Assembly: GCA_000349905.1 (NCBI GenBank)
Contig: KB722760.1
Coordinates: 332,005 to 396,004 of the forward strand
Length of the DNA stretch: 64,000 nucleotides
Direction of reading: 5' to 3'
Source of the DNA: Volvariella volvacea V23
Taxonomy: Eukaryota; Basidiomycota; Agaricomycetes; Agaricales; Pluteaceae
Shown here: in pieces, positions 1-64,000 of the stretch
How positions within the stretch are numbered: position 1 is the first letter of the stretch
How the letters are laid out: each line of letters begins with the position of its first letter
Program-made: the position numbers and the translations under genes
The notes under the pieces: model-generated
What the model was told of the DNA's origin: nothing
What the model saw: only the letters and a program-made list of their open reading frames with translations
Databases searched by the model: none

Positions 1-993
1 GACCATGCTGTGTGTCAACAAGGTTGGTGTGTGAAATCGAGTTACTTACGCCCTGGATGTAATGACATATGTGGGCGTAAGCGCGTGCATGCTGAGAACT
101 TCAGATGGAAAGGCTTACGATGCCCATTTGATATCGAGGCACATGCGTGGCTGCACCGGCGAGGGCCAGAAAGAACGCCCTTCAACCCGGCCTCACCCGT
201 TCTCAAGCCCAACGAAGAGGCCGCCACCACCCTCGAAAAAAATCCATTTAGCCACACGCGATGGCCGATGGTCATGATGCGCTGGCACACCCGGCCCCTG
301 GAATCGAATCGGAGCAAGGAACACGCTCACGGAAGCCACGCTCGCCTGGTCGAGCCTGGGAGAAAGCCAGGATCAACTGATGCCGATTGAGCGGCTCGGT
401 GAGATAATCTCAGGTCCTGCTCCGTCGAAGATTGGAGTCCTCGCTGTGGCGCCACAGCATGCGTACCTGCCGCGAGCGCACAGCGTGCTGACATGCTTAC
501 ATCGCAGCAAGAGGTAGCTCGCACCCAGGCTCGCGTCAGAAGGAGTCTGCCATATGCAAGGCCGGAGTCGAAGGTTCGCTGGAGAACAAGGCGTCTGTAT
601 AAGCATGCTGCCGTTTTGGACGACAAGCAAAGGGATATATCAGGAAGGCAGGGCTGGGCTGGCTTCTGACCGGCACGGGGACCCCGTGGACCCAACAAAG
701 GATGTCTGCAGCGAGCAGACGCGATGACGCGGTGGGCGCGTCGCAACTGCCGGGGTCAGTGCAGCGATGCTGTGCGTTGGGCGAGGCTCGCCGGCAGCAG
801 TGTGGCGGGCGAGGCGGGGTGGCCGGGGTCCCGGGGTGTGTGTGAAATCAGGCAGGATGGGCTCTTTAAAGGCGAGGAGACCTTGTATCGTCCTCTCCTC
901 CATCCCGTCTCTTCCCTTATTCCCCTCGTTGTCCGCCAGTTCCCTTTAGACACATCCAACGCACCTCTGCGAGCCACGTTTTTCCAGCCAGAC
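1..993. other. Upstream region of the HMG-box gene, no gene seen
   Basis: The open frames here overlap on both strands, lack splice logic and resemble no family I know. The last 110 bases before the start codon are pyrimidine-rich (about 885-945), a common feature just upstream of start codons in filamentous fungi. An A/T-rich stretch near 859-868 (ctctttaaag) could serve as a core promoter element. This is probably the promoter and 5' leader of the gene starting at 994. Confidence 0.4.
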
Positions 994-3004
994 ATGCCTG
1001 CAATCCGCCTATCAGCAGCCCGCCGGAGACGCTCGTCCTTGGCCATGTGTAAGTGATCGATATTTGATTCCGTTGATCGCCCATCTCATCCCGCCCCAGC
1101 CGCCATCCAGGCCATAAAGCCTGGCATCTACGGCATCGGCCATCGACCGGTCACCTTTGCACCCAATGNNNNNNNNNNNNNNNNNNNNNNNNNNNNNNNN
1201 NNNNNNNNNNNNNNNNNNNNNNNNNNNNNNNNNNNNNNNNNNNNNNNNNNNNNNNNNNNNNNNNNNNNCATACGAGGAGCCAGACGACCAGGACTCAGCA
1301 CCAGAGGCCGACTCTCTCCCGGAATCGACGCTCTTCCCGCCTGCACCCTCGGAAGCTGCTCCAGCGCCCGCAAGAAGACGGCTGCCACCAGGAAAGCGCC
1401 CGTCCCAGGGCTACATCCCACGACCGCCAAATGCCTTTATGCTGTTCCGCGCCGACTTTGTGCGCCAAAAACACGTCCCAGGGTCGATAGAGACCAATCA
1501 CGGGTCGCTATCAAAGATCATCGGTAAGATCTAGCTTTATGCGCGCATATATCCTGCTTACAGTGCTCAAGGCAACTGCTGGCGCGCGCTACCGCTGGAG
1601 GACAAGAAGATCTGGGAGCAGAGAGCAAAGGTCGCCAAGGCCGAGCACAAGGCCCGCTATCCCAACTATCGTTTCCGACCTGTTCACAACAAGAACAAGG
1701 ACAAGAAGAAGGAGAAGCAGCCCGCCACACGGGAAGAGGAGCGAAGATGCGAAAAGGTCGCCCAGTTGCTGCTGGAAGGCAAAAAGGGAGATGAGCTCGT
1801 TGCTGCGTTCAAGGAGGAAGCTGCATTCGATAACAGTTCTCTTGCCGTTCCCGTCCCCCAACGTCACCGAAGATCGTCCTCTGTTCCCCTTCCGAATGAC
1901 TATTACCAGCCATACACCGACTTGTTCATCCCCTCGCTGGCCCAGCACTTCAACTACTCGAGACCGCCTTCCCCTCTGTCTCGCCAACAGCGAATGATCA
2001 TGGGCCAACGCAGAGCTTCTAGCGCTGCTCCCATGATCAACAGAGGATGGGCGCTTCCCATGGCTCCCACTCAGCTGCAACAAGATCACGAGCCCCTCCC
2101 TGAACCAGATACCTCCCTCTTCGAGCCTTTTTCTTTCAACCAATCCAACGGCACCGGTTTCTCCATGGCCTCCCAATACGACCCTGTCATGATCCCACCC
2201 CACATGCAAGCTCAAGACAACACATTCAGCCCCCTAGACACAAACCCTTACGAGGTCATGATGCCCCACCAGCCCCAGCCGCAACACCACCAGTCCCTCT
2301 TCCCCTCCCCCCTCTCCCTCCAGACCCTCACCCTTCACAGCCCCTCAGGCGCGTCCTCCATGCTCCCCACAGTCGCCGAGTACAGCACCACCTCCTCCGT
2401 TGCACCCTCCCCGTTCTCGCACCCCGCGAGTCAGCAGGCGACGCCCCAGTGGGTCAATTCGTCGCTGCCTATCGACCCGGCGCTTCAGTCCCAGCCACAC
2501 AGCCAGGCCCATTCGCCGGCGGGATACACTGGCACCGGATCCCCCGTCGCTCATGGCGAATTGAGCCTGACGACGCCGACGATGCAGACCCCAGGGCTCG
2601 TCCACGCTCCTCAGGCCCAGCAGGCCCAGGTCGCAGTCGACTCGAACAACCTCTTCCCGGACTCGACGTCCATGGGGATGTACAACTCGAACCAGCACCA
2701 CGCCGCCCACGGCCAACAGGGCGCATACATCGACCACTCGGACCTGCTCAACTTTGATCCCACGCAGGACCTCGACGTGTCGGGTTCTGTTTTGCACCTG
2801 CCCTCCGTGTCCGTGTCTGTGTCGGAGCAGGACACGCTGGGGCTTGACGATCTGTTGAACGGGCAGGGGTTTGAGCATGCGGCGTTTGGGAGCGGGGAGT
2901 TTGCGTTTGTGGGGGATTTGCCGGTGGGGATGGGGCAGGGGTATGCTCAGCATCAGCACCAGCATCAGCATCAGCAACACAGCTCGGTGCAGGTGTCGTC
3001 ATAG
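994..3004 (+). CDS. HMG-box (MATA-HMG type) transcription factor
   Basis: Predicted nuclear sequence-specific DNA-binding protein. Exons are 994-1048, 1100-1523 (containing the N gap) and 1572-3004. The introns (1049-1099 and 1524-1571) have GTAAG donors and keep the frame on the visible sides. Bases 1411 to about 1680 encode a complete HMG box: RPPNAFMLFRADF opens helix 1, SLSKIIG spans the second intron, and NCWRALPLEDKKIWEQRA and YPNYRFRP close it. This form is typical of fungal MATA-HMG boxes. A basic Lys/Arg patch follows. The rest, about 400 residues, is low-complexity Ser/Pro/Gln/His-rich with a His-Gln repeat near the C-terminus, as in activation regions. The protein's true length is unknown because 100 N interrupt it before the box. 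It could be a mating-type or a Ste11/Rox1-like regulator; I cannot decide from sequence alone. Confidence 0.85.
1169..1268. other. Assembly gap (100 N) inside the HMG-box gene
   Basis: This is exactly 100 N, the conventional placeholder for a gap of unknown size. It lies within the second exon, so both the length and the reading-frame continuity of the N-terminal part are unknown. Confidence 0.99.
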
Positions 3005-5038
3005 GTGCATACATGCATGCGCCGTTGGTGGCCTGGATTTGTTTGTTCTTTATCCTGCCCCGTTTTTCGATTGGGCTTCTTTCATCCCTTCATGGACATT
3101 ATTGTGTATATTTGCGTGCGGGGAGAAGGGAGGAGAGTCGGTGGCGGTGGTGTGAAGACGCTGTTTGCTCGCTGGTGGTTGGTTGACAGCGCTTGCTTGC
3201 TGGGGGACTCTGGCTGACAGGCTCGGCTGGAGTCCTGTCGAGGTTTTTATAGATAGACAGCTCTTTCGGGAGCTGTAGGTCGAGAATGACGGTGCCACCG
3301 TCGCCATCGTTATGCCGGTCGCACTTGACTAGCCCTGCAATGGGCCTACGCAACATAATACCCAACATCAACAGCAGCAGCAACAACAAGAATCCACCAC
3401 GCCAAGAATGTACATAGAAGAACCGACTCGCGATGGGCTCCCTCTCCCGTGACGATTATCCTATCTTACCATACCATCTTGTAATAATCCCCCTTTCACG
3501 GGCTCTTCCCTTTTGTTTTGTTTTAACGACCTTTGAGGTTTTTACTCTATCACGCTTTAAATCTTCCTCTTTCACGTTTTTCGTGTTTCGTGTTTTCGTT
3601 TTTCATCGCTATTCACACACACTCACAACACAAAGAGCAAATTGCAACTCATACACACCCCTCACACACCCAAACCTTTGTAGCCATATATCGGTATCTC
3701 GTCCTCGAGTCTTGTCTTGTCTTGTCTTGTCTTGCCAGTGTTCCTCTTTCTTGGTGTTTCTTTACTACGTATTACGTCTCCGTCTCGACTGTTTCGATGT
3801 GTCGATCAAGTTATATAGCTAGCTAGCTAGTAAAAGTGTAGCCTTTTAGTGTTTTGCGTTTTATGATATATATATATTGACTATCGCTCTATGTGCCGTT
3901 GGATGGCCCTTGAGATCTTTCGCACTCGTCCGAGGTCTTCTATCACAACAACAGAGGGTTTGCAAACCGTCATGGATTTGCAAAACTTTGAAATAACTCG
4001 ACAATGGTACAACCCTTGGTCTATTTGATGCACGAGATTTGAGTGGTCGTGGATTGAACGTTGCAGCTCTCTTGCCAAGTCCCAGCCCGAGGGGAACATG
4101 GCTTGGATGGAAGTGTAAGCCTGAACTCCAAGTTCCCCTGGTCACGTCTCGGTGTGTCGTTCTTTTGTCTTATCACCACCACCACTGCGCCCACCTTGCT
4201 CCGAATCTCGCAGTTTGCAAGAGCAGAGCGCGGACGTGTTCACTCGAGGGACCACGCCAGCCCCTCGGCGATGATTCCTGCCAGTGCTGGCTGCTGGCTA
4301 TGCACCAGGCGGCCTCCCTCCAACTCGGAGCGGAGGCTAGATCACGATGCCAATACCAACCGCTGGCGTACTGTATGCTGTATACTTTCGCGCTTCTTGT
4401 CGCTCAATCGCCCTTGACCAGGATCGCGGCACCCGGTGACGCGGGTGCGCGATGCCCTGCAATGCTTGGTCGGTCGGTGGTGTGAGCGCGTTGAGGGCTT
4501 CGATGGCCTGGGGTGGTTTTTATCTGGATGACTCGGAAACCGGGTTCGTTCTCTCGTGCGGTGACATGATGTCCTGCGCGCCGGGAACAAGGTAAATGTC
4601 GTGGGTGACGCCTGAAGTCTGCCCTCTATCACACGACAAGCCTGAAGCATGCTCTTTATTCCCAATCACTGGACTCCCACACGAGCTCCCTAGGCGGTTC
4701 TGACACGCAAACATCGGCTGTTACTGTGCAGGCTCGATATTCACTCGCTCTTACTCTGGTCTGTCCTTCATCAAGGCTACGTGCAAAGTAGTCGTGATGA
4801 ACGCTCGCAAGCAAGGCGGCGGCCACTTCTTGGAAATTAAGGAGATCTTGAACCGTTGATTGTAGCAAGTTGACTTGGGCGCTATGAATGCAATTGCATT
4901 TCTCACCATCCCATTGTCTTGAGGCGATCGCAAGATATGACATCCACCTCGCTGCCTCGTTGCAACGACCCAAGGTCGACGGTATATAACTTTGCACGCA
5001 CGTCTTGATCACCCCCTAGGCGCAAGTAACCGTACTGC
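3005..5038. other. Intergenic stretch between the HMG-box gene and a DUF6535 pseudogene
   Basis: No convincing gene is seen. The first 800 bases look like a long 3' region: T-rich, with a pentanucleotide repeat at 3711-3734 and a CTAG-rich run near 3820-3835. The frames at 4342-4665 and 4656-5012 (minus) have no recognisable motifs. Confidence 0.4.
3711..3734. repeat. (CTTGT)n microsatellite
   Basis: Four perfect CTTGT units are followed by CTTG. The same pentanucleotide recurs at about 30602-30618, again downstream of a coding region. Confidence 0.9.
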
Positions 5039-7733
5039 ATGATGGACGGCGTCGAAAAGGGTGGTAACAAGTGTGCGAATAAAGAAGAGGGTGGTGATGT
5101 GGATATGGATAACCAAAGAAAGGATGGTAATATGTGTATGTAGTTCTTATCTGGTTTGCAGACGAGAGTTGACGTTTGGGGCTCTACTCAGAGCGATCCC
5201 ACGAATTTTGGGGTATATACCCAGATGAGGCACAGAAGGTGGACCAAAAGCTTATTGAAGAGTGGACGGGTCCAGCTGATAGCCTTTTAATTTTTGTGAG
5301 TGACTGGACATCCTCAATATGCACTCGGGTATCCATTTCCCATTGCAACTTAACATCAGTCTGGTTTGTATTCTGCCGTCGTCACATCATTCATAATCGA
5401 AAGTCTTAAATACCTAAAGCCCGACCAAGACGACCGGCTCTTCGACTTTATGGTTACAATTTCAGCTCACACTGTGGGCAATGTTTGAGCCGGCGTCGGA
5501 GAATACCGAGAACAAACCTTGAAGTAACTTCTAGTTAGCACCTCGGTATCTCTGTTAGATAAACTGTGAATATACTCAAATTTCATGTCGAAGTAAATTC
5601 ACTTTACTGGCAGTCGGATGTATAATAGGTTCATGACAAGGTATCGGATTCAATGGTATGCGAGTGTTGAAAAAAAGTATATTCATAGCAAGTTGAGAGA
5701 TTTTACTAGGCTGTATCGTAAAAGGATGCGAGAGGAATGTAATGTTGGTATATGTAGATGACAAATTAAAGAGACGTGTACAAAATAAACTGTGATAATA
5801 CAATAAAGACCATCCACGAAGCGACAAGGAACAGAGCAAAGGGTAGGTGGATGGCTAATGATTTAGGTCGTAGTTGACGACACCGATTGCGAAGTAGATG
5901 GTGGCAAGATAACCTGGAGATTTGACGATGGCAGACCAAGTCTTTCGTTTCTTGATGCTTGCTTCTCCAGCAGGTATGCCTCCCCCCTCAAACTGAAAAT
6001 TTCGCAGTTGTTGTTACTATGAAGGTACCCTAATAATACAAAAAATATATCTTACGTTTTGATCATTGTAAATTGTGTGCGTTTACTGTGAATATACTCA
6101 AAACATATCTTTCGATTGTAACCGTGCGATACTCTGACGAGACTAAGGATACATACAGCGGACATGCTGGAATCGGTATGCTGGAACATACCCTGAGCAT
6201 CTTCAGGGTTTATCGTGGCGGTTTCCGTATGTTGGTCTTTTTATTACTATTTTTGGTATGTTCAGCTTACTGGCCGTGCCAGTCTCAAACATTGCCCACG
6301 GTGTCAATTAGCCGCTCTTAACAACGGCAGTCAAGCAATCATAGCCTACACAAACTCTAACCCCGAACCATTTCGCCCACGGACGACTGCAGTCTGGATC
6401 AATGGTTTCTGGCTGTCAAGCCTGGCTCTAAGCTTGATAACTGCAATGATCGGGACGCATATTCGTCACTGGGCAACGTCTTATAGAAAATTGGTCCGCC
6501 AGGACCAGTCCCTGCACAAACAAGGTGTCGTTCACGCATACCTGTTCGCTGGTTTGAAAAAATGGAAGGTATCCAACGTCGTCGATTTTATTCCTACCCT
6601 TATTCAAATAACCTTGGCACTATTCCTTGTCGTCCTTTCACTTTTCCTATGGGATATAAACCGGTCTCTTGCTGCAGTAATTATCGCATTTGCGGCAGTC
6701 TCGAGTCTTGCCGATCTATTCGCCTCGCTAGGTGCCCTATTGGTTTACGACTTACCGTATCATACTCCGCTATCCCATTCGATTTACCAGAGCGTCCTGT
6801 CCACCATCTGCAGTATCCCTTTTTCCAAGGGGCGCTCAGAATTTGATCTGATTCACCTTGCAGCAACGCAACATCTCGACAGCATCCTGAAAAGATGCTT
6901 TGAACTTGTCGTCGTCAATATCAGCGAGAAGGACATGAGAAAGCTCGCTGAATCCCTCCCTGGCATTTTTTCCATGGATGTGCGCGCAGATACCTTAACG
7001 ACAATGTCACAGCTATTCTTTAATTGACATGCCCCGGTGCTCACCACGGCCATTAACGAGCCTGCGGTGGGTGAATAACAAGGCGATATAGTTGCTCCTT
7101 TACTAGGCGGTGTCTGCGCCGCTCTCAGATGCATGCCCAGGAGGGATACCATTGGGCCACATGGTTTTGGTGAATCTTGGGTTGGTCGCTGTCGTAGCTT
7201 CCTCGCTCACGATTCGGCTGCAGTTGTGCAGTCCTCCATGCCAGTTTATGCATACCTGACCAAGGCGATATACTCAAAATCCAATCCTGGTACATTAAGT
7301 AATTTCCCGCCGCTATCTCTCCCAAGCGTCAAAGAACTCCGAAAATGCTCTATTGGAGAGGGTGTCACACCATGGTCATTGCTGATGAAATGCTTCACGA
7401 TATGGCATCCTTATAGGGGAAGTTTGGCCGGAGGTCTACAGTGTGTTCGCTGGTATCGAAACGCAAAAGGAACTTATTCAAGATGTCCAGGCCTCTGTTG
7501 AAGCTCGGCACCGTGGCAACTTGCATACGGCCTTCGCGGAAGCTGCTGTAATCATATTGAAGAAGCACAAAGAAGGCACTGGCTTATATCACAATGAACT
7601 ATCCAAGGATATCCTTGAATTCGCTCGTGCTTGCCGCTCACTCACGGATATCAACCCTCAGGCTATGGGTGAGCTAGAACAAGCACTTCAGGTCGAACAT
7701 GGGGATGTACGGCCTGCAATGGGCTTTATTTAG
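5039..7733 (+). pseudogene. DUF6535-family membrane protein, broken by a transposon, stops and a frameshift
   Basis: The remnant follows the exon plan of the three intact copies in this window. Exon 1 is 5039-5126, exon 2 is 5192-5295 (EFWGIYPDEAQ...WTGPADSLLIF) and exon 3 starts at 5360 (SGLYSAVVTSFIIES). Coding sequence stops making sense at 5470, where a transposon begins. It resumes at 6307 in the frame expected after removing the element and one copy of its 3-base duplication, giving the family motif SAQLAALNNGS across the join. The membrane region then reads normally (VWINGFWLSSLALSLITA, IPTLIQITLALFLVV). Further damage follows: in-frame stops at 7025-7027 and again about 50 bases later, and a frameshift near 7400-7420 before GEVWPEVYSVFAGIE. 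The final frame runs to 7733. The combined lesions make it non-functional as a full-length protein, although a short N-terminal product cannot be excluded. Confidence 0.85.
5470..6303. mobile_element. 834-bp non-autonomous DNA transposon, CACTA/CMC-like termini
   Basis: The ends form terminal inverted repeats: left CACTGTGGGCAATGTTTGAG, and the reverse complement of the right end is CACCGTGGGCAATGTTTGAG (19 of 20 identical, weaker beyond). The element is flanked by the direct repeat TCA (5467-5469 and 6304-6306). Removing the element plus one TCA restores the DUF6535 reading frame, which independently confirms both boundaries. Termini starting CACTG/CACCG with a 3-base target duplication fit the CACTA (CMC) group. 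No transposase reading frame is present, so it would need an enzyme supplied in trans. An 18-base direct repeat (ACTGTGAATATACTCAAA) occurs inside at 5563-5580 and 6085-6102. The superfamily assignment is less certain than the element itself. Confidence 0.85.
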
Positions 7734-10700
7734 AACTCTCGAGGGCATTCGATGATTCTTTTGTCGCTGTAGTCCCCACCTAATTTCCTTGTGTTGCATT
7801 TATGTTGTTAGGACCATTGTAAGCATCCATAGGTTTGTACTTTAACGTGCCAGAGTTAAGGTCTACATATATATCATATTCTCGTAAAATGGGGTACCAA
7901 AAGCGACCATAGTAATGCAGCCTAGGGTCAATATGAATCGCACAATAATTCGAACATTTAAGTGGAAGCTCGGCGCTGGATCATTTTCCGTCTGAAGCCA
8001 AAAATTCCTTACACGGGTATAACTCCTGCTTGCACACGGGCCTCGACATTACTATCATCCGTGACGAACACTATCTCACTAGATATCACATCGCTGGCAC
8101 CTTTCCTCTTCTGATGATAGCTTAACCATAAATAGTTATTGAATTGTAAGAACGCTGTTATATCGAGCCAGCGCAGGTGGTCATTTAGGTGATCGAGTGG
8201 ATAGTCGTGAAGCCTTCATCTTTGGCTACATAGAGCATGTCGCTGCACTCTACTGGAATTTATTCGAAGAAATGACGCACGCCCGTTTTTTCGCACCTTG
8301 CAACCCCATTCAAAGTAAACGCCGATCCTTCCTCTTTTCTTACAAGGCGCTTTTCGCTTTATTCAATACCTTCCCCTCAAATGGTTTTATCGAGCCTGCG
8401 GAGTATCGATAGGATATAGAGTTCATAGCTATAGTCGAGCCTCAGGACACGAAAAGGTCCAAAGTGTGCCATCACGAAGGTAGCAAAACCACCAACTTAA
8501 ACTGGCAAATTCAAAAAATGATTACATCTAGTGCGATCGCCTATGTGGGACTGCCTTACTTCCCTACACCTCCAAACGTGCACAAGTGTCCCTCATTTAT
8601 GACTATTCACTCAAGATTATAATCTGGCTGCAACAACACGTCGGATGAGGTCGGATAAGACGAGTAATACAGCACAAAATTCAACACCTTTTAGAAGAGT
8701 GCATCAAGGAATGATTTCAAAATGGGGTCATGCTCCACGGTACACCCTTCCTAAAACGCTCCCTAGTACGCGGATCCAGAAAGAAACAAGAAATTGATTA
8801 ATGCACCTGACAGGGCCATTAACAACCCTTACTCACAATGTTCTGGCAGAATGCGCCAATCAAGGGTTAATCATACCCTTGGCTTGATTATCGGAGTACT
8901 CATCTGGGGATCCGACCCTAGTGAATGAGCTGAAGCATTGCGTAGGTTGTCGTCATACCGTGCTTGTCCAATCTGACGGTCTTAGGTGGGTCGATGCCAT
9001 CCTTCTCCTATCAAGGGCATGAATTGCAAGAGGAAGAATTGTGAGCTGTCTTTTGCTTTTCTCAGTCCCATCAGTCCCAGGGTGATGTGATAGGGATGGA
9101 ACTAGGTTAAATATTCCAAGAATGCTCACAACACCCATTGAAGCCCGCAATTGCTTTCGGCAAATACCCGTGGTATCTTTGGATGAACAGTAGAGAAAAG
9201 GTTAATGTACTGCTTACTGGGGACTACTTACCCGTCATCACGAATGAGATGGCCCTTCGTCATGGCCTTTCGCTTTGGACAAGGTTAGCGTTGACCCGAA
9301 CTTCCCAAGGGCAAACCACGGGGACATGGCTGATGGAAAGAACTTATACCAAACTCGGGGCCAAGTTCTGCATGCAATCATGGGGTCACTCCTGAAAGCC
9401 AACCTAACGTTAAGTATGCACAAGAGACGTATTTCCCGTCCATATCTGTAGTCTTCCTTTATGCTTTGGATATCATGAGCAGGTACACCTCCACATTATG
9501 CTGCTTGCTCCAGAGCTGCGTGACAGGACTGCATGCCTCCTGAGCACATCGCCGATCAATTTATTCCTTACCATACAACACCCACAGATAAGGACCGAGC
9601 CTAAGAGTATTAGAGTAGGCACATACATCGGTGAAATGTCGACTTATATCAGCCCGACCGCCTTGCCATATGGTTTATAACACCCAAGTCCACAATATGT
9701 CAATCGGATACAAGAAATACGTACGGTGAGGCAATTGTCCAGACTCTTTGACGTCTGAAGCATGGGGATCGGAACTGAAATCCTCAACGGCGGGTCTATG
9801 AAATCAGCTTGTGCTGTATATGTAAGTATTGTGTACGAATGACCATGGAGAACCGGTAAGAAAAAATTTTGAGTCGCCTTATAGTATGCGAAAATCACTC
9901 GCCAGTAAACCCATCAAGAACTAACGGAATGTCGTTTCCCCGCTTGTACACACATGTCCAACGGAGTTGCCCATAACTCCCGAGACATATGCACCGCTGT
10001 CAATATATGTAATATGGCGATCCATCATTGATATTTCAGGGTACATCTCCGGCGGGGTTAAGTGTCGGCACTATGCCAAGGGGCAAAGGCGAGGAATTTT
10101 TCTCTCCTTGGACTCCTGCCGTGCCCGAGTTTCTTTCTCCAATGAGAGGATATGTATTGCTGCTTCTGGTCTTGCTCCTCTACACCTGAGAAAGGCGGAG
10201 AATAATCACGAAGGATCAAAAATAAGTGACGATACAGGGCCCTGAGTACGTTTGCATATGCACTGTGGGGTTCTCTCTTTCTTGACGTCTAGAAGCTGAT
10301 GTGTTCCCCAGGTTTATCTTGTCGTTCACTACTACAATTAGTATGCCGGGATCAAATAACCTTCTCTCACGTACACTATCCATATGGCGCGTTGCTTCCG
10401 CCACCCACTATGCCGTTTGGGAGCATGTCAGTTGAGTGTCTTGCCTGCTATAGTGAAAGAGTGGGTGATTGCTATGGAGGTTGGCCACGCACGCGCCGTG
10501 TCAGTGGGAAAGTGTGATTGACAAGAGCTCGGCACGAACCCCAAGGTCGGCTTGCAAGGCAAGTTGGCAGACCTGCATTACCAGAGTAAATTAATCCTGA
10601 GAAATATTGGAGTACTGCTTTTCCCAAAGAATAACCGTCCTTCTGTAGGTCTGAATGACAGCATCCATCACTCAAGCGGCAGCAAGGCGTTTGACCAAAT

Positions 10701-13199
10701 GCTCAAATAGAGAAAACAGATGCGTGTCATTCTGGGGTGCGTGAGTTTATCCACAACTTCTCCGTCATGACATAAAAGCTACCTTTGTAACTCGCCAAAA
10801 TGTATTGGATTCTTATTCTGACAGTTAACCCTCAAGATAGCCTCTCCAACCTCACAAATCTTGCCAAGTGATTGGATGCTTCGATGGTGCGTTGCCGTAG
10901 GCATTTGGCACCAGGCCTGCCAAATTGGGGGGCACTCCGCAGATCATATGAGGTTTGCAATATATGCTAAGACAAAAGTAGGTTCGATGGCCTCACACTC
11001 ACCGCGATACCGGCGAATAGCCTTGAACTCTGATTGGCTGGCAATTAATCGTGGTGAGAAACGTGGCAAATGTGACAGATATCCAATCTACCAATGGGGA
11101 TCCGACCTTAAAAGTCTGAGAGTCTCAGGTCGTATATGTCGCTTTCTAGATTTTTCGCAATTCTGATATTATACCAATCAGTTGTGTATACTCTTGAGAA
11201 TGTTCTGATTTGAAATGCCTACCAAGTTTGACTTCGCTTTAATGAGATCTGATTCCAAGCGGGTGCGCGTGAAGGATGTCCGGAAGCCACTTCCTTTGAG
11301 CAATAAACAGAGAAACTGGGGAATCGACCCAGAAAGTCATGAATGGGCCTTCCATGATGATACGATCGGCTTGAGTTCTATGAGCTGTGATACGAGCGAC
11401 CCGCCTGAGCATGAGCTCAAAACAGACAGCCCAATGAAGTTTAACGCGGGCATTGTTAAAGCATTGGGTTGCATACACGTAGGCCAGCTAGTCTACGGAG
11501 GTCAGAGGACTCTGAGCTGACATGATAATTTGGGTCTCCGCTTCAACCCAATGCCACCACTTATGCACACTGACAGTAGAGGAGTCTAAACTGTTAAAGC
11601 TACATGCCCATGTCTTATCACTCTGTCATTTTTTTGCAAAACGCGGGTGTGAAGCAGGATCTCTAGGCGAACTTGGAACTTTCTCCTATGCCGTCGTTGG
11701 CTATGCTGACAATCAAACTCATATCCGTACACGCATAGGTATTTTGACAGTAGCGCACAAGAGGTTACTCGGTTAGCCATTAACGCCATTCCCTCAATCC
11801 TACTCACCATTCAACCAACAAACTCCCACCTGATCCGAAATTCCACCATTCTTTTCTCAGCGTCTAGGAGTGCCTCTCACTGGATCGATCTTTTGCTGGC
11901 ATCGGATCGTCTCGAGGTTCACAATAAATGAAATCGCCGAGCATCATTATCGGAAAGCAACTTTAGTTGGTAAGTAAAGTGCGTTCCTAGTTCGTTCTGA
12001 TTAACGACCCTAACGCGCCGCTTAGATTGCCCCACTCTTAATCTTACTCTCACAGCCTATTTTGAACCCAGCGCTAATTATTACGAGAATTATCTCTATT
12101 TCTGCTTTAACCGAAGGTCCTTCCCCAGATATATCCCGATCGAGGGGGTGGTTAGCCCTATCCGTAAACCGGAATATCGACGGGCGCCATCAAATTAACC
12201 AAGTGCACTAGAACGCAGAGGACGGTCAAAAATATCGCGGAACTGTCCATATTGTGCGTAAGATGTGATTCCTCCGCGTTGCCCACGCAAGCTTGAGTCA
12301 CGTAACAAAAATAAAGGGACGAGAATAGGATACTCAATTTTTACTTCTATTAGCCTTTAAGGTACAGAGCTTTTCGATCCTTAGCACGGAATACCGAGTC
12401 TGACACTTTGTCTCTTCGCTCTTACAGCCGCCAATGTTTCCAACACGGAAAAAGAGACAAGTCGCGCCAATGTCCCGGTGCGGAAATCGTCAACGATGAC
12501 GATGCACAAGGTTTCTGTCAAGACTTCCGTTTGAGATAAGTAATTGTCGTGAAGCAACCATAGAGAATTGTCAAAGTAGTCGTTGAAGGGGATAACACTA
12601 AAGTCGGTGTTTGACTGAAAATGGCTTAGACTATACGGTCCGGTCTTTGCCCGAGTGCCACCACCTCATAGATGAGCTCAGATGTCAAAATGACCATGTG
12701 CATGGAAAGGAGTTCGACGATAGGATGATCGATTGGCATACTGCAACTCCGGGTTCGGCGATCTTATGGCGGAAGCACCCGTCATAATGCCTCACAACCA
12801 TGGAGCTTAGTTTTGCACCAAGTGGTATCGGAAGAATGCTTGGAGTGAATACAATCGGTATATTGCCAACTCGAGTGCTAATAACGATTCACGCCCAGCG
12901 TACATGTTACACAAAGGGTGATTGGTATAAGACAGCGTAACCTGCATTTTTGTGAGAGAAAGCGCAAACACCGCCAATTATCTGGCTGGCACTGCCTAAA
13001 GTCAAGCAAAAGAGCAAATCAAACCGATACAAAAGAAAGCCGGTGAGAGAGTGCAATGAGGAGATCCAAATGCTCGACAAATTCAAGGAGAGAACATAGT
13101 GTAGAAGGGGTAGTATAAGGGAATTAAAGAAATGACAGAACTTGGTCGGTAAACAAACAGGAGGAGATTATTGGAGGGGTACTGCGGATCTCAAAGCGT
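7734..13199. other. Gene-poor stretch, no supported gene
   Basis: This 5.5-kb stretch holds only short, scattered open frames. The longest start-to-stop frames (8197-8412; 11215-11520, 101 codons; 11586-11810 minus) lack recognisable domains, splice partners or signal peptides. A short block reading tggggatccgacc occurs at about 8906 and again at about 11096. An imperfect hairpin (aatcaagggt paired with acccttggcttgatt) lies near 8857-8890. The region looks like decayed repeat-derived DNA, but I could not assign any piece to a transposon family. Confidence 0.4.
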
Positions 13200-13763
13200 T
13201 TACCATGCAGGTGGCTTGCGCTTCCAAGCGGGTGGGGATGGGCCCTCTCGTTTCCAGTCGGGTATCCTCTCCGATTCAGCATCCTCCCTCTTCCAGGGAG
13301 GGGCTGCTCCCTTCGCTGACTCTCTCCAGGCTGGTGGCAGGGCCTCTCGCTTCCATGCCGGGGGTCCAGCTGCGGCAATGGACAAATCCTCGTCGCGCTT
13401 CCAAGGAGGTGGGGCTGCTGCCACATCGTCATCGCGCTTCCAAGCGGGCGGGCCCTTTGCGTCACGTTTCCAAGGAGGAGCGGGGACATTCTTGACGGGG
13501 ACGGCACGCTATAGCAGTAGAGGTGATGATACAATGAGCTATCGGAGATCATGAAAATCTCGAAGCGACTTACTTCAGCATAGACGTCGCGGGCTTGCTC
13601 AGCATTGCGGAGTTGCAATGACTCCGTGTCGGCCTAGTAAGGGATCCGAGTATAAGCGAACCTTCGCAGAGGGGTTACGTGGGGGACGTACAACAGGAGC
13701 AGCGGCAACGTGAGTTGCAGCGAGCACGGAGGCCAAGATCAAGGCAAGGAAGTTGGTGCGCAT
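13200..13763 (-). CDS. Secreted Kex2-type repeat peptide precursor with Trp-ended cores
   Basis: A 146-residue precursor. Exons on the minus strand are 13763-13692, 13633-13574 and 13508-13200; the introns (58 and 65 nt) have GTACGT and GTAAGT donors and are phase 0. Residues 1-22 form a clear signal peptide (MRTNFLALILASVLAATHVA, then AA). Exon 2 encodes a short charged pro-region. Exon 3 encodes nine short cores, each ending in Trp at 57, 67, 80, 96, 105, 116, 129, 139 and 146, almost all with Pro-Pro before it (PAPPW, GPPAW, APPPW, PPAW, IPDW). Seven are followed by Lys-Arg, one by a single Arg (106), and the last is the C-terminus. Six of the seven Lys-Arg sites are followed directly by Asp or Glu. 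This is the layout of precursors cleaved by a Kex2-like protease in the Golgi, as in alpha-factor-type pheromones, KEP proteins and some fungal RiPP precursors. The core is unfamiliar to me, so the function is open. Confidence 0.85.
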
Positions 13764-16700
13764 CACTTGAGAGATGTGCTAGTATACAGACTATACAGAG
13801 GGGTAATCGGGAGTGCGGAAAAAAGTGGGCGAATGAAGACCCTGTCTACGGATCGCATGCTGTACTTATAGTAGCGCAAATCGAAATCTCTAACCCAAGG
13901 TCGTAACAACAAAAATGTCTCCGGATAATTAGGGCGTACCTGATATCACAGGAGAAAAGCTGGGCATCCCCCCGTCACACTGTTTGTCACCTCTATTTTC
14001 TTTTTGGGTAGTGGGGTGGTGCGATATCCCCGTGTGGATAGAAGAAGCCATAGGGTGGCAGATTGCTTAGATCAAATTTGAATTAGGCAGAATTGTTGCA
14101 GCTGGGAGCCTGGTAAGAGAAGTCTACGCAGATTCCCCCTTCTTGATCCAGTCCGACCGTCGTTATCCTAGCTACAGTGTCCTCATCGGGCAGACACCTA
14201 CCGGCACCAAGGGATCCTAGCTGGCTAAGCCTGGCTTTCGTATCGCCGCTCTGGGCGCGGCTTGGCTTGCAAGCAACGGCAGACGATGGTGGCTCTCTCG
14301 AGTAATTGTCAAACAGCAGTCAACAGCACCACCATCGCGGTAAACAAGTTAGAATCGGAAGCCTAAGCATGTCTTGCTACCTCCTTCAGGCGTCGCAAGA
14401 TACACGAGGATAGTATGAAACATGCGGCCCCGATAACGTGAGTGGGACGCACATGACATTTCGTTTTCAGCACTGATGCCAACATTCAGGCATACCAAAA
14501 GCAAAAGTTTGGGGTATCACCAGAAATTCACCGGGCATGACACATTCGCTCGGGCTTACGCACAACGTGCGTACTACCGTTGAAATTGAGGCATCTTGTC
14601 ATTTGACCAGTGGGCCATTCTCAGTCGTAGACCGACACTAGTGATGGCGTCACCGATCATGATGGGGTTGCATTCCTTCAACCCCATTGTTTTCTCCTTC
14701 ATCTACCAAACCCTGGCTTGTGACTCCGGAAATCTATTTCCGGCTGTTCCAAAGAAAAACTACAATAAGATGACAACGATTCTGCATCGACGCTTTCTCT
14801 GAATAAGGGTAACTATGCGACGTTTCCATGAGCCGCCAGTTGAGTAGGTCCACTACCAAATACCGCCTTTGGCCAGAACTATTGTCCAAAGTTGAACACA
14901 TCGAATCCCCGTCGGTTTCCGTCGATACTCCATAGCAATTCTTTATTGTCTGTCAAGCACCGAGGCGCAGTCTCTTAGCTGCGATGGAACTAGAATTGCC
15001 AACCTGTAGATGATGGCCGACTGACCTTCTTGATTGTGTCGAGGTTGCTTTCATATCTAATATCGAGATTGCATGCTAATAATTGCGACCCATGACAGGC
15101 AGAAGCAAGGCGGTGATCAACGTCATTGGGAGCCTGAGTTGGGCCTCGAGGACCTGAGCCCATTTCTGTCCACCGAATCAGACCGAGATATTGCAAATTC
15201 TCGTTTACCATGGCAAGCATGAATCCACCGCACTGCCACTATCCTGTCATCCTTCCATCGTATCACTTAGCGCCGGAGCACAGCACTGAATCCGCCTGTC
15301 GCTTCTATGACAAATACTACCTCTCACCAAGGTGCACCTGCATCGGGCTTCACCTTGGCTTTGGAAGAAAAGCTTTTGTGTGGGTCCGGATCTTCCCACC
15401 CAAGTAAATCTCACCTTCACCCATAGTTGCTACATACGCCTCATACCTTCACCAGCCTAATGTAGGAAGTCGATTCGTTCTATCCCTTATCCTGGTGGAT
15501 GTATTGGTCTCCTGGACACTTGGAAATCTGTGTCACCCACTCAAGGTGCATGTCAAGTGGGTCGCATAGTTGTGCTTGGCCAGTCAGCCCATCATGGAAC
15601 GTTCACTCAAGAAAGACGAGCCTCTGCTGACGAAGATGCTTTCCATCCCTTCCCCGTGGACAATCATAGCTACTAATTTTGATCAAGAGTAAATGGGGTT
15701 ATATTCTTTTGTACCCAGTGACCTGAGCACCCTCGACCTCAATTGCAGCCGAGGACATACCGAATGGCATGGTACAGATTCTGTAATGTCGCGTGCGCAC
15801 TGCGTAGCATGAGGACGTATGGGCGACTTTTGAATTCAAGTGATTCCTCAGAGTCCCTGGGGGCTGTCAAAGCTGGGGAATAGGGAGGAAATTGACGGCT
15901 TCGCTGGGTAAGTGATTGCCAAATCAAAGTTTTAGGCAGGCTGAGCCCCGAAATGTATCTCACATTGTACTCGTGGTTGGTATCACCGTAGGCAACATCT
16001 TCCCGTTGATGCGCCATGCTTATCACCACATCGGCAGGTCAATATGTGAAAGGGATATCATTGGCTGCTTTCTGTTCTAAAACTTTCATCAAGGAAAGGT
16101 AATACATTTTCCTTGATATTGAATGGGAGGGGTCAGGTTCGAGCTTCACCTGGGTTAGTAAGCTGTGCTTTTAACTGTAACATTACGGACACCAGACACA
16201 TATCAAGTTATTTCAGTATCAAAGGGACATATTGAATGGGGAATAAAGGCAGTTCAGCTCGGGCATTCTTCTACCCAAGAACCTTGGCCGACAATCTTGT
16301 GTTCAATGACAAGATACTGCGCAAATCGATATTACCGGTTCCACATACCTAACCCACGTAAAACTCCTAGGACAGTTAATGATCACTTGGTAGAAATCCA
16401 ACGAGCGATTGCCCCGGTGCCGATGGCGGTGCGGAAAGCGTAATGCACAACTTCATAGCTTCGTAAGCCATACTCGTCTACGTGACTTCGAGTGCCTTGG
16501 CCTTTCGCTGACCGGTTCTTCGTGATAGAGACGAGGGACTGGCACATTCCCGAGGACCTCTCGATACCCCGGTGCCCAGGAAATGTCTACCAGCTGTCCC
16601 GTTGCAACCACTTACATGTTCATTTTCCGTTGCCCTAGTCACAACTGGTTGGTCTTCTTTTGCGCACCTCACCTTCTGCGCAACAACCCGGTCGTACCAT

Positions 16701-18519
16701 GCCACCTCAGTCCTAATAGACCTGTTAAACTGCCAGGTACGGAGTCATATGAAAGTTAAAGCGCCACCGCAATAAGTCTAGAAGCTTATTCGTAACTTGA
16801 ATGTGATTAGGAAAGTCGTCGATATGCTCGCCCTCTATCACTTGGCCTTCGGGGTTGTCATCGTCTCGGTTCTACGCTTCCTGCAGTCATTACAATTACT
16901 CGCGTTCCTGATTAACCACACAATACCTGCCTATCGGTGCCTCGGAATAACGTTTTTCACCTGCTGTCGCTACACTCTCGATTAGAGGTAATAAGCAGAC
17001 GCTTCTATCGCACCCACCTTATCGCAACGGATGGCTGGCTCCGCGTGCGTTTTTTTCCATTCAATGAGTGATGTCAATGCCCGCGACGGACCAAGAAAGA
17101 AGCTCAATGCTCTCATCCGAGCTGTTCGACTTGGGGGGCTTTCGCTACGCATAGCGAGCGCACCGCGTACCTCGCTGGTGTTTTGACAAGGTGTCAGCAC
17201 GTCAAGCGACGGTCAGGAACACCTTTTCCGAGAATTTGCTAAGTAGATCGCAATCATTGCTGACGACGTGGTGCACCGGCGTCCCGTTGACACCTCGCGT
17301 CAATGAGATGTCTATGACCAATGTAGCAATTAAGCGTCCGGAATAGCAAGCACCGGACGGGTTGGTAGGGGTTGCCAGAATCGACAATGTCCAATGGGCC
17401 GGAGGTGGCTACCCCTTATCCTCGGAGTTACGAGTGGCTCCAGGGCAACCTCGAACTGACAAATTTGTATCTTATGCGGTAGCTCCGATGTCGATGACGA
17501 CGAGACGGAGGAGACGGTGATAACTTATAAAGTTCAAGGAGCTTTGAGAAGGTAGGAGGCGATCAGGTACACCGAAAGGAGGCGTATAAGGTGATTGCAA
17601 AAATGTTCAAGTATTGGAGTTATTGGCCTGCCAGGTTGAGATTATGCGTCGTTATGGCCATGGGTTTAGATGAGTGTTCTGGTTCCTATACTCAGTTTTT
17701 TCGAGTTTCTAGGAGAGCTAGCCTCCGGTAAGTAAGGCGATTCCAAGAGAAGCAAGCTGGCTCTAGACTGGGATATTTCGCTCCAAATAGTGTGTCTGTC
17801 GGTCTTTTCCCACAGTAGACACGAACACGGAACTCACAGTGCCATTGGCAGCGACGGCGACCACGATTAATTGCTCCCGCTCTATCGACTAGTTGACTTG
17901 TCTTAAATTTCCTCATTCAGCTCCGTCGCTATCGAGACTCTGGAGTAGTTTCACAGTTTCATTCCTACGCACGATGTTACCACGATCATTTCGGAGAAGC
18001 AACATTCCGCACACTGTTTATAGGGAGTTTCATGCCTGCCTTGATCGTGAGTGGCTCCACTTCTCTATCTTCGACGAGTTCTGTTCCTGGCCGAGTGCTG
18101 TATTAACCCGAGGAAGAAGGGAAGGAACTTGTTTAATGAACTAATACCTCTCAAGGGAAGGACAAGAGATGTGGAAGACTAGAAAGGAAGTTGCATTACT
18201 GGTCTCCCATTTTAGATGGCGGATTGGGTGACCGTTCTGGGTTGTAGTGTTGGCACGCAACGGCAAGCCTGATGATTTACTGCGCGCGTGCATGTCTGCC
18301 TGTCAGTATTAATATGCAGTGACTTCTACACTAGTCAAGTGAATAGCGCTCCAATAGGATGTCCTTCTTGTTCTCAACTCTTTCCTCTCTCAATGGCGAC
18401 ATTATATGCTCTTCTGATTGCTCTGAACTTAGAGTAGGTCAACAGGCAACGGTGGTACGGTGGCCGCCCCGATGGTATTAGAAGCTAGTACAGTACAATT
18501 ATACGGGATGAAATATTCG
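13764..18519. other. Gene-poor stretch upstream of the repeat-peptide gene
   Basis: Apart from the probable promoter of the peptide gene, nothing here could be supported as a gene. Open frames of 60-96 codons occur on both strands (for example 15739-16029 minus, 16165-16443 plus, 16982-17200 minus), without domains or conserved splice structure. Confidence 0.4.
13861..13870 (-). promoter_or_regulatory. TATA-like element of the repeat-peptide gene
   Basis: On the minus strand the sequence reads CTATAAGTAC, about 100 bases upstream of the start codon at 13763, a plausible spacing for a core promoter in a highly expressed small secreted protein. Assigned from position and sequence only. Confidence 0.4.
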
Positions 18520-20597
18520 TTAACAAGGTCCTATATTGACAATAGGACCCTCCAAATCCTCAGAAGTATCTGTGCCGTCCGAAAATATCCCCCGAATTTC
18601 ACAAAACTTATCATACAGCACCTCTCCTTGCCACCGTCTTTTCCTATATGTGCTCAAGGCCGTCTCCAGGGTGTCCTTGACTTGCGGTACATTCATCAAT
18701 GTAAAGCATGCATAGACCAAAGTATGGACGTCTTCAATAAGTTTGGGATGTCCTAGGGAAATGTATTCAGAGCCAATTCGCTCGAGTATGATCGCCGCAA
18801 TATTTGCAAATGCGATGGGTATATTATCCTGCAGCCAAAAATTGACGATCGTCAGTCGACAATGTTTCGTAGGCAAAACTTGAAACCAAGCTACCAACGT
18901 TTTCTGGAGGAGCATTGGTAGTGTCCCCTTCCATATCGCTCGTGCTCAAACCCGCGAGAGCCTGATAGACGTTCGGCCACGCCTTCCGCATCAGTACAGC
19001 CTCAGATTCGTCGGCCCTGTCAAAACACTTTACGATCAACTTTCTCGTTATTTGTGGGTTGTCAAGCGCGAACCCAGGGGGCAACGTTGGGGGCGAATAG
19101 GCACGAAATACCGCCAAATCCTCTGCGCTTGGTAATTTGTTTGGGTTCAACGGCACTCCATCTGATTCCGCGCTTGCGAGGTAAGCGTAGATCGCCATGG
19201 CTTTCTGAGCGACTTTGCTAGTCTGATGCAAGAACAACGTGGTACAGCGATTGAACCACAGTTCGTCCCAGCACTTTGATTTGGGGATGTCGACAGGGTT
19301 CATGTGGCTCAAGGCCGTCTCGATTGCGCGTAACAGCACTACGACCCTCCTATCTATATCTTCTCCTACGTCGTCCAAGAGCTCGTCGAGGATGTTGCCT
19401 ATTGAAGGAGCGTACAACTCCATAAATTCGGACGAGAGCGTGAGCAAGGTCGCATCGTCGAGTACGGAGCCATCCAAAAGACCTGGAAAAGACTCGGCAA
19501 TCTTTTCCACCTCACCGTCCTCGTCCACAGCATCGGCTACAAATCGAAATGCTTGCAGTAGGCTGTCACTGTTCTGGAATTTTTCTTCAGCCACGGACAG
19601 GCGCAGGCGCGAGTACGGACGAGCGTTCGAATATCCGAGGTGCTTGAGGAGGAGAGTAAAAAGGGAGAAGAAATAAATCAGCCATTGAGAGAAGGGAGTG
19701 CGATAGGGAAAGTTGTATACGAAGAAGGGGGTGAATGAGGCAATGAAATAGAGAAGAGTTCCAATCACTACCATAGCCAAAATGTGCTTTGCTAGCGGCT
19801 GGTACAAGCACCACACGAAGAGGATTAAACCACCAAGGAAAAAGATCAAGGTGACCTCGATAAGACCGGGAATGACATTGGCGATGCTAGATATACGCCA
19901 TTCGACTAGGCCTGCGAACAGGTAAGCGCGAAGCTGTCTGCGTGAGTGAGGTGATCGAAAGCGGGATATTGATCGTTTATATGACCTGGCCGATTGGTGA
20001 AGAAGGGCGCCGAGCAGAGCAGTCGTCAAACTAAAAATTAAGCTCATAAACCATAACCAGTTCATCCAGATCGTGATTGCTGGAGGTTGAAATTGGTCGG
20101 GTTGTAGAGGGGTATAGGCAGGAACGATGTCACTGCCACTATGCAGAGCAACTATCTGGGCTGATATCGTGGTCATGATATCGGAGAGTATGCGCTCAGG
20201 TTCAGGTTGCAAGCCTTTATAGCTCTCGAGTATAAACGACGTAATGACCGCGGGAAATAAACTTGACTAAAGGCAGTTCATTGGTCTGGTTTCATGGATA
20301 AAGCGACACTGTGCTCACAAAAACAAGAACACTATTCGCTGCTTTTGTCCATTCCTTGATTAATTCTTGATCCTCCTTTTCTACTTGCCTCCCATGAAGT
20401 CCCCAAAACTTTTTAGATGTGCGTTTCTTTTTAATATTTTGCTTAGCTGATAATGCGTATTATTCATCCGTAACATCTTCTCCAGTAAGCTAACACTCAC
20501 AAGGCTCACGACATGGCGATGCAAGTCGTTTTTCATTGTGTGTGTGCTGGGCCTCGACATCGAAGCTGATGTTGATGTCGCGGTCGTCCATCTTCAT
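18520..20597 (-). CDS. DUF6535-family integral membrane protein, 633 residues
   Basis: Exons are 20597-20501, 20446-20319, 20266-18899 and 18828-18520; the introns are 52-70 nt and the reading phases close. The conserved domain begins in exon 2 (KKFWGLHG, then ELIKEWTKAANSVLVF). A phase-0 intron precedes SSLFPAVITSFILESYKGL. A first membrane segment follows near residues 141-165 (WMNWLWFMSLIFSLTTALLG), then a charged loop and two or three more hydrophobic segments (VIPGLIEVTLIFFLGG; AMVVIGTLLYFIASFTPFFV, then YNFPYRTP). This pattern is diagnostic of DUF6535. The C-terminal half is soluble and probably helical. The last intron (18829-18898) has an unusual GTTGGT donor; if retained, a stop follows after 25 codons. 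The molecular role of the family is unknown. It lies in tandem with the next copy upstream on the same strand. Confidence 0.85.
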
Positions 20598-21452
20598 CTA
20601 TGTATTTCCCTGGATCAGCAGAGGTCGCCTTTAAATACCGTCTGCCACGTGCCCTGTGCGATTTCAGGTACAGTGAGTTACAATTTTATGATTAAAAAGA
20701 ACACAAACCTTTACGCTAGCAAACTATTAAGTTAGCTACGAGTTCTCTTGTACTGTCTATAGACCGCACCCTCAATTCATCGCTATTGTTCTGCTCTTGC
20801 TTCATAAAAATCGACGCATTTTGTCGAGCGTGCTGAGATACTTCAGCCTTCGCCGAGCAGGTCTGGGGTGTCTGCTATGGTGGTGGACGTAGCAGCCTAG
20901 CCACTACTGGACCGCTAGTTCTGGAGGGAATTGATCACGTGCCCGTCCATCGGCTAAGCTCGACTAAACTCGAGCTCAGCCCGGCCTAACACTTCAAGTT
21001 GAAGCCTTAAAGCTCTGAGGGTTCTATTTTCAATCACTTTTGATCGTCTCTATCAAAGCAAGGAAGATGCGTGCTTACCGGTACAATTATCTCACCCTCA
21101 CAACAAAACCGCTGATTCGACATATACAGGTACGCACATCGGTACTAGTAGACGTTTTCCTTCCGCAATAGTGCCCTATGACTCATAACACTTGTTGCGA
21201 GGCTACAGAGGCAGGCATGTGGTGCAGTTGCACTATGGGATGCTCTAAACCTTGGTGATTATGACCACTGGACAGACAAACCCGTGAAATCCTATATACA
21301 TCATTAGTACAGCGATATCATCTACAGTCCCCAAAATCCGGTACAACGAGGGAGACCTGATGTACGTGATTCGAACAAGACGACATGCAATCCGAATTAA
21401 GAAGGTAACAATGAACATAAACCCGATTTTATGCCTCAGGCCTGACATCAAG
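20598..21452. other. Intergenic region between two tandem DUF6535 genes
   Basis: No gene seen. It must contain the promoter of the 18520-20597 gene and the 3' end of the next gene upstream. A GC-rich, partly palindromic stretch (gctcgactaaactcgagctcagcccggcc) lies near 20957-20985. Confidence 0.4.
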
Positions 21453-23474
21453 CTAAACGGGGTCCCCTGACGCCTGAGGGGAAGCTGTCTGCACATACTC
21501 ACGGAACTCCCTTTTTACTTCCTCACTCAAAGTTCCCCTGTACGAATTCAGAGCATCCACCAGTTCTTGCTGCGCCTTCGAGTCAGTTATATGCTTGAGA
21601 GCAAAGCATCCTCGAATCACTTTCTGAATGTCGTCGAGAAGTTCTGGATATAGCTCGACTTGGCCAGTTTGTCCATGATAGCGCGGTTTCGACTTCAAGG
21701 TGAGCTGGTTAACCAGAGCTGCTGCCGCCTTCGTGAATGCATTAGAGGCTGTATGTTGCTGCTGTGGAGTGAGGGTTTTAGTAGCCGGGCTTAAGGTGTC
21801 AATTGTGCCCCTATTGCTGTTGCTCAAGCCAGCAAAAGCCATGTAGACTTTTGGCCACGCTCCTCGGATATATTTCGCTTGATTTCCATCGGTTCTGTTA
21901 AAGCAGTCTACAATCATCTCCCAAGATATCTCGGGTGCGTCGGGAGTTGATCCAGAGGGCGGTGTAGGGGGTAGATACTTTCGAATGAGCATGACGTCCT
22001 CCGTAGTTGGCAATTTACCCGAGCCAGATCCCGTTCCTTCCGCTCCAAGTTCTGCGTTGATTATGAGTGCGTAAATAGCCATCGCCTCTTGTGCCACGTT
22101 AGGAGACCTGTGCGAGAAGAGTGCACGGCAGCGCACAAGCCATTGTCCGGAATTGGGTATGCCTTCCGTCAAACTCAAAATGTATCGCTTTTCCGTGTGA
22201 CTGAGGGCAGACGAGACTGCTCGCAAAAGCTTTCTTATCCTAGTATCTTCCTTCTCCGAGAGGGTATGAAGTAGTCGGCCAACTGAGGGGGTATAACATG
22301 AGATGAAGAGACGAGCGCTCTTTGAACGACTCTGCGGGGGTAGTCTGGAATCACCTAAAACGCTAGGAACGCATTCTGCAATTTGTTCTATTAGCCCTTC
22401 CGTGTCTAGATGTGGGGCAAGGAACCTGAAGGCCTCGTATAAGTCGACATCTGTATTCCTGCGTGCCGTTTCCTTGAGCTTTTCCGCGTTCCGTTCGGCA
22501 AAAGACGAGTATTGCGGAAGCGCTGGCCTGTGACTTGGAGAGCGGGTAGATATCGAGGAAGAATGGAACGATAATTTGAAGAAGGCGGTAAAATGGGGTA
22601 AGAAGAGCACCAAGCGTGACAAAGCCGTTCGATAAGGAAAATCGCAAGTAAAAAGAGGAGCAAATGAAATAAGCAAATATATGCCGGTTGGTACCCCCAC
22701 AATAGAGACAAGTCCTATTGCGATGGCTTGATACACGTCCCAGATGAAGAGGAAGAGGCCAGCAAGGAAAAGAATCAGAGTGATCTCGATGAAAGTGGGA
22801 ATAAAAGCGACAATTTCTGGCATTCTCCATGTACGCCGTAGTCTAGGGAAAACATATGTGCGGACTTCTCCACGGACCTGTGGCGCCTTATAGTCAGAGA
22901 GAGTCGAGTTGTAAGCCCTAGTTGACTCGTGTAGAAGGGCGCCAAAAAGAGCCGTCATCAGACTGAAGGCTAAGCTCGAGAGCCACAAGCCATTTACCCA
23001 TACCATGATTAAGCGTGGACGAAATTGATCAGAATCAGGGGGTACATAGGCAGGGGCGACGATGCTGCTGTTTTGTAGAGCGGCTAATTGCCCTGACATT
23101 GTGATCAAAATATCGGCGAGTCTTTGGTTGGAGTCGGGCTGTAGGCTCCTATAACTCTCGATGATGAATGATGTCGTGACTGCTGAGAACAAACTAGACT
23201 GGAAAATGTCATACCAGTCGTGGCTTGTAAAGATAAAAAGAGTGCTTACAAAAATTAAAACGTTATCCGCTATCTTTGTCCATCTCTCGATTAGCTCCTT
23301 TTCCTCCTTCTGGACCCCTTCTTCGAATAGACTCTGAATTGTTTCAAATGCGTCACGGTATGGTGTTCTGTCGCCAACGTGGTCTATGTCTAATAAAGTA
23401 TATTAGCTCTCTATGTTCCCTGTTCTAGAGGAACCGTAGTACTCACAGAGGTGCTTTTCGGGATCAGGTGCCAT
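21453..23474 (-). CDS. DUF6535-family integral membrane protein, 637 residues
   Basis: Exons are 23474-23447, 23389-23250 and 23198-21453, with introns of 57 and 51 nt. The start gives MAPDPEKHLY. The domain opens with KELIERWTKIADNVLIF, followed by the family-specific phase-0 intron and SSLFSAVTTSFIIESYRSLQ. Membrane segments include VWVNGLWLSSLAFSLMTALF and a pair around FIEITLILFLAGLFLFIW and IYLLISFAPLFTC, ending in DFPYRTALS. The soluble C-terminal half continues without the last intron present in the other copies. Compared with its neighbours it has a longer N-terminal linker and a different short first exon, so the paralogs diverge most at their extreme N-termini. Function unknown; probably a membrane protein of a family expanded in Agaricomycetes. 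Confidence 0.85.
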
Positions 23475-24177
23475 TTCTGAGAGGTTGGTATTTATTGCGA
23501 CCAGCGCAGGAAGCGCAAGACTTGCGGCCTTATGTACTGTGGATTATGGGGACAGCATCACATATGCACCTTGACGTGATAGGGTACATCACAAGTGTGG
23601 TAACCTGCTGGTGCTCATTCGGTTGCGGATGACAAGTGCAATGGAGGATCCTCGAATAGCTCTGATGGAGCATATCACGAGGGTAGGGTTGTCCCAGAGC
23701 AGGCGTGCAAGGTGATCAAACAAACTCGGGGCTGGGTTGATAGTTGAGCTGTGTTTGCACTACGATTAGTCTGGATGGCAGCAGCATGGTGGGTGCTGTG
23801 GGCGTTCCTTCTAGAACTACACTGCGACGTCTTGAGGCTGTATTAGTCGCTTCGCACTAGCTTTGATATGAGTGGATAGTCACAGCTATTCTCGCTGCGT
23901 GTACATACTACCTTGCTCGAGCACACAACCCCAACCCATACGAAGTATTGAATAACTCCTCCATTAAGGAATTAAGCCTACACGTGCACTGTCAATGCAT
24001 TTTCAGCCTCACGAGTCGTCATCAAATGTGTCCAGTAGTCACTACACCTCGAGACCAGACCACCTGTCAATATAGCGATGCAACACGTGTTCATGCCCCG
24101 TTCCATCTCTCACTCCTACTATCATCATCGCTAACACTTCAAACTCACCCAAAGCGCCTTTCTCTACTGCTACCTCG
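23475..24177. other. Intergenic region between divergent genes
   Basis: No gene seen. It lies between the starts of a minus-strand DUF6535 gene and a plus-strand small protein gene and must carry both promoters. Confidence 0.4.
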
Positions 24178-24993
24178 ATGTCGTTCATTATGAAGCCTTT
24201 GAGACGTTTGTCTTTGCGTCCTTGGAGAACGCCACAATCCAGACGCAATTCGATGGATCAGCCACAGGTCTATGCTCACTCTAGCAAGAACGTGCAGCTC
24301 AGTGCCCCCAACTCCTCAGATGAGGATGCCATGCTGGTCTATCTTGTCTCTGACCCAATACCCGATGGTGTGGAAGTTGGGTCTGTGAAATTTACAATAA
24401 GGAGTCATGACCAAGGTTGGGGTGGTGACCGTGGGCTCTCTGGTACGAATTTCTCTCGGCTCTTAATATGGTAAATCCCGCCTCATCCTGAATCGTGGTT
24501 AGCACCGTATGAGGGATCTTGGACTTGGTTTAGTGCGGTTGCAATTTCGGAAAGCGAAGCAAAGAGTATACGAAACCCTGCAAAAGTCAGGGACCTTTGC
24601 ACGAGGGCTGTATTAGTTCAACGTAACAAGCGCGCAGATTCAACAAAGCTAACCCACGTAGTATCTTGGAAAAGGGGTAAGACCCAACTTCATAATGTAG
24701 ACGAAGATGGTAAAGGGGATGGTCACGGGTTCGTAGAGAGCCTTGAACCCCGTAATAAAATTGCACTTATCGCTTTCGCTCGGGTAAGTGACGGATTATA
24801 AGTCGTCATTTAATACTGAAGTGCCTGGCTCTAGCACTCTGGTTGGACGAATTATGTCCACGAAGCTAGTATTGAGATCGAATACTCCACCCCTGAAGCT
24901 GCACCTCCTCAGAACCCCGCTCCCCAACAGGCTCCTGATACTCAAAATTCCCCTCAAGGTGATACCCTTACTCGGGAGCTTTCACCTATCTAG
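24178..24993 (+). CDS. Small beta-sandwich-type protein, copy 1 (234 residues)
   Basis: Exons are 24178-24442, 24503-24783 and 24835-24993, with introns of 60 and 51 nt; phases close exactly. A basic N-terminus leads into a domain with the landmarks AMLVYLVSDPIPDGVEVGSV, SHDQGWGGDRG, SWTWFSAVAIS, QRNKRADSTK, VDEDGKGDGHGFVESL, IALIAFARHSGWTNYV and ASIEIEY. I recognise this DQGW ... SWTWF ... GW.N pattern from a lineage-restricted fungal domain found alone or at the front of larger proteins, but I cannot attach a database name or function. The tail (about 35 residues) is Pro/Gln-rich. No signal peptide or membrane segment is seen. A close paralog lies at 28684-29395, so the pair brackets the secreted propeller gene. 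Confidence 0.75.
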
Positions 24994-26162
24994 AATTCTC
25001 CTACCTAGGACTATAACCGAGCGCATGGAGCTTCTCCTTTTTAAATCCCTTCTCTGGCTCAAGATACCCTAACATTCCGTGGATTTCTAGCGCTCGAGGT
25101 TTTATGTTTCCTGAGGCTTAGAGACATCAAGTAGATGTTGCTCCGAGTCGTGAAGTGTACATATGAAATATAATCTAATTTTATATATATTGTAGTAGTC
25201 CCTTCTATTAGTTACTCTATTTATAATTTACCTCATAGAACGCGAGAACTACTTCGGGCACTCACTCTTTGTAGGACCGGTTTTTTCTTCTTGCTTTTCT
25301 TTTCTTTTTCTTTTCTTTTTTCTTGAATGTATGAATGAGATATAACAATGAATGTTTTGCACACCCAAACCATATATATACTTCCAATGCTTGTAGATGA
25401 GGCTGGAAGCTCTGACCACGGTATGAAATAGCGTTCCTTGGCTATACTGTTGTGCAATACGCTCAACCAAGCCTCTACAGCTCTACTCAACGATGATCGA
25501 TAGTCCGCAGATCAGGCTCATTTATATCAGTTAACGTATTCTTCCTTCCAATACAAATGGACAGGATACATATCATTGGGATATATGTGGAATTAGGGTT
25601 ATCGGACAGTCCAAAGACGCGTTATGCCGTGTGACAATCGTAAACTTTGTACCGCTCGCCCAACACCAACCCAGTCTACTTACTGAGCCTAATGCTTGAG
25701 TCTCCTTATAACCCCTCGGACCACCCCAACTATACTATGTGCTCGATCCGTTCTTCCCAGTGACATAAGCCTACCTATTCCCTAATTAAGCGCTAAAGAT
25801 CCGCTGGATCGCACTCTAAAAGGAGGGATTTCCCCGATAATTCGCACTTCCGATAATATGACGGGCTACCCGTTGGAGACAGTGGAGGTATGCCCTATTG
25901 CGCGCACACACCTGCAAGATCACTTCTGTTGTTCACGTATTCTCATGTTCGTGAACTCTGTAGTTCTGTGCTCCTGGAGCTTAACGACGAAGAGCTAGTG
26001 TGTAGGTATGCACCTCATTTTCCCCGTACTGTAGTAAGCCATATGGGATACCTCGTTCTAACGGCCCGTTTTGCTCCTCAGAAGCGCCGTCACGGGGCAC
26101 AACATTGAATTCAAATCCTACATAAAATCCCTGGTTCAAACACTCTTCTAAGCTCATTGAAG
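24994..26162. other. Intergenic region, no gene seen
   Basis: It contains a long polypyrimidine run (about 25270-25325, T-rich with scattered C) and an A/T-rich TATATATATACTT stretch near 25371. Short frames on both strands overlap these simple sequences and are not credible genes. The last few hundred bases should hold the promoter of the secreted propeller gene. Confidence 0.4.
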
Positions 26163-27492
26163 ATGATCTCCCTTTCATCTCTCGTATGCTTGATTTCGGC
26201 CCTGGCATCATGCATAACTCTCGTTACTGCATCCCCGCTCAATATTACGGGACCAGCTATTTCACCGGAAGCCTTTAAGCGTGCAGTAGCGGCGCCCTAC
26301 GTGTTCACTGCATTTACATCTGCTTCAGAGTCCAACCTCTACGTTTATACGTCAAACGATGGCCTCAATTTCTCGCTTTTGAAAGGTCCAGCGTATACGC
26401 CACCATCAGGATTGATTCGGGATCCAAGCCTTATCCTTCATACCGAGTGAGGAATGCCCCAGCATCGTACCATTAGTAGTTCTAACACTCAGGATGCAGC
26501 GGAAGATACTATATCTGCTGTACGTCTCGTGCTATTGATAATCCCGAACTTAGTGCGAGCATTACATTACGCCAGACACAACGAACTGGACCGGAACCAA
26601 CTTCGCAATCGCGGTGAGCCGTGACATGATGACCGCATTAAGCCCAACTTCTCACTTCGATTTTAATATAGAGCAGCACAGACCTTTTGACTTGGAGTCT
26701 AGTGGCTACCATTTCTACTGCTTCATCCGTTATCACACCTGTAAATACGTGGGCGCCAGTATGTTTAACCTTTGTCCTCGCAATTTAGACAGTCTGACCT
26801 TGCCATAGGAATTCTTCAAGGACCCAAGGACCGGGCAAATTAATATCATCGTTTCGCTTTCTACCGGAAGCTATGGGCCATTCCTTCCTTACGCATTCAC
26901 GGCACTCGATTCCTCTTTAACGCGATGGAGTGGTCCAGTCGTTCTCTCAGGGATCTCAAATGCTGGTCTTGGTTACATCGACAGTTTCCCTGTGTACTAT
27001 AAGTAGGTCCCTCAACTGGCCCGGACTCTATAATTACAACGCACTAACATCACCCGCTCAGTGGCCAATATCACCTCTTCGCTAAAGCCGAAACCAACGG
27101 AAAGAAGGTTATAGAACATGCCGTCGCTTCTTCACTCACCGGTCCGTACACATTTGTTCAAACCGGTAATTTCGCCGGGTGGGGTCAGGCGGAAGGTGGT
27201 TGCGTAGCCATTCTGCCTAATGGAAGATTCCGTTTGTACGTACTGCTCTCTGCGACCTGTCACCTAGTCGCACATCACTTATTGGCATGAATTCCCTCCC
27301 CCCTTCAGGTATGCTGATGGTTACAGCTCTGGTAAGTACATCCTCATCGCAGGATAACAATTGCTGAGTATGCTTGAATTGACAGGCAAATACATTTACT
27401 CGGATTCAAGCGACTTGTATAACTGGTCAGCAGCTCAGACTCTCCCAGGTTTAAGTGGTTTTGTTCGTCACGGGACCGTTTTGAAGCAGTGA
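26163..27492 (+). CDS. Secreted GH43-like five-bladed beta-propeller protein (308 residues)
   Basis: Eight exons: 26163-26446, 26500-26519, 26576-26613, 26672-26758, 26809-27002, 27062-27235, 27309-27331 and 27386-27492. All phases close and introns are 50-73 nt. Residues 1-23 form a signal peptide (ISLSSLVCLISALASCITLV). The mature protein looks like a GH43-type arabinanase/xylosidase fold: RDPS with Asp87, YIDSFPVYYNGQYHLFAK with Asp201, and WGQAEGG with Glu252 sit where the family places its base, pKa modulator and acid. The length matches single-domain GH43-like proteins. It is probably extracellular and acts on arabinose- or xylose-containing plant polysaccharides, but the substrate cannot be read from sequence. 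The tiny second exon (20 nt) and the GTACGT donor after it are needed to keep the frame. Confidence 0.8.
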
Positions 27493-28683
27493 GGAACGTC
27501 AGCAATTGTATCAACTCGAGGCTTCTTGAGCCCCAATCCATTGTACTTGTAAAGTCGTCATTGATACAATTGATTGAGAATTATTCAATCTTGACCCTAT
27601 CATGTTGCATACTCTGGCCTTTCCCATAGACATTCCATGACATTAACTGTGAGTTGGGCGTCTAATAGAGATGGCCCCCTGGGGGGTGCTACATCAGATT
27701 CAAACGTCTTACTCCGAGTCCACCTATGCCGCCTATCACACCCTATAAATAATTCGTGATTGTGACGGGATCCCCTGCGGCGGTGAACATGGGTGATGTA
27801 TATGAAGCGCAGTATAGGCCGGACGGGGGATTGGCACTCAATTCGGGCATGTGGCTAGTGCATTTAAGTGGAGGATTGGATGTAGTCGCCTCTTCTAGTC
27901 GCCAACCAACCACACAGGTCAACCATTTAATGCTGAATAAGTTACCCATAGGACTGTTCAATCTGCCGATTCTTTGGGTTAAGTCAACTCAATGATATGA
28001 TCAACGTCTTTGAGGTCGGCCTAGGGTTGTGGCGTCAGGAGCTACATGCTGGTACAACGTGTCAGTGATCTGGAATACTTTCATAAGCACTAGCATGATC
28101 ATATGTTCAAGTCAAGTCCTCTGAATTAGGTAGTTGATCCAATGCTATCACCAATTCACTATCATGCATGGCATACAGCACATCGCCACGTTCTATATAG
28201 GAATAGATGGCCAGGCGCTTGGCCCTGGAGTAGACGAAAAGAAGGCGAACAATTGACTACTCCCTGACCAGGTGATTCCGTAGCGCTGTTCTCGAATGTC
28301 AGGGAACTGGAGTTAACTTGAGTTGAACTCTGTGCAACCTCAATCACCCATTGGAAGAGAACTTTGCACAGGACTCGTGTCTTCAAGAGTCTGTGATCGA
28401 TGTCACAACTATGATTCTCTGCCGAAACGTGGTGGACTGAGCTTGTGCAGGCATCCTATCAACAGATCCTCATCACCACTTGGGCAACGGAGTCAATGTA
28501 ATGCCGGGCTGGCCAGGTTCAACGTAACCAGGCATCTCCACTCTAAGCCAGACCACGAACGCGACCCCACAGATAGGTGATCCAATACGTGTTCACACCC
28601 GCCACAATTCCCCTTCCATTGTCACCACCGCCCCCAACACAACCTTCGAGCACACTCGAATTATTTACAAGTACTCTCCCGGC
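27493..28683. other. Intergenic region, no gene seen
   Basis: No supported gene. The frames at 27756-27995 (plus) and 27743-27961 (minus) are mutual antisense shadows without recognisable motifs. The end of the interval (28560-28683) resembles the region just upstream of the paralog at 24178 and probably carries the promoter of the next gene. Confidence 0.4.
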
Positions 28684-29395
28684 ATGTCAGTGCGGCGGTC
28701 CAAGCGACAAATGTTCAGGGAGTATCTCAAGGGAGGAGCGCCACACGAGCAAAGGCGGCAGATTTATTCTCGTTCGACCAAGAACGAGCAGATCAGTGCT
28801 TCGGATGACGATGCTATGCTAGTTTACCTCGTCTCTCCCCCGATTCCCCCCGGTGTACAAGTGGGGTCTGTGAAATTCACAATAAAGAGTTGTGACCAGG
28901 GATGGTGCAGTGATCGCGGACCCCTCAGTATGTGTTTTTCTTCAGTTTTTTAATTGTGTTATAAATTTCGACTCACCTCATCTCGTGATTAGAGCCGTAC
29001 GAAGACTCTTGGACTTGGTTTAGTGCCGTCGCCATTTCGGAAGGCGAAGCAAACAATATAGGGGATCCTGGAGGCGTTCAGAGTCTTATTACTAGAGCTG
29101 TACTAGTTCAGCGCAACAAGCGTGCAGATTCAACAAAGCGAATGCACGAAGTGTTTTGGAGAAGGGGCGAGAATCCGAGTCGTCACGTTCGACAGAATGT
29201 GGACGAGGATGGTAAAGGGGATGGCCATGGATTTGTGGAGAGCCTCAAACCTCATGATAGAATCGCACTTATTGCTTTCGCTCGGGTGAGTGGTGAGCTC
29301 TTCGCTGCGACGACTTTACCCACTAAGGTTCCTGGACTCAGTACTCTGGTTGGATAAATAATATATATGAGGCTAGTATGCAGATATCATTCTAG
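28684..29395 (+). CDS. Small beta-sandwich-type protein, copy 2 (196 residues)
   Basis: Exons are 28684-28927, 28993-29285 and 29342-29395, with introns of 65 and 56 nt; phases close. It is a clear duplicate of the gene at 24178-24993, with the same intron positions and the same blocks: DAMLVYLVSPPIPPGVQVGS, SCDQGWCSDRG, SWTWFSAVAIS, LVQRNKRADSTK, VDEDGKGDGHGFVESL and IALIAFARYSGWINNI. It differs by a different basic N-terminus, a small insertion in the central loop (EVFWRRGENPSRHVRQN) and a stop shortly after the final strand, so it lacks the Pro/Gln-rich tail of copy 1. Unknown function; no signal peptide or membrane segment. Confidence 0.75.
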
Positions 29396-31282
29396 CTCCA
29401 AAGATTTTACGCGGGGTACTGCTCCTACTTAGGGTTGCCCTCTCGCCTAGGCGTCTCCTCCCTAGCTTAAATTCTTGTCCAAGTCTCTCCGAGTACCACT
29501 GGTAGGATACTCTGGAAGTTCCTGGTGCTCTCGGTGCTTCTACTCAGTATGCTTGTAGTGTAAAGGTAGGAGACATTAGCCAAATAATTGTCCAATAGGT
29601 GTATATGCCAGTACCGACAGTTACTTCGATAGCGCTTGTGATGGAACTGATAACGAGACTCACGAGAACATCGTTATTTTTTTCCCCCCTTTACTTATTG
29701 ATGGTTCAAGAAAAAACCAGCTGAGATTTTTGGTTGGACTTTATTCGGGTGCTGCTAATTCCGACGTTCTCTTCAGCCTGAGGGAAGTGGGCTGGATTTT
29801 CAAACTGCTTTCGACGTTCTTATTTGATGATTGGATGAAACCGCCAGATTTCGGAATCGGCAACCGGATGTCAACGCAAGATGGCTTGGAAATAAGCTTG
29901 TGCGCGTCTGGTACAATCCAGATGCGTGCTATACACCCAAATCCTGGACTTCAATGCTCGGTCTTGACGACTGGGGTTCAAGCGTCGAAATTGACATCGG
30001 CATTGACGATCACACCTCGTCCAAGAACATAAAACTCGCAATAGATATCAAATAGTAATGCAGACATCAACAAAAGAAAGAAAGACAAAAACCAGAGATC
30101 GACAAAACACTAAGCTAAGCCGAGTCAAGCCTCATCGTGGGGTGCACACAAAGCTGAGCAGGGCAGAGCCAGGAATAAAAGAGCCAATGATCACGAGAGC
30201 CATGGCGAACACTAGAGCTAGAGCTAGAGCTAGAAAAAAATGGTTGGTAGGTGCAGAAGAACAAGTATAGCAAACAAGCCGTTGAGGCCAACACTCCGAA
30301 TATAAACAGCCGAAAGAGAATAAAGAGGAAAACTTACAAAACAGTATGGAATGAAAGTGTGACAACACAAGAAGAAAGAAAAACACTAGTCAAGTAGGAG
30401 AAAAAGAAAGAGGAAAGGAGAAAAAGGGAAAGATAAGAGAAAACCGTCTCTTCAATGAATGATGGGGATGACTTTCTATCGGCCTAAGCTATAAACTGTT
30501 GGATGGAAATACACGAAACCATAATCATAAAAAGAATCATGAAATCTCGTGCATGAGAGAGTGTGTATGGGATCTAGGTTCGTAGATAGTGTCGTCAAAT
30601 GTCTTGTCTTGTCTTGTCTCGATACGCAAAAAAAAAAAAAGCGCCATGAAGCGTGGGATGTATGCTATAGGACCGGGGGAGGCGAGGTGGAGGGGTGGAA
30701 GAGGTATCGACAATGTGACACAGACACGAATCGTTTCTTCAAGATCCTGGATATGATGGGGGATGGTGGGGTATATTCATGTGAAATATGAATATATGAA
30801 TGACCGGGTTGATCATGGTTGAATGAATGTCTTGTATAGTTCCTGAACGGCCTTGGCGTTCAGCTTGAAAGACGAGGAAAGGACCGATCTCGTAGCTTGA
30901 TCGTAAAGGTAACGAGAACTCCAATAGAGGTTGAGGTGAGGACGAGAGGGAGTAGAGATGACGAGACATTGAATGTGGAAAGGAAAGACGCAATAGATGC
31001 ATATATGCGTCAAGAAATCGAGGAGAGAGGAAGAGAGATAAGAAAACAAATGAAAGAGCCCGAACACATTCGTTTGCTTGATGACGATTTTGATCTTGAC
31101 ATAAACCGAAAGAAGATGCGATAGGAGGAAAACCCAAACAGCGACCGACAAACGATAACCCAACAGTCCGACTCGACCAAAGGCAGCCTAACACCACCTC
31201 CAGCCACACGAGTCAAACTCCACGCCCCGCTCCAGACAACAGCCTTCACGCGGGGACGTAAAGCCACAACCCCTCAACCATC
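29396..31282. other. Intergenic region with simple repeats
   Basis: It holds the 3' end of the small-protein gene and, from the other side, the 3' region of the polo kinase gene. One frame at 29831-30055 reads coherently (RWLGNKLVRVWYNPDACY, then SWTSMLGLDDWGSSVEID) and could be a decayed exon, but no partner exons or family were found. Simple sequence includes (GAGCTA)n near 30213-30233, (CTTGT)n near 30602-30618 and a poly-A run near 30628-30640. Confidence 0.35.
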
Positions 31283-34200
31283 TCATCTCAAAGTAACCTT
31301 CGAGGTTACCTTCGGCAACGCCCCCGTACTCGAATAATGCTGTTGCTGATAAACATACACCTGACCGCGTTCATCACCACCACCACGTCCGCTCCGTCCG
31401 CTCGAAGTAGTGCTCGTCCCACCACGGGCGACATTCAACGCCCCAAACTGCTCCGCAAGACCGGCAGTGCCGCCAGTCCCAGCCGTGCCCCCAACACCGT
31501 GGTTCAAATCTTCCGCTGATCCAGCAGCCGACGACGCCGATCCCGATCCTCCAACTGTGCCCGTGTTCGCGCTAGCCGATTTGATGCTCAAGAGCACCTC
31601 CTTGCAGTATTTGAGCTTGTCTGTAAGCTTTTGCAGGAACTTGACCTCGTCGGGGTTCATGGCGTCGATAACCGACTGAGGCTTCAAAGAGAACGCCATG
31701 ACTTGAGATAGAGTCCATCTTGTCATCTTGTACGATTTGTCGATGTAGGTGATCAAAAGACCGTGAGAGGACAAGATGAGCTTTGTGTGGTCGTAGAAGT
31801 TGAACTGCAGAGAAGAGAAAGAGAAGGCATGGTGTTAGCAAAAACGTTCAGAAACCGTGATATGGTTGGAAAAGAAAAGAGACGCCGAAAAGAAAAGAGA
31901 CGCCCGAAAGAAAAGACGGAAATGCGGAGCAAGGAAGCTGTAAAATGAGAACACCAAAACGGGAAACCTCGACCGAGGAAGTACAATCTCAGGGACGAAC
32001 ATTGCACTGCTACTGATATCAACGTGCCAACGCTGCAGGGAAGCATGATATGCCGCCCCCTTCTCACGAGCACCCAGGACCACCATAGACAATGACAACG
32101 ACGATAACGATGACTTACCTGCAACACATCATGGCTCAGCTTGAACACAATAACGTGCTTCATCCTCAAATACTTCTGCACCCACTCCATCCCCTTCGTC
32201 CTGCCCGTATCTTCAAATGTATACTCATACTGCGAGTACAGCCTCTCCATGATATACTTCTCAAAGTGCTTGAGCAGGTACACCTTGCTCTTGAGGTCTT
32301 CAGGATAGTTCTCAACCGTATAACTCTTGCGGTAATACACTGTCCCCTGGTGCCGTGACGTGATATAGTCAAAATGCCTACATGAAGCCGAACAGAAGCG
32401 TCAGCAAAAAGCTCATCAACCCCCAGGACCCATCAACCCAAGGGAAGCAAAGAACACCATCCACCCACCTTTTATCAGGACTCAAAACCAGCGAAGTGCT
32501 ATCATTAAAATGCACCCCCACAGTCCCATCCGTCAGCGCATACCCCATCCCATACTTGTTGCAGTAATCCACCCAGGAGACGATGAACACCCGCTCCTCA
32601 GGAATGGGCAGATGCGCGTCTTCCCTCGGATCGCGGAACATCCTCCCCGCTGCTCTAGCGTCGAAAGCTAGCGTCAAAACATGCGCCGCGGCGTCAAAGG
32701 CGTTGAGTTTCTGCTGAGGTGCGATAGCAGAAGATCCTGTAGCGGCAGCTGTCGATTGGGCTGTTTGATCACGATGGGCGGCACTAGGTACTATTAACAC
32801 GGTAAGCACTCCCAACCTCCAAAGTAAACGCTTATCGACTTACTCGGTGGGAGGGGATTCTCCTTCTCCCTAGCAGCTCTAATAGTCTCCCTCACCCTCT
32901 TCGAAGACACACTCGTCGCCGACGCAGTAGTCGGCAAGGGCGGAGGAGGCATATTCTCCCTCTCGCCCTCCGTCTCCCTCTCACCCTCGCCATCACCATC
33001 GTCTTCCTCCCTCACAGGCACCATCTGCGCCACAATCCTTGCCTTCTGGGACTCCAGCTCTTTCTTCTTATGCCTCATCTCCTCTTCCTGATCATCGCCT
33101 CTAGTTCTAGGCAACGCGCCCGTCGTCCCGCTCATAGCAGCTTGCTCATCAATCGCCTGCTGAGCACGGGCCTGTCGACTCTTAGTCTCCTTAGCGGCTT
33201 GCAACTTTCTCAACAAGTTGTTCTCTCCGGTATATCCATTGGTCGCGGCCGGACCGACGATCAAAGGCTGGCGAGCGGAGCTCAACAATGCCGAGATGGG
33301 CGAGCCGGGTTGGACAGCCTTCTGGAATTCTTTCTCCTGTTGGGCAATGCTGGAGGTGATGCTCTTGGTTACATTGTCTGTCGGGGCGTTTGCAGCATTG
33401 GAGTTGGAGTTGGCTGCTCTGGAGATGGAGATAGAAGTCTGTTGGTCTTCGTCAAGGAAAGCATGACGTCTGAGACGTCTGAGGTTGCTTTCAGATTGGG
33501 AACGAGTGATGAAACGGAAATCCGGGGGAGATTCGAGAGCAGAAACGGGAATGTATCCGGGAACGATGCCATTAATGAAGAAGGGGTGCTGAATGATTTC
33601 ATGAAGAGAAGGGCGCATGCTTGGGTCGGGCAAGAGGATTTGTTGAATGAGGTGTTGTACATCAGTGGAGATCTGACGGTCGACTGGGAATTCGTAAACA
33701 TTATCGCGGATGCGTCTAGGCAAACGATTTAGGAACAAGCAACGAGCCAGAGAAGACGGAACACCCACTGATAGATCACTTTGACTTCCTTTGTCTGGAA
33801 GGGCGGGCGACCAATAACAAAGGTGTACAGGATGACACCAAGAGACCAGGTGTCGACCTCGAAGCTGTGGCCATTGACGGTATCGAACAAGACCTCGGGG
33901 GCGATATAATTAGGCGTCCCACATATGGTCTTCTTACGCTCTCCAGGGTTTTCAATCAAGGCGGCCAGGCCAAAATCTCCGACCTTCACATTCATTTCCG
34001 AGTCCAAGAATATGTTACCCAGCTTCAAGTCACGGTGAATAACTTGATGAGTATGGAGATAGTGGCATGCTCCGATGAGCTGAACCATGAAAAAGCGGGC
34101 CTCGGGTTCGGTGAACCTTCGTCGGCGGCGAAGCATGTCCATAAGCGATCCGTTACAACATAATTCGAGGGTCATGTAGACGTTCTCGCCGTCTTCAAAA

Positions 34201-34851
34201 CAGTCTTGGAAGCGGACAATATTGGGGTGTTCGAGAGAGCGGTGTATCTTGATTTCGGCATATAGCTGTGGAGGGTGCGGGATGTGTTATGAGTGGTCTT
34301 AGAACGTGAAGGATGAGGTGGCCTACCTTTGTCTTTGCTTTTTTGGAGGTGAGAGCGCTCCTGGCGATGACCTTGCACGCGAACCTGACGCCGCGGGGAT
34401 CCTTTACTTCGTACACACGAGCGAAACCTCCCTGTGATTGAAAGACGGTGAGCCACGCAGCTCCGCAAGACACAGCCGCACAAGACAGGGGCTGATCAAG
34501 GACAAAACGAACCTCGCCCAGAAATCCAATACGGTTGAATTGCACGTGTCCACTGGTATCGCAGATGACCTTTGGAGGGGATGGTGGCGTGGTTTTGCTT
34601 TTTTGTCGCGGAAGAGGAGGTGAGGCGGGTTCCTTGATCTTGTCTGGTTGTTGTTGTTGGACCAGGACCTTCTGTGGGAGGTTGTGTAGATTAGCCTGTT
34701 GCTGAATCATTTGTTGTTGGGCCGCTGGGTGGTTGACAGCAGCATTGGAGAGGGGGTGGCGAGCTCTGGAAGCGACTGCGGGTTGCTGGGCATTGTAGGC
34801 GACGTTGACGGGGCGGCGATAGACTTGCGGGGGGTATACCTGGGCGGACAT
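31283..34851 (-). CDS. Polo-like kinase (Cdc5/Plo1 type), 971 residues
   Basis: Serine/threonine kinase of mitotic entry, spindle poles and cytokinesis. Exons are 34851-34513, 34431-34327, 34265-33769, 33715-32844, 32790-32469, 32377-32119 and 31804-31283. A Gln/Pro-rich N-terminus (about 105 residues) precedes the kinase domain. The domain has a glycine loop [13 protein letters not shown] across the first intron, ATP-site Lys in FACKVIA, HRD at 225-227, DFG at 245-247, and the T-loop [14 protein letters not shown] with activating Thr261. A long disordered linker rich in charged residues follows, then two polo boxes ([20 protein letters not shown]; later [18 protein letters not shown] and ITYIDKSY). 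The order kinase-linker-two polo boxes is diagnostic. The last intron is long (314 nt, against 53-91 for the others). It is longer than yeast Cdc5 (705), mainly through the N-terminus and linker. Confidence 0.95.
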
Positions 34852-36375
34852 GATGGAGATGGGAATGGCCTAACGCCAAAGATGAGATTGAGGGCTGAGG
34901 AAAAGGAGCTCAACGAAACGGAAACACTGCAAGCGCGACCGAGTCACGTGTTGGTTCACTTTTTCCTGACCGTGTAAACCCTAACCTTACCGCGTTGTAG
35001 GGAGGCAATGACATACTCAGGCTCTATCAACGGACTACGCTGCAGCGCATTGTCTGCAGAAAAGCTCGGTGCTCAAAGGTGCTCAGCGTCGGAATGGTCG
35101 GACCATCGCATCCCTGAGGGCCTCAACGCTGCCTCATGGCTTTTTAGTCTGCAAAAATGAATTCTTCCAGTGCTTAGCCGCCTCATGGCTATGTCCATCA
35201 CAGCTTGACCTGATTTCTTGCTCTCGTTCTCATCGGCACCCTCGATTCCTCGGTTTGTCAGCATAAAATTACGCTTGTTGCATTCTAAAAAACAGGGGAA
35301 TTACATCCTGACTTCTCACCGGTTCCACACCATCGCCGTGATAACCAGAGCGTAGTCGACAGGAGGCTCGAGAGCGAGTATTGACCGCCCTCCCATTCTG
35401 ATGATGTCAAGGATAGAATCCCGCACCGAGAACAAGGAACATGCCACCGAAAAGGAGAATGATGATTGCACTCGAGGAGCATCAAGTGTGCGAGTGCCCA
35501 CAATGACAACGCACATGCGAGCGCCAAGGGTGCGCGAGGTGCCCTACCCCACAGATTATATAGGCTTTTGGCTGCCAGAGACCGAGTAGTGGTCGTAGTT
35601 ACGTTCAGAGACCCGATATATCCGTGGCCACCCAGAAGGCAACCTGCACATCCTGTGCAGCTTGTTGCCTTCGAGACAGTCAGCCGCGACTTGGGGCTGA
35701 TGTTCCTGGAAACAAAATGCCTCGTCGTCCTGGTTGGTGATCTGAGCACTGACGTAGATGACGGGCTCAAAGCCCATCTGCCATATCTTATCAGCGTTGG
35801 GCCGTTGCCTGGCACATTGTTGGTGGATTTGATGTCGCCGGGTGGAAGCATCACCACTGCGGCGCGGCCATTGCAACTGCTCGTCGAATCAGTTTAACCA
35901 CCACGGCCTCTTTACGCACACACGTTTGCCCACAATCTCGGGTTGTCTTCAGCGTCCGAGTGCCTTGGACCCTGAGCTTGCTTTGGGCATCATTAAATGG
36001 CCACGGTGGCGGCGTCACTCTAGAACAAAAGTAATACAAGAGCTGGCATATTGCATGACATGGTACAAAGACAATAGCAAACGCCCAAGGCGAGCGCGGG
36101 GAGTGATGGAGACCGCGCTGATGATTGGGCAGTGGTCGGATCACAAAGATGTGGGATTACTGGACAGAGAAATGGAGATATAAAGTTGGATGTCTATGTT
36201 GGTAGCAAACAAGGTGATTGCCATGGCAAAGTGTTAGGCCTTTCTATTGGAACTTCTACAATAGCCTTGTACTTATACCCTTTCCATTTTCGTCACTTTT
36301 GTAACCCGCTTCCCATTTCTTCCCCTTCCTCCCTCTTGTTCCCCGACTCTCTTCTCTCCGTCCTCCATCCTCACA
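34852..36375. other. Divergent intergenic region between polo kinase and MAP kinase genes
   Basis: It must hold both promoters. Overlapping minus-strand frames at 35285-35857, 35556-35876 and 35316-35516 read partly like real protein (for example QMGFEPVIYVSAQITNQDDE and IIRMGGRSILALEPPVDYAL). They could be exons of an uncharacterised small gene, but I could not join them with consistent splice sites. I see no recognised family. Confidence 0.35.
36308..36374 (+). promoter_or_regulatory. Pyrimidine-rich leader tract of the MAP kinase gene
   Basis: A C/T tract of nearly 70 bases ends directly at the start codon (36376). Such tracts commonly surround transcription starts of well-expressed fungal genes. 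The role is inferred from position only. Confidence 0.35.
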
Positions 36376-38191
<1,816 letters not shown>

Positions 38192-39227
38192 ATCTTTCGG
38201 CCCGTGCTCGCGCATATCTATCAGCATGACCTCTCGGCGTTACGAGCAATCGCCAGCCAGTTGAGCTGGGTGGCTGACTGAACACAAATGTGAACCAACA
38301 CTGAAAATGATTCGACCAAGAACACAGTAAAGATTTACAACCGCGACGCCTACTATTTACTACCCCCCCTCGTTCTCCCCTGCACGTCCAACATCTAACC
38401 TCCCATCTTCCATCCTTACCTACCCACACGATCACCAACAAAGCTATCTCTAGCTCCCTTCAATATCCCGATCCTATCTCGTTCCCCCGTCACTCATCGT
38501 TCTTCCTATATATCCTACATATCTGTGACCTGTCATCATATGCTCCTTGTCTTGGTTTAATGGATTGTCCCTTGTTCGTTCCCTCGGCTGGTAGTTTGGT
38601 TGAGTGTGCTTTTGTCATCTCGTCTGGTCTGGTTTGATTTGGTGTGAATAAAAGAGGTTTGATGCCGTGGTGATGGATGGATGAATAGATGGTGAGTTCG
38701 GGGTGCCTGATGGGCAACTGGTAACTGGCGATGCTATGGAGAAGGAAGCGCGAGGAGACGGAGAATGGGACTGCGGGTGTTCGCCGTTTAGATAATTCGT
38801 CGGCGTGTTGCGCCCGCGCGCGTGTGTGCCTACTTACAGAGCTGCTGGTGGTGTATCGCGGTCGTATTATCGCTGAACATTTGGTATGGCTTCCGGTGTC
38901 GCTTGGGGGGTTCCGCACGTGTGCACCTCAAAAGCTCGTCATCTCAGGTGTTACCGCCGTCTCTCTCGTTCTATGTCAAGAACAGCTCCAGGGAGCGACG
39001 AGTCCCACTCATACACCGTACATGTACAGACAGCAAACTCATAACGCATGGGGTGTTCGCGCACGTCTCGGTGAACACAATGTTGAGAACTACACGTTCA
39101 GCTCAGCATCGACCTCACAGCGCATACGTGCGCTTGCTCATGCAGTACAGTGCAGTGCAGTGCGGGTGTGGTTGTATATTGGGGGTGCAGGTAGGTGGGT
39201 GCAACTAATGATTGACAAGTGGGATAG

Positions 39228-39247
39228 GTGGGTGGGTGGGTGGGTGG
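39228..39247. repeat. (GGGT)n microsatellite
   Basis: About five GGGT units in tandem, G-rich on the plus strand, in the 3' region between two convergent genes. Confidence 0.8.
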
Positions 39248-39601
39248 TAGTACGATGTATGCGGTGGTGTACATATATGCGTGAAAAATGCAGGGTACGG
39301 GTGCAACAGTGCAGGGTGCAGGGTACGGGCGCGAGCGCAAGTGCAAGTAGTGGTAGATAGTAAAGTGTACGGCGTGGGGGTGGTGTAGAGAGTGCGGGTA
39401 GTGTATAGATGATGGTGATGGCGATGATGATGATTTGCGATACTAAGAATAAGAAACAAACAACAGGTAAGAGGCACAAGGGACATAGCAAAGATGACAA
39501 GAAACGGTGAAAGAAGGGATGAGTGAAAGAAAAGGCAAGAGCTCCTCGACGAACCTCCCTCTCCCCATGCTCGTGCTATGTACAAACCAACCGACTAGCC
39601 A

Positions 39602-39620
39602 ACCGACCGACCGACCGACC
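39602..39620. repeat. (CCGA)n microsatellite
   Basis: Nearly five tandem ACCG/CCGA units, flanked by related AACC-rich sequence on both sides. Confidence 0.8.
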
Positions 39621-39795
39621 AACCAACCCAATCAACCAAACAAAAGGAAGAAAGAAAGAATCGACAGCAACGACAACAGCTACAGAATCAATTACAGCCG
39701 TAAAAGCCTAATCCTGAGGCACATCTTAAAGAAAGAAAGAAAGAAGAAAAAAATCAGACAGAAATCAGAAAGCAACGACCCAAGAAACATCCGCT

Positions 39796-41811
39796 TTACT
39801 TAGGACCAGCACCGCCTCCACCGCGTCCTCCTCGTGGTCCGCCTCTTCCTCTGTACCCACCTCGTCCTCCATCCTGTCTCTCACCATTAACATGCCCACC
39901 TCTCGCACCTCCATCTCTTCCGCCTCGTCCAATGCCACCAGGTCCACCAGGCCCGCCTCGCTCGCCCTTCTCCTTCTTGACCTCCACGCTGATCCTCACC
40001 TGGCCGTTCTCGGCGCCGTTGACGTCAATCCAGACGCCTCCGCCTCCGCCTTGGTTCTGGGGAAGACTGGCAATGATGGCACGCTTGGCAGAGTCGACGG
40101 TCTCAAACTCGACATAGGCGACTTGGCGGCCGCGCACTACATCAATGTCTTTCGTTGTGCCGAAGCGGGAGAGGGCTTCGCGGAGCATTGTGTGCGAGAT
40201 GGCTTCTGTCACACCCTACAGCAGCAAGAGACAAATCGTTAGTTTTTGATGCAAAGGATCGATCAACATGAGGACACGTACCTTGATAAAGCACTGAGCG
40301 TGAGTTATACTCTGCGCAGCGATAAGATTAGGGTGATCGGGTCGTGGTCCACCTGGAGCGCCTCCATGTCCACCATGGTGTGGAGGTCGTGGTGCAGGTA
40401 CGGGTGCGGAGCTAACAGGCGTTTCGCTGATGCCACGGCCCTCTTGAGCGACATTGGACCCCCACTTCTTGGAATTGGAGGCGGCGAGTGATGCCCATGA
40501 TCGGGGTGCTGAGGGTGCAGGGGCGGGCGTGGGGGCTTGGACGGGAGGCTGAGTTTGTGCTTCCTGGGGCTGCTGCGGTGGTTGTGATTGGGCAGCTGGT
40601 GGAGCGGCAGGGGCGGCGGCAGTAGAGGATGGGGTTGCGGAGGGAGCGGGTGAGGGCGCGGCGGGGGGTTGTGGTGGCGCAGGAGAGGGAGCAGCGGATT
40701 TTTCGACGGGGGTGGCGGCGGATGCAGCCTTTTCTGGTTCTGGGGCGTGAATGCCATTAGGCTGGGCGGGAGGAGGGGTGGGTGCTGAGGTCACGACAGG
40801 TTCAGGTTCAGGAACGGGAGCGGGAGGTTGAGAAGTGGGTGTCTCAGGAACATCGTTGGTTGGGGCTTCCTCAACTGGGGCAGAGGTGGGAATGGAGACG
40901 GTGGGGGTTGGGGCTTCGGGAGCAGGTGGCGGTGGAGTGGGTTGACGTGGGGAGTCGAAGATGGGAGGGGTGGTTTGAGCGGCGTTGGTGGTGGGGGCAG
41001 GCTCGGGGGCAGGAGCAGGAGCAGGCTCGCCTTCGGCCGCCTCTTCCTCCTCGTCAACAGCGTCTTCCTTCAAGAAGCGGAAGATGTCATTAAGGACAAA
41101 GTAGCCGTTAGGCTGCTCGGCGAGGAAGAAGGTTTGAACGAATTTGCGCCAGGGCTCGTTTTGATTGGACATCTCCCCAATCACCTGGATGATGATGCCG
41201 CCATTGCTGGAGGACTGGGCGTCGACGGAGTGAATAAAGACTTTGCAGTCCTTGAATCCGATGGACTGGATCTTGCTGTGGATCTCCTGAATAGGCGCGG
41301 CAAGTCAGCATCTGATGCGCGTCGGGACAAGCAGATGGAAACAGAGCGGGCGACTGCGTCATCAATGTCACGCCCAAAGTCATGCCACTAGCCGCGCGTG
41401 CGCGACATTCTGGGAAATAGAAAGCGCAGACACGAAAATGCAACGAGGCGCGTGCAAATCGATGGGGTTCCATCAAATCACTGGCTCGGTTCCCGCGTTC
41501 ATTAGTCATTCCCCAGAAATGACTCGGACGAGCGATGGCGATGGCAGCGCACCCCAGAGCAGTGCGGGTGACAGACGACGCAGAGAACATGACAGTGAAA
41601 GCTGCCGACATACCTGCTGACCAAAGCATGGCTTTCCCTCCTCGCCCTCGGTGCCATGGGTAAAGGTGGACTGCTTCGTGTAGAAGCAGTGGAGACGGTC
41701 GGGCTCCTTGTTGACAAAGGTGTAGTACTGAGGGACAAACTGCCATCCGACCTCAGAGGGAACGACGTTTTGGTGGATGGAGTTGGCGGGGGTCGCGGTC
41801 GAGGATGTCAT
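39796..41811 (-). CDS. G3BP/Nxt3-like RNA-binding protein (NTF2 domain + RRM + RGG), 540 residues
   Basis: Exons are 41811-41614, 41286-40282 and 40215-39796, all phase 0, with introns of 327 and 66 nt. Residues about 18-140 form an NTF2-like domain (VGWQFVPQYYTFVNKEPDRL, FIHSVDAQSSSNGGIIIQVI, WRKFVQTFFLAEQPNGYFVL). A 200-residue Pro/Ala/Gln-rich linker follows. The RRM spans the second intron (AQCFIKGVTEAISHTMLREA, then RQVAYVEFET), and the protein ends in an RGG-rich tail (GGYRGRGGPRGGRGGGG). This order is the signature of the G3BP family, including fission yeast Nxt3 and the yeast Ubp3 cofactor Bre5, linked to stress granules and to a deubiquitinase. It is expected in the cytoplasm. Its start is divergent from HET-C with 382 bases between the start codons. 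Confidence 0.9.
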
Positions 41812-42193
41812 GATGCTGTGGAGGATGGTGAGATTATTCGATAAAAAGACGATAAAAAAGCGGCGGGCTGGGCAGGCGCGGGGCAGCGAGGAGTGGGACT
41901 CACTGGAGCAGTGGAAGACACGTGAAGGAGCAGGTCTAGAGAGTACAGCAGAGAGCAGCACAAGAGCCAATCGAGGTGCGGAGTGGAGCACAACCAGCCA
42001 ACACAAAAAAATGTTCCTTTTCCAGCCTCGGCCGTTGCCGGTGGCGCTCCAGCGTCTATTATCGCTGCTCTCCCGGCTTCCGTTCCGGGTGAACAAACGG
42101 ATTTCCCCCTCTGGCTCGGGGCAAGCAAACCGCCGCCAACAATACATCGCCGCAACTGCCGCCCAGGTTTCAGCACCTTGTCCCTTATCCACC
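41812..42193. promoter_or_regulatory. Shared divergent promoter of the G3BP-like and HET-C genes
   Basis: Only 382 bases separate the two start codons on opposite strands, so the promoters must overlap or share elements. No obvious TATA element was found on either side. Open frames crossing this interval on both strands are extensions of the coding frames and not separate genes. Confidence 0.55.
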
Positions 42194-45100
42194 ATGTCCT
42201 CCAGCATATCGATACACCTGCTGCTGCTCTTTCTGCTCGCCTTCTGCCTCTCCGGCAACGGGGTCTTCGCCTTTGGAGCGGGCAACATCCCATCGTGAGC
42301 TGCGCCCGTTTGATTGCGTCCGATTTGGAATAACAGTTCTCGCGAAGCTTTGCCTATATAGAGGGCAGGGCGTTCAGACACGGTGACATTGTGCGCGCTC
42401 AATCCCCCCTGCTGCCGTCGAGTGCCCCAAAATTGACATGGAGATCCTAGGAAGATACCCTCTCCGATTTGATCAAGAAGAGCGCAAGCGGTGCTCTCGT
42501 AGGACTAATATCGAAAGGAACCAAGTTTAATGGACTGGATATCAAGCGCGTATACTTTGGGTGCGCATATATGCGGTCTTCACTGCGCCCCCACCTCATT
42601 CTGATGACTATGCTGCAGAAACTGGCTTCGGGATTACAGTCAAGTAAGTCGTCAAGGCAGCAAAGACGGCACCTATTGATGGATCATTCAGGCAGTAGAT
42701 ATTTCAATCTTAAAGAAGATGCCCCTTCAGGTTCGTCATATCGCCGCTTAGATAGCCCACGCGATCAGGAGGTTGATCGCCTCATTGTACCCGTCAGAAC
42801 ATTATCAATGTGTGCATGGTATTGGGTTTCATGGTGCGTCCTTTATCCGGCTTCGTTTCGATCTGCGATGCCCATACTCGAACAAAGGCCCATGGATATG
42901 CAACCAATGAATTCCAAGTGACTGCAGAGCGCCTTGGTACTTACCTCCCTGTCGGTATCATACTGCACTACTTTGGCAGGGTTCTTATATGCTGGTTAGG
43001 TTGAACACATCGACAATCCAAAAGGATATGGCGATGGTGAAGACGCTCGCAAATACCACCCACAACTCCGTGGCCCTGTTGATGTGCGTTGCGTCACTTC
43101 CCCCCAAACGTCTCTAACCATGCATTCCGTTAGTCAAGGGAGCTTGAGATCGATCCTCGTACCGGGATGAAGAATTATATCGCCAATGGTGGGATATCGT
43201 GGCTCCTTGGAGCTAAGAGTAACTAACGCAATGTAGATGCCGGCGGTTGGGATACTTCCAAGGCCCACGTCCGTCGCGTCTTGGAACGGTGCATCCAACT
43301 CGGTAGACAGCACCGTTCATCTGGGCAAAAAGCAGATGAATACGAAGCTCTGCGACTCCTCGGAACGGCTGTAAGTATCTAACACCTTCATATTGATGAA
43401 CACTCAGCGTTTTCTAGCTTCATACATTGGAGGACTACCCCGCCCATTCCAACTTTTGTGAACTTGCATTAATATCGATGGGACACCAACAAATCTTCAC
43501 CCACGTTGGAGATCAAGTTAGGATACAAGCTCCAAACGGAAGATGGGTAGCCCCTATCGTCACCGGTACGCGGAGATAGCTACTTCGCGAAATGTAAGCT
43601 CACGATCGCGACAGGAACCTTCGGATCAGATGATTTCTATCACTCATTGCTCGGAGGTAAGGCGCAACTTTAGTCAATTGTACCTATCCTTATGCGCGAT
43701 ACACTATCCAGAGGCAACTGACCATTTGGTGCGTTTTATTGACACGTCTATCTCCCTGATCGATCACTAAACCAATACCGTCTGATGTAGAGCGAGGTAC
43801 GCATAATCGTTGTCGTGTGATCAAACAGTACTAATAATCATTGACAGGCTTCCGTTACAGATATCAACCGGGAATTCGACAAAGCCCGTAGTCAATCTCA
43901 AGCCCAAAGGACTCGTGGAGGACCAGATGGCGGTGATGAATCAAATGTCTTGCGAACGCTATTGAGCGGTTTACCGGATTGCGATGATCTCATTCGCGAG
44001 ATGGATGGTATTGATAACATAAGATCCAGCGTTGGTATGGGTAAGGCTAGATCGGGTACTCTGTTGACTAGGGATAGCGGATATGGTGGATATGGTGGAT
44101 ATGGTGGTGGAGCTCCTGCAGTCCCACCAGGAAAGAAACCGGAAGATATGAGTCCTCAGGAGATTAGCTCTGTACTCTGGCAGGTGTTGCTTTTCAGAGA
44201 TTCAGGTGAGTTTGGGTATTCTGCGTTTTGCGAGTTTCTGATTATAGTGTGGCATAGTCGCGAAGAAGATCTCAAAGACGATTGGTATGTGGTCCTTAGT
44301 GTCGTTCAAGGTGATATGTTGACTGTGGGCCGTCGTATTTAGAAAAAATCCCGGGTCTTGGTTCATTGATCGAAAAGATTGGTGAAAATATCTCCAGTAT
44401 GTTTTTTTCTTGCTCGATTTGATAGATGCCTCATATCCTGTTCAAAGTTTTTGTTTTTACCACCATCGAGGTAAGGAGAACGTTCAATGTTTGAGACCAA
44501 GTGGGCTTATTGGTTTGGCGAATGTAGCCCTTCTTGAAACCGGTTCTGAAGAGTGCTACTGAGAGTTTGAGTTCGGTGTCTGGGGAAGTAATCAATAAGC
44601 ATGATCAATTCGAAGTGTTTAATGATCCTCATGCAGTAAGTTTCTTGACACATGCAGCCATGGAGATGAGGTGGCTAACACTATACCAGTCTGATCCCAC
44701 GCACTCTTTCTTGAGCAAGGACCACTTCGTGAGTAGCATTGGCCCCTCAGAATTGTGTTGTGTGCTAAAGTCGATATCAGAACTTGATCCTCAATGAACC
44801 TGCGGGTCAAATTGCTAAAGTCATTGTGGTGTGTACTAGTCTGCTCTAGCGTTGAGTGTGGCTGATAAGCGTTGTGTCGTCCAGACACACACCGTCAATG
44901 CTGTCACGAAGGCTTGGGAGGATTCTAGCGTTAACGTGCACCAAACCATTGAAGAAATTGTTTCCTGCTTGTGCGTGTAGTCATAAATAGCTCACCAAGA
45001 TATCTATTTGATCGTTGATCGCATATATGCAGGTTCCATCCCGATTTCCATAACCCCAACTCTAAGGTACAACAAGAAATGCTTCAATGCGTCCGTACCT

Positions 45101-45939
45101 GGTACCAAGGACTTGGAAGCAACCAACAAAGCGTACTACAGCGTCTGACGAAAGATGCTGTTCGTAACCACCAGAACGTCCGTCTCGTGGGCGAAGGAGG
45201 ACCTGCCGCCGCTACAGGGACTTATGCAGCCAATCAAGCACATCAATTCCAGCAAAATATCGCGGGTCAAGTCCCGATCCTTGGACAGGCTTCCGCCTTC
45301 CTTAACAGCGTAACTGGTAGCGGTGGACCGGCTAGAGATGGATTCCCAGGCGCGGGTTCAGGCTATCGTCCACCTCCGGGAGCCCCACCAAGCGCCTACG
45401 CTTCTGGCCCACCCAGTCGCGTACCATCTTCAGGGTATCAGCCTCCTTCTGGCCCGCCACCAGGCCACTATCAACCACCTTCTGGTCCTCCACCAAACTT
45501 CCCAGGTGGTAGTGGTGGATCAAGCGCGCCCGAACCGCCTCGCCACGAAGGATACGCACCCGCGTACTCACACACAAGTAGCAGTCACAGCAACGCCCCG
45601 TCCCAAGCCGGAAGCGACTACGGCAGCTTCCCGAGCGCACCATCCTTCCCTTCGTTCCCTAGCGCAGGCGGGCCCAGTGGATTTGTAGATCGAGGCCTGC
45701 CAGGAGGACCTGGTGGCCCCGGTGGGTTTGCGGCACAACCTCCGGGTGGTCCTGGTGGATTTCCTACAGGACCGGGTGGGTTTGCTGGTGGATTTGCGGG
45801 TGGGCCGCCTGGGCCGCCGGGTCCGGGAGGGTTTGGGTTCCCTGGTGGTCCGCCACCGCCTGGGCCTCCGGGACAGGGCGGGTATGGACAGGGAGGAGGT
45901 TATAATTCGGGGTATAATTCGGGGTATAGGCCTTGGTGA
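42194..45939 (+). CDS. het-C: HET-C (heterokaryon incompatibility protein C family), 850 residues
   Basis: Secreted or endomembrane protein named for its role in vegetative incompatibility in ascomycetes. I could place 23 exons with closing phase: 42194-42294, 42348-42390, 42451-42560, 42619-42643, 42692-42730, 42798-42833, 42888-42950, 43000-43083, 43134-43188, 43237-43370, 43418-43565, 43615-43656, 43712-43728, 43791-43796, 43848-44205, 44258-44284, 44343-44396, 44448-44470, 44528-44635, 44690-44728, 44781-44828, 44885-44970 and 45033-45939. Residues 1-27 form a signal peptide. Family landmarks appear in order: FAFGAGNIPS, RHGDIEDTL, GNWLRDYSQ (85-93), GYATNEFQVTAERLGTYLPV, EHIDNPKGY, ELEIDPRTGMKNYIAN, LHTLEDYPAHSNFCELAL, VGDQVRIQAPNGRWVAPIVT, SFLSKDHF and NEPAGQIAKV. 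A GYGG repeat lies near 379-388, and the last 200 residues are Gly/Pro/Ser-rich. Exon 14 is only 6 nt (Ser-Glu 300-301). Confidence 0.93.
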
Positions 45940-47762
45940 ATGTGATTGTGGGGATGGAAGCGTCTGCTCTTGTATGGGAAGGGTTCTTGTTTGAATTACG
46001 ATTGGATACGGAATTTGGGGGGTGGTATGAATGGAATAATGTAACGTGTAGAGATAAGAATGTTGGTAGGTAGATGAATGTAATTCTGGCTGTTGTTGAT
46101 AGTTGGTATTAGTAAATATGTATCTCGTTCAAGCGTAGACTCTCAAGTTGAGGGTAGTGCATATGTATGGGGAGTATTTTGTGAAAAAAATTCAGTCGCA
46201 CGTAACCTGTACTCCACACCAACTTTGACGGCCCCAGGTAAGCTGTGTGGAATTGCCGCAACTGGAGTATAAATACAGTAACCAGGTTCGAAGGCACTGC
46301 AACTCATTGGAAATCCACTGCAATTTGGTGTGAATGCATGGAAGCATGGAACGAATGCACAGAAAGTTGATATGAATGCACGGAAAGCATTGAAGGGGGT
46401 TACTGTAAAAGCTTTCATGGAATTACTGAGAACAAGCTATGGGTTTCGGTAAGTACAAGTTTGTCAAAGTTGCAGTGAAAACATGGATTTCTAACCGAGG
46501 TTTCTACAGGGATGCCTACTCTCGCCAAAGTTGCGGTGAATGAAATTTTCCTGCAAAATCCTTGTCATACATATGAGTCCCAAATCCTTGAACAGTTTTA
46601 AAACAGCCAAACTGTGCACGCGCTATGGTATCACATGCCTGGTGTGACGTCATTATCTGGTGGGTACACGTCTGCTCCATCTTAATGCGCTTACGAGTAA
46701 CAGCATGTAAATGCTGTATACGCCGTACCCAACAGGCTCTCCGTGTTCAGATGGGCTGGCGTCCTCCATCATGCATCACCACCCGTTCAGTGTTCAACGT
46801 ACAGTCCATGACATAGTGCTAGAGCATTCCGAAGGGATCACCATATTAAAGGTACCAGCTCCCCTTCTGGCTGCCTACCAGCTGTCATTTCAGACATTTG
46901 ATGCTCACGTAGACCACCTGAAGCCGTTTCACGCCGTGGAATTGGCGGAGGCACTGTACGAGATTCATGTTCTACGCTCCCGAATGCATCATATCTGTTA
47001 GCCGCCAAACCGCTTCACCTGATCCCCTGAAACTTGTGCGTTGAATAGGAATGCGGAGCATAGATAAGGGTGGGGTGACGTTCAAGTTGTTCTTCATTCT
47101 AGGCGTGCACATTGTGCAGTATATGTTCAAGGGAAAACCCAGTGCCAAAGGGTTTGCTAGCTATAACTACTTCTGGTTGCACTACAGAGAGCACATTCAA
47201 AACGCCTATACAAGTGCGTCGGAATGCACAGAAATATTTTTCGAGTGCAATCCAAGTATGCATCGTAGAATCTTGTGCTCCTATCGTAAATCTATATGGG
47301 ACCAGGTTACCAAGATCGCAGCTGTGATATGGATGATCGCAGTTAGAAAAGAAGCTGAACGAAAAAGAAGCTGAACGAGTTCGAAACACCACAATAGAAC
47401 AATACACTTACCAAAGACAGTAATCGAACTCTTCACCTGCACACACCACGTCGGTTGACCATTGAATATTTAGTACTCACTGCGGAGTGAAAACGCAAAT
47501 GCTCATAGCACGAGTTAGTACAACACAACGGCTCAAAAGCCATTAAAAACGGCACCGAGGTAACGAGTGGCCCAAGCGACAACAGTACAGTAGACTGGAA
47601 GGTCCATGCGGTTTGATCTGACATCAACGCATACTTCGCACCACTTTGAAACCAGCAAATTAACACCTCCATAATCCACTCAATCCCATAAAGTAAGTCA
47701 AATAAAGTGCCTTGACAAAGTATTTAAGGAACTCTACCAGTGCTAAGTGTCGAGTCAGCAAA
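45940..47762. other. Intergenic region with a short tandem repeat, no supported gene
   Basis: It follows HET-C and precedes a DUF6535 gene. Frames with genuine ATG starts at 46711-47001 (96 codons) and 47051-47374 (107 codons) have no recognisable motif. A small imperfect tandem repeat lies at 46332-46395. Two copies of caaagttgc(a/g)gtga at about 46463 and 46525 suggest a short repeat-derived element. Confidence 0.4.
46332..46395. repeat. Imperfect tandem repeat, about 21-bp unit, three copies
   Basis: Units start at 46332, 46353 and 46374, each opening with GAATGCA(T/C) followed by GGAA or AGAA. Weaker related units (cactgcaa...) continue upstream to about 46290. Possibly the internal part of a miniature element; no terminal repeats were identified. 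Confidence 0.6.
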
Positions 47763-49723
47763 ATGATGTTCAGCTACCCCCACAGCATCACTAGCCCAGT
47801 CTCCGACGTTGAGCGCCAGTTCTCTTTTGCTAAGAAGCAACAGCCTTTATCTCGCTCATCTAATAGTAATTTCCCCACTTCCAGCATGTTATGCAGATAA
47901 CTGATCTCGTTTATTAGCAGGGTGCCCCAAAAAGAGGTTCACATCCAAACGATTTTGGGAGTTACATGGGCAGCAAGTAAACAAGGAGGAGCAAGAGCTA
48001 ATTCAAGAGTGGGCGAAGACGGCGGAACACATATTGATTTTTGTGGGTATACTAACTTAGACTAGCTTTGAATTGAAACTCAGGAGGTGCTTCTTAGTCG
48101 GGTATATTTTCAGCAGTCACCACATCATTCATACTCGAGGGTTACAGAAATCTGCAGCCCGATCCTACAGAGAGGCTCATCGATATTATGACCACGGTCT
48201 CCGTTCAGCTATTCGCTCTACATAACGGTAGCGAAGTCGCTCCTGCATACGCTTCCCCTGACCAGTTTCGACCGCAGTTGATCACGGTCTGGATGAACGG
48301 GCTGTGGCTCTCAAGCTTGGCATTCAGTCTGGTGACTGCCCTACTTGGTGCCCTTTTAAACGAGTCAACAAGGTCATATCAGCGACCTATTTCTCGCTAT
48401 CGATCGCCCGATCAACGCAGAAAAGTCCGCACATACATGTTCACAGGCCTCACCAAGTGGAGAATGTCCAGCATTGTCGATGTCATTCCTGGCCTTGTCG
48501 AGATTACACTGGTTCTATTCCTCGGTGGTCTTATTCTCTTCATATGGGACTTGTATCAACCACTCGCGGCAGCACTTTTCGCCATAATGGGGATCATAGT
48601 TCTCATATACGTGATCACTTCATTCATCCCCCTCTTCATTTATGACTTCCCTTACCGCACCTCCTTGTCCCAATGGCTTCTTTACCTCTCCTCCGGCGTA
48701 TTATCACTTCTTAGGGCCTTTAAGGACGGGGGTGTTCCTACGTACCCGGAACGACGTCTATCAGCAGCAAAAAAATGCTTCGAAAAGGGCCTGCTGCAAG
48801 CTTTTTCATTTGTAGCCACTGCTGTGGATCAGGACAAGGAACTGGAACAGGTCGCCGAATCTTTCCCTGGCCTCGTAGAGGGTCTTTCTATGGATGGAAA
48901 CACACAAGTACTCACAGAGCTTTCTTCTACATTCATATCATCATATGCCCATTCCATAACCAGGAGACTCACAGAGCTCTATGGAAGCACAGAGAAAGAC
49001 GCCGAAAAGACAAGTGCGGCGGTTCTACGCGCACTCTCATCTGCTATTATTCATGTTGATTCTGAACAACAGCACACCAAAATAAAGTGCTTAATCAGCG
49101 AATTCGACACTTTTCTTGCGTTTTTCGGCCATCGTAATAGCGAAGTCGCACGTGAGGCCATGACCCTCTATGCCCATCTTGGCAGCATCGAGTCCGGCCA
49201 GGCGTCATTAGGCCCAGATGCCCTACCAACGGTGGGAGACCTTGAACGAGTTCAAGATTATTCGCATCCAACGATATCTTGGAAAATGATTATGGCGTGT
49301 TTTGTCACGACCGACGAACATCAGGCTGCGTTTACTCGGAAAAAATGGCCTGAGGTCTACAAGGCCTTTGCTGGATTACAGAGCAATGACACCACCGCAT
49401 CTGGAGAAGAGGTTTGTCTCTATATTTTCCTTATGACCCGGCACAGCATACTCATAGCGATATAAATCTAGGATAAAATACCAAAAGCGTTCGCAGCCGC
49501 TGCAGCAGTCCTGGTTCCACTAATTGCCCCGGCCAGGCCCAAATTCGGCAAGCTTGTTGCTGATATTATCGCATTGGTCCGGGCATTGGACGAGGCCTGC
49601 CAGTGGGATGAGAAGACGATGGAATTAAATAGCGAGTTGTATGGTGAATTTCGCCAGCTTAGGGGAGGATGGCAGGAGAGTAAGGATATCAGGGACACCC
49701 TCGATTCTTCTGTCTTTGTGTAA
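47763..49723 (+). CDS. DUF6535-family integral membrane protein, 596 residues
   Basis: Exons are 47763-47865, 47921-48042, 48098-49411 and 49472-49723, with introns of 55, 55 and 60 nt; phases match those of the 18520-20597 copy exactly. Exon 1 (MMFSYPHSITSPVSDVE...) is unlike the first exons of the other copies. Exon 2 carries KRFWELHGQQVNKEEQELIQ and ends ILIF; exon 3 resumes SGIFSAVTTSFILEGYRNLQ. Membrane segments include VWMNGLWLSSLAFSLVTALL, VIPGLVEITLVLFLGGLILF, and IMGIIVLIYVITSFIPLFIY before DFPYRTSLS. The C-terminal half is predicted soluble and ends HSITRRLTELYG ... KKWPEVYKAFAGLQ ... AFAAAAAVLVPL. Donors of two introns are weak (GTGGGT, GTTTGT). Function unknown. Confidence 0.85.
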
Positions 49724-50384
49724 AAATCTCATATGCAAAGGTCGTGGAACTCTGTAATTTGACAGCCAGTCTTGGGCGGTAAATCCCGAATCATGGTAAC
49801 CTAATGAGCCGCGTGGCTCTGCGCGTGTTGAACTGTGGCGTGCTCCTCACAGGGAAGGAGTGGGTCAATGACGTGAAGAGGCTTTGCAAGACGCTGCACC
49901 GCATCCATTTCTCCAGCCCGATAATTACTCATTCCACCTTACTCGAGTTCCAAGAGGAGCGGGTGCAACTTTCCGAGAGAAACATACGCACACAAACGGG
50001 AGCAACTGGTCAGAGTAGGATCTGATCGATTTCTAGGTGCGATTCTAATTGCGAGTGTATCGTTTTGCCGTCTATTATTGCTCATTCGTCTTTACTAGAC
50101 TCATAGCACCCACAAGCGTGTGCTGGGACCGCGATAAATCACACGAGCCCAGGGCACTTCATTCCACATGCCGTTGGACGCGTTAGCCTTCGGGCCACCG
50201 AACGCAATATTGTGTCTCACCTGCATTCGAGACTTCGGCCCTATTATGTCACGATAGTGCTACTGAACGCGATGACACATTCAATATCAGTCTCCTCTCC
50301 GTATCGTATATTATACTCTGGCAGCGAGTAAGCGCTTTGCAACCTAGGACACCCCCCTCTATTCGCCAGTCTGCTACTCCCATC
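49724..50384. other. Intergenic region upstream of the PDR transporter
   Basis: No gene seen. It probably contains the transporter's promoter; two imperfect copies of a block around cgataattactcattc(c/g) and ttattgctcattcgtc (near 49918 and 50082) are the only internal similarity noted. Confidence 0.4.
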
Positions 50385-53300
50385 ATGTCATCGCCAACGC
50401 CAGAGAGATCTTTGCCTGAGCTCCCTGCACCCGAAGCCATTGAAATGCACCGCGTTCAGACGCGCCCGGGACCTCATGGTGAACACCAGCGGTCACCTCG
50501 TCAACCCACGCAGACGCCTTCGCCTTCTGGCGAAGGAACGTCATCCGAGCCACAGCAAGGTCCAGAGCGCCCCCCAATCTCGCGAGATGGAGGCGCAAAG
50601 AGCTGGTGTACATCGGTAGACGTAGACCGCTTCGATCCTGCTGGTGCTCGCCAGCTTCACCGAAAGTTGACGCAGCTCTCGGGCACCAGTATACCTTCAT
50701 CGGAGACACGGGGGACGAGTGAGAGGGACAAGTCGGAGATATCACTGATACCCAGAGATGCGCCGTTTGACCTCGAAAAGACGTTGAAGGAGATACTTAG
50801 ACGGTTCGTTCGTTTGGCGTGTGAACCGTCAAGTTGCTGACGCGTTGGTCTGACAGACGAGATGAGGCTGACATCAAAGGGAGGGAGCTCGGAGTGGTGT
50901 TCGAAAACTTGCGCGTCATAGGGAAAGGGAGCACCGTTTCTTACCAGAATACTTTTGGTTCCGTGTTGAGTCCGTTGAACCTCTTTCGGACTATCTTCCA
51001 ACTCTTGCATCCCCCCTTTCATGATATTATCAGCGACTTCAACGGAGTGGTGCGCCCAGGGGAAATGCTCTGTAAGTTTCCATAATGCTATAGCCGGAAG
51101 TAACCACTCATTCTTCCTGTAGTGGTGCTCGGTCGCCCAGGAGCTGGTTGCAGTACCTTTCTAAAGGTTTTGGCAAACCAACGACATGAATTCCATTCCG
51201 TTCGGGGCGAAGTACACTACGACACGTTCACTCCTGCACAAATAGAGAAGCACTTCAGAGGAGACGTTCAATACTGCCCAGAGGATGATATCCATTTCCC
51301 CACCCTCACGGTTGGTCAAACACTACGCTTCGCGGTCAAGATGAGAGCACCCCACAAGAGGTTCTTCTCTAGAGAGGAATACGTCGAGACGATTACGGAA
51401 ATTATGACAACTATCTTTGGGTTAAAACATGTCCAAAATACTCCAGTTGGAGATGCAGCAATTCGAGGGGTTTCGGGAGGTGAGAAGAAGCGTGTGTCTA
51501 TTGCAGAATCGATGGCTACGCGAAGTCGTTTGGGCTCTTGGGACAAGTGAGTATGCCAATGTGAACTTCTTCGATTCGTTCTCATCTGTTTCAGCTCCAC
51601 TCGTGGCCTGGATTCATCAACGGCTTTAGAGTGAGTGTTCTCTGTTCTACCTCGAAGATCAACTATCTAATCCTCACAAATAGATTTGTTCAGGCTCTAA
51701 GGATCGCCTCTCAGATAGCCAGGTCCACTACGATTGTTTCGATATATCAGGCCGGCGAGTCCTTGTTTGAACTGTTCGACAAGGTATGCCTCATCTACGA
51801 GGGGCGTATGGCATACTTTGGCCCCGCAGACCGAGCGAGGCAGTACTTTATCGATATGGGCTATCAACCAGCCAACAGGCAAACTACACCTGACTTCCTC
51901 GTGGCGGTAAGCTTGATATCAAATCAAGCATTTACCTGGTATTTGATTCTGGATGCCTACTAGGTCACAGATCCCCATGGACGGACAATCCGACAAGGCG
52001 CGACGAACGTTCCGCGAACTGCGACTGAGTTTGCGGATTACTATGTCAAGTCGCCTATAGCAAGGTTGAATGAAGAGGATATCAAATCGTATAAGGAAGA
52101 GACGGTAGGTGCGCCGGGACGAGCGCGCGAATATAAAGAGAGCGCTGCGGCGGAGCATGCTAAAACGATAAGTAGAAAATCGTAAGGTTCTTATATATGC
52201 GCGTGATAGGAATTGCATTCTGATGGAAGTATGTTCTTCAAGGCCTTATACCATTTCCATACCAATGCAAGCTAGAGCAGTAATGCTACGGCGCGTTCAA
52301 ATTTTGCTAGGAAACAAATTCTCTACATTCTTCGGTCTTGCGTGAGTAGAATTGACTTCTGATATCTTGTACATTTCATTGATGGCTCGCTCGCAGGTTA
52401 TTCATCGTTCAAGGTGTCATTGTCGGCACCGTGTTTGTGAACTTGCCAGTGGCGACCTCAGCGTACTTTTCTCGTGGTGGTGTCCTCTTCTTGTACGTCC
52501 CTCACACCATGCTTTACACACAGATTCTGATACACAGCATTTAATAGCGCACTGCTATTCTCTGCTTTGTCCAGTATGGCGGAGATCCCAGCCCTTTTTG
52601 CCCAGCGACCTATCGTGCTAAAGCACAAGAATGCCGCGATGTACCACCCATTTGTCGAGGCGTACGAGTTTCCATTTTCAACCTGCTCTTTCGTGCGCCG
52701 CTCACCATTTAATTAACAGCGTCGCATTGACAATAGTCGATATACCCATCACGTTCATTTCGACTGTGATTTTTGGCATCCTGATTTATTTTATCACGAG
52801 GCTGCAACGCACGGCGGCACAATTCTTGTGGGTACATCACGTTAAGCCACAGTTTATAAAGGTTGACAGACAACAATAGTACCTTTTACTTGATCCTCAT
52901 CCTTATGGCTATCACTATGAGAGCGTGGTTTAGAGCAATTGCCGCTGCTTTTAGGTCTCCTGCTCCTGCACAGGCGTTTGCAGGGTTAACTCTCCTTGTC
53001 CTGGTCATCTATACGTAAGTTGGGGTTTCAATTCACCATCAGGGAACCTAGATTAAGATGTGTTTGCTAGTGGCTACATGATACCGACCACATATATGAT
53101 TGGGGCATTGAGATGGTTGAATTGGATAAATGTACGTGTTTTCCCCGCCCTCTATTTTCTCAGTTAGTCTGACTTGGTTTTCTCTTAGCCCATGCGATAC
53201 GGGTTCGAGGCACTATTAGCAAATGAGTTTCACACTCTCAACGGCGTTTGTTCGAACCTCGTGCCGTCAGGACCAGGCTATGAGAATATTGGGATCGAGA

Positions 53301-56300
53301 ACCAAGTGTGCACCACAGTTGGCTCTTTACCTGGTCAAGACCGAGTCAACGGAAATAGGTATATGCAGTTGTCGTTTAATTACTCGTATAGCCACGAATG
53401 GAGAGTACGTCTCCACTTACCTTCAACTTTGACTAGTATACTTACAAACTGATTCTCTTAGAACGTTGGGATTGTCATTGCATGGATGGTTGCATTCATA
53501 GCCGCCCTACTCATATTCACAGAATTCAATACCGCGTCGGAAGGGCAGGTCTCGGTGGTTCTGTTCAAACGTGGATCGAAATCCACCGTGATTGATGAGG
53601 CCAATAGTAGCGTCTCGGATGAAGAAAGACAAACTACGTCGAGTGGAACGACGACCACCGCAGCCTCATCAAAGAATACAGCTGCCACCACCTCTTCGGG
53701 TACCTCTTCCTCTGGATCCGCTTCCACATCTTCGTCCAGCAATTTGAAAGAAAACGCTGCACCAGGGACTCAACACCGAACGCCAACCAGTCTTGAAGAG
53801 CAACTAGATGCAGAGCAAATGACATATGAAAAGGAGGGACAGGAGGTTATGAAGAAAGCAGCATCTATGAAGGACATCTTCTCTTGGGAGCATTTGCAGT
53901 ATGTCGTTCCAGTTTCAGGGGGAGAAAGGAGGTTGTTGGATGACGTTAGTGGATTTGTGGTTCCTGGAAAGCTGACAGCGTTGATGGGGGAGTCTGGTGC
54001 GGGCAAGGTACGTGCTCTCTATAGTTCGAGGAATCGATTGTAAGTCTCAGTTGGGAGCAGACAACGCTGTTGAATGTCCTTGCAGAACGGGTGCACACTG
54101 GTATTGTGAGAGGCGACAGGTACATTAACGGGCAAGCACTCCCTCCTGATTTTCGAGCGCAGACGTAAGTCTTCCTGGAAAGGTGCATATACGTGTCTCA
54201 TACCTCTTATTGTTAGGGGCTATTGTCAACAAATGGACACACATGTCCCAACGGACACCGTTCGCGAAGCGCTGTTGTTCTCGGCTAAACTTCGTCAGCC
54301 ATCTTCAGTGCCACTGTCAGAGAAAGAGGAATAGTGCGTATCTCTATATATATATTCGACTGGGGATGACTTATGCACCCACCAAAAGTGTCGAAGTCTG
54401 TTTGAAGATGTGTGGTTTGGAGCCCTATGCGGATGCTATCGTGGGGTCTTTGGGTACAGAGTTGAGGAAGAGGACTACGATTGGTGTCGAGCTTGCTGCA
54501 AAGGTATTCTTCTCCGTGCTATTTGCTTAAGGGGCTCATAAAAGGCATCAGCCCCGTCTGTTGTTATTCTTGGACGAGCCAACGTCTGGCCTGGACTCTC
54601 AAAGTGCATGGTCTATCGTCAATTTCTTGAGAAGTCTAGCAGATGCAGGCCAAGCCATCCTTTGCACGTACGTCTTCAATCCTCACCGCTTGTGTCAACA
54701 CTGATGTTCCGCCAGAATTCATCAACCGTCGGCCGAGTTATTCCAGGCTTTTGACAGGTTGCTGTTGCTTCAGAAGGGTGGTCAAACCGTATATTTCGGG
54801 GATCTAGGGCATAATGCAACTAATTTAATTGGATACTTCGAGAAGAATGGTGCCCGTCCATGTCGGCCCATGGAAAATCCGTAAGCAAGCTTATATCTCT
54901 ATTGAAGGGTAAACCCCACTATTCTTCAGCGCAGAATATATGCTCGATGTGATTGGTGCAGGGGCGACTGCAACGAGTGAGAAAAATTGGTGCGTATGCC
55001 CAGCGCAAACTGCTATAGCAGATAGCTGATTGAAGCGCGCATAGGCACGAAGTATGGCTTACTACTCCAGAATGTCAAATAGCCCAGAAAGAGGTTGAAG
55101 ATATTCGCATAAAGGGTCGACAAGGACCGCCTGTTGAAGCCTCCTTCCATTCAGAGTTTGCTGCGCCTTGGTGGTACCAGTTCACAGAACTTTGGAAACG
55201 GGATACGATCGCACATTGGCGGAACCCTACCTATACGATAGCAAAGTTGATACTCAATATATTTGCTGGGCTGTTTATTGGTGTACGTTCACAGTAACAT
55301 TCACATGTGGCTTGGGCAAGCTAACGCACCTCGATAGTTTACGTTCTTCAAAGCCAAGAGAACGGAACAAGGCGTCCAAAATCAGCTTTTCGTAAGCCAT
55401 GCTGATGTGTACAACCATCTTGACTAGCTCGGTACTGACCTCCTCTCGTAGGCAATCTACATGTCAACGATCTTAGCTGCCCCTCTAGCCAATCAGCTAC
55501 AAGGCCCATTCATCAACATGCGGAACGTATACCAAATTCGAGAACGCCCAAGTAGAATATATAGTTGGACTGCTCTCATCACATCCCAATTTCTCGCAGA
55601 GCTTCCGTGGAACATATTCGGGACATCGATCTACTTCCTATGCTGGTATTGGACCGTGGCGTTCCCCAACTCGAGGGGAGGCTTCACGTACTTGATGCTG
55701 GCTATTATTTTCCCCTTGTTTTACACCTCATTCGCGCAGGGTGTGGCTGCTATGTCCCCGAACGCGGAGATGGCCGCACTGTTATACTCCTTCTTGTTCT
55801 CGTTCATTACAATTTTGTGAGCATTTCACTACAGTACTATTTGTCGATATATGCTGACCTGGGCTAGCAACGGTGTGCTCCAACCTTTTCGACAACTAGG
55901 GTGGTGGAAGTGGATGTAAGTATATGCTGCCTTGGTTCTACCAAACTGCCCTCATCGCCTCCAGGTACCGCGTATCCCCTTTCACATACATCATCGAAGC
56001 GCTTCTTGGACAAGCTCTTGGGCGCGAAACAATTAACTGCTCCGACATCGAGCTCGTCATCATCGTCCCTCCCACTGGCCAAACATGCGGCCAGTACCTC
56101 GCCAACTTCGTCAACAATGTCGGAGGCTACGTTGACAACCCTGACGCAACCTCATCTTGCCGATTCTGCACATTCTCCACGACCGACCAGTTCCTGCAAA
56201 ACAACTTTAATATATTCTATTCTCATCACTGGAGAAATTTAGGGATTGTTTGTGTGTTTGTTGCTTTTAATGTAAGTGCGGGGCGTCTAGGCTTGTACAC

Positions 56301-56425
56301 TGTTCTCAATGCGTTTCCGACAGATCTTTGCGCTTTATGGGTTCACTTATTGGTTCCAAGTTCGGACTTCAAGCATCATTGGTTACCTAAGGGCGAGGTT
56401 CTTTCCTCAGAAGGACTCGGAATAG
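50385..56425 (+). CDS. PDR-type (ABCG) full-size ABC transporter, 1566 residues
   Basis: Plasma-membrane multidrug exporter type with the order NBD1-TMD1-NBD2-TMD2. I placed 26 exons with closing phases: 50385-50803, 50857-51071, 51123-51546, 51595-51630, 51684-51906, 51964-52181, 52243-52341, 52397-52492, 52548-52661, 52720-52827, 52880-53014, 53071-53131, 53189-53404, 53462-54007, 54061-54164, 54217-54333, 54389-54503, 54552-54667, 54716-54880, 54930-54989, 55045-55282, 55338-55391, 55452-55816, 55868-55915, 55965-56271 and 56324-56425. NBD1 has the degenerate PDR Walker A GRPGAGCS (215-222, Cys for Lys), [13 protein letters not shown] and [18 protein letters not shown]2 has canonical GESGAGKT (Lys970) and [15 protein letters not shown] Ser/Thr/Ala-rich linker of about 60 residues precedes NBD2. 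The C-terminus ends [13 protein letters not shown]. No damage is seen; the likely substrates are azoles, toxins or plant compounds. Confidence 0.93.
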
Positions 56426-56523
56426 GTATAGTACTTCTTACGCTATAGGTCACGGCAGCATACAGCATACGCATAGCTTCAAAGATACGATAATTATATT
56501 ACAACAGGTGATTTTGGAAACGT

Positions 56524-57983
56524 CTACTCGGCTCCCTTTCTCCGAGCAGGAGGGCCAACCCGTATTATGAGTACGAGGTCACCGTAGTGGCACAATACCG
56601 TAGCCTCATTACCATAACGGCCTGTATAAGTACGATAAGCAGGTGGAATATTACCTTTGCGTCCTAACCACATGATTTGATGGGGTCCCTTGGGTAAATC
56701 ACTACTACTATTGTCCCCATCCTCCGAATCCTCACTACCCCAGTGACGACGATTGCTTAAAGTAGTGACGGTCTCTGATCCATATTCCCTGAACATCCGC
56801 GCAGGGTAGTTTTGGCCCTCGTTTTGATACTTGAGTAGGTCTGGAGTACCGGAAAGCAATTTGACTTCGTCGTCGTCGTCGTATTGTTGATACAAGGCGA
56901 CCCGGAGAATGGTAGGAAGCGAGAGCTCGCGACAGGCATCAGCGATGATGGCGTCAGTTCCTTTCAACCAAGTCTTGATTTTTTGAAGGTCCTCTGATTT
57001 CCAACCATACTCGACCGGGTATTGAAACTTGAGGTAGTACCCTAGGTAACCGCCGTGAGGAAGAACGCTCTCTTCAGCAATCAATGTCGAAAGTATGTCT
57101 TTGAATGTTCCCAGATTTGGAGGACCTCGGGTGACTAACGTTGCTGCATTGGTGTCAATTTCCTTTGTCTTGTCGTAGTACAAGTTGTATGTCAGTGTCA
57201 CCCGATATCCCGATTCAATGGGAAGAACCTCGTGTTCAATGTCGCCATAAAAGGCAACGTATGCGACATTTATCGTGTTGCTGGAGGAATCTGCAGAACC
57301 AGATGTGGGTCCGGCCTCTCTCAGCTGCTCAACGGGATCGATTGTCCATTGTTGGTCCTCATGTCGCAGGAGAAGTTGACCACCTGTATGCTGAGTTGGG
57401 AGTATCACTACCAAAGAGCCAAACATGTCTGGACCGCGAGGGGTATCTTTATGCGCCTTGAAGAATGATCCCTTGTCTGATACGATAGGGGTAAGTGTCC
57501 CATATAAGTGAACTCCAGGATCAAATAATTCACCATAGACGTTCAACTTGTACAGTTCGACTCTGATGGGCGCATCCATCTTAACGAGCGCATCATTAAC
57601 CAGAGACTTGATTCCATGGCGATCAGGACTAAAATTGATCGTAAAATCTTCAGGATTCATTTTTCTCGCTTTTCGATAAGTCTCATCGTAAACGTTCTTT
57701 CCGTCTAGTCCAAATGGTGCCGGCGAGCAAGCGTCGCTAAGTTCGCGGAGGTGATCATCTTGGGCGTTGCCGAAATTTACTGTACTATATACCACCTGCA
57801 TTAGAGTATCATCGATATCCATAAAGTGGGATAGTACCCTGCGCCACCCTGTGGTTTGCGATAGAACAGCCTTCCATCTTCCTTAGGAATACGTTGCACA
57901 GTGCCCTTGCAATATGCTGGGCCCTGAGCGGCGACGCGGCGAAATTCGTCCAGCTGACTTTGGATCTTTGGATTCAACGGCAT
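56524..57983 (-). CDS. 2OG-Fe(II) oxygenase-family protein, catalytic residues intact (468 residues)
   Basis: Exons are 57983-57838 and 57784-56524, separated by a 53-nt intron. It starts MPLNPKIQSQLDEFRRVAAQ and continues RKPQGGAG across the splice. The core has the prolyl-4-hydroxylase-like arrangement: His160 and Asp162 in FFKAHKDTPRG, the strand pair FGSLVVILPTQHTGGQLLLR, distal His233 in GDIEHEV, and Arg243 in SGYRVTLTYNLY for 2-oxoglutarate. These are the two His, one Asp and one Arg expected for an active enzyme. The C-terminal 200 residues form a second conserved part (LPHGGYLGYYLKFQYPVEYG, LCHYGDLVLIIRVGPPARR) that is shared with the degenerate neighbour. Substrate unknown. Its stop lies 98 bases from the stop of the convergent transporter gene, so the two 3' ends probably overlap. 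Confidence 0.85.
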
Positions 57984-59269
57984 AACGATGAAGAGTTCTT
58001 GCAAGAGATAGAATGTCACACCTAATTCAAGTCACGGGACTCGCGTCGCACCGTAAACGTGAGGGTAGCACAACTAATCCGTCAATCCATTTCTCCNNNN
58101 NNNNNNNNNNNNNNNNNNNNNNNNNNNNNNNNNNNNNNNNNNNNNNNNNNNNNNNNNNNNNNNNNNNNNNNNNNNNNNNNNNNNNNNNNNNNNNNNTACC
58201 AAGGGTAATCGGAATCGATCGAGTGTGCCCCACCAGCGATGTCGTGAGTATCCAAGGAGTTGATATTCGCTACGAACGACGAGCGAATTTGAATTCTGAG
58301 TAACAAACTGGATAAACCATGTAACTAGGTGGGCAAGATGTTAGCGTTTATGGTTCGTACGCATGACAGGCTTCAACATTGGAATCTCGTGTTGTCACCA
58401 ACAATCGCATCGCGGCAGAGTGATACGCCGCGGAGTAGCAATGACCGTCGACTGACCAAGGCGTGTAGCGTCTTAAGTTGGCTTCTATTGAGTTGTGCCG
58501 ACGTTTGGATTGGAGTCCGTTAGAGTTGTTGTCTAGCTGAGATTGCATGCAGTTACCTTTCATGGATTTCCTAGCACCACTTAAATTTTCTTAGTGCTAA
58601 AACCAATAAGAGTATTGATGAAGAGTTGTGCATAAAAATCACCTCATCGCTGTTTTGCACCTTCTCTATCGCCTGTTGGGGGGATCAAAACCGTGCTACC
58701 AATCCTACAAGTATCCACGGCCATAGGACTCTGAAAGCACCGCATCCCGTCCGATCTGCGCAGTTAACCAGAGTGCCGCCCAGTTAGTACCACGGTGGGG
58801 GACCACGCGGGAATCCTGGGTGCTGTGGTTCGCCCCACTTGCCTTTTTTGTGCCTGCCACTGTTCTGAGAGGAAATCTCGAAATCAAAGGATGACAAATC
58901 CCTTCTTCTCAGTCTGGGATGAAATGGAGGGATTGATGAGAAAACAATTGATCCACACCCGAACTCTTGCATAAAATACAAAACCCATTTGTATTTCTTT
59001 CTGTAATAGACCAGTTACATGACTTGTAGTGATACACGGATCGTCATTCCTTAGTGGGAGTCTTCCTCTGATCCAGACAATCAAGTGGCAGTCCATTAGT
59101 TAAGCGTCGAAGCTCTGAGAACACAGAAATTCAAGTCGCCCTCATCTATTGCACATCCGGAGTCTCATATCGCAAAGGATAGCCAAACTTTGCTACAAAA
59201 ATAAGCATTCCAAGGTACACCCTTCTTATATTCGAGGAATTACTACGCTAAACAGCAATTCACAAGAAT
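57984..59269. other. Intergenic region containing an assembly gap
   Basis: A run of 100 N lies at 58097-58196. The remaining sequence holds only short frames without motifs (for example 58329-58523). The region includes the promoter of the minus-strand oxygenase gene and the 3' side of its paralog; sequence could be missing in the gap. Confidence 0.4.
58097..58196. other. Assembly gap (100 N)
   Basis: Exactly 100 N, a placeholder of unknown real size, located 114 bases upstream of the start codon of the intact oxygenase gene. Confidence 0.99.
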
Positions 59270-60704
59270 CTACAATTTAAGAGTCTTCCTGCTCGATGGA
59301 GGCCCAACCTTGACCAACAAGCAAGCATCACCGCGCAACTGCATTACCTTGACGATGTCTCCTGCACCTGGTTCCGATGGATACACCGTACTGTACTTGG
59401 CCAGGCTACGACGGGGTGGGATCACCCAGAGGATTTCTTTAAAGTTTCCCATTCTCTTCATTAGTTCCTGAAACGCCTTTTTGCGCGACCTCCCATCGTC
59501 CACCTCAAACACAGGTTGACACATGTCGAGCATCGAGAATTCTTCAAACATTTCTACCCACCATGACGTGGGCTCTATACATTCCATGTTCTCAATACGA
59601 TTTAGCAGGAAATCGCAATAGTGGTCCTCCACAAAGATTCGTAGGCATGTGGCCAGGCCTAGGTCGGTACACACTCTAACGATTTCGCTGTCGGCACCTC
59701 TGAATGAGAATTCATCCATATACTTCTCCTCTAATTCGCCCTGTAAGCGATATTCGTTTTGCAAGCCGAATCCGATGAATCCACCGTTGGGAAGAACTTC
59801 GTCACTGGAAAGTAGGCTATGAAGCGTATCCTCAATGATATTTGCCCTCTGAAGCCCGATTTCCAAACTTGTCTTCAGCTTGGAGTAATCTTGCTCGATG
59901 TCGAAAGATAGCACGATGCAGGAGTTCGAGGACTCAAGGATAATTGAATATTCCATGTAATTCTGGATCGCTGCAAATGCCGCGGAAGGTTCATCACCGT
60001 CGTTGAGGGGTTTTGCAATGTCAATTTCAACCAAGCTCTCCTGCTTTCCCTGACTCTCTAGAGACGACGAGTGCTTGAGCTTGCGTAAGTGCAACTGACA
60101 ATTGATGTGTCCAATGGGAAATATGACAAGCAACGTGGGATCCCCATCGGTCACACCTATGAATTGGTTGTTGCACTTGCCATCTATTTCGTGAGCATCA
60201 ATAGGGCGTCAAGAGTAGGAAGACTTAGACCAGCATAGCAGGAGTACCTAACCAATAAGGCTTACCATAGACGACTATCTTGCTAAATCGAGCAATTAGA
60301 CTGTCACCTGGTTCACCCAAGTTCTCGCCTATTATCCTCAAAATGCCACAGGACTGAGGGTCGAACTTCGTCGTGCAACGAGTGGCGTTTAATTCCTGGC
60401 GCGTGCTCTGACCCGAAGATGGGACGAGATTGCACGCGCCGCACAGATCGGATAATCGCTCTTGCTCCAGATTCTTTGAAGCCAAATTTATGAAACTACA
60501 AGAAGGTTGATAAATTCGAATAGCTCCATAAGAAGATGTCATTCAACATCGTAGGTCTTACCCCGCACTATCATCAGGTTTGATGTAATAGACATGCCCG
60601 GCACATGTATATGCTTTGAGGGGTACGACACCAGTGCAATAACTCGGAGGATTGCGCTCGGAGAAGTAGGATTCAAGTGTATCGTCTAGACCGCGGAGCC
60701 TCAT
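59270..60704 (-). CDS. Degenerate 2OG-Fe(II) oxygenase paralog lacking the metal ligands (434 residues)
   Basis: Exons are 60704-60562, 60495-60248 and 60183-59270, with introns of 66 and 64 nt; all phases close and no stop interrupts. The start reads MRLRGLDDTLESYFSERNP. The structure parallels the intact neighbour: N-terminal region, double-stranded core, then the C-terminal part (DEVLPNGGFIGFGLQNEY, ACLLVKVGPPSSRK). In the core, the segment equivalent to FFKAHKDTPRG reads NNQFIGVTDGDPT, without His. The distal GDIEHEV is replaced by QNYMEYS, with Tyr for His. The Arg-containing SGYRVTLTY reads SNSCIVLSF. The protein therefore cannot bind iron and 2-oxoglutarate in the usual way, yet its frame is open over three exons. 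It may be a structural or regulatory pseudoenzyme, or a gene early in decay. Confidence 0.75.
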
Positions 60705-60801
60705 GGTGGTTGGCTGCACACCATTGTGACAGTAACTTGGGAGGATAACGAGCACAAACAAATAGGACCTTTCACTAACTTTTTTTTTACGTTTTATATA
60801 G

Positions 60802-62384
60802 TCAAATTAGCCGGGTGTCATCTACACAAAACGACACAATCCTTGGAACTTTGGCTTGGATAAGCTCGGATAGCTCTTGACGACAAGCCTCGTTCATTGG
60901 ATCACAGCCTACGATGTCGACCACAGACAATGCCGGAAACATGTCCAACCAATCCATCAAATATGATTTGACACCCTCCGCCTCGAGAAATTTCGGCCAG
61001 TGCCATATCCGAATTTCTATGCATTCAACTCCGCTTAGGTTCGTGAAATCAAGTGGCGCTTCATCAACGTCATCTCTCATCCGCGAAACCCACTTCAGCC
61101 AGCGGGTCCACTCTCCTATCATCTGGATCCGTAATGTATATACAAGATTGGGCCTATAGCCAGTGAAAGTCCTCAACCACAAGGAAGTCTGGGGCCAGAA
61201 AAAGCGATCGGTGAAGATAATAAGGGTAACAAGTTGAAGAGTCGTCCGAGCAATAGGGGAACCCCTTTTTTGGTCAAGAAACCAATCAAGTGCACTTGAA
61301 GTACCCTTTAACGTCTGTAGATTCGGAAGAAAATCCGGCGGTATTCTCCATCGCCACGCTACTGCGGAACCAACGAGATTACCACCAACATCCAGGATTT
61401 TGATAGACCGATGGTGGATAAGGAAGTTCGATAAAGGGTCTATCGATATGACAGACTGGCCGAGATGAAGCTCCTCGAGATAAGGTAGGGAGATACGTGG
61501 AAGAATGGCCGCCCATCGTTGATATGGCAATCTTGGGTTGTTCAAAGAGAGAGAGCGAAGAGAACTGAAGTGTTGGATACATAGATTGATGGTATCGTCG
61601 ATGAACAAGGAATTGAAGAGCAGTATAGAGTCTAGGTTGAGCATATGTAGCCCCGATGTGATTGGTGGTGTGAAGCGGAAAGCAGGAGTAATTCCCGAGG
61701 ACGCAATGGTTATGAGAGTTTGAACTACATTGGCTGTCTTAGATCCCCGTTTCAACCAAGACGGCCGAGCTTCCACTGATATGCCCTTATCAGCAAAGAT
61801 AGGGCCATTTAGTATGCTCAGCGAGATGCACTGAGATAGCACTTTTGCTTCACCCTTTGTATGGTAAAAGAGGTGAAGGAAATCTGCTAATGCCTGACGA
61901 TTCCAGGATGTTGGCGGAATTCCCAGGTGGAATGAATGTCGAAAGTCGATTACTACACCCTCTATGGAGGATACATTGGGACTTGAAGAAAGGAAACGAC
62001 TCAAACTACGGAGTTCTGCCCAAGCACAGGAAGCGAATTTGTTGAATCTACAAACCACACCCGTGATTGGACGCCCGTGGAACAAGTATGGCAATGCAAG
62101 ACGCAGACCACGGAGAACATTTAGGTTTTCTTCGCTCGTCAAGGTGAGACATAACCTTGAGTTCGATGGAGTAACTTGATTGATGATCCCGATGCAGGCC
62201 CTGAGAACGAAAGCGAAAGAGATCCGGAATCCGGGAATGGTTTAAATGCCTCGGTTCTCGAGAACAGTTCGTTCAAGGAGACTGTATGAAGAGAGCGGCA
62301 AAGCGTCGATATGTTGCAAAGGTCATGACTGGGCAGCCGCGGAAAGATGATCTGCTGAAGTTCAAGAGGCAGTTGGTGAAGCAT
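60802..62384 (-). pseudogene. F-box protein, apparent single-base frameshift
   Basis: The start (62384) gives MLHQLPLELQQIIFPRLPSH, a typical F-box opening, continuing DLCNISTLCRSLHTVSLNEL. F-box proteins recruit substrates to SCF ubiquitin ligases. After SSIKLLHRTQG the frame ends in a premature stop. The rest of the protein continues in another frame (LCLTLTSEENLNVLRGL) down to 60802, with leucine-rich, LRR-like segments such as LSLNNPRLPYQ and LPYLEELHLGQSVIS. The neighbouring paralog reads straight through the same place (SIELIRQSQGLSLMLNSAENL), which locates a one-base deletion at about 62150-62157. No intron explains the shift. It is either a recent pseudogene or an assembly or sequencing error; the rest of the frame, about 450 codons, is intact. 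Confidence 0.7.
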
Positions 62385-62555
62385 AACAAAGGCAACACGA
62401 ATATCAACCGAGTCAGTCCTGGCAAATACCGCGATATTCAAGCCCCGCCAACATCCACGCAAGAGTTCATTGAACCCCAATCAAGGTAGGCAGAGCTTCA
62501 CGGATTCAAGCATCCTATGGCTATGCACACGGCAGCCGACGAAACTCTGTGCATT

Positions 62556-64000
62556 TCAAAACAAACGGATGCCATTTATACAAAACGACTCTATCTTTGG
62601 AACTCTGGCCTTAACAAGCTCACATAACTCTCTGCGACGAGCCACCTTGACCTGATTGGAGCCTAATATCTCTACGCTTGATAACCCCGGAAAACCTTCC
62701 AACAAACTCACCAAATTCAACCTAACATTCTCCTCCGCCAAGAGTTCCGACGTATGCAATACACAAACCTCTATGGATCTGATAGCATGTAGACTTGCAC
62801 GATCAAGCGGCTCTTCCGTATTGTTGCCGTTGCCCGCCCGTAAAGTCGTTTTCAACCATTCGACCCATCCTTTTATCATCCGTATTCGTAATGTGAATGC
62901 AAGATTTGGCCTAAGGCTACTCAACTCCCCCACCCACGACAAGACAGAGAACCAGTATAGGTCATCAGTGGGGAAAATCACTGTAGCGAACTGAAGAGTC
63001 GTCCGGGCAATAGGTGGACCACCTCCACAAAGGAACCAATCAAGTGCCAATCGAGTACCCTTTATTTTGACTAGATTCTGAAGAAATTTGGATGGCCGTT
63101 TTCCCTGCCATATTCCTATTTCGCGATGAGGTTCATCACCAACATCCAAAACTTTGATTGACTGGTGGCGAATAAGGAACTTTGATAGCACGTTTAATGG
63201 GACGTTCGAGTGGCTGAAATAAAGCTCCTCAAGGTTGGGTAGACAGACTTGCGGTATGACAGATGACCAAGTTTCGTGCGACAGTCCACGGAGGTTGAAA
63301 GAGAGGGAACGAAGTGAACGGGAGTGTTGAGTGAGTAAATTAATTGTCGAGCTGATGGAGCAGGGATCGAAAAACAGATTTGAGTGCAAATTCAGAGTGC
63401 ATAATCCGGATGCAGGGATGGATTTAGACTGGGAAGAGAATGTGAATTTTGAAGGCGCGATCTTTATGAGCTTTTGCACCGCATTGGCAGCTGCTGATAC
63501 CCGTGTCAACCAGTTTGTTGGGTTTATAATCGGCGGGGGATTATACACGTTCCGTTTGCCAGGAACATTGACGTCCATTATGCTCAGCGAGACACATTGA
63601 GGTAATACCGCCTTCTCGTCTGTCCCATGGTGGAAGAGCTGGAGGAAATCTACTATCATGACCTGGCGATCTTGTGGCGTTGCTTTAGATCGAGATAAAT
63701 GACGAAAGTCGGCTATGACGGTCCCAACGGTGCTTCCAACGGAACCGAGAGTAAGAAACCGAATCAAACTATGAATTTCCGTATAAATATTGGAGGCAGA
63801 CCCGCCGAACAAACAAAAAATGACTGTGATTTGACGCCCATGAAATAAATGTGGCAGAGCAAGGCGCAAACCGCGTAGAACATGCAAATTCTCGGCGCTA
63901 TTCAGCATGAGGCTTAGACCTTGCGATTGGCGAATCAACTCGATCGATGTCCCTACCATCGGTTTCAGAAACGATAGCGGATGGGACTCGGAAAGCGAGA
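62556..64000 (-). CDS. F-box/LRR-like protein paralog, 5' end outside the window
   Basis: A continuous minus-strand frame ends at 62556 and remains open to the window edge (reading SESHPLSFLKPMVGTSIELI before the first internal Met), so the F-box itself should lie beyond 64000. It matches the adjacent gene block by block: VLRGLRLALPHLFHGRQIT, LRSLSFNLRGLSHETW, LPNLEELYFSH, SIKVLDVGDEP, ALDWFLCGGGPPIARTTLQ and RVPKIESFCINGIRLF at the C-terminus. The two are tandem duplicates on one strand. The repeating hydrophobic segments suggest a leucine-rich-repeat substrate-binding region. Target unknown. Confidence 0.75.
   Translation of the reverse strand, partial: SLSESHPLSFLKPMVGTSIELIRQSQGLSLMLNSAENLHVLRGLRLALPHLFHGRQITVIFCLFGGSASNIYTEIHSLIRFLTLGSVGSTVGTVIADFRHLSRSKATPQDRQVMIVDFLQLFHHGTDEKAVLPQCVSLSIMDVNVPGKRNVYNPPPIINPTNWLTRVSAAANAVQKLIKIAPSKFTFSSQSKSIPASGLCTLNLHSNLFFDPCSISSTINLLTQHSRSLRSLSFNLRGLSHETWSSVIPQVCLPNLEELYFSHSNVPLNVLSKFLIRHQSIKVLDVGDEPHREIGIWQGKRPSKFLQNLVKIKGTRLALDWFLCGGGPPIARTTLQFATVIFPTDDLYWFSVLSWVGELSSLRPNLAFTLRIRMIKGWVEWLKTTLRAGNGNNTEEPLDRASLHAIRSIEVCVLHTSELLAEENVRLNLVSLLEGFPGLSSVEILGSNQVKVARRRELCELVKARVPKIESFCINGIRLF

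What the first reader, a model, noticed from the sequence alone, without database searches (positions are those of the whole stretch)
13200..13763. A small secreted precursor that appears to release up to nine Trp-ended peptides
The minus strand encodes a signal peptide, a short pro-region and nine cores ending Pro-Pro-(Ala)-Trp, seven followed by Lys-Arg and one by a lone Arg. Seen directly: signal peptide, two phase-0 introns that skip in-frame stops, and repeats. Known: Lys-Arg is the site of Kex2-type proteases, and repeat precursors of this layout include alpha-factor pheromones, KEP proteins and dikaritin-type RiPPs. Inferred: mature products are short peptides such as GPPAW or APPPW after carboxypeptidase trimming. 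Basidiomycete mating pheromones are normally farnesylated CaaX peptides, so a hydrophilic alpha-factor-like precursor would be unusual. I do not recognise this core from any described peptide.
Basis: partly seen in the sequence, partly recalled or inferred. Interest (0 to 1): 0.92.

Follow-up and report, generated by a model that had tools for sequence, protein, structure and literature searches.

The report
Mushroom precursor of Trp-ended secreted peptides
This straw-mushroom gene appears to encode a small secreted protein that is cut into several short proline-rich peptides ending in tryptophan, a further member of a kind already described and partly detected in other mushrooms, whose job is still unknown.

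Summary
On the minus strand, 13763-13200, three exons joined across two phase-0 GT-AG introns give a 146-residue precursor with nine Trp; seven are followed by Lys-Arg, one by a lone Arg, one is the C-terminus. One detail is off: core 7 ends Ile-Pro-Asp-Trp. An annotated Volvariella volvacea WC 439 protein has the same length and one change, in the signal peptide.
It fits the KEX2-processed repeat proteins (KEPs) and is not a new kind: Vogt et al. 2022 (PMC9769878) detected GPPAPSW and DDDPEGPPAPSW in Coprinopsis cinerea and mention many basidiomycete KEPs with Trp-ended cores. A profile search found relatives in three Agaricales and one ascomycete at E below 1e-3. Pro stands two before Trp at 32 of 33 dibasic sites in the five such hits outside the query.
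By the patterns used it is the only such tandem in its genome, no UstYa match lies on its contig, and X-Ala or X-Pro follows three of seven Lys-Arg sites. Best reading: linear Trp-ended peptides for signalling or biotic interaction. Processing is inferred; function is not shown.

The parts
13692..13763 (-). Exon 1: signal peptide region MRTNFLALILASVLAATHVAAAPV (cut expected near AAA|PV, judged by eye)
   Evidence: hydropathy 2.85 over the 11 residues from residue 5; no trained signal-peptide predictor was run
13634..13691 (-). Intron 1, 58 bp, GT-AG, phase 0
   Evidence: WC 439 protein has the same length
13574..13633 (-). Exon 2: pro-region ADTESLQLRNAEQARDVYAE
13509..13573 (-). Intron 2, 65 bp, GT-AG, phase 0
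   Evidence: WC 439 protein has the same length
13200..13508 (-). Exon 3: nine Trp-ended cores, seven Lys-Arg sites, stop codon
13464..13508 (-). Core 1 segment RAVPVKNVPAPPW-KR (freeing its N-terminus would need a cut at a single basic residue)
13434..13463 (-). Core 2 segment DAKGPPAW-KR
13395..13433 (-). Core 3 segment DDDVAAAPPPW-KR
13347..13394 (-). Core 4 segment DEDLSIAAAGPPAW-KR
13287..13346 (-). Cores 5 and 6, EALPPAW-R-ESAKGAAPPW-KR (a lone Arg between them)
13248..13286 (-). Core 7 segment EDAESERIPDW-KR (variant IPDW end)
13218..13247 (-). Core 8 segment EGPSPPAW-KR
13203..13217 (-). Core 9 segment KPPAW, C-terminus

Best explanation
A KEX2-processed repeat protein (KEP) of Volvariella volvacea. 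The signal peptide sends it into the secretory pathway (inferred from sequence); a Kex2-type protease cuts after each Lys-Arg (inferred), a Kex1-type carboxypeptidase removes the basic residues (inferred), and up to nine linear, Pro-rich peptides ending in Trp are secreted (inferred), several with acidic N-terminal leaders, for example DDDVAAAPPPW, DEDLSIAAAGPPAW and EGPSPPAW. A Ste13-type dipeptidyl aminopeptidase may shorten some, giving KGPPAW, and LPPAW if the lone Arg is also cut. The steady Pro-x-Trp end suggests that a partner reads the C-terminal end and that the variable leaders matter less (inference). The likeliest role is an extracellular signal or a molecule for dealing with other organisms, rather than mating or a cyclised RiPP; this last step is the weakest, about 0.5 on its own. 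The confidence given is for the precursor and processing, not for the role.
For: Anatomy and non-randomness. WC 439 carries the same precursor with 1 of 146 residues different, in the signal peptide. Relatives: P0002 at E 3.3e-4 in the database search with the repeat region; the profile made from the window protein and P0002 lists 17 proteins at E up to 10, 7 of them below 1e-3, of which 5 are not the query's own P0001 and P0002. Pro at -2 from Trp in 81 of 85 dibasic sites over 17 proteins (window plus 16 hits, P0001 left out), and in 32 of 33 in those five hits. Five different codon pairs encode the seven Lys-Arg. Enzyme families found in the genome: P_proprotein 1 match, DPPIV_N 3 exon matches at one locus, Peptidase_S10 17 exon matches. 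[quoted passage not shown]
Against: No transcript, peptide or knockout data for this gene. The relatives were found through the motif that is then counted, so the Pro counts are inflated. Some rows are not independent: P0009 repeats much of P0006, and P0007 resembles P0005. Of the 17 hits, 10 have E from 0.05 to 9.7, which for most is chance level. The Kex2 match covers part of one domain, and Peptidase_S10 is not specific for Kex1. The function part has no direct support; in Coprinopsis, knockouts of six KEPs showed no phenotype and tested synthetic peptides no antibacterial activity.
Confidence: 0.85

Rival explanations
1. An alpha-factor-like mating pheromone precursor that works in partner recognition.
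For: Layout like ascomycete alpha-factor precursors (signal peptide, pro-region, Kex2 sites); X-Ala follows two Lys-Arg sites and X-Pro one. The V. volvacea genome paper (PMC3602538, passages) reports that pheromone precursor genes were not evident beside its receptor-like genes.
Against: Basidiomycete mating pheromones are of the prenylated a-type (PMC9769878 introduction). The 12 STE3 exon matches lie on contigs C24 and C2, none on C25. The repeat region is identical in two strains, whose mating types were not compared. A Ste2 search found nothing, but its controls were silent too, so it does not count.
Confidence: 0.04
2. A dikaritin-type RiPP precursor whose cores are cyclised by UstYa-type oxidases.
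For: Same kind of precursor layout; UstYa-family matches exist elsewhere in this genome (4 exon matches on C12 and C23).
Against: No UstYa match on contig C25 (counts are lower bounds); no Tyr in any core; in Umemura 2020 only 103 of 1680 basidiomycete KEPs lie near such genes. A distant enzyme is not excluded.
Confidence: 0.05
3. A cell-wall or surface protein, like Rep1 of Ustilago maydis, whose Kex2 pieces assemble on hyphae.
For: Rep1 is a basidiomycete Kex2-processed repeat protein (passages of PMC6339444).
Against: Rep1 peptides are 37 residues long; the pieces after core 1 here are 5 to 18 residues, with net negative charge in 4 of 7.
Confidence: 0.05
4. A chance open reading frame or a dying gene.
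For: No transcript data; only two database matches below E 10 in the single-sequence searches.
Against: Shuffle tests, same protein in another strain, relatives with the same repeats, several with a signal-peptide-like start.
Confidence: 0.01

Closest known systems
Coprinopsis cinerea KEP 447393 (Vogt et al. 2022, PMC9769878)
   Same: Agaricomycete secreted precursor; its detected peptides GPPAPSW and DDDPEGPPAPSW share an acidic leader, Pro-Pro and a Trp end with DDDVAAAPPPW and DEDLSIAAAGPPAW here
Coprinopsis cinerea KEP 490115 and its basidiomycete relatives (PMC9769878; Fig. S10a known from the text only)
   Same: Short cores with C-terminal Trp (QMRPPSW, QYKAPSW) after dibasic sites
   Different: Cut at Arg-Arg with X-Ala/X-Pro motifs removed; here X-Ala or X-Pro follows 3 of 7 Lys-Arg sites
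Trp-ended KEPs of Lentinula and Pleurotus (-AADW) and the XSDW motif of Le Marquer 2019
   Same: Repeated Kex2-flanked cores ending in Trp
   Different: No Pro-Pro; the Lentinula one is a seven-fold repeat of one peptide, whereas here the leaders vary
Ascomycete alpha-factor pheromone precursors
   Same: Signal peptide, pro-region, Kex2 repeats
   Different: No Pfam match, so no MF_alpha; incomplete Ste13 signature; different core
Dikaritins (ustiloxin type)
   Same: Kex2 repeat precursor
   Different: No Tyr in the cores, no UstYa match on the contig

Membership tests
KEX2-processed repeat protein (KEP) | N-terminal signal peptide | tested here: met
   Read from sequence, with a hydropathy peak of 2.85; no trained predictor was run
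KEX2-processed repeat protein (KEP) | Repeated short sequences between dibasic sites, at least four fragments (rule of Le Marquer 2019) | tested here: met
   7 Lys-Arg sites, 8 fragments, each ending in Trp before the basic pair or the stop
KEX2-processed repeat protein (KEP) | Peptides are really released | not testable with these tools
   needs LC-MS
Alpha-factor-type pheromone | Ste13 signature (X-Ala or X-Pro) at the Kex2 sites throughout | tested here: not met
   After the 7 Lys-Arg sites stand DA, DD, DE, EA, ED, EG, KP: 3 of 7 fit, 4 do not; the Lys-Pro is followed by Pro, which is recalled to block such cuts
Alpha-factor-type pheromone | MF_alpha domain | tested here: not met
   0 Pfam families for P0001 at E 0.01
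Alpha-factor-type pheromone | Cognate Ste2-type receptor in the genome | tested here: inconclusive
   0 matches, but the control genomes were silent too
Dikaritin RiPP | UstYa (DUF3328) gene near the precursor | tested here: not met
   4 exon matches genome-wide, on C12 and C23, none on C25
Dikaritin RiPP | Cyclised core | not testable with these tools
   needs mass spectrometry
Trp-ended basidiomycete KEP group of PMC9769878 | Sequence similarity to KEP 490115 or 447393 | not tested
   their full sequences are not in the text held; P0004 is from Crassisporium funariophilum, a species the paper names for a KEP similar to 447393, but whether it is the same protein was not checked

The most novel reading that the evidence does not exclude
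The gene belongs to a family of secreted precursors spread over both great fungal phyla, all releasing short peptides with a fixed Pro-x-Trp end, read by a dedicated receptor as a non-mating fungal hormone or as a signal to other organisms.
Probability: 0.15. Interest if true: 0.7.

Novelty: new member of a known kind. Interest (0 to 1): 0.36.

Why it matters
It adds a clean precursor, single-copy by the searches made, from an edible cultivated mushroom to a class whose peptides have been detected but whose function is an open question. The steady Pro-x-Trp end with variable leaders points to the part to test. The ascomycete hit at E 7.9e-5, if a true relative, would make the group wider than the basidiomycete one described in the text that I saw.

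Tried and rejected
Paralogues: a protein search of the own genome gave 3 exon matches, all this gene. The Pro-Pro-Ala-Trp-Lys-Arg pattern matched 4 places, 3 here; the fourth, on C1, stands alone in a frame with stops on both sides. A tandem pattern of two Pro-x-Trp sites, the first followed by an acidic residue, matched 6 places, all here. A triple Trp-Lys-Arg pattern matched 4 places, 2 here; the other two are out of frame. Other kinds of KEP in this genome were not sought.

Single-sequence searches gave little: 1 protein at E up to 1 among 387 candidates, 2 at E up to 10 among 1035. The profile of two sequences gave 17 among 2569; all three such searches are used.

Considered and set aside: a likeness of ends such as -SPDW in relatives to insect adipokinetic hormones, a thought prompted by one paper in the listing and otherwise recalled. 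Those hormones are blocked at both ends (recalled), and no Gly for amidation follows Trp here. No test was made.

Families: no Pfam match for P0001 (E 0.01) or for 10 of the 16 other hits (E 0.1); no NCBIfam match for 6 of 17, a library built for bacteria and archaea, so of little weight. No structure was predicted, since short Pro-rich peptides would give no useful model. DNA of the relatives was not available, so shared intron positions could not be tested.

Print: the strings PPAWKR, PPDWKR, SPDWKR, PPPWKR, GPPAPSW and QMRPPSW were searched: 2 papers, PMC9769878 and an unrelated one on supply chains. A looser search held 6,020 papers, 25 listed, none of those with the six-letter strings. 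One search (Volvariella volvacea, Kex2, pheromone, KEP, any two) held 9,087 papers, 20 listed; in the listing no title or abstract start joined Volvariella with KEPs, but PMC13211469, on yeast killer toxins, holds both 'Volvariella volvacea' and 'Kex2' and I did not open it. One search listed 25 of 797. Supplements were not open to me, so the gene may stand in a supplementary table.

Full report
What is there. The minus strand between 13763 and 13200 holds a three-exon gene. Exon 1 (13763-13692) gives a signal peptide, exon 2 (13633-13574) a 20-residue pro-region, exon 3 (13508-13200) the repeats and the stop. Both introns (58 and 65 bp) have GT-AG ends and phase 0; read through, the frame meets four stops. 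The spliced protein has 146 residues and nine Trp: seven before Lys-Arg, one before a lone Arg, one at the C-terminus. Eight cores end Pro-Pro-Trp or Pro-Pro-Ala-Trp; core 7 ends Ile-Pro-Asp-Trp, a small correction to the finding.

It is not chance. Seven Trp-Lys-Arg sites stand against at most three in 100,000 shuffles of the repeat region (the last Trp was left out of that region by a slip). The DNA pattern for Pro-x-Trp-Lys-Arg has eight matches in the window, seven of them here, against a mean of 0.69 and a largest count of three in 100 shuffles. The seven Lys-Arg use five different codon pairs, which fits selection on the protein motif, though the repeats need not all descend from one unit.

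Whose gene it is. The one strong database match is a hypothetical protein of Volvariella volvacea WC 439, also 146 residues, with one difference, at residue 15 in the signal peptide. The own genome has 35.39 Mb in 54 contigs. Three STE3-type receptor loci lie on contig C24, about 68 and 5 kb apart, and a fourth on C2; the V. volvacea genome paper gives 72 and 4 kb for its three on scaffold 24, and 35.7 Mb in 62 scaffolds (passages of PMC3602538). I infer that the window is from V. volvacea, perhaps strain V23.

Copy number and surroundings. Protein and pattern searches found no second gene of this kind in the genome, by those patterns. The nearest matched frames are DUF6535 proteins at 6197-7024, 18827-20266 and 21456-23402. 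Of 20 proteins given to Pfam (19 window frames and P0001), 11 had any match: HMG_box (below its cut-off), DUF6535 four times, POLO_box and Pkinase (both below cut-off), NTF2 twice, Het-C; that is ten frames by name, and I count no peptide-modifying enzyme among them. The frames were a selection of the larger ones, so small or many-exon neighbours may be missed. UstYa matches lie on contigs C12 and C23 only. Nothing seen points to a biosynthetic cluster.

A correction to the sentence above, so that the count is plain: the matched window frames are 1535-3001, 6197-7024, 18827-20266 and 21456-23402, and 31756-32400, 32797-33909, 40219-41304, 41509-42504, 45019-45936 and 48098-49462, ten of 19 frames; P0001 matched nothing. 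The figure of ten is the right one.

Relatives. A search with the repeat region found P0002, from an unnamed JGI record, at E 3.3e-4, with a signal-peptide-like start and seven Trp before Lys-Arg or Arg-Arg. A two-sequence profile of the window protein and P0002 then listed 17 proteins at E up to 10. Seven are below 1e-3: P0001 and P0002, which the profile already holds, and Panaeolus papilionaceus, Crassisporium funariophilum and Hebeloma cylindrosporum (Agaricales), Purpureocillium lilacinum (Ascomycota; E 7.9e-5) and the unnamed P0007. The other ten, E 0.05 to 9.7, include Suillus, Hohenbuehelia, Ephemerocybe, Lentinula, Rhizoctonia and a second ascomycete, Elasticomyces elasticus, at E 9.7, which alone is chance level.

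Counts over 17 proteins (window plus 16 hits, P0001 left out): 85 Trp stand before Lys-Arg or Arg-Arg; Pro is at -2 in 81, Pro at -3 in 49, Asp, Pro, Ala or Ser at -1 in 82, and an acidic residue follows the basic pair in 51. Split by strength, Pro at -2 is 14 of 14 in window and P0002, 32 of 33 in P0003 to P0007, 35 of 38 in P0008 to P0017; without P0009, which repeats much of P0006, the total is 79 of 83. These counts are inflated because the proteins were found by this motif. Five proteins (P0006, P0007, P0008, P0010, P0015) have an 11-residue hydropathy maximum below 1.3 in their first 35 residues; in some, such as P0006 and P0015, a signal-peptide-like stretch starts at a later Met (by eye), so their gene starts may be wrong.

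Processing. Cutting after dibasic sites gives the pro-region joined to core 1, then pieces of 8, 11, 14, 18, 11, 8 and 5 residues. Freeing core 1 and parting cores 5 and 6 would need cuts at single basic residues; Vogt et al. report products that appear to come from cleavage after single Arg in Coprinopsis KEPs made in Pichia. After the seven Lys-Arg sites, X-Ala stands twice and X-Pro once. That a Pro after the X-Pro pair resists such trimming is recalled, not tested. The genome has matches to the Kex2 P-domain, DPPIV_N and Peptidase_S10 families, which shows the families, not the specific enzymes.

What is known. Le Marquer et al. 2019 (PMC6339444; sections 9, 10 and 15 and passages) reported alpha-factor-like KEPs and an XSDW repeat in basidiomycetes. 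Umemura 2020 (PMC7329392; section 6 and passages) counted 1680 KEPs in 317 basidiomycete strains surveyed, 103 of them near UstYa-type genes. Vogt et al. 2022 (PMC9769878; abstract, introduction, results parts 1 and 2 of 3, discussion and passages) detected GPPAPSW and DDDPEGPPAPSW from Coprinopsis, -AADW peptides from Lentinula and Pleurotus, and state that many other basidiomycete KEPs have Ste13 motifs and Trp-ended cores. The likeness of DDDPEGPPAPSW to DDDVAAAPPPW and DEDLSIAAAGPPAW is striking. Knockouts of six Coprinopsis KEPs, 447393 not among them, showed no phenotype in the conditions used, and synthetic peptides gave no antibacterial activity in the strains tested.

Verdict. A real gene by sequence and a new member of a known kind. 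What is added here is the Volvariella precursor itself and a hint that the Pro-x-Trp end is shared by a wider group. Shown: gene structure by sequence, lone copy under the searches used, relatives. Inferred: secretion, processing, linear products, a role in signalling or interaction.

Noticed in passing
6197-7024 (+), 18827-20266 (-), 21456-23402 (-), 48098-49462 (+): Four reading frames match DUF6535 (Pfam PF20153), a family of unknown function, so this window carries several copies.
   Followed up: no
24076-24471 (+) and 28528-28950 (+): Two frames share a similar stretch (DDAMLVYLVSDPIPDGVEVGSVKFTI and DDAMLVYLVSPPIPPGVQVGSVKFTI), seemingly a duplicated gene; the first has no Pfam match, the second was not scanned.
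   Followed up: no
45019-45936 (+): Fragment matching Het-C, heterokaryon incompatibility protein (E 4.6e-7).
   Followed up: no
26109-26447 (+) and 27048-27287 (+): Frames that by eye look like parts of a secreted glycosidase, the first with a signal-peptide-like stretch; neither had a Pfam match.
   Followed up: no
own genome C12:171212-173428 (L016, L017) and C23:452514-473612 (L018, L019): UstYa-family matches, two on each of two contigs: possible dikaritin-type clusters of this mushroom.
   Followed up: no
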